From assembly GCF_004210375.1 (NCBI RefSeq), contig NC_134834.1, positions 157,437,290 to 157,501,289 on the forward strand: 64,000 bases of DNA. Direction: 5' to 3'. Shown one piece after another: positions 1 through 64,000 of this stretch. Made by a program: the position numbers and the translations under genes. This stretch comes from Tachypleus tridentatus. Lineage: Eukaryota; Arthropoda; Merostomata; Xiphosura; Limulidae. Numbering within the stretch: the first letter of the stretch is position 1; the number at the start of each line of letters is the position of its first letter. The notes under the pieces are model-generated. The model saw only the letters and a list, made by a program, of their open reading frames with translations, had not been told where the DNA came from and searched no databases.

Positions 1-118
1 AAAACTATGCCCAGTGTTTTAAGGACGAAGAGTTACTTGTAGCAGATTATTTCTGTGACTACAGAACTCGACCTAAACCAGAGGTGAACTTTTGCCCCAG
101 AAAGGAGTGCAAAGCTAG
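1..118 (+). CDS. ADAMTS-like gene, exon a (C-terminal part of a TSP1 repeat)
   Basis: Reads in frame from base 3 with Cys-x13-Cys spacing and a C-P-x4-C end, typical of the second half of a TSP1 repeat. It ends AAAGCTAG|GTGAGT at 118/119 in phase 2. The paralogous exon at 29464 has an AG directly before the base matching position 1, so the window may start on the first exon base. Confidence 0.85.
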
Positions 119-3100
119 GTGAGTATACTACAGAAAGAAGTGTAAAGGTAAGTGAGTATACTACAGAAATAAGTGTAAAGTTAAGTGAGATATATACACT
201 ACAGAAAGAAGTGTAAAGTTAAGTGAGATGTATACACTACAGAAAGAAGTGTAAAGTTAAGTGAGTATACTACAGAAAGAAGTGTAAAGGTAAGTGAGTA
301 TACTACAGAAAGAAGTGTAAAGTTAAGTGAGATATATACACTACAGAAAGAAGTGTAAAGTTAAGTGAGATGTATACACTACAGAAAGAAGTGTAAAGTT
401 AAGTGAGACATAAACATTACAGAAAGAAGTGTAAAGTTAAGTGAGATGATATACACTACAGAAAGAAGTGTAAAGTTAAGTGAGACATAAACATTACAGA
501 AAGAAGTGTAAAGTTAAGTGAGATATATACACTACAGAAAGGAATAAGGTGAGCTACAATTAATCTGTAGAAAGGAATGCAAAGTAAGGTGAGCTATCGT
601 ACATTAAGAACTGAATGTAAAGCTAGTTAGTTACAGATGCTACAGCCTCCAGATATACTACAGCAAATAGTGTAAAGTTAGGAAAGTCAGAGATACATAC
701 AAAAAATGTATTAAGAAAGACGAATTACGAATAAACTACAGAAAGAAATTTAAAAAAAGCGTAAGCTACAAATACGCTCCAAAAAAAAAGAGTATATTCA
801 AGTACAAATGCATTACAGAAAGAAATCTAAGATAAGGTGAGCTATAAGTGTCCAAAGATTATGTTAAAAAGTATTTGCTTACCCGACTGTGTAACTTCAG
901 GTCACTCTCTATACACAATCACGAGTAAGACCATTGTTTTTGCTATGTTTATGCTGCATTTGGTTAGCAAGTAAGAAACCTGGGACACAATTAGATATTT
1001 AGGTACAATGTTCCAGCAGATACGTCACATAAAATGAAACGAATGTATTTATATTCATTCATTTATAACCTCCATCAAATGCTACCTAAACTTTCTACCC
1101 TTAAATATCAGCTCATGAGTCTAGTAATGAATAGTAGTTATTAAATATCTCAAGGTAGAGTTATGACCATTGTAGTCCACAATTACGCTAAAAACCAGGT
1201 AAGATTCTCATGCATAACTCGTGAGATTTCCAAAAGAGTGTATAGAAGCTATCTATACCGAAACATAATGTACTAAGTTTGCTTATGTATTTATTGTCTC
1301 TATCTAAAGATGGGATACAAGTGCTTGGAGTGAGTGTTCAGCGTCTTGTGGAAAGGGGTATAAAACCCGATCTGTCCGATGTTGGCGGATGTTGGGGCCT
1401 GGGTTTGACAGTACAGTTCACGAGCGACTATGTGCAGAGTTAATTAAACCTCCGTCTATTCAACCATGTGACCTGGATCTTTGTAGCCCACAGTGGAGAG
1501 TTTCTGAATGGTCAGAGGTAAGTTTTAAACAATCAGTTATAAGGCTAAATCACTGATCATACAAAAAACAACCAGCTGTAAAGCTCTTCTACTGGTCACA
1601 ATTAACATAACACAATAACATAAGGTTTAGGGACAACAAGAGATCTATTGATCTGTCTTGACTGTCCCATCCTTTTAGCCAAACTTAAAGCTATTAAGTA
1701 AAAAGAACTAAAGCCAGCCTTTATCATTCATATATCTCAAGCTTTCTTTTAAGCTCACTCAACTTTACTGTCTTTGCAACATCCGAAGGCAATCCATTCC
1801 ATAGGCCAACCAACCTATTTGAAAAATGAAATTGTCTTAGCTGAAGACAGCTTCTATCTTGCCTAGATCTATATTTGTGTCTTCTAGTTCTATAATTCTA
1901 GCTGCTTAGTATGGAATATGTTGATATATCAACATATCAATTCAGTTTAAAATCTTAAACATTTCAATCATATTTCCTCTAACTCTTCTTTTTTCAAGAA
2001 AAAACAATCTGAGAGGTTTCAGACTCTACTTGTATTACAACCTCTTTATTCCAAGAACCATTCCAGTAACCTTTTCCAAACCATTTCCAACAATTTGGTG
2101 TTTTTTTCTAATCTAAGGAACCCAAGATTTAACACAATATTCCAAATGTGGCCTAAGCAGTGACATGCACAATAAAATTATAACCTCTTTAGACTCGTAT
2201 TCAGTATTTCTGTAGATATAACCTAAAATCCTGTTTGCCATACCACCAGTAACAGCATACTGCTTGGATGGGTTTAGCAATTAATGAAAGTCCGGCAGGG
2301 CCAGGTGGTTTAGAAGGCTTGACTTGTAATATGAGGGGCCCGAGTTCAAATCCCTCTCGCATCAAACATGCCCGCCGTTTCAGCCGTGGGGGCGTTATAA
2401 TGTGACGGTCAATCCACTGTTCATTGGTAAAAGAGTAGCCCAAGAGTTGACGGTGGGTGCTGCCTTCCCTCTAGTCTTACATTGCTAAATTAGGGACCGT
2501 TAGCGCAGATAGCCTTCGTATAGCTTTGCACGAAATTAAAAACTAACAAACAAAACAAGCAATTGATGAACTATTTACCAAGAACCCTTTCTCAGATGAC
2601 ACTGTTAAGGTTATTCACATCCGAATTATTATAAACCACATGCATTACCTTGCATTTATTATAATTAAAACCTATCTGCCATTTTTTTGGCCCAACTCAC
2701 TAAATGGTCTGAATCCTTTTGTAAATGAGCAGCATCCTCTTCACAACTAGCAACACTCAAGACTTTTATAACATCAGCAAATTTAAGTAATATATTAACT
2801 ATTTTTCATCTATGTCATTGATGCAAATGAAAAAGAGTAAAGGTTCTAACACCGAGCCTGAGGCACTCCATTTGTGACATTAATCCAGTTTGACCGAATT
2901 TCATTTCTAATAGCCCGCTGTTTTGTTCCATCCAGCCACTTTGGACTTAATATTGATGAACCTACAGAAAGAACATATGAAAAATGCATAGCTGTATCAT
3001 CCCTCTATTCAAGTTTTTATTCTTTTTTTTTTAATATACCATCGCTACATCATTTTACAAAATGTTTTTATTAATTATTTTGTGACTTTTTCATTGTTAG

Positions 3101-6100
3101 TATATTCTATAAATGCTGTAATAAAATTTAATGTTAACTGTTTTTTCTTCTTCACTTCATACGTGATATCAGAAATGGCTCTTTAAAGACAACGATGTAT
3201 AGTGTACAAAGCATTGCGAATTTTACATACTACACACATCTAATGGTCATCTATTGTTAACTGGTAATTTTTATTTTACGCAGTTCTTAAGTTTTTAAAG
3301 TACAAAGCATTGAGAATTTTACATACTACACACATCTAATGGTCATTTATTGTTGACTGTTAATTTCTATTTTACGCAGTTCTTAAGTTTTTAAAGGAAC
3401 ACCAAATATTTATAAGAAAGTTTAGTTCAAGGGGTATGTTACATAAGCTAAAACATATTTCTAGCTTAATATACTCTTCAAAAAAAGAAACGCAAAAGGC
3501 AAAATTTGAGACATATTGTTAACAAGTTTATTCCGGGTAGTTCTGTATGACATGTGTGAAACTTTGCACATTCACTGCTGAACATCCAAAGTCTGCAAAG
3601 GCGAAGTCCACGCTTACTAGTTGACGTTTAACGTCATTCAACGTCAATAACGAGTATGCCCCCCGTGAGCATCAATAACTGCTTTGCATCTCCTGCCCAT
3701 GGAAGCGATGAGACGACGAATCAAATCCTGTTGAATGGCTGTCCACTCAGCCTGAAAAGCTGCTGCAAGCTGAGGTAGAGTTTGCGGTTGAGGTTGTCGC
3801 CGTCGCAGACGTCGGTCCAACTCGTCCCAAAGATGTTCGATGGGGTTTAAATCTGGTGGGCCAGGGAAGAACGTTGATGTTGTGGTGTCTCAAGAAGACA
3901 GTGGTGAGTCGGGCTGTGTGAGGACGGGCGTTGTCATGTTGAAAAACGTCGTTGACGTTCACCATGATGGGTTGCACATGGGGCCTAAGAATCTCGTCGA
4001 AGGTTGCGTATGGTCTGATCGGAAATCCTACGCAGCTCTGGTATGGTTGAGGCAGTAGACGTCGCAGTGGTGGTCCTATCCCGAAGGTGACGTAACCGGA
4101 TGTAGCGATCTTGTGCGGGCGTGGTCACACGAGGTCTGCCAGATCGTGGACGGTCACAAGTTCATTCATGTTGTTGGTGACGATTCCATAGCCTTGTGAT
4201 GGTGCTTGGGTGGACATTCACAGCTCTGACAACATCTGATCGAGATTCGCCCTCTTCCAAGCGACCAATGGCGTTGTTGCGTTGTGCTTCAGTCAGTTTT
4301 GGCGTAACTGTATTGCGTGTCGGTGGCTTAACACTGAGCTATGGAAACCGAGAACCCGTCACTTTTATAGGGATTTTGCACATGTTGCACTTGCCGAACA
4401 TGCAGATCTCTCAAACAAATTTATTGGATACGAATGCGTTTTGGCGAAAAACCCGATGTTTTCCTCCGTTTTCAAAGTGCACAACTTTTATTGTCATTTT
4501 GGTCTGACAATCAGTGCCTTAACACAATAACATCACATACTCTGAACTTGTAACGTTATTACATATATTTCTCTTTAAGACAACAAAAATATCCCTTTTG
4601 CGTTTCTTTTTTTGAAGAGTATATGTTAGATATATACGTCTGTTTGAATTAAAGTTCTATGCGAGTGTTAAATTGAGTTATTTTAAGAAACTATAGTATT
4701 GTAAAGTAACAGAACCAGTATGTATGAATGTTTACGAAAAAGAGACAATTATTTAAAGTTCTGGAAATAAAAGCGATAACTAACAGTGAAACGAAAATTT
4801 GTATACACGTTTGATTTGTTATAATATATATTATTTTAAAATAGGTAAACTGTGTTTTTTTATTATTGAAATTCATCACCAACAAATCCTGACACAACAT
4901 ATCACTGAAATTTGTTATAGAGGGCTTTACTATAAGATAAATCAAAAACTTGAAATCTAAATTTTGCAAATGTGGATCTTAGAAAGTTAGGGAACAATGG
5001 TGGAGATGTTATAGACATTATTTACTCAAATTATAAATACCCCTATCTTGGCTTCATACTGTTACCCAAAATTACATTTGGTGGGTCAAAATAGAGGTTT
5101 GTAATTTGAGTAAATAATGTCTACAGCGTATACAGCCTTATATGATCTTGCTTAATAAGGGAGGACTATCTGCGCTAAATCTCGTATAATTTTGGTTTTG
5201 TGCGAGATTCAAACAAATCAATCCTTACTTTTAACCATTTCTATTTACAGGTTTTTAAATTCCTAATTTTTTATTTATGTTTTTTTTTATGCTCAACTGT
5301 GAGCAAAGGATTACTTTGTAAAATAGATAACTTTATACATTATAATGGTAATAAACACAGCCGGTAGTTACCTATACACAGTCTTTCCTTCATACATAAT
5401 ATAGGGATTGGCTCCGTATAAATATCTGATGTTCATTTGTTAGGCCTAGTAATTTCTATTTCATTTTGTACTTAAGGTTTTTAAAGAAACACCAAATACT
5501 TACACTAGAATTATGATGTTTGTAGTTTATGTAAAATATAGAAGAAACAAATCGATGTTTCGATACCTCTACAATCTTCGAAATGTATTAGATATATGTA
5601 ACTGTTTCAATTAAAGTTCAGTGCGAATGTTAAATTGAATTATTTTTCAGAAGAGATAACATTCTAAAGTAACTGAATCAGCCTTTGTGAGTTTTAACGA
5701 AAAAAGACAATTACTTAAAGCTCTGGATGCAACTGTGATAACCAACAGTGTAAACATTTGTATATACGTTTGATTTGTTTTAATATATCTTATTTTAAAA
5801 CAGGTGAGTTGTTTTAAAATAACTGTTTGTTTGTTATTGAAATTCATCACCAACAAGTCACAGACACCTACTGTAAATAATGCAGCCCATACATACATAA
5901 AAACCTGGCATCGACTAGGACACTACTGTGTTAAATAGCAGTAGAAGAAGACGTGAATAATAGCGGAAATAAGTTATTTACGTACAGCTGTAGTGGTGGC
6001 GAAAACACCGAAGAGGTTACAACCATATCGACTGATTTTGATAAGCAGACAGAGAGGGGCGACCTCTTGTACTCACAGACGATGATCTGTGAGAATTTGT

Positions 6101-9100
6101 TAAACAGGAACTAGAGAGAGAAGAACGTTAACAGAGAAGAGAGAAAGAAGGTTAAAGACAGAAAGACGAAAATGAGAAAGAAGAAAATAAAAGAATGGAA
6201 AGACTAGAAATAGACAGAATAAGAGCACAAATTGATACTGTCTAGTTCACCCATCAGAAAGACAGAAGACCCAGAAATGATAATAGGGTCAGGTTTAGCA
6301 GATCCAATCTACCAAATTTCTGCAAAAACCTAACTTCAAGGGGTAATAATAACAGCGATCAGGTGTGGCTTAATAGCTAGCGTACCTAATTGTGGGTCCG
6401 AGAGTTTATGGTTCTCGTCCTGTTAGCCCAGAAATATGCTTTGCACTTTGTGGCCAAGGTTGAACTATGAAAGTTGAAGATCAAAGTTTACTAATTAGTC
6501 AAACAAACGAAACTCAAGATTTGGGAGAAGCTGTTGTTAGCTAGCTGAATTCCCTCTGGGTTATTAATTAATTGTTAGGGACGGCTAAGCGCAGATAAGC
6601 CTTGTATACCTTTGCGCGAAAATATTCCAAACAAACGAAAGAAAAATACGTTGTGTAATGATACCAATATTTCTTTATAATTAAACGCAAAGCTACACAA
6701 TGGCTTGCCTCTGCTCTGTCCCGCGGATATTAAAACCCGATTTTTAACGTTATAAGCCCACAGACTTACCGCTGAGTAACTGGGGTACTGATACAAATAT
6801 ATTTGGCTAGTGAGAGACAAATGATCGTGTTAATTTTATATACCTTGTTCCCTATTTTTATTCACGTTATATCAATATTTAAACTGGTTATATACTGGTT
6901 TTCCCAATGGCGCACACACATATTTGAAGTACGTCAGTGAAAGAGAAATATATATATGCCATATCATCGTAAGAAAATGTATTTTTATCGAAACTGTCAT
7001 TTAAAGCTTTAATTCTTCTATGTTTTTATTCAAATACGTACCTTCTTTTTTATATTTTTATTTTCTTAGTGCTCAGTGAAGTGTGGTTATGGTGTTCAGG
7101 TTCGTGAAGTGCACTGTTCTTCTATTATACAGTCATGTTCTGAAAACACTAAGCCTAACAACCAACAAGAATGCTTTGTCCAGTCGTGTCAGAATCGCTG
7201 GACTTTATCTTTATGGAGCAAGGTATTTAAGTTGTTGTTAATAGGTACATATTAACTAACTAATGTGCAATAATTTTATCCGAAAAAAATGTAATTATAT
7301 TTGCATTAACCGGCTGATCTCGTTAACAAAAGAAAGACCTTGTTCAATAAACCGATATAGATGGTTAATCCCTAGGACTCACTAAAATAATGTAAGTGAT
7401 TAACCTGTAGGATCTAAATATTTTAATATAAGAATGAGCAGTTTAAAACAGGTACAGATATATGTTTAATAACTTAAAGCAGGTACATTAAAATGTTCAC
7501 AGTAAAGTAGCTGAGAAACGTAAGGTGTAAGGTTTATTTTTTAAAGTTTGCTTTCTGTTGTTGTTTCATGGCCCCAGTCAGAGTTGTCAAGTCTGCGTAT
7601 TTCTAGTGGATTTGGGATGTTGTTGTTTCATGACCCCAGTCAGAGTTGTCAAGTCTGCGTATTTCTAGTGGATTTGGGATGTTGTTGTTTTATTAACTAT
7701 GGTTTTTAATATTTTCTGCCTTCTTTGCGGTAATGTAGATTTTTAATAGAACTGCACTGCTTAATATTGGTGGTTTTGGGCTTGATTTTAGAACCTATAG
7801 GGCTTTTTTAGTCATGAGGTATGGCAAACTTGGTTTCACTACTGTTAAGGCTATCGCCTTAATAATAATTCAAGCATGATGTAAATTATACGACATTTTT
7901 AGTTCATGTAATAAACATGCATAGATCACTTTGTCGTTACTATTATATTTTAACATTTAGTGTTCAGGGCCTTGTGGTGTAGGAATAGAATGGAGAAACG
8001 TCACCTGCAGAGATCCACGTGGAAGTATTGTAGATGATTTGATGTGCAATGAAGGAGATCATCCCTTAACCGTTAGGGCGTGCGGGGACAGGCCAAACTG
8101 TCCTCCGGTTTGGGTTCCTCAGGAATGGAGCAAGGTAAGTTAATCTCTACAGGGAATATAAAACAGAAATAGCTAATACAATATTATAAAAGCCCTGACT
8201 ATGTAAAAGCTTATAATAAAAATACAAACTACATTGTAGGGTCGTCAAAACTTGGTCACTGATCAAGATAAAGTAATCTTCACCTAAATTTCCTTTGATG
8301 TACTTCGTGAAAAGTTTATCTTATGATAATCAAATCTATTATGATAATTGTGGAAAACAAACAACGTTTAAACCATTTCGATTTATGAAAACCCTAACTA
8401 TTCATTGTTATGTTATTGTTTATTAATGAAAGATTTAAAACATTTCAGGTATTAGAATTACAATCAAATACGGTGTTTAAAGCCTGTCGCTGTCATTTAA
8501 AATAAAAGTTTTATGAAGTTCAACCACATAATATATAAGTTCTACTTTTTTTTCTCTCACTTGAAGGAAACAATGTATTTCGATTTAGGACGAAACTGTT
8601 ATTTCTAATGCAAATGTGAACTCAACCATAAGATGTAGTGTTGGTTCGAGTACTTTATTTACTTGGTTTAATCTTTCTAAAAGTTATCTATAGACTATTT
8701 AAGCATTATGTGGAAATAAGTTTTTCTATTATAATTTGGAAAACTTTAGTAAGGATTATATGGAATGTTAAACGTATACTTTTTTACAAGTAACTCTTGT
8801 AGTAAATGATGAGGTACACATATCGATAGGGTGTTGTTCTTCATTTGATTTCTTAAAAAGTGGGGATATTTACCAAGAAACGTATTTAAATATTAGTTTT
8901 AATCATAATCAACAAAATATGTTGTTGCTTTTTTTCGAATTTTGCGCAAAGCTACACGAGGGCTATCTGCGCTAGCTGTCCCTAATTTAGAAGTGTAAGA
9001 CTAGAGGGAAAGCAACTAGTTATCGTCACTCACTGCCAGCTCTTGGACTACTCTTTTACCTAAGAATAGAGGAATTGACCGTCACATTATAACGCCCCCA

Positions 9101-12100
9101 AGGCTGAAAGGACAAGCATGTTTGGTGCGACGGGGATTCGAATCTCGACCCTCGGATTACGAGTCGAACGCCTTAACCCACCTGGCCATGGCGGGCCTAA
9201 AAATATGAACCAACAAACTGCCTTATTTATCACAAACATTCGAACTTTCGTGTTTACTTGTTCTAAGAAACATCGTGAAAAGTACATAAATCTACAAATC
9301 AAATCATTGATACAGAACCACTCTCCGTGCACTTGAAATGAAGAATTAAAAAGTAACAATGCTTCAAAACAAGGAATATTAGGCTAAACAACTAATGATT
9401 TGTTATCATTAAACTCCTTGTTTTGTATTCTGTTTATGTATTTTACGTTTATAAAATATTCGATTTAACATGGTGATTGAAAAAGTTCACAATGATTATA
9501 TACGAATATAAGACTGAAATTATTATACGTCATATAGTTCTGTTCAATCAGGCTTCTCTGATATGAAATTGTGCTAATACTATTTCAAAATTATAAGAAT
9601 GACAAAAAATAATTTTCTTGTTTTTTATTAGTGCTCGGTCAACTGCGGTTTTGGCGTACAACGCCGCCTGGTGATTTGTGGGGCAGTAAGAAATACGGAA
9701 TTCAGAAAACTTGGTGACACGTCTTGTCGACATTTAAATAAACCGGCTTCTCTCAGAAGATGTCGACAAGAGCTGTGTAAACCGGAGTGGTTTACCACAC
9801 CCTGGTCAAAGGTATTAGCTTGTATTTAATAACCCTAACGCCATGTTAATTTTACTCTTATCAGTTTTCAAAATATAATCCTACTATTTGCAATTTTGAT
9901 AAGGTAATTTTTAATAGTTCAGCTAATAAAAAATACCATAACACCTACGAATAGGAACTTCTATCTTGTTATTTAAAATTAAAGCTAAATATGTTATTAA
10001 TAAATGTAGTTACAATTAAACTGAAACAGTTTTTTTATCATTAGTTAACTTGTTATGGCAACCAAAATCATTGTTTACAGTTTCAACTATGTTTCTCAAC
10101 AATATAATATCTTACACTTTGTTAGCGTATCTTAGTTTTATGTTATGGCATTTCCAAATATATATTATATATATATATTTCTTTCGTAAAGTGTTCTTCA
10201 ACCTGTGGAAGAGGTGTTCGAGCGCGAGAAGTCCGTTGTTTCCACAATGGTCATTCAGCTAAAGGCTGTAATCCCAAAGAACGACCACCACCAGCTGAAG
10301 TTTGTATCTTGCCCTCCTGTCCGGAACCGGAAGTTGGTAAGGACAGGAAGTCTCATCATTACTATTGTGTTAAGATTTATACAAACAACGAAACGTTTTA
10401 TAGAAAAATAACATATTATATTTAATATATATCTAACATAATGTTGTTATGGAAAGCCTAAGTATAATGGAGAATTATAATCAGAATGAACCTGTCTAAT
10501 TTAAATAAGCACATGAATTCGAATCTAAATCAAGCCAATAGTTTTATTATTATGTAATCTGAGTATATTTGTCTGTTTAGACTAGAAAGAAGACAGCTTT
10601 TCAGCAACACCAACCAACTGTTCTTTGGACATTCTTGCCTGAATGAATAGTGGAATTTGACAGTCACTCTTACAGGGGATCCACAGCCCCATAAGATGGC
10701 TCATGTTTTTACAAAAAGTGCGAACTTAAACACTCGGATTCATAATACAGATCTATCAAAATTTATAGTTGTATCCTCTAGTCTTACCACTTTCACCACT
10801 AAATGTGAAAAAAATGATACTTCAACATTATACAATTCCTTTAGCAATCTTAAACACCTCAACCACATCCACTCTAACAAGAGAAACTTTCAAAGATCTT
10901 AACCTGTCCTCATGTAACAATTTTTTCTTCTCAGGTATCATTTTAAATAGCTTTTCTTTCGACTCTTTTCTTTTTCAACAATTCACTGTCCCTTGTAGGA
11001 AAGGGAGTCCCTAAAATTAACACAATACTCCAAATGTGACCCAATAAATAATATATACAATGAAATTTTAACATCTTTAGGCTTTTATTTAATATTTCTG
11101 AAGATACAACCTAAAGTCTTATTTGCTTCTGTTACTAGCAACAGCACGTTGCTTGGATGGCTTAAAAGACTGGCGAACATGAAGGCACTAAGATCTTTTT
11201 CTTTCAGGTTCTTTCCATCACAATTTCACTCATGATTCAGATGTTGATATCCCACATGTATTAATTTGCATTTATTGTAATCAAAAGCCACCTATCATTT
11301 ATTCAGCCGACTCATCAAATACTCCAAATCCTTCTGTAAAGCAGTAGTAATCTTATCATAGCCAGCGGCACCCAAATCTTTCATGTCATCTTGTCTCTGA
11401 TGTCAATCAGAAAGAGTAAATTAACATTGAGCTCTGATTAACCCCACTTGTGATTTAATCTAGTTTGATTAAACTCCATTTATAACAATCCTTAACATTC
11501 TTCCATCCAGCCAGTTTTCTCTCCCTTACATCTACAGAGAAAATTTTGACAAAACTATTATGAGGAAATTTATTAATTTATTTCTGGAAATCCAGGTTTA
11601 CCAAAATCCACACCAATATCCTAATATTCAAGGAGTGTTTAAAGATTAGTAAGGCCAGATTTTCCGTTAGTGAAATCGTGCTGATTATCCAAAACATTTT
11701 AAACTTTTTTAAACTAGTAATAACTGATATGTTAACAAATATCTAACAGTATGAACATGTAATAAACTGTATATATTTTAATTTTTTATCTTTATATTAT
11801 ATTCTCCTTTTCATAATAACATTTTATATTGAAATAATTGATCTTAACGTTGTTGAATAAATCACACATACAAGTCCAAACTTTCATGCTGATTAACAAA
11901 CTGTATCCACGCAAATAAAGGATTACCAGCACTTGAACACTCAATGACTTTTTCAACGATAAACGTTAATCAGTATAAAACTTAATTTGTCATCCAAACT
12001 TTTAACACGTTGTTTAAATATTTATCAGTTTGTAAAATATTTATTTTATAGCACCTAAAATTTCAACTTGCGAATAGTTACAGTTTGTATCTTTTATATA

Positions 12101-14811
12101 CCAATTACTATGAATATGCAATTGGATAAACAGTTTCATTTATATCAGTGGTTCCCAATCAGGGGTGCTCGCACCCCTTGGGGGAGTGAGATAGCGTTCC
12201 AGGGGGTGCGAGATAACATTTCAGTTTATGCAACTTTTAGTTTTTTGTAATATTTTTTCTTTTCCAAATGTTTCGTTTTTGTTTATATATCATTAAAAAC
12301 TAATTATAAAAAGTTGTTTTGGCCACCTTCACCTTTATTCTTAAATAAATAATTACTGTGAGTGGTACGAGAACATATTAAATTTTTTTAGGGGTGAGGG
12401 GCATAAAAAAGGTTGGGAACCACTGATTTATATGCATTTATTTTTTAACTTTATATTTTTAAATAATATAAACTTTGTTTTCATAATACTAATCCATAAT
12501 TTGTTTTAAAAAAATCCTTCATTTTGTAAAGTTCTCGGTGAGACAGTAGTATGTTTACAACTTTACAACGCTAAAATCCCATGCTCGATTTAACGCGATG
12601 GACACAGCAAATAGTTCAATGTGGCTTTGCTTTAAAACAAACCTTTTGTAAATTAGAATTAATTGGAAGTTGTTTTTCTTCTTCATTAATAGGGAAAAGA
12701 AGTTAACATTGCACCATCAGCAGCTACAATAATTTTACAATTTAAATGTGTATTGTAGAAATCATTTATTTGTATTATAAGCAATATTGGAACACCATTC
12801 TTTATTAACATGTTTTCTTTTTACTAAGTATATTTTAAAATAATAGCTTTTATCTCTAAAATTTCCATTGTGTGTAGGTAACATTTGATGTATCAAATGC
12901 TTTCTCGAAATTCAAAAGACACTCAGTGCTTTATTATTATTATCTAAGTTTCAAGTATTATGTATGAAATTTAAAAGAACATTTTCAGTGTTAGCTTTTT
13001 TCCAAAACCCGTATTTTATTTTTATAAAACATTGGGTTTAATTAAATATTCAACCAACCAACTTTTCACTATTTTTTTTCTATGTCTAAGGAAACAACAA
13101 TAACAATGAAATTGATCTAGGTTTTATATAATCATTTCTATTTAGAGTGGCCCGGCATGGCTGGACTCATAATCTAAGAGTCGAGGGTTTGAATCTCCCG
13201 TCTCACCAAACATGCTCGCTCTTTCAGTCGTGAGGGAGTTATAATGTGACGGTCAATCCCACTATTCGTTGGTAAAATAGTAGCCCAAGAATTAGCGGTG
13301 GGTGGTGATGACTAGCTGCTTTCCCTCTAGCCTTACATTGCTAAATTAGGGACGGCTAGTGGAGATAGCTCTCGTATAGTTTTGCGCGAAATTCAAACAA
13401 ACAAACCTATTTAATGTTGTTTATCATAATTACTATAGCTTTCTTGGCTTTTCTGGGAAAGTACTTGTGAAAGGTAAGTAACAAATACATGTCAATAATT
13501 CTATATCATTTACAAATTTATTAACAGTACTCAATGACATCTATTGCGTTCTGGATTTTTCCCATTTTCAAGACTCGTGATTATGGTCGATCCACACTTA
13601 TTGCATGAAGGATAGAAACAGAAACATACAGTATTGCTAATGTAAGTTATATTAAATATTTCACAAGGTTAACTATAAGTTATTTTCACAAAATTTTCTG
13701 CCATATTTACAAAATTGTTATTAAGTTTATTTGTTTACATTCTACCTCCTGGTGGGACAGCGGAAAGTTGTTTTTATTATTAACCACAAAGCTATATTTT
13801 TGTACTCTGCCCACCACAGATATCGAAACCCGGTTTCTAGCAGTATACGTCCACAGACATATCACTGTGCTACAGCAGATTTGTTTGCTTTTGAATTTTG
13901 CACAAAACTGCACGAGGGCTATCTGCGCTAGCCGTCCTTAATTTGGCAGTGTAAGACTAGAGGGAAGGCAGCTAGTCATCACCTCCCACCGCCAACTCTT
14001 GGGATACTCTTTTACCAACGAATAGTGGGATTGATTGTCACATTATAACGCCCTCACGGCTGAAATGGCGAGCATGTTTTATTTGACGGGAATTGAAACC
14101 CGCGACCCTCAGATTACGAGTCGAATGCTTTAACCATCTGTCCATGCCAGGCTGCTATTGCAGGACAGCGATAACTTTATAAACTTACAACGCTAAAATT
14201 ATGGATTCGATTCACCGCTTTGGGCACAGTAAATAGCCCAATGTGGCTTTGCTCTAAAATAAACTAAGGCCAAATATTTAAAAGCTTCACTCTCATTTTA
14301 CTTGATATTATCCACGTAATCGGGTCGTACTACCTTATTATTTGTTTATAAATAAATCTATTAACAAAATGTAATTGTTTTATGATATCCCTTTAGATTT
14401 AAAAATTACTTTTATAGAGTTCGTTCTTTCGTTCCGTACTTTTGACTAATTTGTTCCTGTAAATTATAGAACTTTTTCGTAATATTGATTTAAGGGATAT
14501 TTGTTCCACTTTTTATGTGTTATATCTCTACCATTTATCACAGTTTCTTATTTTTTTCTGATGTTTTATATATATATATATACTAGTTTTTTCCTTACCT
14601 GTAGAAGGAAACATTTCGAATACTTCTCGAATTCTCGAACAGGCATCATGGTATCGATAACATTAATTGAAGATATTAATGTTCTATTTCAGATCCTCCT
14701 TGCGTGGACAATAAGCTAGCCAATTGTGGTCTCGTTGTAAGGGCACGTCTCTGCAATCACCGATACTACAAACAAGCTTGCTGCTTTTCTTGCAGAAAAT
14801 TCAAGGAATGA
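1..14811 (+). CDS. ADAMTS/ADAMTS-like secreted protein, C-terminal part (TSP1 repeats + PLAC), 5' partial
   Basis: Spliced CDS from exons 1-118, 1310-1517, 7070-7222, 7961-8134, 9632-9811, 10192-10336 and 14693-14811; phases agree at every junction and the stop is TGA at 14809. The protein shows the end of one thrombospondin type-1 repeat, then five whole TSP1 repeats, each opening W-x4-W-S-x-C-S-x2-C-G with six Cys, then a PLAC domain whose end has the paired Tyr and the CC-x2-SC pattern. Family knowledge: ADAMTS proteases and ADAMTS-like proteins are secreted extracellular-matrix proteins, and the TSP1 repeats bind matrix and carry C-mannose/O-fucose. Any metalloprotease, Cys-rich or spacer region lies upstream of the window, so protease versus protease-less ADAMTSL or papilin-type cannot be decided. 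At least six post-spacer TSP1 plus PLAC would fit an ADAMTS16/18-like layout, but this is weak. Introns sit at the same place in successive TSP1 repeats, between WS(E/K) and CS, phase 0. Confidence 0.88.
119..850 (+). repeat. 33/38-bp minisatellite derived from an exon-intron junction (array 1)
   Basis: About 11 regular units to ~545, then decayed units to ~850. Core: CAGAAAGAAGTGTAAAG followed by TTAAGTGAG and an ATATATACACTA or TATACTA spacer. The unit aligns with the end of exon a plus its donor: exon CAGAAAGGAGTGCAAAG then CTAGGTGAGTATACTA. Every unit keeps the GTGAG, but the last exon base is usually A rather than G. Confidence 0.93.
1310..1517 (+). CDS. ADAMTS-like gene, exon b (complete TSP1 and start of the next)
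   Basis: Acceptor TCTAAAG|A at 1309 and donor GAG|GTAAGT at 1518. 208 nt: one base completes the Arg codon of exon a, then 69 codons. It holds a TSP1 starting W-D-T-S-A-W-S-E-C-S and ends with the W-x4-W-S-E of the next repeat. Confidence 0.92.
1640..2880 (-). mobile_element. CR1-like non-LTR retrotransposon remnant (reverse transcriptase C-terminal region)
   Basis: Minus-strand translation gives, with breaks, a reverse transcriptase palm segment (F-A-D-V in place of F-A-D-D, then K-W-Q-x3-N-x3-C-K-V-M-H near 2640-2800). It continues as a R-P-H-L-E-Y-C-V segment near 2130-2160 and a L-R-G-N-M-I-E-M-F-K-I-L-N segment near 1960. Many stops; the second catalytic Asp of the FADD box is lost. A SINE interrupts it at 2291-2558. 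Confidence 0.75.
2291..2558 (+). mobile_element. SINE family A inserted in the CR1-like LINE
   Basis: tRNA-like head with a B-box-like GAGTTCAAATCC, then the conserved body and the tail CGCAGATAGCC...GCACGAAATTAAAAAC. Flanks repeat as AGCAATTAATGA (before) and AGCAATTGATGA (after), a likely target-site duplication with one mismatch. Confidence 0.85.
3474..4619 (-). mobile_element. Tc1/mariner-superfamily DNA transposon with terminal inverted repeats
   Basis: Ends CTCTTCAAAAAAAGAAACGC and its reverse complement, flanked by TA at 3472-3473 and 4620-4621. The minus strand encodes a broken DDE transposase: Q-H-D-N-A-R-P-H-T-A with V-L-P-W-P at 3850-3945, and downstream, in another frame, sequence resembling the usual Tc1 C-terminal part ending near 3655. 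Frameshifts and stops show it is inactive. It sits inside an LTR-like copy and so is younger than it. Confidence 0.88.
5135..5240 (+). mobile_element. SINE family A tail fragment in the LTR
   Basis: Contains the diverged tail GGACTATCTGCGCTAAATCTCG and GTGCGAGATTCAAACAAATC. The inverted LTR copy near 27530 lacks it, so it arrived after the two copies separated. Confidence 0.5.
6537..6640 (+). mobile_element. SINE family A 3' fragment
   Basis: TAGGGACGGCTAAGCGCAGA, then TTTGCGCGAAAATATTCCAAAC: the tail only, 5'-truncated. Confidence 0.7.
6668..6781 (-). mobile_element. SINE family B
   Basis: Minus-strand short tRNA-derived element: tail AATTAAACGCAAAGCTACAC, B-box-like AAAACCCGATTTTTAACG and head ...TACCGCTGAGTAACTGGGG. 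Shares its tail with family A but has a different head and no family A body. Confidence 0.75.
7070..7222 (+). CDS. ADAMTS-like gene, exon c (TSP1)
   Basis: Acceptor TTTTCTTAG|TGC and donor AAG|GTATTT; 51 codons in phase 0. It begins C-S-V-K-C-G, completing the TSP1 started in exon b, and ends W-T-L-S-L-W-S-K, the start of the next repeat. Confidence 0.92.
7557..7690. repeat. 62-bp direct tandem duplication
   Basis: Unit starting GTTGTTGTTTCATG at 7557 and again at 7619, one mismatch, with a partial third start at 7681. Lies in the intron before exon d. Confidence 0.9.
7961..8134 (+). CDS. ADAMTS-like gene, exon d (TSP1)
   Basis: Acceptor ACATTTAG|TGT and donor AAG|GTAAGT; 58 codons in phase 0. 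Begins C-S-G-P-C-G and ends with W-V-P-Q-E-W-S-K of the following repeat. Confidence 0.92.
8932..9197 (-). mobile_element. SINE family A
   Basis: Near full length on the minus strand, from tail TTTTGCGCAAAGCTACACG to head GGCCATGGCGGGCC, with B box GGGGATTCGAATC near 9130. ORFs here on both strands are SINE translations. Confidence 0.9.
9364..9426. repeat. Short inverted repeat (11-bp stem)
   Basis: CAAAACAAGGA near 9364 and TCCTTGTTTTG near 9416, with a ~40-base AT-rich loop. Could be the core of an old MITE; no terminal repeat or target duplication seen. Confidence 0.5.
9632..9811 (+). CDS. ADAMTS-like gene, exon e (TSP1)
   Basis: Acceptor TTTTATTAG|TGC and donor AAG|GTATTA; 60 codons in phase 0. 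Begins C-S-V-N-C-G and ends W-F-T-T-P-W-S-K. The open reading frame on the opposite strand here is a shadow. Confidence 0.92.
10192..10336 (+). CDS. ADAMTS-like gene, exon f (last TSP1)
   Basis: Acceptor TTTCGTAAAG|TGT and donor TTG|GTAAGG; 145 nt, ending in phase 1. Begins C-S-S-T-C-G, has a proline-rich stretch before the last two Cys, and ends C-P-E-P-E-V. A (TA)n tract lies just before the acceptor. Confidence 0.9.
10570..11560 (-). mobile_element. CR1-like LINE remnant, second copy
   Basis: Colinear on the minus strand with the remnant at 1640-2880: Y-N-K-C-K-L-I-H-V-G-Y near 11255, then A-N-K-T-L-G near 11130 and S-H-L-E-Y-C-V near 11030, with many breaks. Both copies are antisense to the host gene and lie in its introns. 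Confidence 0.7.
12146..12425. mobile_element. hAT-type MITE with perfect 8-bp target duplication
   Basis: Terminal inverted repeats CAGTGGTTCCCAA and TTGGGAACCACTG, flanked on both sides by ATTTATAT (12138-12145 and 12426-12433). 280 bp, AT-rich core, no coding. Ends of the CAGTGGTTC type and an 8-bp duplication are typical of hAT non-autonomous elements. Confidence 0.93.
12532..12645 (+). mobile_element. SINE family C
   Basis: Head GTGAGACAGTAGTATG, TTTACAACGCTAAAAT, and tail GCAAATAGTTCAATGTGGCTTTGCT. Same family as 26250-26374; diverged. Confidence 0.7.
13149..13409 (+). mobile_element. SINE family A
   Basis: GGCCCGGCATGGC head with a short deletion in the A-box region, then GGGTTTGAATCTC, complete body and tail GCGCGAAATTCAAACAAAC. 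Confidence 0.9.
13766..13877 (-). mobile_element. SINE family B, abutting a family A copy
   Basis: ATTAACCACAAAGCTATATT tail, GATATCGAAACCCGGTTTC B-box region and CTGTGCTACAGCAG head; the outermost head bases are missing where the family A copy begins. Confidence 0.8.
13878..14152 (-). mobile_element. SINE family A between a family B and a family C copy
   Basis: Near full length on the minus strand, from TTTGAATTTTGCACAAAACTG to GTCCATGCCAGGC. Confidence 0.88.
14153..14270 (+). mobile_element. SINE family C
   Basis: ACAGCGATAACTTTATAAAC, TACAACGCTAAAATTATGG and TAAATAGCCCAATGTGGCTTTGCTC mark it. It follows the family A copy with no gap. Confidence 0.7.
14693..14811 (+). CDS. ADAMTS-like gene, terminal exon (PLAC domain and stop)
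   Basis: Acceptor CTATTTCAG|AT in phase 1, joining as Asp. 39 residues follow to TGA at 14809-14811. Six Cys in the PLAC (protease and lacunin) arrangement: C-V-D-N, N-C, L-C-N, Y-Y-x3-CC-x2-SC. PLAC is the usual C-terminus of papilin, lacunin and several ADAMTS(L) proteins. Confidence 0.9.
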
Positions 14812-15429
14812 GCTCCCAAGAGAAGTTAATACTGTTCGGAAAACTAGGAGAGAAACTGGTTCCTTTATACCACATTAAAAATTTTAATCACTAAAATATT
14901 CCATTAACAACACTACAATTATTTTTTGACGTTTGTTGCTAAATAGTAGAGGATATCTTAATTTCAAAACAGACATTTCAATAAAAGCGTATGTGGTTTC
15001 TAATATCAAATGGTGTTTCCAGCAATTCATGGAACATTGGGAAAAAAAGTTGACTTAAAGTAACTCATTCTTTCCGTAGAATAAAACATACAACATCTGT
15101 TCTATACATCACCACTAGATGTAAATACAAATGTGATCACTCTTACAAAGATACCCCTGCATAAAGTATTGCTTCAAACGCAACAGGTAATCTACTATAA
15201 ACAGTGAAACTGAGAACCTGTTATATTACAGAGTAATCCGGTATAATAAACAAATGTAATTTAGAGGGTGTTTTTCTTCTTCAAGTTTAGGGCTATATAC
15301 CACTTCTTGGTACAGGGTATACTTTAGCTAATACACGGGATGTTATCACTTACGACGTGTATTGCACCCACTTCATAATTCGAGTTTGGTTTAAGAGAAA
15401 AAAAAAATCACTCTATTAAAACATCGTCT
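14812..15429 (+). other. 3' UTR and flank of the ADAMTS-like gene
   Basis: AT-rich sequence after the PLAC stop codon with AATAAA near 14980 and 15079. No further coding signal or repeat family seen. Confidence 0.5.
14980..14985 (+). promoter_or_regulatory. Candidate polyadenylation signal of the ADAMTS-like gene
   Basis: AATAAA about 170 bases after the stop codon at 14811. A second AATAAA lies near 15079. Choice not supported by transcript data. Confidence 0.5.
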
Positions 15430-15540
15430 CCCTCGGTGGAACAGCAGTTAGATTACGGACTTACAACACTTTTCCAGGGCTCGATCCCCGGCGTTGATAC
15501 AGAAGACACCCTACTGTGGCTTAGCTCTCAAAGAAATAAA
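15430..15540 (+). mobile_element. SINE family C
   Basis: GGTGGAACAGCAGTTAGATT head, GGGCTCGATCCCCGGCG B box and CTACTGTGGCTTAGCTCTCA tail. Confidence 0.7.
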
Positions 15541-15949
15541 AAAAACAATTAGAAAAATCGACAAAAGCAAATATATCTGTTTGTGTATCGACGTCAAACT
15601 ACATATATATGCATATAATGTTTTATTATTATAATATTTTAGAGCTCTCTTTTAATCATTGAAATTGCTTGTCCAATATCAGTTAAGTGAACACAAAAAT
15701 TATTCGAAGCGAACTTTTTAACTTACAAACCTAAACAGCTGATAGAATAACACACAGCACTTTCTGGGTCCGTAAAATTTAAATATAATATGGCAATGCC
15801 TATTACTACCAGTCAAATGACAAAGAAAAGTAAAAATATCCAACAACTTAGATTTTACATAAGATAAATAGCATTTTTCTGTATTTGTGGCAAAGTTACT
15901 TGGTCTATCTGACGTCGTTCCTAACTTCGAACTACTGACTAAATAGGTT

Positions 15950-16289
15950 GTTTTCAATTAAGCACAAAGCTACAATCCTTGTCGCACCAAACATGCTTGC
16001 TCTTTCAGCCGCGTAGGCGTTATAATGTGACGGTCAATCCTAGTCTTCGTTGGTAAAAGAATAGCCCAAGAGTTGGCAGTGGGTGGAGATGACTATCTGC
16101 CTTCCTTCTAGTCTTACACTGCTAAATTAGGGACGGCTAGCGCAGATAGCCCATGTGTAGCTTTGCGTGAAATTCAAAACAAACAAACACAGCTGCACAA
16201 TGGACTTTCTGTGCTCTGCCCAGCACGTGTATCGAAACCCGGTTTCTAGCAGCGTGACCCCCCCAGACATACCTCTGTGCTGCTGGGGG
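15950..16289 (-). mobile_element. SINE family B split by a family A insertion
   Basis: The two halves, 15950-15974 and 16189-16289, join into one minus-strand family B element (TTTTCAATTAAGCACAAAGC tail to GTGCTGCTGGGGGC head). The break lies in the tail; AGCTACA before and AGCTGCA after the insertion look like its target duplication. Confidence 0.85.
15975..16188 (+). mobile_element. SINE family A, 5'-truncated, nested in family B
   Basis: Starts within the tRNA-like head at TCCTTGTCGCACCAAACATG and runs through a complete body and tail to AAACAAACAC. Younger than the host family B copy. Confidence 0.88.
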
Positions 16290-16544
16290 CAACTAAAAAA
16301 TAAGGAAACCAGTTAGAAGCACGTTAACGTTAAGATATTCACTGCTATTATAAAAACGTGTTCAGAGAACTGAACTGTGGGATATTTAGTGGCAGCGCAT
16401 GGGTTTAAACAAAACTCGCTAGCTACTAAATCCAGAGTTCTAACAAAGGGTCAACCGGTGTTCTTGAAGAAAGAGATGGTTGCCCGAACAGGTCTTTTTA
16501 TAAATAGACTGTTAACAAATCTGACACTGTTCACAATGTATTTC

Positions 16545-16818
16545 TTTGATTTGGTTTGAATTTCGCGCAAAGCTATTCGAAGGCTATCTGCGCTAGCAGT
16601 ACCTAATTTAGCAGTGTAAGACTAGAGGGAAGGCAACTAGTCATCACCTCCCACCGCCAACTCTTGGGCTGCTCTTTTACCAACGAATAGTGGGATTGAC
16701 TGTAACTTTATAACGCCCCCACGGCTGAGAGGGCGAGCATGTTGGGTGTGACAGGGATTCGAACCCGCGACTCTCGGATTACGAGTCGAGCGCCTTAACC
16801 ACCTGGCCATGCCGGGCC
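16545..16818 (-). mobile_element. SINE family A
   Basis: Full length on the minus strand, from GGTTTGAATTTCGCGCAAAGC to GGCCATGCCGGGCC, one of the better preserved copies. Confidence 0.92.
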
Positions 16819-17084
16819 ATACTTCTTTGGAAGCTGGCCTGAAATATGAAGTATTACTTTTGGGGCTATTGTTATTTCTTCAGGCTGGTAACATTCAGAT
16901 GGATAAAGCATAATCGACTTTCACAAAATAATTCCATTGTTCCAAGTGCTACGGATAATGTGGCGTTATTTGATAAAGTTACAGTGTACTATTCATTTAT
17001 ATGTTATGCTAAAATTCCTGGTGAAGCTGGATTTCAAGAAAGCCGTCCACTATTGAATATCGTTATGTGATAATGATAAAAAAG

Positions 17085-17098
17085 GGGGTCGCGACCCC
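17085..17098. repeat. Perfect 14-bp palindrome GGGGTCGCGACCCC
   Basis: A GC-rich self-complementary word in AT-rich sequence just after the 16.8-17.07 kb segment. No matching partner end was found nearby. Confidence 0.6.
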
Positions 17099-17375
17099 GA
17101 GTTACATACATCATCATAACTGACAGTCTACAGTTAAATGACACTATACTTTATATATGCATCGTTATAATGAAGTAGTCCGTCTCTATGGCACACTGGA
17201 TTTACTTAGTGTTACAAATTCCAGTTGATTTGTAAAAAAGCGATGTTACAGTTCGGTGATTGTTACCATTAATGGCAGTGGGATCCCATAGAATTATTTT
17301 AGTAGTCTATTTTCTAAACTCATTCGTTGGAGATCACAGCTGAAGTGTACGTCTATGAGATTCTATGCACGTGGA

Positions 17376-17470
17376 ACCCGGAATGGACACGTTAAGGCGC
17401 TCTAATCTCAATCTGGATTTTGTGGGATCGAATCCACGTCCCACCAAATATACCTTCCCTTTAAAGCCTA
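17376..17470 (+). mobile_element. tRNA-like SINE head, diverged
   Basis: CGGAATGGACACGTTAAGGCG, then TGGGATCGAATCCACGTCCC and CCACCAAATATAC: resembles the family A head but with a different body. Possibly a separate small family. Confidence 0.5.
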
Positions 17471-17533
17471 AATCACAGTGGATTGAGTTTATTAACCATA
17501 GGTTATTTTAAAGTGCAGTTATAAAATTCATAG

Positions 17534-17808
17534 TGGCCCGGCATGGCCAGGTGGGTTAAAGCACTCGACTCGTAATTCGAGGGTCGCGAGTTCGAATCCC
17601 TGTCACACCAAACATGCTTGCCCTTTCAGCCGTGGGGACGTTATATTGTGACGATCAATCCCACTATTCGTTAGTAAAAGAGTAGCTCAAGAGTTGGCGG
17701 TGGGTGGCGATGACTAGCATCCTTTCCTCTAGTCTTACACTGTTAAATTAGGGCTGTCTAGTCGAGATAGCTCTCGTGTAGCTTTGTGTGAAACCCAAAA
17801 CAAACCAA
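17534..17808 (+). mobile_element. SINE family A
   Basis: Full length: GGCCCGGCATGGCCAGGTGG head, GAGTTCGAATCCC B box, body, and tail GTAGCTTTGTGTGAAACCC. Confidence 0.92.
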
Positions 17809-18171
17809 TTTATATGTATTGATAAACACAGACACTACCTTATAAGTTTTATGTAGTTTTATATAACCATAGATTATAATATAAAAAATACATTTCGAAA
17901 AAACTTTTCAAAGAACGCCATCAAGAGACATGACCCGTTAGAGGGCCAGTATCATATCAAATAACCACTCATGATAGTCCAAGGTAAGTATGAGCGACAG
18001 AAAAACGTTAGCATCTGAAAGAAAGAAACCAAATAACGCCATCGCTTTTGAAAAATCGTGAGAAGTGAATGGCAGTTGGAAAGAGTGCCACATATTAACA
18101 TCAATAAACGGTGCTACAGTAGTTGTGAGCCGTTAAAATTACCCTAAGTCTACTGTGTACACAAATAACTT

Positions 18172-18253
18172 GTTTGAAGTCAAGCATAAAACTACACAAT
18201 AAGCTATCTGTGTTCTGCCCACAACGGGTATTAAAACCCGATTTTTAGCGTTA
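18172..18253 (-). mobile_element. SINE family B fragment
   Basis: AAGCATAAAACTACACAATA tail and GTATTAAAACCCGATTTTTA; head missing. Confidence 0.65.
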
Positions 18254-18323
18254 ATCTTGTAGCACATAAATAACCAACAAAACAGATAGAACATAAATAC
18301 AAAAGTATTGCTTACAAATATTA

Positions 18324-19499
18324 TTAGGTTGTTCGAGAAATAACGGCGGATTTTTATTTCATACTTTTAGTCATTTATAGGGAAAAGAAGTCTCTATTTT
18401 ACAATTTCATATTTCCTATTAAAAAACTAAAGCTTTTCTTCTTTTCTTTAACTTTATTTCCAATGCTTTAAACCATTACAATTAATTATGGAAAAAAAAG
18501 TTAGGCATCACTTTTTTGAATGGATTCAAACTTGTTCTTAATTCATCGCAAACAGCTCGCAATATCAACCAAACATGGGACGAAGAAACCACCTCCAAAT
18601 GTATAGTACAACGTTGGTTCTAAAAGTTTTGTAATGTAGATACGAATCTTAAAGATAAGGAGGCCAGAGGACGTCCTTTTGCTGTTAAAAACAACCAACT
18701 GAGAGCATTAGTGGAAAGAAACCCGCGCCAAATGACACAGGAATTGGGTGTGGATGTTTCCACAAGTTCGGACCATCTCGAGTGAATTGGAAAAGTGAAG
18801 AAGCTCAACAAGTGTGTTCCTCACAAACTCAGTTAAAATCAGAAAAATCACCGTTTTGAACTGCGCTCTATACCGATTTTATACAAAAGAAATGACCCAT
18901 TTCTTGATCGAATTGACACCAGTGATGAAAAGTGGATCCTTTAAAACAACAGAAAACGATCTGCGCAGTAGCTCATCCGTTACAAACAGAAGATATATGA
19001 TGGTCTGCGGTCGGTATTATCCGCTACAGCTTACTTAACCAGATCCAGAATATCACTATGGAAAGTTACTGTCAATAATTGAAAGAAATACATGGAACGT
19101 TGCGTGAAAAATGCCAGCACTAGTCAATTGAAGAGTACCAATCTTGCTTCATGATAATGCTCGGCCACACGTTGCTCAAATGACGCTTCAGAAGTTCAAC
19201 AAATTGACCTATAAAACACTGCCGCATCTTCCTTACTCTCCAAACTTTTTCAAGCATTTGAACAACTTTTTACAGAACGAAAGATTCAACAACAAAACAG
19301 CAGCAGAGAATGACTAAAATTTTTTAGTTCTAGGACTTCAAGAGTTTTATCGTCATGGCATAAATAATCTTGTTTCCCGTTGGCAAAAGTGTGTTGATTT
19401 ACTAGGTACCTATTTTAATTAATAAAGTTGCTTTTGAATTTTTCATATTTTATTGAAGTTAAAAAATTAAAATCCGCTATTATTTTTCGAACAACCTAA
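18324..19499 (+). mobile_element. mariner transposon, transposase decayed
   Basis: Ends TTAGGTTGTTCGAGAAATAA and the near reverse complement TTATTTTTCGAACAACCTAA, flanked by TA (18322-18323, 19500-19501); 1176 bp. The plus strand carries a mariner transposase with frameshifts and stops: G-R-P-F-A-V near 18670, D-E-K-W-I-L near 18920, and L-H-D-N-A-R-P-H-V-A near 19150. The D-N-A-R-P-H box is the second catalytic Asp region of DD34D transposases. Confidence 0.9.
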
Positions 19500-19501
19500 T
19501 A

Positions 19502-20872
19502 TAAACATTGCCATTTATCCCAGATGAAGAAACGTCTACTTTTCGTGCTCGGGTTATCGGTTTTCTTTATGATTTTTATTTAGTAACCATTTAATAAACG
19601 ATTGATAATCTAAAAAACCTTCCTTTACTGCGAAAACTATAAAGTTAGTTTTTTTCCTGTTTATTTGATACATATATTACCCAAGTTATCACAAACATGT
19701 TTTTTCTTGTTTATGAACTAATATTTAATAAATATTTATGGAGTTTCTTACGCAACTATTATTGCAGCAGTTAACGTGTTCCCCCCACCCTCTCATTTAT
19801 TATTAATACAACTCTGGGCTCATAAGTAAATCATGCATTTTATCTTACAATAATAGTCAGCAAAACAAATGAGGGTGTGAATATTGAAACATTGCTGCTT
19901 ATAGACATTTTTATTAACATGTCTTAGTTATTATTTTCTCACATGTTCATGTTTTACCACGTGAAATTGTATAGACAGGTACAAATCTTTTACTTGCATA
20001 GTAGTGTGCGCATATGCTTTAACATAATGAGTGGTCTGACAACTGTAATATTAGCGAATAATTTTTAAAAGTGTTCTTATTAACTCCGAAATAGGCTTAA
20101 CATAGTGTTATTGTTAAATCTAAGTGACTTCAAAACAATGTATTTTGTTGTTTTGATTTTTTGTTTGGCAAGAGATTTTTTAAATAACTATCAAAACGTT
20201 AAAGATCCAGTTTTATAAAATAAAATTATACAATCCTGTGTGATCTTTAAAAACTGACATTAAATTAATTTTTTCCTCCTTTGTAGCATTGTATTAATGT
20301 AAAAAAAAAACAAAAAACACCTCAAGAAATCATCCTGATGACAAAAGAACTTTTATCGACACATGGGTTACCAAGGAGATGGAAAAAACAGTCGGGCGTG
20401 GTTATAAGATAATACACATTTGTAAAAGTTATTATTTTCCCGAAAAACTACCAAGCTTTTTAAATGTTACATTGATACACTTCTGAAAAAAACAGAAAAG
20501 TTCATGATGACCTTCTCACTGTGTTATATGGGAGGCAAAACAAGAACACATTGAACAGTATATTGAAAGGAAAAGCAAGTATAACAATGAATTAGTGTTT
20601 ACAACACCTTTCAACTTGCTTGGTGTTATGTCCAACTTGAAGCAATAAAGTTCAATTTGTTAGAAATGTGTTATCAAATTCGTGCGATATTATTTACCCC
20701 ACTCTGGGAAACATTATGTGGTTCTATAGCAAATTTCAATAGTTGTATACTTATTCAATACAAATCATTCCTAACATCTATATTGTCGAAGGTTTTCCAA
20801 ACGTTTTTGTGATTATGTATAACTCAAAAATCCAAATCTTTTAGTAAATGACGATAATATGGGTGAGAATGG
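19502..20872. other. AT-rich spacer, nothing recognised
   Basis: No ORF with protein-like composition, no SINE and no clear repeat; a poly-A run sits near 20300. Confidence 0.5.
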
Positions 20873-21952
20873 TAAAAATTAGAGTATAACATTAGTTTAA
20901 ACTCTCAGTACATTAAAATTAGAGAGTAACATTAGTTTAAACTCTCAGTACATTAAAATTAGAGAGTAACATTAGTTTATACTCTCAGTACATTAAAATT
21001 AGAGAGTAACATTAGTTTAAACTCTCAGTACACTAAAATTAGAGAGTAACATTAGTTTAAACTCTCAGTACATTAAAATTAGAGAGTAACATTAGTTTAT
21101 ACTCTCAGTACATTAAAATTAGAAAGTAACATTAGTTTAAACTCTCAGTACACTAAAATTAGAGAGTAACATTAGTTTAAACTCTCAGTACATTAAAATT
21201 AGAGAGTAACATTAGTTTATACTCTCAGTACATTAAAATTAGAGAGTAACATTAGTTTAAACTCTCAGTACATTAAAATTAGAGAGTAACATTAGTTTAA
21301 ACTCTCAGTACATTAAAATTAGAGAGTAACATTAGTTTATACTCTCAGTACATTAAAATTAGAGAGTAACATTAGTTTAAACTCTCAGTACACTAAAATT
21401 AGAGAGTAACATTAGTTTAAACTCTCAGTACATTAAAATTAGAGAGTAACATTAGTTTAAACTCTCAGTACACTAAAATTAGAGAGTAACATTAGTTTAA
21501 ACTCTCAGTACATTAAAATTAGAGAGTAACATTAGTTTAAACTCTCAGTACATTAAAATTAGAGAGTAACATTAGTTTAAACTCTCAGTACATTAAAATT
21601 AGAGAGTAACATTAGTTTATACTCTCAGTACATTAAAATTTGAGTGTAACATTAATTTAAACTCTCAGTACATTAAAATTAGAGTGTGACATTAGTTTAA
21701 ACTTTCAGTACATTAAAATTAGAGTGTAACATTAGTTTAAACTCTCAGTACATTAAAATTAGAGAGTAACATTAGTTTATACTCTCAGTACATTAAAATT
21801 AGAGTGTGACATTAGTTTAAACTTTCAGTACATTAAAATTAGAGTGTGACATTAGTTTAAACTTTCAGTACATTAAAATTAGAGTGTAACATTAGTTTAA
21901 ACTCTCAGTACATTAAAATTAGAGTGTAACATTAGTTTATACTCTCAGTACA
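20873..21952. repeat. 40-bp satellite, 27 tandem units
   Basis: Unit reads ATTAGAGAGTAACATTAG, TTTAAACTCTCAGTACATTA and two joining A residues. Variants (TTTAA or TTTAT; CATT or CACT) recur in threes over the first ~480 bases, giving a 120-bp higher-order period. Each unit has a dyad, GAGAGT with ACTCTC. Later units are more diverged (GAGTGT, ACTTTC). Confidence 0.96.
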
Positions 21953-22720
21953 GTATTTTATTCAAGAATATAAGAGACAAATCTCAGTTTAATGTTTTAA
22001 CGAAGCAAACGACTTCGACAAGTGTCTAAATCTTTGAAGAAACTTATAAAGATGCAACTGTTTTAAACCAAAAACTCCTGACCAGTTACGTTTACAAAAT
22101 GGTTTACTTCCAGGAGGTGAGGTTATAGTGTACATGTCATGGTAGATCTTGAAGGATATGCCAGATGTTGTTAAAGAACTAGTTTTCAAATGTTTTATCA
22201 CTGGACACGCGTGTGTTTTTCTTTAAACAACTGTACTGAGACAGTTTGTTTCAGATACAGACTATTAACAATGTGAATGGGCAACTCAGTACATCTACTA
22301 CATTCTCTGGGAAAGTGAAACCATTAAATATCTGTATTTGTGGAAGTTGGTTGGTTCGCTAAGATAGAACTTTACTGTTATATTTATTTTGGGAAGTGAG
22401 AAAACCAAACTATTGAGAGATCTTCTCCAGATTTACTCTTATAATTTGGAATCAATTTGTTGTCCCAGAGCTAATAAATTCATAAATTTAACACTACCCT
22501 TTCCAGTTCGTAATAATGAAATTACTTATCATTGTATTGTTAAAAAAAGTCGATTTTATATCTAAATGGATTGTAAACGATTTTATAAATCCATATCTAT
22601 GTAAATAAATAGATTTGTGTGTTGTTCACATATTATCTCTTTATCATTTAGTCCCCACGACTCCTAAACTTATGCAACACCAGAATTTCTCCAAGTATTA
22701 ACTAAAGCTACATATAAATA
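21953..22720 (+). other. Unassigned region with a protein-like fragment
   Basis: Plus-strand translation near 22075-22220 gives a readable segment: L-P-G-G-E-V-I-V-Y-M-S-W, a stop, then M-P-D-V-V-K-E-L-V-F-K-C-F. Family unknown to me; could be part of the Polinton that follows or another decayed element. A minus-strand ORF overlaps at 21989-22201 and looks like a shadow. Confidence 0.3.
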
Positions 22721-23246
22721 TATTAAAGGTATAGGGTGCTGAAGCTCAAAAGGATTTTATAACTTCATTTGTGAATGTGCTTTAAATGTTTGAAAGAGTA
22801 ATGTTTCTATAGAAAACATACAAAAATAGAAACTCAAACGATCCAATTCATTATTGAGAGAGTTGGGTGAGAATAAAACATCAGTTAATCAGAAAAGAAA
22901 CTCACTATTACAAACAGGAGGGTTTTTACCATTACTTAATACACAAATAGTTTCATTAGTTGATGGTTGGGAAAGACAGGCTATTGGATGTTAAAATGAA
23001 TGATCTAAAGAACTGTTACATTCACTTTATCAATCTAAGGTTTATGAAAGGGCCATTCATAAAGTTTTATATTCTGTGTATAAGGATACGGAGCTTTTCT
23101 TACATGATGGTGTGGTATCTGAAAGTGATAAAGCCAAAATGTTAAATTAACTGCAACAACGTCATCAAATACTTCAGTCATAAACTATGGAACCTATTAA
23201 ACTTAAAATGGAATCGCCAGCTCAAGAAAATTTAGATGTCATTGTT

Positions 23247-23517
23247 GTTTTTGGTTTGAATTTCGCGCAAAGCTACACGAAGGCTATCTGCACTAGTCGT
23301 CCCTAATTTAGCAGTGTAAGACTAGAGGTAAGGCATCTAGTCATCACCACCCACTGCTAACTCTTGGGCTATTCTTTTACCAACGAATAGTAGGATTGAC
23401 CGTCACATTATAACGCCTCCACGGCTGAAAGGGTGAGCATGTTTAGTGCGCCGGAGATTCGAACCCCCGACTCTCGGATTACGAGTCGAATGCCTTAACC
23501 ACCTGACCATGCCAGCC
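23247..23517 (-). mobile_element. SINE family A inserted in the Polinton remnant
   Basis: Full length on the minus strand, from GGTTTGAATTTCGCGCAAAGC to CATGCCAGCCC. It interrupts the reading frame that begins near 23188. Confidence 0.9.
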
Positions 23518-23525
23518 CAAGTCAT

Positions 23526-23648
23526 TGTTGTTATTTTAAATTAAGTATAAAGCTACATATTGGGCCAACTATGTTCTGTCACCACAGGTATCGAAACCCG
23601 GTTTATAAGGGTATGAATCGTCAGACATACTGCTGTGACATTGGGGCC
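23526..23648 (-). mobile_element. SINE family B
   Basis: AAATTAAGTATAAAGCTACA tail, GTATCGAAACCCGGTTTATA and CTGCTGTGACATTGGGGCC head. Lies 8 bases from the preceding family A copy. Confidence 0.82.
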
Positions 23649-25040
23649 ATGTAAATTATAAATAAATGCCATACGTTAATATTTTTACACTCACAATGGA
23701 CATCAATTCTTGGACCAGCATTCCCAATCCCTGCACAAAGTCGTCATAGAACCAGGGATCGTATTGTGACCACTGAAGAAAGGGAATTCTGTAATTACAA
23801 TGAAAGTTGTTGTCGTTTTTAGGGCAAAAGTAAACGAATTTAAAATTAAGTCACCAACTCAAAAAAACTGAGATGCCATTGTTGCTGTTTTGAAGAAAGC
23901 TGAAATACTTTTAGACTTAAATGATCAAGTGAAGATGTAACATGAAACAGTCAAGGAGAAGTTGTGATTAATGGAAGATCTGTCTTGAACATTAACATAA
24001 TAAACCCGATCAACGATGTATTATGGAAACAGAATTCTTTTAACCATACCAGATGGAAAGAACTAATAAAACAATGATCAGATATAACTATCACTCAGCA
24101 AGTTGTTGGAAACTTGAACAGTTAGGCGTATACGAACCATAAAAATTGTGCTGTTAAAAATCTTGAAAGAACTGTATCTAACTGGACATACTTTTAATAA
24201 ATGAATGTTTTGTTACATAATTATCTATTTTTTGGTTTCCATCATGGACTGTTGTCAACTACTGAATCATTTTAATATCGTCAGTTGTTTAAGGTTTGAC
24301 TTTGCCTGCAGCAAAGGTCAAATTATAACTACTACTACAGACAGTGATGAGAGTAAACCACATTGAAAAAGTTTGTTCAGATGAATGAGACATAATAAAT
24401 AATATCTAATACGGATAGCATTCTATAATATACTTATTATAATATTAAAAATCCTAACATTTATGACAGTGTATAACGTTTATATGCCAGTGGAAACATT
24501 AGGTATACCATCAGTCTCAATCAGATTAAGCACTGGTTAAGGCGTCAAGATATATATATATATATCCTACACAAATCCATTTGCACAATAATTACTTCAA
24601 GAGTCCAACAAATGTCTTGTATTTAACTATGATTTATTCACATGAAAAGTGAGTGTGAGTCTGAAAGATGTAACTTTGATATTATTTGATCCCATATTAG
24701 TTGTACTACTTCGATCTGAGATCAACTGTATGATATCGGAGACTATTATAGCTCCACGTGCTGTTATCATGCATAGTGGATTTTATTCACGCTATGTTTA
24801 CACAGATGTTGTGGACCCTAGCACTATTGGGAATGTACATGTGCAACTGCTTTGAAGTATTCAAATTAAGGGTCGTGATGGAGGTATGATCACTGAAACG
24901 TCACGAATCCGTAATACAGAACCGTATCTCAAAAACGTTTCCAGACCATCGAGATAAGAATAGATTACGAAACTAGGTTGATGTATACTATTTGAACAAG
25001 GGAGATTCATGGTAAAATTTCATTTTCGTCATCTGTGACA

Positions 25041-25560
25041 TCATAAGATTATTCTACAATCACGACCTTGTCGTTTATTATAATTAACTGGTAGAAAATG
25101 CTTTACCATATTTTGCAGATAACCAGTGGCAACGAGGTCACTGTTTGTTAGACGTGTTAAACAACTTGTTTTGTTCAGACATACCTTTTTTGAAAAAAAA
25201 AAGTGATCAGCCTTAGGAAAACAAGCAGTTAAAACAGGTATTAATTGAGTATTATATGTCATGTGAGGAAAACCTTTTGTTGATGTCGGAGTTTAAACAT
25301 TGTCTCAAGATCCCAAACAAATTGCTTTACCTAATGAAAAGAAGATATGTAAAAGTCTTACATTCATAATTAATAAAACCAAGAGACAGAAAATATTGAC
25401 CACTGACATTTTTGATTATGTAATTCCTACCCCATGAAAAGTTATCTCAGTGTAAGAAGTTAGAACCAGACTATTCTCTTTCCCTCCTATACAGACAGTG
25501 GTTAAGGAAGGTCAATGGACGGAATATTATCCTTATTATCTGTGATTGACAGCGACCGAT
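25041..25560. other. Unassigned segment between the Polinton and gag remnants
   Basis: A 73-codon minus-strand frame at 25041-25262 has no recognisable motif. It may continue the inverted LTR retrotransposon downstream of gag, but no protease active-site triad was found. Confidence 0.3.
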
Positions 25561-27755
25561 CGAATTTTCTATATTGGGATCGAAAGATAAATCTACATGT
25601 TGCTTATTGGTGACAAACTTGCACTCACTTGTGATGTGCCCCATTTTATAACAAGCACAGCGTTTCTTCTTTTTTGTTGATTAACTTCTTGTCACCTTTT
25701 GTGAACTTTTGCTTCACATCAGCAACTGTTGGTTTTGACTGGCTATTCTTCGGCTTGTCTCTGCTTTCTTCATGGGCTTCAATATACTGTTTTGCCCATC
25801 TGATCATCTGCTCATGCTTTTTAGTACTCTCCCTCTTAGAGTCATTGATTTGTGAACAGTGCATGTTATCATGAATTGTTCACGTATTAGTAGATCTGCC
25901 AGTCCTTCAAAACTATCTTCACACTTGACCATGTCAGGCAACCTTGCGAAGTATCGACATAGACGTGCTGCAAACTGAAATACAGTTTATTCAATGTCAG
26001 GTTTGACTTCTCCGAACTACTGACGCAAACCTTTCTTGATAAGTCCATAGTATTTCTTATTATAATTCATAGCATACTCTGGTGTCATACACATGCACAC
26101 TTGTAGTCCTTTTCCTGCCAGAGTGGGACTAAGACAGACTGCATAATTACCTTTGTCTCAGTTCTGACTTTAAGTGAATCTTTCTTACCTCTCCAAAAAA
26201 ACATATATGGTGTCATTTTTTTCATCAAATTTGAGTAGCTTTTATCTGTTGGCCCGCCCCCCGCTAGTACAGCGATATGTCTACGGATTTACAACGCTAC
26301 AATCAGGGGTTCGATTCCCTTCGGTGGGCTCAGCAGATAGCCCGATGTGGCTTTGCTATACGAAAACACACACTCTGTTGGCCCTGACTCCATTGTCATT
26401 TCTGAATCTTCTATCATTATTTTGGATGAACTAAACGATTTCAGTTTGGCTTCTTACTCTCTCTATTTTTAGTTTCTCCTTTCTCTCTTTGTGCCCTTAT
26501 TCTCTCTATTTCCAATTTCCTCTCTATTTCATTTCTGTCTTTACTTTTTCATCTTTTCTCTGGCTCTTTTCTCTCTAGTTCCTGCTTAACTAACTCTTTT
26601 ACATCACTATCTTCGAGCCCAAGTATCTCACCCCTCTCTAACTACTTATCAAAATCAGTCGACATGGTTGTATAATATGATTGTAATCTCTAGAATATTT
26701 TCACCACCACTACAACTGTGCACACATATAGGGTTTTTTCTGCTGTCGCTCACGTCTTCTTCTACTGCTATTTAACACAGTAAAGTCCTAGTCGGCTCAT
26801 CGAAGTCAAGTTTTTATGTATGTATGGGCTGCATTATTTACAGTAGGTGTCTGTGACTCGTGATTGATAAATTTCAATAACAAACAAACAGTTATTTTAA
26901 AACAACTCACCTGTTTTAAAATAAGATATATTAAAACAAACCAAACGTATATACAAATGTTTACACTGTTGGTTATCACAGTTGCATCCAGAGCTTTAAG
27001 CAATTGTCTTTTTTTCGTTAAAACTCACAAAGGCTGATTCAGTTACTTTAGAATGTTATCTCTTCTGAAAAATAATTCAATTTAACATTCGCACTGAACT
27101 TTAATTGAAACAGTTACATATATCTAATACATTTCGAAGATTGTAGAGGTATCGAAACATCGATTTGTTTCTTCTATATTTTACATAAACTACAAACATC
27201 ATAATTCTAGTGTAAGTATTTGGTGTTTCTTTAAAAACCTTAAGTACAAAATGAAATAGAAATTACTAGGCCTAACAAATGAACATCAGATGACTGCAAC
27301 ATGTATATACTTAATGTTTTGTACACTATACAACTGATATTTATACGGAGCCAATCCCTATATTATGTATGAAGGAAAGACTGTGTATAGGTAACTACCG
27401 GCTGTGTTTATTACCATTATAATGTATAAAATTATTTATCTTACAAAGTAATCCTTTGCTCACAGTTGAGCATAAAAAACATAAATAAAAAAATTAGGAA
27501 TTTGAAAACCTGTAAATAGGAATGGTAAAAATTACAAACCTCTATTATGACCCACCAAATGTAATTTTGGGTAACAATATGAAGCCAAGATAGGGGTATT
27601 TGTAATTTGAGTAAATAATGTCTATAACATCTCCACCATTGTTTCCTGACTTTCTAAGATCCACATTTGCAGAATTTAGATTTCCAGTTTTTGATTTATC
27701 TTATAGTAAAGCCCTCTATAACAAAGTTCAGTGATATGTTGTGTCAGGAAGTCTA
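25560..27755 (-). mobile_element. LTR retrotransposon remnant, minus strand: LTR, leader and gag with zinc knuckle
   Basis: Reading right to left: LTR-like sequence 27755-26800, leader to ~26665, gag start M-S-T-D-F-D-K, a charged coiled stretch (26640-26460), then after a SINE the gag core. Near 25895-25920 it reads L-A-D-L-L-I-R-E-Q-F, and near 25625-25665 a Cys-x2-Lys... zinc-knuckle-like C-Y-K-M-G-H-I-T-S-E-C. Several frameshifts and stops. Typical of Gypsy-class gag. The LTR and leader match 4878-6310 in the opposite orientation. Confidence 0.75.
26250..26374 (+). mobile_element. SINE family C, best copy
   Basis: CCCCGCTAGTACAGCGATATG head, GGGGTTCGATTCCCTTCGG B box, then CAGATAGCCCGATGTGGCTT tail. 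Inserted within the gag remnant. Confidence 0.85.
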
Positions 27756-28425
27756 AGACTAAGTACAACCAAACACAGGTTGAAACTGTTTCAATATTTT
27801 TGTTAATAATCAGGAAAACCGGAAGTAGAGATTCTTATTAATGAATTAGTAAAGTGAAATAATAATATCGTGTCCGTCATTTCTGATATTTCTATCCAAA
27901 CTCTGAAGTTAGCTCTTGAGTGACCCTTGTACTGCATTACAGTAAACACGTAATTTCTTGTTTTCTATCTCATATATTTGCAATTAAAAGTTATATGTGT
28001 AAACTTTAAGCTGTTAACTAGAGGTTGGTCAAATCCTATTTAAGGATAAGAATCAGGTGCATGGTTTGAGCCCATAAAGGTTAAATGTACTCAGATCTAC
28101 CATTACGAAAGTTTTTTTCTAAATACTCGGCAGATAAAGGTAAATTATTAATTAGAAAACGAAACAATCGAAACTTACTGCATCCAATTAAATTTTCATG
28201 ACGAAGGTTTTTGGAGTAACGCATTGATATTATTCCGATCTAAATTGTTTACTTTTTTATTTGTCTCGACATTGTACCAAAAACATTGTTTCTTTTTAAA
28301 CTAGTCAATTTATCTATATATATATATATATATATCATGATGTTATGTGTGACAATTTTTTTGATATAGCGTTTTGTTTACTATAAATCATATTTCCTTT
28401 TTTAAATACTTGCTTTGTAGATAAT
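27756..28425. other. AT-rich spacer
   Basis: No coding or repeat family recognised; a (TA)n run lies at about 28315-28333. Confidence 0.5.
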
Positions 28426-28655
28426 TTGTTTTTAAACTTCGCGCAAAGTTAATATAGAAGTAAAAGGACTAGAGGAAAAGCAATTATTCATCACTACCCA
28501 CCGTTAACTCTTGGGCTACTCTTTTACCAACGAAAAATGGGATTAACCGCCACATTATATAACGCCCACGGCTGAAAGAGCGAGCATGTATGTAAGAGGG
28601 GATTCGAACCTCATATTGTGAATCCAGTGCCCTACACACCTGGCCATGCCAAGCA
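28426..28655 (-). mobile_element. SINE family A, internally deleted
   Basis: TTAAACTTCGCGCAAAGTTA to TGGCCATGCCAAGC; the part between tail and body is missing. Confidence 0.82.
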
Positions 28656-28889
28656 CAAGAGGTAAATATATATATCCTATATAATTAATTGACGATATAA
28701 TTTTACTACATTTATGCACCTCAGACAAACCAAAGATCTTGTTTTAGGTATCACATCCTGTTTCTGTGTATGTATACATTATCCTATTAGAGAAAATTTC
28801 ATCTGGTGCAATAAATTCGAAATTAAAACAAAACATTTTGACCTTTATGTCCCAATAGGTATTGCTATGAATGAAACTTTTCTCTTTAT

Positions 28890-29124
28890 TGGGCCCGGCA
28901 TGACCAGGTGGTCTAAGGCACTCGTAATCCTAGAGTCGCGGGTTCGAATCCCCGTCGCATCAAACATGCTTGCCCTTTCAGCGTTATAATGTGATGGTCA
29001 ATTCGTAAAAAATGTAGCCCAAGAGTTGGCGGTGGGTGGTGATGACTAGCTGCCTTCTCTCTAGTCTTACACTGCAAAATTAGGACGACTAGCGCAGATA
29101 GCCCTCGTGTAGCTTTGCGAAGGC
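28890..29124 (+). mobile_element. SINE family A, internally deleted
   Basis: GGCCCGGCATGACCAGGTGG head, GGGTTCGAATCCC B box; short deletions in head and body, and the tail ends at CTTTGCG. Confidence 0.88.
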
Positions 29125-29463
29125 TGTTAGAGTGTGCCAGGTAAACAGAACATCTTAGATTATAAAAATGTTGCTTAGATTCAGTTCTTACTCTTCAATT
29201 TAAAATACATGAATTTTCATGAAAAAAAACGTTGAAAAGTCAGTATTCCATTATTGTACTTTGCTACTCAGAGTTTGTTATGTTCACGAAGAGTATATTT
29301 TTATAGAAGTGTCTGCGGGAATTTAAATCTGTTTGTAAAGAAGACATGAAGGTGAGACATTAAAGATCAATATTTTTACTTCTACAAATAATTCTAGAGA
29401 ATAATACTGACCAGAGTTTTCTATTAGAGGCAATAACGCCAGTGTCTTTTTAAGGATTACAAG
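29125..29463 (+). other. Sequence upstream of the orphan exon
   Basis: AT-rich, ends with a modest pyrimidine stretch and GATTACAAG before the duplicated exon. No upstream exon of the ADAMTS-like family was seen between 14811 and here. Confidence 0.4.
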
Positions 29464-29581
29464 AAAGCTATGCCCAGTGGTTTAAGGACGAAGAGTTACT
29501 TGTAGCAGATTATTTCTGTGACTACAGAACTCGACCTAAACCAGAGGTGAACTTTTGCTCTAGAAAGAAGTGCAAAGCTAG
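29464..29581 (+). pseudogene. Orphan duplicate of ADAMTS-like exon a
   Basis: 118 bases aligning without gaps to 1-118, with an AG acceptor at 29462-29463 and the same donor (AGCTAG|GTGAGT). The frame is open, but four residues differ: Asn to Ser, a conserved Cys to Trp, Pro to Ser and Glu to Lys. No neighbouring TSP1 exon is found on either side. It may be a dead duplicate, an exon of an unseen paralogue, or an assembly artefact. Confidence 0.75.
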
Positions 29582-30670
29582 GTGAGTATACTACAGAAAG
29601 AAGTGTAAAGGTAAGTGAGTACACTACAGAAAGAAGTGTAAAGTTAAGTGAGATATATACACTACAAAAAGAAGTGTAAAGTTAAGTGAGATGTATACAC
29701 TACAGAAAGAAGTGTAAAGTTAAGTGAGATGTATACACTACAAAAAGAAGTGTAAAGTTATGAGATATACACTACAGAAAGAAAAGAAGTGAGATATAAA
29801 AGTTAAAGTTAAGTGAGATATATACACTACAGAAAGAAGTGTAAAGTTAAGAGAGATATATACTACAGAAAGAAGTGTAAAGTTAAGTGAGATGTATACA
29901 CTACAGAAAGAAGTGTAAAGTTAAGAGATGTATACACTACAGAAAGAAGTGTAAAGTTAAGTAGATGTATACACTACAGAAAGAAGTGTAAAGTTATGAG
30001 ATGTATACACTACAGAAAGAAGTGTAAAGTTAAGTGAGATGTATACACTACAGAAAGAAGTGTAAAGTTAAGTGAGATGTATACACTACAGAAAGAAGTG
30101 TAAAGTTAAGTGAGATATATACACTACAGAAAGAAGTGTAAAGTTAAGTGAGATGTATACACTACAGAAAGAAGTGTAAAGTTAAGTGAGATATATACAC
30201 TACAGAAAGAAGTGTAAAGTTAAGTGAGATATATACACTACAGAAAGAAGTGTAAAGTTAAGTGAGATATATACACTACAGAAAGAAGTGTAAAGTTAAG
30301 TGAGATGTATACACTACAGAAAGAAGTGTAAAGTTAAGTGAGACATAAACATTACAGAAAGAAGTTTAAAGTTAAGTGAGATATATACACTACAGAAAGA
30401 AGTGTAAAGTTAAGTGAGATGTATACACTACAGAAAGAAGTTTAAAGTTAAGTGAGATGTATACACTACAGAAAGAAGTTAAAGAGATGTATACACTACA
30501 GAAAGAAGTGTAAAGTTAAGTGAGATATATACACTACAGAAAGAAGTGTAAAGTTAAGTGAGATATATACACTACAGAAAGAAGTGTAAAGTTAAGTGAG
30601 ATTTATACACTACAGAAAGAAGTGTAAAGTTAAGTGAGATGTATACACTACAGAAAGAAGTGTAAAGTTT
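29582..30670 (+). repeat. 38-bp exon-junction minisatellite (array 2, about 28 units)
   Basis: Same unit as at 119-850 but longer and more homogeneous: CAGAAAGAAGTGTAAAG, then TTAAGTGAGATRTATACACTA. A few units are shortened. It begins at the donor of the orphan exon and ends abruptly at 30670. Confidence 0.95.
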
Positions 30671-30728
30671 ACCAAATAAAATCATGATATTCTTATATCT
30701 TGTTATTCAGTAATACTCCAACAAAAAA

Positions 30729-31003
30729 GGGACCAGCATGTCCAGCTACTTAAAGCGCCCGACTCGTAATCCGAGGGTCGCAGGTTTGAATCCCTGTCAA
30801 ACCAAACATACTCGCTCTTTCAACCGTGGAGACGTTATAATATGAGGGTCAATCCCATTATTCGTTGGTAAAAGAGTAACCCAAGAGTTGGCAGTGGGTG
30901 GTGATGACTGACTAACTGCCTTCCCTCTAGTCTTACACTGCTAAATTATGGACGGCTAGTGCAAATAGTCCTCGTGTAGCTTTGCGCGAAATTAAAAAAA
31001 ACA
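30729..31003 (+). mobile_element. SINE family A
   Basis: GGGACCAGCATGTCCAGC head, CAGGTTTGAATCCC, complete body and tail TTTGCGCGAAATTAAAAAA. Confidence 0.9.
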
Positions 31004-31040
31004 CAACAAAAAAACAATTATCTTTATCCTTTTTATTGGT

Positions 31041-31261
31041 TTATTTTAAATTTAGCGCAAATTTTCTCGAAGTCTTTGTGCGCTAGGTGTCCTTAATTTG
31101 ACAGTGATAGACTGGAAGAAATGCAGCTGGTCCACACCTTTCACAAAGCCTAGTGACATTGATCGCTCTACTAATGTTACCATGGCTAAAAGTGCGATCA
31201 TGTTCGTTGACGTGGATTTGACTGCGATTCGAACGCTTTAACCATCAAGGTATGCCAGGTT
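31041..31261 (-). mobile_element. SINE family A, strongly diverged
   Basis: TTTAGCGCAAATTTTCTCG tail, CTGCGATTCGAACGC and AAGGTATGCCAGG head; body much altered, an old copy. Confidence 0.65.
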
Positions 31262-31485
31262 GGAAACTTTATGTAATTTGATAACACCTAAAAACGTATT
31301 AAGTCTATTTAAAAGTATCACAGAAGGAGTAGCATTGAACAAAAAAAAAAGATTATACATTAAAATTTACTAACTAGGTATCGTAGTAAAAAATTTATTC
31401 AAAAATTATTTTAACACGAAAAGCGCGAAAGCATGAAAAGCACAATTACAACCATTTTCACAAAATATTTCATGTAACAAATATA

Positions 31486-31760
31486 CGGCCCAGCATGGCC
31501 AGGTGGTTAAGGCACTCGACTCGTAATTTGAGAGCCGCAGGTTCGAATCCCCGTCACACCCAACATGCTCGCCACCTCAGCCGTAGGGACGTTATAAAGT
31601 TACCGTTAATCTCACTATTCATTGGTAAAAGAGTAGCCCAAGAGTTGGCGGTGGGTGGTGATGACTAGCTGCCTTCCCTCTTGTCTTACACTGCTAAAGT
31701 AGGGACAGCTAGCGCAGACGGCTCTCGTGCAGCTTTGCGCGAAATTAAAAAAAAAAACAA
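31486..31760 (+). mobile_element. SINE family A
   Basis: GGCCCAGCATGGCCAGGTGG head, CAGGTTCGAATCCC, body, and tail TTTGCGCGAAATTAAAAAA; well preserved. Confidence 0.92.
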
Positions 31761-31866
31761 TCCTTGTGATATAAACTAATCAAACGGAACCCAATTTTAA
31801 ATAATTTAAATTAAGCGACGCTACGTTCGTCATTTTTAAAATTTCTTTTTAAAACTTGCCCCTAGA

Positions 31867-31982
31867 AATTCAGTGCAGACTTTCAACGCTAGAAATCGGG
31901 TTTCTGTACCAGTTGTGGATAGAGCACAGGTATCCCATTGTATAACTTTGCGTTTAACAACAACCAAACCAAACCAAACATC
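31867..31982 (+). mobile_element. SINE family B, 5'-truncated
   Basis: GACTTTCAACGCTAGAAATC, GGGTTTCTGTACCAGTTGTG and ATCCCATTGTATAACTTTGC. The ORF at 31873 is its translation. Confidence 0.75.
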
Positions 31983-32794
31983 CAAACGTCAAGAATTGGA
32001 AATTACAGGTATTATCTCAAATTACGCTAACACAGCCTCCTGCATATTTGTATCCGTTGCTTTCTTCGCTTGAGGCCTAAAAGAAATATTTAATTTTTAT
32101 AAGTTATATAAATGTGGTTATATCTTACTTCAGCAAACATAGAAACACGCTTAAACTTTTAAAGAACTACAATATCTTGAATTTCGTTAAATTATATATA
32201 CATATGCACACACATCTGTGAATAAGTAATAGCTATTCTAACTTTATCAACAAAAACAATAAAAGTACTAAGCTTAATCTTCCTTTCTCAAGGCGGTAAA
32301 TAACGTGAGATGCAAATAATTGTATTTCTTTGATGAAGCATCACTAGCAGAATTCTGTCAGTAATTTCTTAGATGTTCTAAGAGTAAATTAAGTGGACCA
32401 GCATAAAACATGGCGACTTCTTAATCTTATTGTCAACCATTACTTTCATATGGCAAAGATTAGATATTGTCTGTACAAGTTAGTTAAAACTTATAACTTG
32501 GCCTTAATAACTAAAATATTTCCACTGTATTATCTATTTATTTGTTACCGGTAGTTTGCAAATTAGCTCATTTTTCTGTTATTTTTTGCGCTATTGTATC
32601 AAGTTGATGATATTTTAAAACAGTTAAACATGAAAATACCAGAGTTCCACAAATATTCCATTAAATGTACTATTATTACAATATGGGGAACTAATTCACT
32701 GCTTGATTCATATTGTTTAGATCCAAAACAATATCGTTAACAATACTCTGACCTCCAAATCAAATATTGCACAAGCAATCACCGTATATGTATT
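31983..32794. other. Spacer without recognised content
   Basis: AT-rich; no repeat family or protein-like frame seen. Confidence 0.5.
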
Positions 32795-33073
32795 TTGTTT
32801 GTTTGTTTTGGAATTTCGCACAAAGCTCCTCGAGGGCTATCTGTGCTAGCCGTCCCTAATTTAGCAGTGTAAGACTAAAGGGAAGGCAGCTAGTCATCAC
32901 TACCCACCGCCAATTCTTAGGCTACTCTTTTACCAACTAATAGTGGGATTGACCGTCACATTATAACGCCTCCACGGCTGAAAGGGCGAGCATGTTTGGC
33001 GCGACCGGGATGTGAACCCGCGACCCTCAGATTACGAGTCGCACGCCTTAAAACGCTTGGCTATGCCGGGCCC
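32795..33073 (-). mobile_element. SINE family A
   Basis: Minus strand, from TTTGGAATTTCGCACAAAGC to GGCTATGCCGGGCC; near full length. Confidence 0.9.
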
Positions 33074-33179
33074 CGTTTCTGTAAAAATGGCTCGTTTGGG
33101 TTGAGAAAATATTTTACGTATAGGAGCATTTGGAAGGAGTTGTGTACCTGAGTGTCAGAATGTAGAGGGCGGTGTTAGA

Positions 33180-33735
33180 TGTTTCAATATATAATTTTAT
33201 ATTATTAATTTTATTATTTTTAATATAGGTATAAAGGTGTTCCTTTGTATTGGTTTATTTTGGGTTTAAGTTGTTGTATAAGTAATGCTTCTTTAATTTT
33301 GTGTTTGTTTATGTTTATTTCTTTATTTAGTATTTGAGTGTTTTCTATGGTTATGTTATGTTCATTTGACTTGCAGTGTTCGAAAACGTGTGAAGGTGAC
33401 CTTTTATGTTCTTTGAATATGGTTTCCATTTTTCTACTTGTTTCTCCAATATAGAAGTCGTGGCAGTTATCACATTGTATTTTATAAATAATGTTGGTGT
33501 GGTGTTTGTCAGTGTAGTTTTCTATAGACCTCAGTTTTGTACCCAGTTATTGAATAAATTTGGTGTTAACTGGAATGTCATATTTTGTTACTAGTTTTTG
33601 CCAAATGTTGGTTATTTTTCTGCTGATGTCGGGAATATATGGTATGCAGCAGTATATGGTTTTGTATTTGTTTTTGCTGGAGTTAAAGCAATCAGTCAAC
33701 TTGCAAGTATGAGCAGTTTTGAGATTCATTCATAC
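33180..33735 (-). mobile_element. Penelope-like element fragment with GIY-YIG endonuclease
   Basis: Minus-strand relics with one frameshift. The upstream part (33547-33729) has I-P-Y-I-P-D-I-S-R-K-I. Then around 33430-33500 comes I-Y-K-I-Q-C-D-N-C-H-D-F-Y-I-G-E-T, the GIY-YIG core, and 33220-33429 has E-H-K, H-V-F-E-H-C and K-I-K-E-A-L-L-I-Q. This order is that of the C-terminal endonuclease of Penelope-like retroelements. The reverse transcriptase core is absent. Confidence 0.75.
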
Positions 33736-33835
33736 TATCGACCACGTGACAATATAATGATAACTCAGCGAGGCCATAGTTCATCTTAAGACTTGGTAAC
33801 TTACTCAATGATTTGAGATTATTTGTTCAGTAAAC

Positions 33836-34078
33836 ATGAAAAGAAATAAGTATTATAGTTTTTTTATTCCACCTTTTACATTTATTTTAATTTTAATGAG
33901 TTCACAGTTGATATTTTCCAAAGAATTTTATGCTTCGGAGTCCAACAATATTCGACAAGGTCATTTCGAAGAAGATGACAGTGGTAATATACGAGTATTC
34001 TGGGACTTTGTAATGTCAGGTTTTATAGGAAGGATAAAAACTATGCTACTGGATGTATTTTCATTTTTTGGTAGGTAA
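33836..34078 (+). CDS. Putative small secreted peptide precursor or first exon
   Basis: 80 residues. Start context AAACATGAA. Residues 2-8 are basic/polar and 9-27 hydrophobic, a typical signal peptide. An acidic stretch follows (E-E-D-D-S), then an amphipathic end of about 30 residues finishing S-F-F-G-R before the stop. Read unspliced, a C-terminal Gly-Arg could give an amidated peptide. Alternatively GGTAG|GTAAAG at 34074/34075 is a splice donor and this is the first exon of a longer gene. No homologue recognised, and no dibasic cleavage site in the middle. A chance ORF is possible. Confidence 0.4.
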   Translation: MKRNKYYSFFIPPFTFILILMSSQLIFSKEFYASESNNIRQGHFEEDDSGNIRVFWDFVMSGFIGRIKTMLLDVFSFFGR

Positions 34079-34696
34079 AGTTATAAATTCAAAATTTGTC
34101 GAAGTATACAGAAATTTATATTAAATAAAACTTGAAAAGAAGTGAATAGTTAAATGTATGTCTTATAGAATATTGGAAGTACTGTGAGATCGACCTTTGA
34201 GCATATAGTAATAGTAATAAGTCAGTTTAAGTGCATCATACTTATACGTTTGTTAAACTGAAAGAATCAAGAGAAATTTTGACAAGAGGGTTAGAATCGA
34301 TTATTTTACAAAAATATTTTTCAGAAACATTAGATATTGAATTTAATTCAATTATTTTATTAATTATATTTCGATGTTTGTTTTTTATGTAGTAAATCGA
34401 TTATTCGTCCAAAAGTTGTTTTGTACAGTGAGTCGACAATTTGTGTTAACTTACTTTCATTCATTAACTTCATTGACCTAAAGCTCGATGGAGGTCTAAC
34501 GAAAAAAAAATTAAAAAATATGTAAATACTTAGAGAAACTGTTGCTACTACTTTGAAAAAGTTGAAATAAGAAGTTTATACAGAAGAAAAAATGCTTGTA
34601 TAAGTTGTTAAAAATAATATTGAAATCATGATTATGCAGCTAAAAAAACCTATAATTATTCACATTTTGTATATTTTCCATTCAACTTTTGTTTAC
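34079..34696. other. AT-rich sequence after the peptide ORF
   Basis: No second exon could be assigned with confidence; no repeat recognised. Confidence 0.4.
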
Positions 34697-34811
34697 GTGT
34701 GTGTTTCTTATAACAAACCCACATGGAGCTATCTGCTGAGCCCACTGAGGGGAATCGAACCCCTGATTTTAGTGTTGTAAATCCGAAGACATACCGCTGT
34801 ATTAGCGCGGA
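34697..34811 (-). mobile_element. SINE family C
   Basis: Minus strand: GAGCTATCTGCTGAGCCCAC tail, GGGGAATCGAACCCCTGATT B box, ACCGCTGTATTAGCGCGG head. Confidence 0.85.
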
Positions 34812-34825
34812 GCTTTCAGTTTACA

Positions 34826-34947
34826 CCTGAACAGTACAGTGGTATGTTTGCGAACTTGTAACGCTAGAAACTGGGTTTCGATACCCATGGTGAACAGAGT
34901 AGAGATAACCCATTGTGTAGCTTTCTGCCTTATTCCAAACAAACGAC
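34826..34947 (+). mobile_element. SINE family B
   Basis: ACAGTACAGTGGTATG head, GGGTTTCGATACCCATGG B box, AACCCATTGTGTAGCTTTC tail. Adjacent to the family C copy in opposite orientation. Confidence 0.82.
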
Positions 34948-34987
34948 CTTAGTTGACTGTACTGATAGTCAAACATATGCAATAAAA

Positions 34988-35258
34988 GTTAGGCATGGCT
35001 AAGCGTGTTAAGGCGTGCGACTCGTAATCTGAGGGTCGCGGGTTCGCATCCCCGTCGCGCAAAACAGGCTCGCCCTTTCAGCTGTGGTGGCGTTATAACG
35101 TTACGGTCAATCCCACTATTCGTTGGTAAAAGAGTAGCCCAAGAGTTGGCGGTGGGTGGTGATGACTAGCTGTCTTCCTTCTAGTCTTACACTACTAAAT
35201 TAGGGACGGCTAGCACAGATAGCCCTCGAGTAGCTCTGTGCAAATTTCAAAAACAAAT
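34988..35258 (+). mobile_element. SINE family A
   Basis: GGCATGGCTAAGCGTGTTAA head, CGGGTTCGCATCCC, body and tail AGCTCTGTGCAAATTTC; slightly different A-box region. Confidence 0.9.
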
Positions 35259-35396
35259 GCAATAAAAGATTAAGGAAATTTTTATATATTACCTTATATT
35301 ATATTATTTGGTTATTAGATTAACGTGTATTATTAGAAATTAAATAAACCAATTTATATAATGTGAACAATTAATGTTTTGTAAAAACGTATTAAT

Positions 35397-35446
35397 TTGG
35401 TTTGTTTTGAATTTCGCGCACAGCTACTCAAGGGCTATCTGTGCAA
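35397..35446 (-). mobile_element. SINE family A tail fragment
   Basis: GTTTTGAATTTCGCGCACAG and CTACTCAAGGGCTATCTGTG only. Confidence 0.7.
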
Positions 35447-35861
35447 AAAAGTATCAGACAGAAATGTTTTGTACTAGCTATTACTGGAAAAGTTATTTCA
35501 TTTTCTGGAATTATCAATTATTTTATTGATAAGTAGTGCATCAAACGATTTATTTTATATTTTATAAAGACAAATAAACCCTATAATAACACTATGTAAC
35601 ACAAATTCTGTTCCTGGATAGTAAGTGTTATTTCTTAATTGCTTGTGTTGTAAAAATACAGAAAATAGCCATTATTCCCTTCAGACTATGCTTTTGTGAC
35701 CTGGATAATGAAATTTAGAAAGTAACCCATTTTCTATATAAAAACTGGCAGATTTGCACATTTTCATTTACATAAGGTCTGAATAAAACAACGTATGAAT
35801 CAAGATGTACATGTATTTATGCTAAAGTTATACAAAAGTGAACAAAAACGTTTAGAAGTGA

Positions 35862-36311
35862 GTAGTTTCTCGAGATTTGTGACTGTAACGTAAATCACTT
35901 TTACGTACCAACCCACAAATATAGTCTCCCATCATGTTTTCGTTCTACTCTCCTTGATAGTGGCGCTCAAAGTCCAGTATATTTTGGTGGAAGCGCTCGC
36001 CTTGCTTCTCTGAGTATGTTCCCATATTATCCTTGAATTTCTTAAGATGAGCGTCAAGGATATGGACTTTCCGAGACATACTGCAGCCCATTTTGCTGTA
36101 GTTCTTCACCAGAGCCTCAACTAGTTTCACATAATTTTCGGCCTTGTGATTGCCCAAGAAGCCCCGAGCCACTGCGACAAAGCTGCCCTAAGTGTTTTTT
36201 TTTCTTTCTACTGAGCTTCTTGGGGAATTCTGTGCACTCCAGGATCTTCTTTATTTGTGGTCCAACGAAGATACCAGCTTTGACCTTTGCCTCAGACAGC
36301 TTAGGCACCAA
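35862..36311 (-). pseudogene. Conserved transposon-like ORF fragment, family unnamed
   Basis: Minus strand, two overlapping frames: the upstream one (36311-36117) has A-G-I-F-V-G-P-Q-I-K-K; the downstream one (36172-35945) has F-L-G-N-H-K-A-E-N-Y, K-V-H-I-L-D-A-H-L and E-Q-G-E-R-F-H-Q. Past an in-frame stop it continues N-E-N-M-M-G-D-Y. The set of motifs is one I recall from many unnamed arthropod predicted proteins that behave like transposon products; I cannot name the family. A frameshift near 36175 and a stop show this copy is broken. Confidence 0.6.
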
Positions 36312-36512
36312 ACATGCTCGTCCTTTCAGCTATGGGGTGTTATAATGTTACCTTCAATCCCACTATTCGTTGGTAAAATAGTAGTCCAAGAGTTGGCAGT
36401 GGGTGGTGATAACTAACTGCCTTCCCTCTTGTCTTACACTGCTAAATTAGGGACGGCTAGCGCAAATCACCCTCGTGTAGCTTTGTACGCAATTCAAAAC
36501 AAACAAACAAAT
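36304..36512 (+). mobile_element. SINE family A, 5'-truncated
   Basis: Begins GCACCAAACATGCTCG with no tRNA-like head, then body and tail AGCTTTGTACGCAATTCAAA. It abuts the transposon-like ORF. Confidence 0.85.
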
Positions 36513-37643
36513 CAATCATATCAACTTGGTAACATAAAACCTCTCGCGAGAACTTGTTTTTTTTTTATTATAAGTTAAAAGACTGTTGGTTTGACGATTT
36601 CGACTTATCATACTTGAGTTTTTGTCTCGGTCAGGTTTATGCCTTTAGTCCTGTTCAAAACAGCTTGAAAAGAACATAATTTTTTACTCGTCTCTATAAG
36701 AATATGTAAAGTAAAGCACATTTGGAAAATTTTCACTCTTTGCCTCATCCAGCATTGTAAACGGTAATTATGTATAAATTGTTATTAAATGTCAATTAAG
36801 ATTTTTTTCTATTTTGTATACTTTAAAAATATTATCATAGTTATTAAGTATCTTTTGAAAGTAAGTTCATATTTCTGAAAAAAAAGTTCTCAGTGAAACC
36901 GATGTGATACGTAGTGTTAGAAAATTGTTAGAAAACTCGGAATTTTAGTTTAGTTTCATGTTGATTTACCAGCAAGATCAGCATGTTTGTGAAATTATAT
37001 GACTTGAATGTATAAAATATGTTCATCTTTGATCCTTTCAATTAATGGAAAATCCTGAAATTATTTTATTGTGAGAGCAAATTATAAGCATACATTTATG
37101 ACACAAAGTGAGAAGAGTTGCGTTGTTTTTTAATTGTATCAGGACGATTTCTCAAAGAATGAAATTTACAAACATTATTTTTGCAATACTTTAATTAAAA
37201 ACAACAACAATCCTAAACTTTGTTGGAATATAGATTTTGATGTTCCTGTTTTAGTCAGCTTTGTTGTATGACGTATTCATCAGGCATCGAACACAATGTG
37301 CGCGTGTTTGCGTTAGATAATGTTTTTAGTTTTTATCGTTTCTGGTCATGATCTAATTAGTTTTGTGACCATATATAATTAGTAAAAATTATCATCTTAG
37401 TTATAATTTCATAAATACTTGAGTTTTAAAAAAGTTATTTTACTTCAGTTATAGATTGTTTTTTTTTATGTAGTTTCTACTGTTTCTGGTGTAACGATCT
37501 AGAACCTGCTAGATATATTAATCGTAAGTATTGAAGTAGCTGAAAGAGTTTTGTCAGCTCTTTTCTGTGACTGTTTACCATAAAATGACAGTGTTGATAC
37601 CTTTGTAATGGTGTGAATACTTTATTTTGCTATTGTTAAATAG
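36513..37643 (+). promoter_or_regulatory. phr6-4: Upstream region of the photolyase gene, possible 5' UTR exon
   Basis: No repeats. A strong donor-like AATC|GTAAGT at 37523/37524 and an acceptor-like TTAAATAG|G at 37643/37644 would make a 120-base 5' UTR intron just before the start codon. No TATA box or core promoter was identified with confidence. Confidence 0.4.
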
Positions 37644-37651
37644 GAAAAAAC

Positions 37652-37866
37652 ATGAAGGAGACCTGTGTTCATTGGTTTCGAAAAGGTCTACGCCTCCATG
37701 ACAACCCAGGTTTGATGAAAGCAGTAGAAAAATGTGAACATTTTAGACCTATATTTATCTTAGACCCATGGTTTGTGAAAAACATGCGTGTTGGACCCAA
37801 TCGCTGGAGATTTTTGTTACAGTCCTTAAAAGATCTTGACAACAGTTTAAAGAAATTACACTCCAG
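37652..37866 (+). CDS. phr6-4: (6-4) photolyase exon 1
   Basis: Residues 1-72 (last codon split). ATG at 37652 follows AAAAAAC; the conserved H-W-F-R-K-G start lies seven residues in, as in the family. Donor CCAG|GTACAG. Confidence 0.92.
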
Positions 37867-40800
37867 GTACAGTTTCTGTCTTTACACTATATATAAAATG
37901 CAACTATGTGTAATATATTTGACTTGAACAATGATGTGCAAAAATCTCCTGAGTTTTTTTTTTTAAATGACCTTTTTGTGGTAGATACTGTCTTGACAAC
38001 GTAGAATTTTATAATAAGTTTTTGTGTTAGGTGAACAGATACAATTTAATCATGAAATAAGATTTGTATATTAGGTGAGCTTTCAGAAACTATGAAAGAC
38101 TTGATATGTATCTGTCTCACAATGATTGTTTGTTATGTATATCATATAATGCATTTTTCCTCTCATTTAATATTTCATTTTGTTAATCAGTAATACTACA
38201 CACTTGAACAACTTTATTTTGGGACATATTGTGCTTTTATGATCATTACTTAATTTTCAATGTGGAAAATTAAATACAATTTTACAAATATACAGTTTAT
38301 AATACTGTTTCTTTCCAGGCTTTTTGTTATTCAAGGGAAACCACTTGAGGTATTTCTAAAGATTTTTCAGCAATGGAATGTTAAAACTCTGACATATGAG
38401 GTTGACACAGAACCTTATGGTATTGAAAGAGATGAAAAGGTTGATCAGTTAGCCAAAAGAATGGGAGTTACAGTGAAAAAAGAAGTTTCTCATACTTTAT
38501 ATGACATTGAGAGGTGAGATTACTAATTTTATCTACAAAAATTCCAGTGTTATTTCTAACTTTGTATATTGGAAGTCAATATTTTGACAGGTAAAACATT
38601 CATATAGTCGCACGTTTAAAAAAAAAAACTGTGCTAACGACAAAAGATAAAAATGGACCAAAACATTACAGCTATTTTCAGTGTAATATTTTGTGAGATT
38701 ATTTCAAGGGTGGTAAATTGAATCCTTAATAATATTTGTATTGTAATTTTTCAAATCCTGGTTAAATTTCTTTTAAATAAATGAAGTGCTTTTCTTTATT
38801 CAATAATTTATATATGCAATATGGATACTAGCATCAAACCTGGAAACAAAGTAATTATATCTTTTGTTTTTTTTTTTGAGTCTTATATTACTGTTTGTGT
38901 ATTATCATTCTATTTATTACAAACAAATAAACTAAAGTTACACCTGTTAGCACATAACATTTTGGCTTTTAGTTCTCTCTTATGTTGAGTATCTTGGTGT
39001 AGAACTTTTAAGTATAATGATGTGTCAAGTAGGTGGTGCACCAGATAAAAACAACAACAACTCCACTCATGATGGGGACAAAATAAATAAGAGTTTAAAG
39101 GCTACATAGGCTCCTTGGAGCTGGAGAATTTCAAGGTGCTTTGCAATGAGATCTGAAACTCTTCTTGGCTTAAAATGTCTTAAAGTAAATGTACTTTTAA
39201 TTCAGATTTTTCTACAAAATACTAAAAGCCCAAACAAGAAAGACAAAACCTTTTATGAGAAGGGGCAATGCCTTATATAGAAAGTAAAAGAATATTGCTT
39301 CTTACCCATCCTGAAAACTATCAAAAAGGAATTTGTTTGTTTCAGTTCTATACATTATAACTATGAATTACTAGTTAATTTAAATATATAAAATGCAAAT
39401 GTCAAATAATTCAAATATTTTTTGTGAATGTAAATTTTTCAAAAGTCATGCAAGATCAAACCACTTGTTTTTTACAAAAGATAAAATTAATTATAAAAAT
39501 TAAATTTGTTTCCATCTTGCAGTCTGGTTTAGGAATAAAACATTTAGAAGGATGTGAAGCTTACTAATTAGTTCTCCTCAGTGTGGATTCCTGTATGTGG
39601 TAAGGGGACCTCCCAGGGAAAGTTCTGTTCTTTCAGGTTACCTCCTTTGGGATCTAAACATCCACCCACATGTTTGCTGTGCATGACGACCCATGAAGGG
39701 GAGAGAATCCTGGTAGTTGATGGGTTTAACCCTAATACACCACTTTGGCCTTGAATTCCTGTAGACGGGCAGCCTTTGGGTGGCCCCCCTTGGGTCAAAT
39801 GACTGTTCCACTTGGGCTAGAATCAACCAAATACCAGTGTTGGAAGTTCTCCATGGGTGTTGTGGACATTGTGTCTGATGCTGGTGTTTGGGTATGATGC
39901 TCATGAAACCCTAGTGTAGCTGCAGTGTCCTTGATGGACATTGTTGTGAGTCCCCTCGTAGGGCTCCATGGTGGGTGGGGTCAGTGGGCACCAAAATTTT
40001 TTTTTCCCCATGGATCCTCTTAATAAAAATTTAAATAAAATAGTGAGAAAACAGTCAATAGGTAAATGACCATGTCTTGAAGACTCTGATCAGCAATCTT
40101 CAACATCTGTACCACCAGTTGTACCTCAATTTCTCTTCCTACATCCTCTTTCAGAGAAAGCTTTAGGGCAAATGTCTCCCTTTTTTATTCAGAAGGGACT
40201 GGAGGGACTTGCTGGCTCTCCAAAGTTAGTAAAGAAGCTTTGATCTGGAGATATTGGTTGAAACATCCACATCCCAACACAGTGAACTCCTCTTGAATTT
40301 AAAGGCAATTGGTGATGTACCTATTGAGGTTAAACCTCATGCTACTTTGAATTCATCGCAAAGAGTTATTGTTGAGAGAGATTTGAAGAACATCCCCAAG
40401 TCAGAGATTCTCACTCGTTTCTCCATTCAATGAGTTTCTGCAGTGAGGCGCATCTCCACTTGCAAAAATGGAGTTACACTGCCGACAGATATCCTTGTTT
40501 TGACATTTACATCACCACATGCACCTGCCACCATCAAGGCAGGTTATCTTAATTGCAGGGTATGGCTGTACATTCCAAACCATCACTGATGGTTTCAGCG
40601 TCAGAGGTTTGGTCACTCAAAGATGTCATGTTGTGGTTCCCTGACGTGCTCGTTTTGGTGGCAAGGACCACGATGCTTATGAGTGTGAAATGCACCCACA
40701 TTGTGTCAATTGCAATGGTTCTCACCCTTCCTACTTTTGTTCTTGCCCTAAATGGTTGGAGGAGAAGAGGTACAGCATTTGAAAATGACTCATAACAATA

Positions 40801-43800
40801 CTTATCCTGAAGCTCGAAAATTGCTGTCCACCATTTCATCTCGAACATATGCTGCTGCACTTCATTCTACAACTACAGTGGGAGTGCAGACAGATCTCTG
40901 TGCTTCCAAGAGAATTGTTCTCAAAACAAATGAAAAGTCATTTGACCTCCATGGTTAAAAAACTTGATGAATCAACTTCTACACCCATCTCTGTTCCTCC
41001 CATACATTTCAACAAATCCCAAGATCCACATCCTTTGATTCCAGATACACCTTTTTCTCTCACCCCAAGATGCAAAACAGCTATTTGTTCATGTCCTCAG
41101 TCACTGGAATCCCCTTCAACAACAACCTACCCAATCGACCGAGGGCAGGATCCATGGAGGTTGATAAACCTCCCCAAATAAGGACAGTAAGGAAAAAAGA
41201 AGTGGTCGTAAACCAAAGGGTTTTCCAGCCAATTCGCTAACACACCATTAAAAATGGCCACCTTGATACAATGGAACTCTTGAGGTTTACAGTCTAATCT
41301 GGATGACACCAAAACACTGATTGCTTCCTACCATCCTGTATGTCTTTCCTTACAGGAAACATTTCTGAAACCTGCTGTTACAGTCACCTTTTGGCAGTTT
41401 TTCTGTACAGAAATGACAAGCTGTGTGATGGATGAGTACATGGAGGGGTGGCACTGTTGGTTGATCAGCATGTGCCCACCCTGTCTTTGTCACTCAGCAC
41501 ACCCTTGGAGGCCGTAGCCATTCATGCTTCCCTGGCTCATATCATCACTGTTTGTTCTCTGTACCTGTCAAGTGGAGAGATATATGATCAATCAGACCTT
41601 GATATTTTAATTGAACAGTTGTTGTCTCTCTTAGTAATCCTGGGGGACTTTAATGGACATCATCCCCTCTGGGGAAGTGCTGTTATTGATAGGAGGGGTC
41701 GCTCTGTAGAGCATATGCTTTCTGATCACATCCTTACTCTTTTCAATACTGGTTCTTCCACTTATTTTCATGCACCTAGTCAGTCCTTTACTGCTATTGA
41801 TCTCTCAATTTGCTCCCCTTCATTGGTGGGCAGAGCACAGAAAGTCCATTGTGCAGCTGTGTTTGTTTATTTGCTTTGAATTTTGCGCAAAGCTACACAA
41901 GAGGTATTTGTGCTAGCCATCTCTAATTTAGCAGTGTAAGACTAGAGGGAAGGCAGCTAGTCATCACCACCCACCGCCAACTCTTGGGATACTCTTTTAC
42001 CAAAGAATAGTGGGATTGACTGTCACATTATAACACCCTGCTGAAAGGGCTAGCATGTTTGGTGCAACAGGGATTCAAACCCATGACCCTCATATTATAT
42101 GCTGAGCACCTTAATCACCTGGCCATGCTGGACCAACTTGCATAAATATAGTTCTGAAAGAATGTATAATTTTTAAATAACTAACTTGTAACGGAACTCA
42201 AAAATAATAATCTTTATTATGCACATTAACAAGACTGTAATATTATGAGGTAGCCCAAAAATTAGCCAAGTTAATGTGTTCTATATTTTTACAGAAAAAA
42301 AAACATAGTATGAAATAGTATGAATTTTCCATTTGTCATTTGACATGTATGATGCAGATACTGTGTTATTCAAATTAATTTCAAATGTAGAATAAAATAT
42401 TTGAAAAATACAAATAATGAAGGTAGTATTGATAATTTTATATATTTACAAAATCTGGAATATAAAATTTATTACATTATATCTTTCGATCTATTGATTA
42501 ATATCTGTTTAAAACAAACATTCTTCATTTTTAATGGCACATATATTTATCAAAGATATTATAATTAATTTCAGATCTTAGCAAGCTACTACAGAGATGA
42601 TAATTACAAATTAATAGCAATTAATGTTAATATAACATACTATATCAACTGAATGTATGTAAGGTTCATAAAGCAAACCTGTCCTGATTAGAATGCATTG
42701 ACTCATTGCAGTTAGCAGTTGTTGTTTTTTTTCTATAATTGTTGCATATTATTTTCTCTCTCTGAAATGTCATGTAATAAAAATATTTAAATTATCATTT
42801 TCCCTTGTTTTATTTTACACATCAAAAAATTAAAAAATTTTATGCCAAAATTGTAATTTTTATCCACACTATAGAAGTGCATATAAGTTTTTTGTACAAT
42901 ACTCATTACATCTATATTCAAATAAGAATAGCTCCTTCAGAGGAAAATAATTTCCAGTATTTTTTGATATAGGCTTGTGATGGAAAACAATGGCTCTGCT
43001 CCACACACTTACCAAGCACTACTAACAATGTTAAAAAGGATTGGTCCACCTCCAAAACCTGTTGCTTCCTTTGATAGTTTGAAAGGTAAATTTTCTTAGA
43101 TGTTCTAAACAGTGTTAACCTTAGATTTAGTGTAAGGACTGCATAAACATTTTAAACACCTTTCTTTTAAGACTATTTACACACCAACTTGCTTGTGGGT
43201 TCATGACTTTTCAGTGATAGGGTCTCTAATAACATAAGATTATCAGAGACTAAAAAAATAACTGAACTATACATCATCAGTGTTACAGATAATTCCATAT
43301 AATGTATATATAAAGTTGGTATGTAGAAATAACACAACTAGTGCTTTTCTTGTGTTGTATTCATAAAGTGTATTTATGAGAAGTATCTATTTAATGCAGA
43401 TATGATTTGAATCTTTTTTTTATTGCTTTTCCAGGAATTTTATTTTCACATTCTCAGGTAATAATTATGTTTACTTATGTGCATAATTTATATTTGTACT
43501 CCTTTTATTGATATGTCTTCTGGCTATATCATATTTGTGGTATACTGTAGAATGTTAAAAGTAATTCAAGTCAATGAAGTTAAAATATGTAGCTTTTTTA
43601 ATAATTAATGTTGAAATATTGTTAAATGTAGATTCCTCTTAAATATGTAGGATGTCTGAAAAATCTTTTAAGGTCAAATATATGAATTTTGGAGATAGAG
43701 GATGTCATCTCACTGTCATGAAAGAAAGAAAACCTGAATTTCCATGTTTTGTAACAGAGTAGAAAAAATACAATCAGTTAAAAAGTAAAGCTTGAACACA

Positions 43801-46800
43801 GAAATCAATAATTTTATTCATATTAATTTCAGATTGCTCAACTCCTGTAGAAGAAAACCATGATGAAAAATATAATGTCCCTGATTTAAAAGATCTGGGT
43901 ATTCGAGAAAGCGATTGTGGCCCAAACTTGTATTCTGGTGGAGAAACAGAAGCACTGAGAAGAATGAAAGAAAAACTAAGCAACAAGGTGTGAAATATTG
44001 TATAAATAGTTTGTTATTGTAATAAAGTTTATTAAGCAAACAGTGATACCTTTATTGAAAGTAAGTTTTGTGTGTAATTTTAGCTACTCCAAATTTTTGT
44101 GTGTAAAAATCTATGTTCTAAATTCTTTGTGTATTGCTATAAGCATGGTAAAAACTGAACAGTCATGTTTTAATACTGGATTATCAATGTATTAGGAAAT
44201 CTTTGGAGACTGAACAGACTTAAGAAATAACTTTAGTAAATGTATCAATGGCATTATTTTACAAAAATCTTGGGATAGGGAAAAAGCAATATTAAGTGGA
44301 CTAATCATAAATCTGTGGAACAACATAAATCAGGTCTAAATTGTGACATAGATACTCCATAGGCAACTGTTTAATAGCTCTTTACAATGCAAAAATACTC
44401 ACAGATCAGATTATAAATATATGTTGTGATCAGGGATTTTTAATTTCTGAGATGAGAATAACCACTATGTTTAATGACAATGGAAAATAAGTAAATTTCG
44501 ATGAACTTGGTGATCCAGGATCATCCTAACAGAGATTTGCATCAAGTTGTAGTCTAGTGGTGGTGTGTTATAACAGTTGAGAATCCATAGATACAAATAG
44601 CAGTGGAAAAGAGCAATGCATGTGGCCCAGGCAACAGTGTGAATGCAATAAATAATAGTCTCTATCATAAACAACAACATGAGTCCTTTATACAAAAGTT
44701 GCTTTTGATACAGTACGTTACCTCTTCTCACATGAATAGATATTCTTAGAATGTTCAATTCTGCTCTCTATATAAAAAAATGATTTTTGCATTTGCTACA
44801 AGCCTTGATGCTCCCACCCAACTGGAATTGAACCATTCAAGTCTCTGATGCAAATCATCATGCAATAAATCTCCACCAGTAGGGTGTGACACACTCTCTT
44901 GATGCATGCAACACACACTATTCATTTCTACTGAGCTATCATTTCTTATTTAGCAGTACTAAATAATGTTTAGTTTGTGCTTTCTTCAAGTGCTTTAATT
45001 TTTTCCATATTTCTGTATTAATTTCTTTCAACAAGTCTATTATGCATTAGTGATACTTGTAACTTTTTGAGTTATTCCAAAGTATAATTATTTTATATTT
45101 CTACTCGGTTACAAAACATTAATTCATTTAAAAAAATTTTAGTTGTTTCTGCCAACTTGCTTGTGTTTGGTTATTCGTTTTGCATTATATTACCATTTTG
45201 GCTGTATGTTCAATTAGCACAGTTATACAGTCTTCTGGCCACTGTACTCTATGAGAAAATTTTCAGCTTTTCTTTGTGGGGAGATTGATTGTTCAATGAA
45301 CTGATCTTTGAAAGGCCTCATTTTGAGTTTGGGGGTGTATGCATGTTGATGTACAGTCCGTTAATTTTGGAAAGATAAAACATTATATTATAAGGGTTTT
45401 TGAATAATTTTATTTTTACTATTATCTGTAGTTCTTTGAGTTCTATAATACAAGTTTTGTTAGATTAGTCAATATTTATAGTCCAATTCAAGTATAAAAT
45501 TAGGCTTAGTTGTGTCATTTTGTTCTGTACTACTGGTATTAAGGGTTTGTTATTTTAGGATTACCTGTAATTCATCTTACTGGTTGGTTTATCAATCATT
45601 CATTTAACTATATTGTTTTATATTGCATAACATCTCATACACACATTATTGATAACACACAGTTATTTCATATTATTAATTATTTATTTAATTTTCATTG
45701 TTATTCTACTTATTGTTAGGTTAAGGTTTTTATTTTAGAGATCTGCAATATCCTTTATCTTTCAATGTTGCATTAGGATTAACATGTGTCTATTAATTTT
45801 GGTTTACCTGTAATTATACTTCTAGACTACTTGCTAGTTATATTAACTATTTTATTGGTTTTCAACACATAACATGCATTATGTATGTTTCTTTCACTAC
45901 CAAATTTCTTACTGTTAATTTCACTTAATTTATAATTTATATTTCTTACCCTTAATTTTGTTTGTGTGGGCCCTCGGGGGGCTGGAATCCACTTTACCTG
46001 CTCATAATATCACTGTCCTTCCTTTTGACTCTTCTGTTTTTTACCACCTTCCACATTTCTTCTCAGTTGGTTCCAGATGACATTGTTGGTCTAGTATGTA
46101 CATTTAGTGTTTTCACTGTTTTCAATACGTCTTTCCATTTAAATCCCTTTATACAAGTTTATTCCCTCACTTCACTGTTTTGTTTGTGATTTTTAGTCTT
46201 TCCTCCCTGACCTATTAGGTTTATTTGTGATTTGATTAGTTATTAATTCATTATATTTTTCTTTCCATTATCACTTCCTGGTGTCTTCACTCCAACCATG
46301 CACCTTCTTTTTTGCCTGCATATCAAACCTGTAGTCTGTATTTTGTCTGTCAAGCACTGGGACTACACCTCATATGTTCATTTCTCATTCTCTACAGTGG
46401 GTAGCTGTTTCTTCCTTGTCATGGAACTGTCATCTATCTGTTTCCATTCTTCACTCTCTTGTGAGGTTATGACTAAGTTACTTTTTAGTATATATATATA
46501 CCTTTGATTTTTCAGGAGCATTTCTATCCTTTCTTTTTTTCTTTATGGTGAATGGTGCCTGCCAGGTGTACTTAAATTAATAAAAACTGCACTCTAAAGC
46601 CATGATAACTTAACAATTTTAATTCCATAGCAACTAAACACACACTGCTGAGATTCAGTGTTCCACAAAAATACTTGTAGCAAATATATTGTGAAGATAA
46701 ACTTACATTAACATGCCCTTTCCAGACTGTACTCACATGTGGACTTCACAGGTAAAAGCAGAAGGGGATAGCTGCCCATCTGTGCTATGTCTTATGAATA

Positions 46801-49800
46801 ATTGAATTAATCAGTATAGTTTGCTTTTCAAAACAAGGTTTTGTGGTCACCCATTGCACTTTCTAAGGTGTTGTAATTCCTCCAGACTTTCCTCCACCAA
46901 GCTTTCTGTCCCTTTTTATTTTTAGTGGAGTTTGAGAGTTCTTTACCATATTCCAGATTCAAGACACTGTGGTGATGGACCATGGAGGCATCTCCTGAAA
47001 ATGTTAATAAAAAACAAATTGTATGTATATATAACTATGTAACACTTCCACACAAAGTCATTTCCACACAAAGGAGGGCCTTCAGTCAATAATGATGCTC
47101 TCTCCACCATGCCAATGTAGCCAGCTGCTGTTTGATGCCCCTCTATAACCTGAAGCTCCATTGTTCCATGGAATGAGAAATCACCCCCTGATCATGATGG
47201 AACCTCCTCCACTGTGTCGTGTAGAAAATGTCTCTGGTGGGATATCCTTAACATGCCAGTAATGTTGGAAGCCATATGGACCATCCAGGTTAATTTTTTT
47301 CTCATCAGAGAACAAAACCTTCATCCACTTTTCTACATCCCATGTTTGGTGCTTCTCAGCAAAGTTTTGGGGTGTGGAAGGAGATGTGGCCTTTGAAGAC
47401 ATTTACAGTTTTTAAAGCCTTTCACTTGTAGATGATGTCTTATTGTTCTTGAGCTGCATTCTGCATCTGTAAGGGCCTTAATATGGTTCGACGATTGGGT
47501 GGTGTCTTGCCAAACAACCTGTCAAATTCTCCTGCTCAACGCTGGCAAAATTTTCTTGGGCCGACCACTTGAAATTCTCCTTCCGTTTTCCCTTAGGGTC
47601 TTTTAAGAAATTTGCAACAGCAGTTTTACTTCGCCCAATCTCACCAGCGATGGCACGTTGAGAGAGACCTTGCTTTTGCAGCTCGACAATTCTGCCACGT
47701 TCAAACTCTGTCAACTTTTTAGCCTTTGCCATGTTTTTACCAAATGTAACACAGGAGATGTCAGTGGGAGATGTTGACAATGCTTATGCTTGAACACAAA
47801 TGACTAAATTTTGTTATGTGTTTACTGATTAATGCTTCCTTTCAGTATGGTCTTAAACTTTTGACCAGCTAGTATTTAGGCTAATTTCTTAGTGCTCACA
47901 TTTTCCCTATTAAATGCTAAAAGGTTTTTAATTTTTATTTTCCCTTTTCTTATTTTCATCTTTTGAAGCTCTACTCAAATAAGTGATTAAGTATAACAAC
48001 GCAAAATGCATATTTTTTCTTTATGTTCATTGGTCTTAAGATTTTGGCCAGCAGTGTATTTATGTGAGTGGAGGTATTTAAGACAAATTGTATTAAAAAA
48101 TAGGTAGCTGGACCAAGTAGCATCGTTTTGTTTTGGGTTATTAGTATGTTGTATGTCTTGGACTTTGGGCAAGTTAAAGAAGTTGTATAGTAATTCTCTA
48201 CTTTTTTAGAATTATCATCTAATTAGAAAAACTTGTGTTTTAAGTTACAATACTAAATAATGTCATCATGTTGAGTTGGCAGTAATTTGTAAAAGTTCTT
48301 TGTTTATTATGTGATTAAATTATTTTATTTTAGTTCTGTTTGTTTTCATACACTTATCATTTTAAAGTAATATTAGCTATTTATAATTTTTATTCTTTGA
48401 GTTTTAACATATTTATATTTATGTGCTGGCATAATATTGTAAAATATATCAAAGTTTTGTGTTTATTTATGCAGGTTTTATTTCTTTTACTGAAAATTTG
48501 TAGTATGTCAAAGTACTAAGCTTTTTTTACCCCTTTGCAATGACTTGTATGTTTAGGCACAGTCATATGTAAATAAATAAGAAAAGTATTTTATCTGTCA
48601 TATTAAGTTCTAGTACATTTCAAACTTTAATATGGATCACTGACAGTTTTGTTATCACAACTCACAGTCATGGGTTTGCAAGTTTGAGAAGCCTAAAACA
48701 CAACCAAACTCACTGGAACCAAGTACGACAGTTTTGAGTCCTTACCTCAAGTTTGGGTGTCTTTCAGTTAGAACACTTTATTACAGACTACAGGATGTCT
48801 ACAACAATTATAAGGTGAGAAGGAGATTTTACCAAAATGGGAAAGAGATTTTATCACAATGTTAACAAAAAATGTTCACATTGTTTCTTCTGGTGAAATT
48901 CTGCACACCCACTCTGTTTCTTTATTGTCTGATGTTATAACCAATTTGTGTACACACATATAGATATGTGAAATTTTAGTTTATAAACTAATAAGCTCAT
49001 AGATAGTAAGTTTATGAGTTCAAACTTAAAGAATATCATTGGGCATTGAAAGTGAGCAGATGTAGGTAAAGATTCATGTTTGTTGTTGTAATGTATTCAT
49101 ACACACTGAACTTCAAAAAAGTTTGTATTAAGATATTAGTTACAAGTTGTGTGTATATATAATTTATTTTTATTATAATTGTGACAAAGAGTTTTTTTTT
49201 ATTTTATTCATAGGTTTTCTCATGAGAATGTTTTAATTTCCAGGTAGAAGCAGAATGATACCTATTATGCAAAGTGCCCCTCCCCCCTTACATTAGCTCA
49301 TTAATAAGTCTCAGGGTATTTCTGCCAAAAACAGATTACACAAAGTGGACTGAACGTTATAGCAAAAACACCTACTTTTTATTTAAACCAGTCAGTTTAT
49401 ATAGCATATCACAAATAGCCCATTGTATAGCTTGGTGCTAAGCAGTAAACTTCTCGATGACTGGAATTGATGAATTTAATTGTTTATATTTGTTGTTTCA
49501 AATTAAATGCAAAAGTATAACTGTAAATTTTATAAATTCTAGTGATTAAGATGCATTAAATTTTATTCAAAGAATTTTTTCTAATAGTTATGAATACTAT
49601 AAAATTTCATTTAAAGAATTCATGAATAAAATTTTGAAACTTAAAGTATAAAACAGTAAACACAGGCTTTTGATAGGAATTAACAGTAAAATCTTTATCA
49701 GATCAAATAACTAGAATATCCAGATTTATATGTAAACTTAACATTTTCAAATGAGTGATAATATGCTGAAGGATTTTACAAATTCCCATTTTATGCAAAG

Positions 49801-52800
49801 ATATTTTAAATATAAGTTTGTATAAAAGTAACATCTTAAAGTAGGTGTATATTATAAGTTTGTTAAGAAAAATATTCTGAAAATGTTTAACATCCTTAAA
49901 TTGTAAAATTTCCTGACTTATGGGTTTTGAAATCTACAAACACAAAACATATCATTTTGCTTAGAATATGGTGGGGAGCCTTATAAAGTAGCTAATGTAT
50001 TGTAAGATTATCTAAGAAACATTAATTATCCAAGAGGTGAGAATTTGATTTACAACCTGTCCTAATGGTTTCAGAAGTCCCATTGTGCATTATTAGTTAT
50101 ACTTATGATTTTTTAATTTAGATGTTAAAAACTCTTGTAATGTGTAATTTTCATTATATTTTGTGAGTAAGAAAATTATTTGGTAATAAATGAGAGATAA
50201 ATAACATTTGAATTGTAGAATTCAGTTATCACAAGCTATTATGTGGGCTTATTGAAATGTTTGTGAATTTTCTGGAATACAAACAATAATTGTTTTTGAT
50301 AAACATGTGTATAACTGATCATAGGGAAATTGTACAAAGCCCCCAGTTTCTTTGGAAGGACAGCTGTTGTGGAGAGAGTTTTTTTACATTGTTGGCTATG
50401 CAACTCCTAATTTTGATCAAATGAAGGGAAACCCTCTTTGTAAACAAATTCCTTGGAGCAACAACCCTGAATTTTTGGAAGCTTGGACAAAGGTGAAATA
50501 AAGATTAGATATCTAAAATCCTTCAAATAAATCTTATTTTCATGAGTTATTACAACAATGCTAAATATCTAAGTGTTCAGAAAGGGTTTAGAAGGCATTG
50601 TAAATCTTTCATGTTTAATCCTTTTGTAGTTTGTGTGAATCAAGTTGTGAATTTTACTTGTACAACAGTATACAAGGTAACTCTGAGATTTTGTAATGCA
50701 TCCATTCAAAAACTTAAAAGATTTTGATAAAGATTATAAGTATCTTGTACACAAATAATTACAGTTTTAGGATTGTTTTTACTAAAAATATAATATTTTT
50801 CTGTTGTAGTCACTTGCATTCAAACTATTAACAAATTGAGTCCAAAGTGATTAATTTTAAGTATAAAAATACTTTTTTTCATCTTTCAGTTTTCATATTT
50901 CATTTCCATAATCTTTACAACTTTTAAAAGGATATTAAAAGTTTTTAAGCAATTTTACATATTTTATTTCTCATTTTTATACCATATCACCAACTCTAGC
51001 TTTTGTCATCAATGTGCAGTGCAACAAAATAATTAACATTAGAAAATTGAAAAAATATACCTTTATTGTTGGTAAAATATCTTTGAAGAGTTTCTTTTTG
51101 TTAAATTTGTCATTTCATCTCATTTTCCATTTCAGATATACTTGACCATTAATGTGTTATTTTTCCTTCTTTACCTCTTGTGTTATTCATCATGACACAA
51201 GTCAAATTGTCCCTCAAGGTATATTACAGTTTCTTTGAGAGACATGCCCAACCCTTCAGTAAAATTTTCTTTCAGTGTGTAATGTTGTGAGCTTTAAGAA
51301 AGGATGCAAAATATGATTATATTTAAAAAAAAAAAAAAGTTTAAATCTTTTAATTATGCATTATAAAACATAAGTAATACGTAATCAACTAAAATATAAT
51401 AATAAGACCTCAAACAATTTAAACTGTGTCCAATTATAGCATAGTTAGGTAAGAAACAACCATTAGTGTTATCATTCAAGCACCAACCATACTGTGGTCA
51501 ATTTTGTGAACTCTGTACACCAATTTCAAAATAACCCGTTTGTTTATACTGTAAACTGAGCTCTTTGTAATTGTTATGTAGACATTTGTATGTAGCTTGC
51601 ACATGGAGAGGATAGAGCTCCAACAAATCTGTTGAAAGTGGGCATAGCAGCAATAAGGGGTTGAAAAAGTTACTTGTTGGAACTGTATTCATTCAGAAAA
51701 CTTTGAAAGGAACAAGTCATAAGATTATGTAGCATCTTAGTGGCTAAACATGCCTTGATTTCCATTATATTATTGAAGATACAGAGAGCTAAAGTATAGA
51801 TTTTTTATAGTTTGTTGGTCATGTGACAATACATACGAAGTTTTAAGTAGTTTTTAAAAGTTTATTTTGCAATAAAGGACTACAGACTTGGCTAAAATAA
51901 AACTTCATATTATAATACACATTATAATATTAAATTAATTCACATACATTTACATTAACAATAATTAATTAAATTTTGAATGTAATACAGTGACCAGCTC
52001 AGAAAAGCATTTAAAGGGGTTCCAGTGCAAAAGGGTTAATAGAAATGTATCATTAATCAATTCTCATGTCAAGATAGTTGTTAATGTTTTAAGTAATAGA
52101 TTTATGTAACCTCTATCTTTTATTATCAGTTTCTATAATTCTTTTAAATGTTTTCTATTATATTTATTATTGAATGTTATCAGTTAGTAGATGAGCTGTC
52201 ACAATTCTAGAAATGAAATTAAAATTAAGTTTAATTTATTTTTGTAAAATGTACAAAAAAATAGCAAAAGCAAAATCTGCATTTGAAATTCATATATTTT
52301 TGGTTGGTAAGTATAACGTTTTTCATTGTACTACTAAACATCAAGAGATAAGATGGTCTGTGGTATGAAGTTAAGGTATTCTTTAGTCATTTCTATTTTC
52401 AGTGTACTTCCTGTAATATCATCTTATGCAACATTAGAGCTATGTTTGTAATTAAAGCTTGATTATTTGATTAATACGAAGAATAGTATAGACTACAGTT
52501 TGTTTTATGTCAGCACTGAAGGACAACATAAAGGTTCAGAGCTGTAGTTTATGTTGTTAACCTATAATGCTGTTTCTACATTATCCTTTTAATCTTAGTA
52601 GTAAGTATATTCTTCAGACTTTATAAGCAATGATGGATTTCCTGTGAAAGCTGATGTTTTAAAGCACTCATGGCACATCTGCAAGTATTAACAAAATTGT
52701 GGCACACACACAGTTCTCATTACTGTATTTTAGTAAAGTGAGAATAAAGCCATACCCATGGATATTTCAAGCAGACAGTGGTAAATAAGATGGCTTATGA

Positions 52801-55800
52801 TTCTGCTTTCAGCTGTTCATCACTTTAACCTTATTATTGTGATTTATTTTAGTGTATTGTATGTTTTAGAATATCAGTATAAAAGTGAAATGTATTTTTA
52901 TGTGTATTACTTTATGCTATTTTTTATGAACCTTTTAGGAAATAGTGATCTAACTTAATATGTGGACATATATTTTTATGCTGTTTTGTTTTATTCTTAG
53001 GCTCAAACAGGCTTTCCATTCATTGATGCTATCATGACACAATTAAGACAGGAGGGGTGGATTCATCACCTTGCTAGGCATGCTGTTGCTTGCTTCTTGA
53101 CTCGTGGAGACCTCTGGGTCTCATGGGAACATGGCATGAAGGTATAACAAAGTACATATCTTTAATTATGTATTACTAGTGGTAGTTATGTTCTTTCAAA
53201 TATTATTCCAGAAGCTGTTTTTATACCCAACTGAAGATATTTTTTTGCTTGCTAGGTGAAACACATCACTTTTTGCATTTCTTTACATTGTGTTTAATGG
53301 TGACTTCCAATAAAAAATTACATTAAGAACATAGTTTCTTTATTGTTGAGTATTGGGATTGTACTCTTGTGTTTTGATTTTGTTACCAGTTTTTCTATTT
53401 ATATCAAATGGGAAACATTACTTGAGTGTGTGTTATGTATTACTGCATTTTCAAACTTAAGATAACTGCTTTGTTTGTGTTTATGTCCTTCATTATTTCT
53501 TCTTACAGACTGAATAATAATTGCCTTTGGTTTTGTACCTGCTAATAAGTTTACTTGAGATATCATTATGAGGTCTGTATTTTAAAATATCTTATGGCCC
53601 TGTAACACTTGCTTATCTTTTAGTATTTCGATTCCTTCTGCACCATGCTTTTCTTCAACATTTTGAAACATTTGTTCCATGTTTTTTTAATTTAGAATCT
53701 TGCTTTGAGGTAAATGCCAGTGACCTTGATTCAGTAATAATTTGATAAGGTAGTTTATGTTAGCATAATGTGTTGAAGAATTGAATTCAGCGTAAATCAT
53801 CTGGCAGCTTGCAGGGCCTATACAGCCCCCATTACTGAGTTTATTTGGCCCACATACACTTTTGTTTTTATGAATTGCATGTTTAAACATTCAAGTTTAT
53901 GCATTTAAAACACTTTACTTGCCAAAAACATTTAGCTGGATAGTCCCGTAAATAAACAAATTATGGCTTTCCAACACTTTCATCGTCAATATGAAATGAT
54001 ATGAAAATAAAAGAGATTCTGTTATTTTTCTTAAGTAGATTAAAAACAATCTGAAGTATAATATATATTTAGGATGGAGCAAGAGAGAAAATACATTGTT
54101 GGAATATAGGGCTAGTAGTAGTGGGAGATCTATACAACCTCCAGTTTTTCCAGTAGATAGAATAGTAAAAAGAAATATAAAATAAACAATAAATGTCTAC
54201 AGGTGACAATGCATGGTGATTTTGAAACGCAATAAATTGTATTTTGTCTTATGAATACAGTAATGTCAGTACAAATCATGATGAATATGTCCTCTGATGA
54301 GGTGAAACACTTGAAATGAATATTTTTTTCTCAAGTTTTAACTTTGGATAGTTATAAGTCTTGTTAATCAACTGATGAGTGAATGACTGAGCTCTGGTAT
54401 TAAACTCATGATTTTAACTACTGTTCCTGATGAGTTGATGTAATAAGCAGATCAAATTTTAAAACCACCCGATCAGTTTGATTTTATATATTTTATACCA
54501 GCTGGCAAAACTGTAGGTGCCATGTTTATCCAACCATCTTTGTGTTTATACACAAACATAGTTTGTGAGAGCTCTGTATATGTCAAAGGTAATGTTCATT
54601 TATTAATGGAATATTTGAAAGCTTAGAATATTTTGGTAGTTGTACATTTAGCAGATTCTTATTTTGTATTAGGGTTTAGTACTTGAGAAGAACTTTTGAT
54701 TTAAATTGAAGATTTCAGTTAAATAAAGGCTGATAAATCAGTTTCTTATAGCAGAACCTGGTAATGTGTGTTGATAATAGTGACTCTCAGTGAGAACCTG
54801 GTAATGTGTGTTGATAATAGTGACTCTCAGTGAGAACCTGGTGATGTGTGTTGATAATAGTGACTCTCAGTGAGAACCTGGTAATGTGTGTTGATAATAG
54901 TGACTCTCAGTGAGAACCTGGTAATGTGTGTTGATAATAGTGACTCTCAGTGAGAACCTGGTAATGTGTGTTGATAATAGTGACTCTCAGTGAGAACCTG
55001 GTAATGTGTGTTGATAATAGTGACTCTCAGTGAGAACCTGGTAATGTGTGTTGATAATAGTGACTATCAGTATTACACAATACAATGTGTAATTCATCTT
55101 GTTGAAAGATATTAAACCTGTTCACTTGGTTTGATTCTTTAGGTATTTGAGGAGTTCCTCCTTGATGCTGACTGGAGTCTGAATGCAGGGAACTGGATGT
55201 GGCTATCAGCTAGTGCCTTTTTTCATCAGTACTTTAGGATCTACAGTCCTGTTGCATTTGGAAAAAATACAGACAAAAATGGAGACTATATCAGGTAGTT
55301 TATTGTTTCTTTACCTTGAGAATACGTACAGTGACTTGTATGTCGTGACATTTCTTGTTTCTAATAATTTTTATTATCAAAATAATTTATATAATAATTT
55401 TGTATCTTAGATGTGTCTTTTATTACAAGATGTTAATTTTTAAATGTTAGTTAACATAACTTAAATTCTTTATATCTGGTTGTTAATGCATCTGTTGTAG
55501 TGAATAGGGATAATAGAAGAGTCTTGGCTTGGGTGGGCAACACCTCCCTGTTTTTGGAGTGGTTCAACATTTATACTGCTATACTGAGGCCTTTTTCAGG
55601 TCAAAACAATCTTCAAACAACAATCTGGTTTAATGCCACCACTTTTGCAGCTTGATAACAAGGTTTTATTTTGGAGACATTTGTTTTAATCTACATATGA
55701 ATAGTTGAGCTAGTATTAATAGATACAATCTGAAAACAGTTCGATGATATTCAAATTCCACATCATTTGTCTAGTTGGAATGATAGAGTAAAATAAGCAG

Positions 55801-58800
55801 TCTAGTTTTTTGTCATTTTCAGCAAAGAAGGGCAACACACAAATATGTATTCTCCATGGAAATACATCTTATGAAAACTTAAGATAATAATAGAGATCTC
55901 TTTTTTTTTATATAACTTAATGAAAATAGAAAATTTTGGGGCCTTATTGAAAGAGAAAAATTTTTTATCTTCTCAAACAGATTGCTTATTTTCCACATTT
56001 TAGTGTTACTCCTGTGTTAAATATGTTGTTAATGCTTTCATGATTAAAATGTTAAAACAGAAATACTGTAAGAACAAAAACTTTTTCTGGAAGAGAAGAA
56101 ATCAAAGTTATTTCTTTCAGTAATGAAAAGATATTTTCAAAATAAAGACTTAATCCATTAAAACTAATAAGAAAATGTGAGATACACTTACTAATTGTGT
56201 TATTATTAAAAATCAAGTTGAATGAAAATGATGTAATTTTGAAAAGGTGATCTGTATTAATAACTTTATCAGTTTCACTGAAATTGAAACAACTTAGTTA
56301 ATTAGAATAGTTTTAGGTAATGAACCGTTTGGCTTGGTATATTAAATTAGACCTTCTGCATCATTTATTCTTATATTATGGCATTATGCACTCCTTTGTT
56401 ACTTTTATAGCCACATATATATTGAGAGCAGTGTGTTGTTATTAAAATATGGGATAACAGCAAGTATTTAAACTTTCATGTGCAAGACCTTGTTATAATG
56501 AAACAGACTGTCAGTAAATAGGTTTGATATTTTAAGAACATGTGACCACATTTCAAACACATGCACACATGTATATTAAAAGTTTTTTTGGCATAATAAA
56601 AGATAATGTCTTTATTAGTCATTTCAGCCTGAAAATAAATTATGATGAACTATGGACAGGTCAGTAAATATGATAGGAGAAATATGAAAATAAATACAGA
56701 AAAGAACTTGAGAAAAAGTATTTCAGTAATCAAATATAGATCTTTGTGTATAAATTGAAATGGTTGACAAATCAATACATCCTTTTGGAAAACTCAAGTA
56801 TTCCCTTATTTGCCTATCCACTTGCTATCATCTCATCTTATGGTGAAAATAAACTTAGCCAGTTATTAATTTGAGTTTATTATAGGCTTAACTAACAAGC
56901 CCTGGGGAAGGAAATATAATTCTTATTTTCTACTACAATGTGCTTTACGATTAACTACAATACATGCATGTTTATGAATAAAACATTTCATCTGTAAAGT
57001 GGATAAAAATATTTCGAGTTGGAGGATATGTATATATATTTTGATAGTTATGAATCTCTTGAATACCTTTATTTCTAGCTTACTACATAACTAAGATGTT
57101 TGATATTATTACAAAAATATGCTTTAAAAATAAAGCATCTACACATATTAGTTGTAAGATAACACAATATATATATAATACTAGATGTGTAAAATTCAGC
57201 TAATAATTCTTTTGATGATTTAGGTATTTCCAAATTATTGTTTTCTTGCTCTTTCAGAAAATATCTTCCTGTACTAAAGAGAATGCCTTCAGAGTACATT
57301 TATGAACCTTGGAAAGCACCACTGAAGGTAGTACCCAATATCTCATGATGTGATTTAAAGAAATAGTTTTGATATCTAACTTTTACTAGGCACTTACAGG
57401 TTTTTCTCTTGTAACATACTTGGATTAAAGTAAGAGATAGCACCAATAAGTTGAACAACAACCAATCTGTAAACTTTCTTTCCAGGTTCAACAACAGATA
57501 GGTTGCATAATTGGGAAAGACTACCCAAAACCTATCGTTGACCACGATAAAGCCAGGAAGAAAAACTTGGAAAAAATGAACAAAGCATACAAAGAAAACA
57601 AAACAGCAGATGAACAGAAGAGTAAGTTAAACTGTTTGATCAAAGTTATTTAATTTGTTTTATTTTAGCCTTACTTCATAACCTTCATTTTATTTCATTT
57701 AAAAACACTATGTCATGTGTTTTTAGGTTAAGATATGTTAACTCTTAAACACTATGTCATGTGTTTTTAGGTTAAGATATGTTAACTCTTAAACTTTATA
57801 CCTTGCATTGTTTGGTGGCGCATACCTGAAAGTTTTTTAACTTCTGAGTTATTACAAAAAATAAAAAAGACTTTGCTGTTTTATGAATTTACAGATTGTT
57901 TTAATTTAAGCAAAAGTAAAGTGTAATTTGTATCAATTGTAGAATTATAACTAGATGTACTTGTATAGGATATCCAAAAGTGTTATCTTTCAAAAATAGA
58001 TAAAATCAAAAGTAAGAGTAACAAATATATTTTTTCTTGATTTTTAAGTTTGTTTCTCACACTATAGCCTACAGAGTGCATAATTCTCCATATTATTCAT
58101 GGCATGAGCACATTTTACTGACATCACAACAGTACAAATTGCAATGTTAACTATCCCTTATGTGACATCATTTTATACTTACAACTGGCCTTTGGTACTC
58201 TTTTGGGTAAATGGGTTTAAAATAACCTTAAGTATGAGATAATTAAAGACTTGATGAATGTATTATTTTCTAATTATTAAAGTTTGTGATGGTTTGTTAG
58301 ATATGAACAACATGTGTAAGTTGCTTCACTACTAAATTGTAGCTAGTACTGCATAAGGCTGAAGAGGCTACATTTAAAACTACACCCATCAAGATGCTCC
58401 ATTTACTTAATATATACTATCTTTTCATGTGACAATATGGTAGAGAAATTCTTATGCTTTTGTTTTTAGTATTTTTTCTTTATCTTTCAAGGAAATCTCT
58501 GAGATACAGACACAAATGTACAAAAGGTTATTATGTAATTAGTCTGCTTGTCAAGAAGGTTATTGTGTAATTAGTCTGCTTGTCAGGAAGGTTATTGTGT
58601 AATTAGTCTGCTTGTCAGGAAAAAGAACATGTAGCTCACTGTTTCACTTCTGCTTTATACTTTTTAACGTAATGTTTAAGAAATTTCCATCAAATCGCTT
58701 AATTTATATATAGAGGAAATAATAATTAACAGTATCAGTTTAACAATTTCATGATCCACTTTGGAGATACTGCAATGATAAGCTATGTTTAATGTTTTGC

Positions 58801-59640
58801 TTGGATAACTGTTTCATGTAAAATTTATATGCTTTCTGCAATTTCACAGTTTGTGTTTTCTTTATTGATATGATCATTTTCTGATGTGATTTATTGGACT
58901 TGATAATGTCTCTCGTAGAAACATCCAAGTTAAAACTTTGTGATGAGAAACATGAGTAGATGTTTATAATAATGTTCTGTTTTCAAGACACCAGTTATAG
59001 TATACAACACAAAACATCTTTAAAATAATAAATGCCAACATAAATTTGAGTTCTGATTTAGTTAGAATCTGGGAATGCATTATAAACTAATAAATGAAGG
59101 CACATTGTTCAATTTACAGTTGTACACTAGCAAGGAGAGTATAACACTTTAATTAGTATTTCTGTATCAAAGTTTTCAGCATTATGTCATCTGCTCAGCT
59201 GTTAACCCCAAGTCTCATCATTTTCTAGGATGCTCAAAAATGTTTCATAATAGTTTAATTTAATCTACAATGATAATGGGATGTAAGCCTTATTAATTAA
59301 TATTCATCACTCAGTTCTGGACGTCTTTGAAAAATACAAGTACTTTTAATAGTGTACTTTTTCTTCTGACTCTTGAATTTTAGGAATTAGATGCTTTCTT
59401 TCAGGAATTGATTTATTTTGTTTGCTTCTAAATGTTTTTCTCAGGATATTATTTTTATTTTTTTATTCATTTCAACAAAAACTTTCATGGGCCATAGTTA
59501 TTTTTCAGTACCATCAAAATACAGATATATCATTTCAAATGTGACACATAAATTGTCAAAAAACGTACGGGCAGAATGCCAGTTTCAGAACACAAAGTGA
59601 ATTTTCGCAAAAAATATTTTCAATATTTTTACAACTTTTA

Positions 59641-59681
<41 letters not shown>

Positions 59682-59918
59682 AAGAGAGAGTGTGTAGAAT
59701 GAGGTTGTGCATATTAGTGACATGAGACGTTTTCATTAACGTAGCAGACTTTATGTAATTTGTTGTTGTAATGCTTTCTTTTCATTTTCTACTATTACAG
59801 TAGCTTTATGCAACATTGTACTTAAATTCATTTTTTATTTCAATTATTAGCTACCAAAAAGAGATCACCAGAAGAGACAGTGAGGAGTTTCTTGTCTACA
59901 AAGAAAACTAAATCCTAG
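37652..59918 (+). CDS. phr6-4: (6-4) photolyase, complete, 11 coding exons, 519 aa
   Basis: Joined exons: 37652-37866, 38319-38513, 42973-43085, 43833-43987, 48668-48814, 50325-50492, 53001-53141, 55143-55294, 57258-57327, 57486-57621, 59851-59918; 1560 nt including stop, all GT/AG and in phase. A FAD-dependent DNA repair enzyme that reverts UV-induced (6-4) pyrimidine photoproducts using light. N-terminal antenna domain (residues ~5-130, opening [13 protein letters not shown]); FAD domain ~200-470. Catalytic His pair at 354 and 358 (H-H-L-A-R-H). Tryptophan electron-transfer triad W319, W373, W396. L-L-W-R-E-F-F-Y at 289-296 and A-D-W-S at 387-390. The short basic tail K-K-R-S...K-K-T-K could be a nuclear signal. 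Length, [10 protein letters not shown] and E-P-W-K-A-P, and no long cryptochrome tail, favour (6-4) photolyase over animal cryptochrome 2. Confidence 0.93.
38319..38513 (+). CDS. phr6-4: (6-4) photolyase exon 2
   Basis: Residues 72-137: L-F-V-I-Q-G-K-P through E-V-D-T-E-P-Y and S-H-T-L-Y-D, end of the antenna domain. Acceptor CTTTCCAG|G, donor GAGAG|GTGAG. Confidence 0.95.
39560..41830 (+). mobile_element. Jockey-type non-LTR retrotransposon, 5' part, decayed (photolyase intron 2)
   Basis: 39560-40000 is probable 5' UTR. ORF1 from ATG 40010 runs with breaks to ~41180 and contains Cys/His zinc knuckles (F-G-H-S-K then C, C-x2-C-x-G-S-H-P) near 40600-40760, and Y-P-E-A-R-K-L near 40805. ORF2 starts near 41258 and at 41448-41822 shows an APE-type endonuclease: [13 protein letters not shown] and a final F-T-A-I-D-L-S. 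Reverse transcriptase is missing; sequence stops where SINE fragments begin. Stops in both ORFs. Sense orientation to the host gene. Confidence 0.85.
41826..41862 (+). mobile_element. SINE family B tail fragment
   Basis: GGTGGGCAGAGCACAGAAAG and CCATTGTGCAGCTGTG, at the broken end of the LINE. Confidence 0.6.
41863..42134 (-). mobile_element. SINE family A, the only full copy inside the photolyase gene
   Basis: Minus strand, from TTTGAATTTTGCGCAAAGC to GGCCATGCTGGACC; a few bases missing near TAACACCCTGCTG. Confidence 0.9.
42135..42972 (+). other. Photolyase intron 2, distal part
   Basis: AT-rich, nothing recognised before the acceptor GATATAG at 42972. Confidence 0.5.
42973..43085 (+). CDS. 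phr6-4: (6-4) photolyase exon 3
   Basis: Residues 137-175: [14 protein letters not shown] then G-P-P-P-K-P-V. The family usually has P-L-T-Y here; this protein reads P-H-T-Y. Donor AAAG|GTAAAT. Confidence 0.9.
43833..43987 (+). CDS. phr6-4: (6-4) photolyase exon 4
   Basis: Residues 175-226: V-P-D-L-K-D-L-G-I then [15 protein letters not shown], the linker leading into the FAD domain. Acceptor AATTTCAG|AT, donor AAG|GTGTGA. Confidence 0.94.
43988..46839 (+). other. Photolyase intron 4, proximal part
   Basis: Mostly AT-rich. 44796-44890 holds a weak tRNA-like stretch (GGAATTGAACC), perhaps a SINE relic. 45962-46560 is pyrimidine-rich with several plus-strand ORFs lacking known motifs; it may be retroelement 3' UTR. 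Confidence 0.35.
46840..48062 (-). mobile_element. Tc1-like transposon with IR/DR end, transposase broken
   Basis: Minus-strand transposase starts [10 protein letters not shown] at 47732, with a helix-turn-helix [14 protein letters not shown]. It continues in shifted frames: [12 protein letters not shown] near 47290, then G-G-G-S-I-M-I-R-G near 47190 and [11 protein letters not shown] near 47060, where it is disrupted. At the right end two similar words ~190 bases apart (TGGTCTTAAACTTTTGACCA near 47850 and TGGTCTTAAGATTTTGGCCA near 48032) form an IR/DR-type inverted repeat. No matching left end found. Confidence 0.85.
48063..48667 (+). other. Photolyase intron 4, distal part
   Basis: AT-rich, nothing recognised. 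Confidence 0.5.
48668..48814 (+). CDS. phr6-4: (6-4) photolyase exon 5
   Basis: Residues 227-275: S-W-V-C-K-F-E-K-P, then [15 protein letters not shown], part of the FAD-binding region. Acceptor AACTCACAG|TCA, donor AAG|GTGAGA. Confidence 0.96.
49405..49446 (+). mobile_element. SINE family B tail fragment
   Basis: ACAAATAGCCCATTGTATAG and CTTGGTGCTAAGC in photolyase intron 5; the rest of that intron is unremarkable. Confidence 0.55.
50325..50492 (+). CDS. phr6-4: (6-4) photolyase exon 6
   Basis: Residues 276-331: [20 protein letters not shown], then Q-I-P-W (W319 of the Trp triad). Acceptor GATCATAG|GGA, donor AAG|GTGAAA. Confidence 0.96.
50493..53000 (+). other. Photolyase intron 6
   Basis: 2.5 kb, AT-rich; no SINE, coding relic or tandem repeat noticed. 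Confidence 0.5.
53001..53141 (+). CDS. phr6-4: (6-4) photolyase exon 7 (catalytic histidines)
   Basis: Residues 332-378: [18 protein letters not shown] (His354, His358), R-G-D-L-W-V-S-W (W373). Acceptor TATTCTTAG|GCT, donor AAG|GTATAA. Confidence 0.97.
53142..54752 (+). other. Photolyase intron 7, proximal part
   Basis: AT-rich with no recognised element; the 53687-53890 minus-strand ORF has no motif. Confidence 0.5.
54753..55070. repeat. 40-bp minisatellite, 8 units, just upstream of photolyase exon 8
   Basis: Unit reads AGAACCTGGTAATGTGTG, then TTGATAATAG and TGACTCTCAGTG. Units are nearly identical; the last carries ACTATCAG. It ends about 72 bases before the exon 8 acceptor. Confidence 0.96.
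55143..55294 (+). CDS. phr6-4: (6-4) photolyase exon 8
   Basis: Residues 379-429: [15 protein letters not shown] (W396 of the triad), then [15 protein letters not shown]. Acceptor TTCTTTAG|GTA, donor TCAG|GTAGTT. Confidence 0.96.
55295..57257 (+). other. Photolyase intron 8
   Basis: 2 kb, AT-rich, no recognised repeats or coding relics. Confidence 0.5.
57258..57327 (+). CDS. phr6-4: (6-4) photolyase exon 9
   Basis: Residues 429-452: [10 protein letters not shown], then Y-I-Y-E-P-W-K-A-P, conserved at the end of the FAD domain. Acceptor CTTTCAG|A, donor AAG|GTAGTA. Confidence 0.95.
57486..57621 (+). CDS. phr6-4: (6-4) photolyase exon 10
   Basis: Residues 453-498: [15 protein letters not shown] and a Lys-rich helix. 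Acceptor TTTCCAG|GTT, donor AAGA|GTAAGT. Confidence 0.95.
57703..57790. repeat. 44-bp tandem duplication
   Basis: Two copies starting AAACACTATGTCATG at 57703 and 57747, in photolyase intron 10. Confidence 0.9.
58525..58620. repeat. 32-bp tandem triplication
   Basis: Three copies of AGGTTATTGTGTAATTAGTC plus TGCTTGTCAGGA, with two mismatches overall, in photolyase intron 10. The remainder of this 2.2-kb intron holds nothing else recognised apart from a TG/GA microsatellite. Confidence 0.93.
59640..59697. repeat. (TG)n(GA)n microsatellite
   Basis: About 11 TG units followed by about 12 interrupted GA units, then TGTGT. Confidence 0.95.
59851..59918 (+). CDS. phr6-4: (6-4) photolyase exon 11 (basic tail and stop)
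   Basis: Residues 498-519: T-K-K-R-S-P-E-E, then [10 protein letters not shown] and TAG at 59916. Acceptor CAATTATTAG|CT in phase 1. Too short and variable to confirm by homology; phase and composition support it. Confidence 0.82.
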
Positions 59919-60153
59919 AACAAAAAAATATTTTAAAGGAATCAAGTACCAAGATTTGTTTGTTTAAATATAATTTCAGAGATACTTTCCAATTTTCTTA
60001 TTGAATTTTTTGAGTATATATTATTATTTCTGATTTTTAAAAGTAAACACTGACAAAATTTACTTAGTAACAAGTGATGAACTGAATAATAGACTGGACT
60101 TTATTTTTATCACTTTAAATATTTTACATTTGATTTAATATTTTTATAAGCAT

Positions 60154-60159
60154 AATAAA
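60154..60159 (+). promoter_or_regulatory. phr6-4: Candidate polyadenylation signal of the photolyase gene
   Basis: AATAAA 236 bases after the stop; another at 60464-60469. Which is used cannot be told. Confidence 0.5.
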
Positions 60160-60469
60160 TTGGTAGTAGCAATGCTACATATTCTCAAATCCTTTACAAA
60201 TAAGTGTTCAGTTTGGTGAGTAAAGTCAGCTCAGAACACCATACATGTAATATGCTTTATACCACGAAGAGAAGTGTAGTATTGTTCTTTCAGTTTACCC
60301 TTGTATAGGGTTAGTAATGGAGAATTTCCTGAAACCTGTGTAACTCATTGACAATCTTGGGCATCATATTTATTTTTAATCTTTAAGTATTTGATGTGTA
60401 TTGGTTAATGGTTTTCATACACATACATAAATTACATGGGGAACTCTTTGAGGCTTTTTATGGAATAAA

Positions 60470-61882
60470 AGTAACAGACTATATTAAAGTATTGTTTGTA
60501 GTTTACCAATACTATTAAGATGGTCTAAACTCTAAACTACAAACATTTTACTAACAAAATTTTAAAATATTGCCTATGCTTAACATAAATTGTTTTAACC
60601 TGATTTAATTGTATTCATATGTAGTATAAATGACAGACATATTGTAATTATTTTAATCTAACTTACTTTCTTAATTCAAGTAACATTTTGAAAGTTTTAA
60701 TCGTTTTAACATTCCACTGATACTTGTTAAACAAAAAAGAACTAAAATGAAATATGGTATTGTATGTATCTTATGATAGTAGAAACTGGCCGAGAGTTTT
60801 AGTTGTTGATTTATAAATAAAGCAGTTTAATAAATAAAATTAGGTGTAAGTTTCATAAAATGATATGTTGATTTAATTAATAAGCAGGCAGTTTAATAAA
60901 GTGGAAAAATGATAAATTAATCAACAAAATATTTCTCAGTCAGCTTTTCAATTTATAAATAGTTATGATATTTATAAACTGACAAGTCAATTTAATTGTG
61001 GTGGGTAGCAGGGGGAGTGAAAGGACCACAAATTTTGCACTATATAATTTGAACATACTTAGTAGCTTAAATTAAAAAGTATTTAGTTTTTTTAATTATG
61101 TAATGCTGACTGAAGTAGAGTGCACGTAATTATGAATAAATAAAACAATAAGAAATTCCAGAATATTTTACAAAGAACTTTCATTGGCATAAGATTCTTG
61201 ACTTTAGGATCTTAACTTGAGTGGTAAAGAGTTCATTAGAGATCATATTATGTATGGCAAAAATGAATAATTTTGTACAACTTATCACAGTGACAACAGA
61301 TCAGCAGCACCCTCCCATCCATACTAAAGGATTGACTGTTATTCATATAATGTACCCTTAACTTAAATTGAGAGAGATGTTTTGTGATATTGTGCAGTTT
61401 TGAACCATGCTTGACAGCTCAGAAATCCAAGAACTTTTTCAGAAACTACCACAGGGCCAACTCTTGACTCTAAAGCTTTAATAACATTTGGCTTTGATGA
61501 TAAATTATTTAGTTTGAATAACAAACGTAAAATTTTAGGCTTATGAAAGTCTGTATTAACTTTAAAAAAAACGTATTGTATGTTGCTTGTTACAAGTCAC
61601 ATAAACAAAAGATCTGAACTAATGACTGTATGCAATGTCATTTCTGAAATCAACTACGTCTTTGCTACTCTTTCAGAATTTAAATGTAACTTACAACAGA
61701 AAAGTTTTTATATCTAGGCTTGAAAGTTTGATTATCTCATGTTTCTAACAAACCTCTAATTATTAAGCTTTCTTGTGGAAAATTATTTTGACCAGTTGAT
61801 TTGGTTTAGTGGGCTTTCACATATTCAAAAACGTTTTGCATATTATGCACGTGTTCAAACTACAGTAAGTTGGTGTTTTTCT
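60470..61882. other. Intergenic sequence downstream of photolyase
   Basis: AT-rich; no gene or recognised repeat. Confidence 0.5.
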
Positions 61883-61996
61883 TAGTGTAAGGCTACACAA
61901 TGGGGTATCCTGCATTCTATCTACTGCAGGGAATTGAACCTCGAATTTTACCATTGTAAGTCTATAAGCTTAAAGCTGATCCACTGAGGAACATTA
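61883..61996 (-). mobile_element. SINE family B, diverged
   Basis: GTGTAAGGCTACACAATGGG tail, GGGAATTGAACCTCGAATTT and GATCCACTGAGGAAC head. Confidence 0.7.
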
Positions 61997-62426
61997 CAAA
62001 AGACCTTGTGTTAGATATAATCATAATGTTGCAATATAATAGTAAGAAATCATAACCCCCTTTTTTATTCATATTTGAACTTTCTTAGGACAAGTGAAAT
62101 ACGTGTATTTTAAAATGATAACAACCGAGGAAAAAAATTAAATGAAAAGCTCGATTTTGTTTATATTAAAATTGTATACACACAGTCTTATTAACGGAAT
62201 TTGATGTGAATAAAAATCCCGTTCATTGTCATAGGAAGCGTGGTTAGGGGAAGCACTTTTTATTTTATTATAACAACTACTACAGTAAATTACATAAAAT
62301 GTAGTTAATAATCCAGGCTCTAATAACTTCTATTGCCCTACGATGAGCACTGAACCCCAGCTGTAATGGGTTCTTCTGTGGCGCTTATTCCTTTGGGTCA
62401 GTAAACCCTGCTTCCTCTTTTTAAAG

Positions 62427-62548
62427 CCCCCCAGTGGCTCAGCAGTATGTCTACGGACTTACAATGCTAAAAACCGGGTTTCGAAACCCATGATGGGCAG
62501 AGCTCAGATAGCCCATTGTGTAGCTTTGTGCTTAATTAAAAAAACAAA
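62427..62548 (+). mobile_element. SINE family B, best copy
   Basis: GCCCCCCAGTGGCTCAGCAG head, ACCGGGTTTCGAAACCC B box, AGATAGCCCATTGTGTAGC tail and an A-rich end. Use this as family reference. Confidence 0.9.
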
Positions 62549-62777
62549 CAATCCTCTTTTTAATTTCTCTTCTACACCACTACCATTCCTTTTAATCTCC
62601 ACTGGCTGGCAGGTCAGAAGGTCTTTTTTGAGTTCCATCTGCAGTTCAAGCCTGCAATCGTTTTTATTAATTAATGTAGTAAAAAATATAACCCGTTACC
62701 ACAATCAATGTTGAAATAAGCACGTTTATAACGACTCTACATTATAGAAATAAAACTTATTAAAACAGTAGTACAGT

Positions 62778-63141
62778 CAGGGGCGTAGATTTTTTACACC
62801 CGATGGGGGGGGATGATTTTTGCCACCACTTATGTGGACTGGTCAATTTACAAATTGGTAATCTCTGATTACGTGAACCTGAAAGCTGTAAACATGCAGT
62901 CACAGAGTAATCTTGTTGCTACGATACTTGCATGTATACTTAGGACTACTGACTGATACTTACGAACTATCGCTTAGATCGAAAAGCTTAGAAGCACGCC
63001 TATATTAAAGATGTACATTTCGGCTACTGAAAAAGCCTACATCTAGGCCTAATTATGAAATTCCATTGGTAAGAACACGAGAATCAGAAGAACAAACACA
63101 ATTTGTAGGCCTGTAATGCAATAAAACAATCTACGCTCCTG
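62778..63141. mobile_element. hAT-type MITE
   Basis: Inverted ends CAGGGGCGTAGATT and AATCTACGCTCCTG (imperfect), 364 bp, flanked by AGTACAGT and ACTACAGT (7 of 8 match). No coding capacity. Confidence 0.88.
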
Positions 63142-63864
63142 ACTACAGTATATGTGATTTTTTTCGATTAACCATAATTTTACTGAACTATTTATAGAGT
63201 TTTGATATTAGGGAAACGCCAAGGTTAATAAATATAAATAAAAGAAAGCCTTGTAACCTGAGCGCTTTCGAAAGGGGGTCTTCTCTTTGTCAGGGATAAA
63301 TAAGCATGGTTTACTTTCAAACTTTCTACAAAATATGTTTAAAGCTTTTTGTGTTACATCCTACTTATAAGTAGGATTATATTTTCATGTACATTAATTA
63401 CCGAAATCTGTTCTCTAATAAGTAAGTCGCAAAAATGTAACACAACGCATTTAAGAAACTTCTACCTCCCTCTTTCGTTTTTCAGAAATTATAGTTATCA
63501 ATACTGAAACCTATATATTAACAAGTTAGTAATGATACATAGGTAAATAATACTATTTCAAAGTTTGATTCTATTTGTTTTTTACGTTGTTCATAATCTT
63601 TATGTTTAGGAAGATTACCTTGAGCTTTTATTATCAAAGTTAATCATACTCGGTTGGTTATTACACTAGATAATAACTGAACTTTGAACAATATGCAGGC
63701 ATTTTTCAAACTCATTTACTAACCTTCGATGATATAAGAGCTTAAAGAACAAGTTTTCCTGAGTGATATTTGGAAGTTTGAATAGTTCAATGATAACAGT
63801 ATGTTATTAAAACTCAGTATATATGCAATGGAAGTTACGCGGTGTTTTATATGGTGGAAGGAAG
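63142..63864. other. Region upstream of the last gene
   Basis: AT-rich; may include the promoter and 5' UTR of the gene starting at 63865. No motif assigned. Confidence 0.4.
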
Positions 63865-64000
63865 ATGTCGACCAGATCGAGAAATAAGAATCAACTTGTT
63901 TCGCCATCGTCTGTTAGTTACGATCTTAAAATGGCAGAAAAATACGGGACTTACTCAGTTCAGAACAAAGATGGCGACGAGGAAGACATTGAGAAGGACG
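63865..64000 (+). CDS. Start of an unidentified gene, 3' partial
   Basis: ATG in context GGAAGATGT, open for 45 codons to the window end. Composition changes from AT-rich to more balanced, as in coding sequence. Predicted start M-S-T-R-S-R-N-K-N-Q, then a second in-frame Met at residue 23 (M-A-E-K-Y-G-T-Y) and an acidic run D-G-D-E-E-D-I-E-K-D: a soluble, probably intracellular start with no signal peptide. A second open frame from ATG 63851 is more basic and less protein-like. Family not recognised. Confidence 0.55.
   Translation, partial: MSTRSRNKNQLVSPSSVSYDLKMAEKYGTYSVQNKDGDEEDIEKD

Follow-up and report, generated by a model that had tools for sequence, protein, structure and literature searches.

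A minisatellite probably seeded by the 5′ splice site of a thrombospondin-repeat exon in the horseshoe crab Tachypleus tridentatus

In the horseshoe crab Tachypleus tridentatus a minisatellite adjoins a coding exon (exon a), and its repeat unit matches the end of this exon together with the start of the following intron. We consider it likely that the array was seeded by the old splice site of exon a, that it was later copied together with the exon to a place outside the gene, and that it is most probably neutral. Array and copy both lie in the stretch of 64,000 nt that was analysed (the window). The gene content of the genome makes this species likely: the Coagulin family was detected in it and in 0 of 14 controls, and two coagulogen exons match the solved coagulogen 1aoc of T. 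tridentatus, the second with no difference over 48 residues and the first with none from its HFKSEC onward. The features are listed below by their position in the window; a slash within a sequence marks an authentic or candidate splice junction. Donor scores (bits) are from a human frequency matrix, and energies are for pairing to the 5′ end of U1.

1..118, + strand: exon a, second half of a TSP1 domain; the protein fits C-x4-C-x2-R/W as in the paralogues
98..130, + strand: seed segment, made up of the last 21 bases of exon a and the 12 intron bases that follow; the authentic 5′ splice site is at 119 (6.95 bits, U1 duplex −12.5 kcal/mol)
119-1309, + strand: intron after exon a (1191 bp)
131..541, + strand: homogenised minisatellite with 33- and 38/39-bp units and a 142-bp higher-order duplication (Tandem Repeats Finder, unit listing)
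148..153, + strand: strong candidate decoy GTAAAG/GTAAGT in the first repeat unit (7.57 bits, −11.4 kcal/mol)
290..295, + strand: second strong candidate decoy GTAAAG/GTAAGT (7.57 bits, −11.4 kcal/mol)
535..846, + strand: decayed units, three of them with G at −1 (TAAG/GTGAGC at 549, 589 and 837; alignments and donor scores)
1310..1517, + strand: exon b, the next TSP1 repeat (Pfam TSP1_ADAMTS; acceptor ...CTAAAG/A TGG; donor at 1518)
14680..14811, + strand: PLAC-domain exon with stop codon (Pfam PLAC, 7.7e-13)
28892..29119, + strand: SINE with the putative 5′ breakpoint of the exon/array duplication (jump in divergence)
29455..29581, + strand: copy of exon a, located outside the gene (differs at 5 of 132 aligned positions, 127 of which are exon)
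29582..30669, + strand: array 2, adjoining the exon copy (29 units past the exon; the final unit is incomplete)

The gene with exon a contains thrombospondin type 1 repeats (Pfam TSP1_ADAMTS) and a PLAC-domain exon; judged by this domain composition it encodes an ADAMTS-like protein of the extracellular-matrix type. The PLAC exon probably represents the 3′ end of the coding part. Exon a most likely starts 9 bases upstream of the window (AAG/GATTACAAG) and ends at position 118 with CTAG/GTGAGTAT. A comparison of exons a and b to PDB gave no match at E 0.001.

Tandem Repeats Finder reported the array either at 98-541, as a row with the 142-bp higher-order period, or at 127-541, with a 38-bp unit in 11.3 copies. 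With its start at 98 the array therefore begins inside the coding end of exon a. The seed segment is the first member of the array and the following units adjoin it without a gap, which places the array among the intronic VNTRs that directly adjoin an exon and include its 5′ splice site. An earlier interpretation based on the letters of this DNA (the sequence-only reading) had given the array an extent of 95..850. Units can indeed be followed to about 846, but the periodic part stops near 541, and the stretch from about 535 onward consists of decayed units.

The same reading had proposed that the unit corresponds to the exon end and the intron start, and this was confirmed. The stretch 90-130 aligned to the majority unit with a score of 40. 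Among 2000 further GT contexts, drawn from the parts of the window that exclude both exon/array regions, none scored as high (best score 32). The 17-mer CAGAAAGAAGTGTAAAG, with up to three mismatches, occurred 43 times in the window versus 0.58 expected occurrences. Tandem arrays are prone to assembly error and the assembled copy number may be wrong, but the similarity clearly exceeds chance by both measures, and two diverged copies exist that have different unit series and different 3′ flanks. That the array is an assembly artefact or a chance similarity is thus exceedingly improbable.

In order to learn how far the unit is spread, we searched the genome (2.17 Gb, 205 contigs), the repeat counts being lower bounds. 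The 25-base core of the unit, allowing up to two mismatches, had at least 35 matches, 34 of which lie in the two arrays of the window (11 and 23). The single match away from both arrays carries two mismatches, and the reversed control pattern of the core had no match in the genome. Almost all of the core matches found thus sit in arrays that are each flush with a copy of exon a, and the unit is not widespread elsewhere. A dispersed satellite or a transposon-borne repeat was rejected as an explanation on the same counts (34/35, lower bounds).

A search of the genome for whole arrays returned the two arrays of the window and three weak places with 68-70% identity, on contigs C6, C3 and C2. We rejected these as relatives, since they represent other minisatellites with units of 16, 34 and 37 bp. 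Within 9.9 kb around each weak match there was no match to exon a beyond the repeat-like exon end, and no match to exon b. The 37-bp unit on C2 (L011:4828-5462) shares GTTAAGTGAGATATA with the array unit and shows no match to exon a; we take the shared stretch to be due to chance.

The sequence-only reading had described one exon with its array. The array at exon a was correctly recognised, but a second exon-plus-array copy at 29455-30669 had been missed. Array 2 begins flush with the exon copy. The PLAC exon lies 14.6 kb upstream of this copy, and a photolyase/cryptochrome-type gene follows at about 37.6 kb. No second exon b was detected when window positions 1-3000 were compared to the window by blastn, and the peptide of the exon copy (43 aa) had no Pfam match at E 0.1. 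The five differences between the two exons fall into four codons, and all four changes alter the amino acid. One of them replaces a Cys in copy 1 by Trp in copy 2; we assume that this is a conserved Cys of the TSP1 fold. Together with the exon divergence of 3.8% (5/132) this fits a decaying exon copy.

Divergence between the two copies was similar in the upstream intron (3.4%, 11/320) and lower at the start of the array (2.0%, 3/152), where the first units follow each other in the same order in both arrays. The common unit order at 2.0% divergence, compared to 3.4% in the upstream intron, indicates that the array already existed when the duplication took place. Inside a SINE further upstream, the divergence was 13.8% (31/224), and the jump from 3.4% to this value suggests that one breakpoint of the duplication is located there. 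As judged from these sequence comparisons, copy 2 arose later by duplication of DNA, and its exon is decaying.

The SINE-like repeat is present in at least a dozen copies in the window, and we take it to be tRNA-derived by its look. One copy starts about 50 bp after array 2. Copies were seen at 2290-2560, 8920-9194, 13164-13406, 13880-14148, 15974-16189, 16537-16815, 17538-17793, 23242-23513, 28892-29119, 30720-31019 and 31476-31760, besides others. The photolyase/cryptochrome-type gene downstream of the orphan array is on the + strand (37640-38517); its first exon was recognised by Pfam, a second exon (38254-38517) by eye only.

The similarity of exon end and unit could have arisen in either direction. 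An older intronic repeat may have overwritten the exon end, or the exon end may have been exonised from it. Two observations are in line with such an origin. First, the exon end of copy 2 has the repeat-like sequence AAGAAGTG, which is nearer to the repeat unit than the exon end of copy 1; exon and array may have exchanged sequence, by some conversion between them. Second, some of the decayed units, which are mixed witnesses on the origin, resemble the young unit more than the exon. The units at 661 and 816 scored higher with the young 38-bp unit (42 versus 26 for the exon seed, and 36 versus 30), and the unit at 739 was found with young units only. Other decayed units speak for the exon as the source: three of them retain its G at −1, unit 569-597 scored 40 against the exon seed, 38 against the young 38-bp unit and 30 against the young 33-bp unit, and the unit at 607 was barely nearer to the exon seed (28 versus 26 and 26).

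The paralogous exons speak for the opposite direction. A protein search with exons a and b gave 25 matches, comprising exon a, exon b, the copy of exon a and 22 other TSP1 stretches, one of which is a later exon of the same gene. Of these 22 we examined 12 paralogous loci, all on other contigs, at the acceptor side. In every one of them the Trp codon is preceded by AG/N TGG, a phase-2 acceptor-like site as in exon b. Two near-identical pairs (L018/L020 and L023/L025) reduce the 12 loci to about 10 independent cases, and the exon start is less sure in L023 and L025, where the open frame continues upstream past the acceptor-like site. Since this site is common to all 12 loci and the end of exon a encodes the family pattern C-x4-C-x2-R/W, the splice site is most likely the older element and the exon seeded the repeat. 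The position of the intron looks old, and we infer with good support that the exon end was copied into the array and not the reverse. Against a repeat that came first there is also its near absence elsewhere, with one of 35 core matches (lower-bound counts) away from exon a and this one carrying two mismatches; we regard such an origin as very improbable. Gain of the intron by tandem duplication was rejected as well, considering the acceptor-like AG in 12/12 paralogous loci examined and the acceptor at 1309, which lies outside the array.

At these 12 loci (L016-L027) no tandem array overlapped the TSP1 exon as located by homology. A two-copy repeat of 17 bp lies about 30 bp past the TSP1 exon of L017. 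L018/L020, from a paralogous TSP1 gene on C11, have a 79-bp array with 2.8 and 18.5 copies within the locus, which ends about 120 bp before the exon.

The view that a splice site seeded its own array, which the sequence-only reading had put forward, is thus well supported by the confinement of 34/35 core matches to two arrays flush with copies of exon a and by the acceptor side shared in 12/12 loci examined. We propose that tandem duplication of a 33-bp stretch across the old 5′ splice site placed a second copy of this stretch in the intron after exon a, where it grew to a minisatellite by slippage or unequal exchange. Units at the 3′ side would then have decayed, while a derived unit with A at −1 and A at +6 spread through the 5′ part. 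Later, a copy of the upstream intron, exon a and the array would have been inserted outside the gene, about 29 kb further downstream, one breakpoint being in the SINE, and the exon copy would have been decaying there.

The sequence-only reading also saw in the array a row of decoy donors in which the last exon base is changed from G to A. A is indeed present at −1 relative to GTGAG in all 11 homogenised units of array 1 after the exon (nine TTAA, two GTAA), but most of these sites are weak. The majority unit TTAA/GTGAGA (8 sites in array 1 and 21 in array 2) reached 1.04 bits and −4.6 kcal/mol, compared to 6.95 bits for the authentic donor at 119, which has the strongest U1 pairing of the intron sites scored. 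Most units are therefore disarmed. Missing from the earlier description were the two full-consensus GTAAAG/GTAAGT units and the three decayed units with G at −1 (8.09 bits, −9.6 kcal/mol each). Scoring the units as 5′ splice sites, as had been suggested, consequently gave five with a matrix score equal to or above the authentic donor (148, 290, 549, 589 and 837). A further site at 1199, outside the units, has 7.08 bits and −11.0 kcal/mol. Six GT sites of the 1191-bp intron, five of them in units, are at least as strong as the authentic donor by score, versus 18 such sites on the same strand of the whole window, authentic donors included. None of 5000 random overlapping stretches elsewhere in the window matched this number.

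Such an exceptional density of strong GT sites makes an effect on splicing plausible. When exon a is read onward, the frame stops at the junction (...K A R TGA), as had been noted before, and any downstream donor would thus lead to a truncated frame and protein. Use of the site at 148, which is conserved in copy 2 at 29611, would keep 29 nt of the intron and the junction TGA. Decoys near exon a could therefore recruit U1 and either enhance exon definition or divert transcripts into mRNA with a stop codon. In line with this, the five units mentioned above score no lower than the authentic donor, and any use of a downstream donor retains the TGA. There are also precedents in the accessible parts of three papers: in ABCA7 the use of a cryptic donor in the next unit leaves one unit in the mRNA, which shifts the frame and results in a premature stop (PMC5954066), in PAH a downstream U1 site acts as an enhancer (PMC5933811), and competition between splice sites has been described for intron retention (PMC8706089). 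Nevertheless, the majority unit is weak as a donor, none of the intron sites scored pairs better with U1 than the authentic one, and the same majority unit is retained in the array outside the gene. We therefore consider a function of the array in splicing unlikely. It is more doubtful still that the gene has turned its splice site into an element for the control of splicing, in which the decoys from 148 onward would compete with the authentic donor and divert a share of the transcripts to decay, the length of the array would set the dose, and the A(−1) unit would have disarmed most of the copies.

Loss of GTGAG was compared by eye between the arrays. It was lost in 6 of the 28 complete units of array 2 (29741-30498; five small core deletions and one substitution) and in none of the 11 units of array 1, a difference without statistical significance (one-sided p 0.115, two-sided 0.158). 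The comparison gives no support for selection that maintains GTGAG in the gene; together with the first strong decoy being kept in both copies, the contrast could hint at some constraint. The weak majority unit dominates in the gene as well as outside, and units of this type predate the duplication. We take this as a sign that they spread by chance and are not under selection at present, and such likeness in both settings argues against upkeep by splicing. Judged from the sequence, the array is most likely a neutral minisatellite born from a splice site, with some cryptic-donor risk. The authentic donor would stay in use because it is nearest to the exon and pairs best with U1, while the few strong decoys, the first of them 29 nt downstream, may yield some unproductive mRNA with the junction stop codon.

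A repeat in human ABCA7 is linked to Alzheimer's disease, and the horseshoe crab array provides an invertebrate parallel to it. As described in the available part of the report, the VNTR of ABCA7 intron 18 is a 25-bp array that includes the donor of exon 18, and the first GT is the real donor (PMC5954066). To this extent the two systems are alike: a tandem array is flush with an exon, the donor is part of the array, and a downstream donor leads to a stop, here as read from the sequence. In contrast to ABCA7, as far as that part of the report goes, the horseshoe crab unit holds recognisable coding exon sequence (the exon content of the ABCA7 unit being outside the comparison), most units are weakened by an A at position −1, some units survive in decayed form, and there is an orphan copy of exon and array outside the gene. 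By this comparison the array would belong with the ABCA7-type VNTR, to which it would add a readable coding founder and a natural control outside the gene.

Other known systems are less close, again as far as the accessible text of these papers describes them. The Rogers model of intron gain (PMC4974935) likewise involves tandem duplication across a segment that bears a splice site, but in the horseshoe crab no new intron arises; the existing one appears to be old and has an acceptor that is not part of the array. The dual-specific repeats of polyubiquitin and VCX3A (PMC10809524) also have splice-site motifs arranged in tandem within a single gene; there the AGGT of the repeat can act as either splice site and the intron comprises a whole number of units, whereas the repeats studied here are intronic. 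We rejected a dual-specific splice-site repeat, since the intron 119-1309 far exceeds the periodic array and is not a multiple of 33 or 38 bp. Tandem repeats of human segmental duplications (PMC2812944) are comparable as minisatellites at exon-intron borders of duplicated segments that alter gene structure; in the horseshoe crab, by contrast, one exon was duplicated, and it lies as an orphan outside the gene. Literature searches on splice-site minisatellites and repeats, on decoys and U1, and on horseshoe crabs gave no record of the exon a array locus.

The array is a clear case, with much of its past retained, of a minisatellite whose founder is most likely a splice site that is still readable as coding sequence. 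The seed, the units in decayed and in homogenised form and a copy outside the gene are all present in one window. Whether decoy donors are put to use, tolerated or removed by selection can thus be followed here in a natural setting.

The window contains some further repeats and mobile elements. Two other clean minisatellites with 40-bp periods and unrelated units are located at 20875-21952 (27 copies) and 54753-55071 (8 copies). A fragment of a retrotransposon endonuclease (Exo_endo_phos_2) lies on the + strand at 41439-41879. On the − strand we noticed a transposase-like DDE fragment at 3650-3889, below the Pfam cut-off, and a helix-turn-helix (HTH_38) fragment at 47481-47783.
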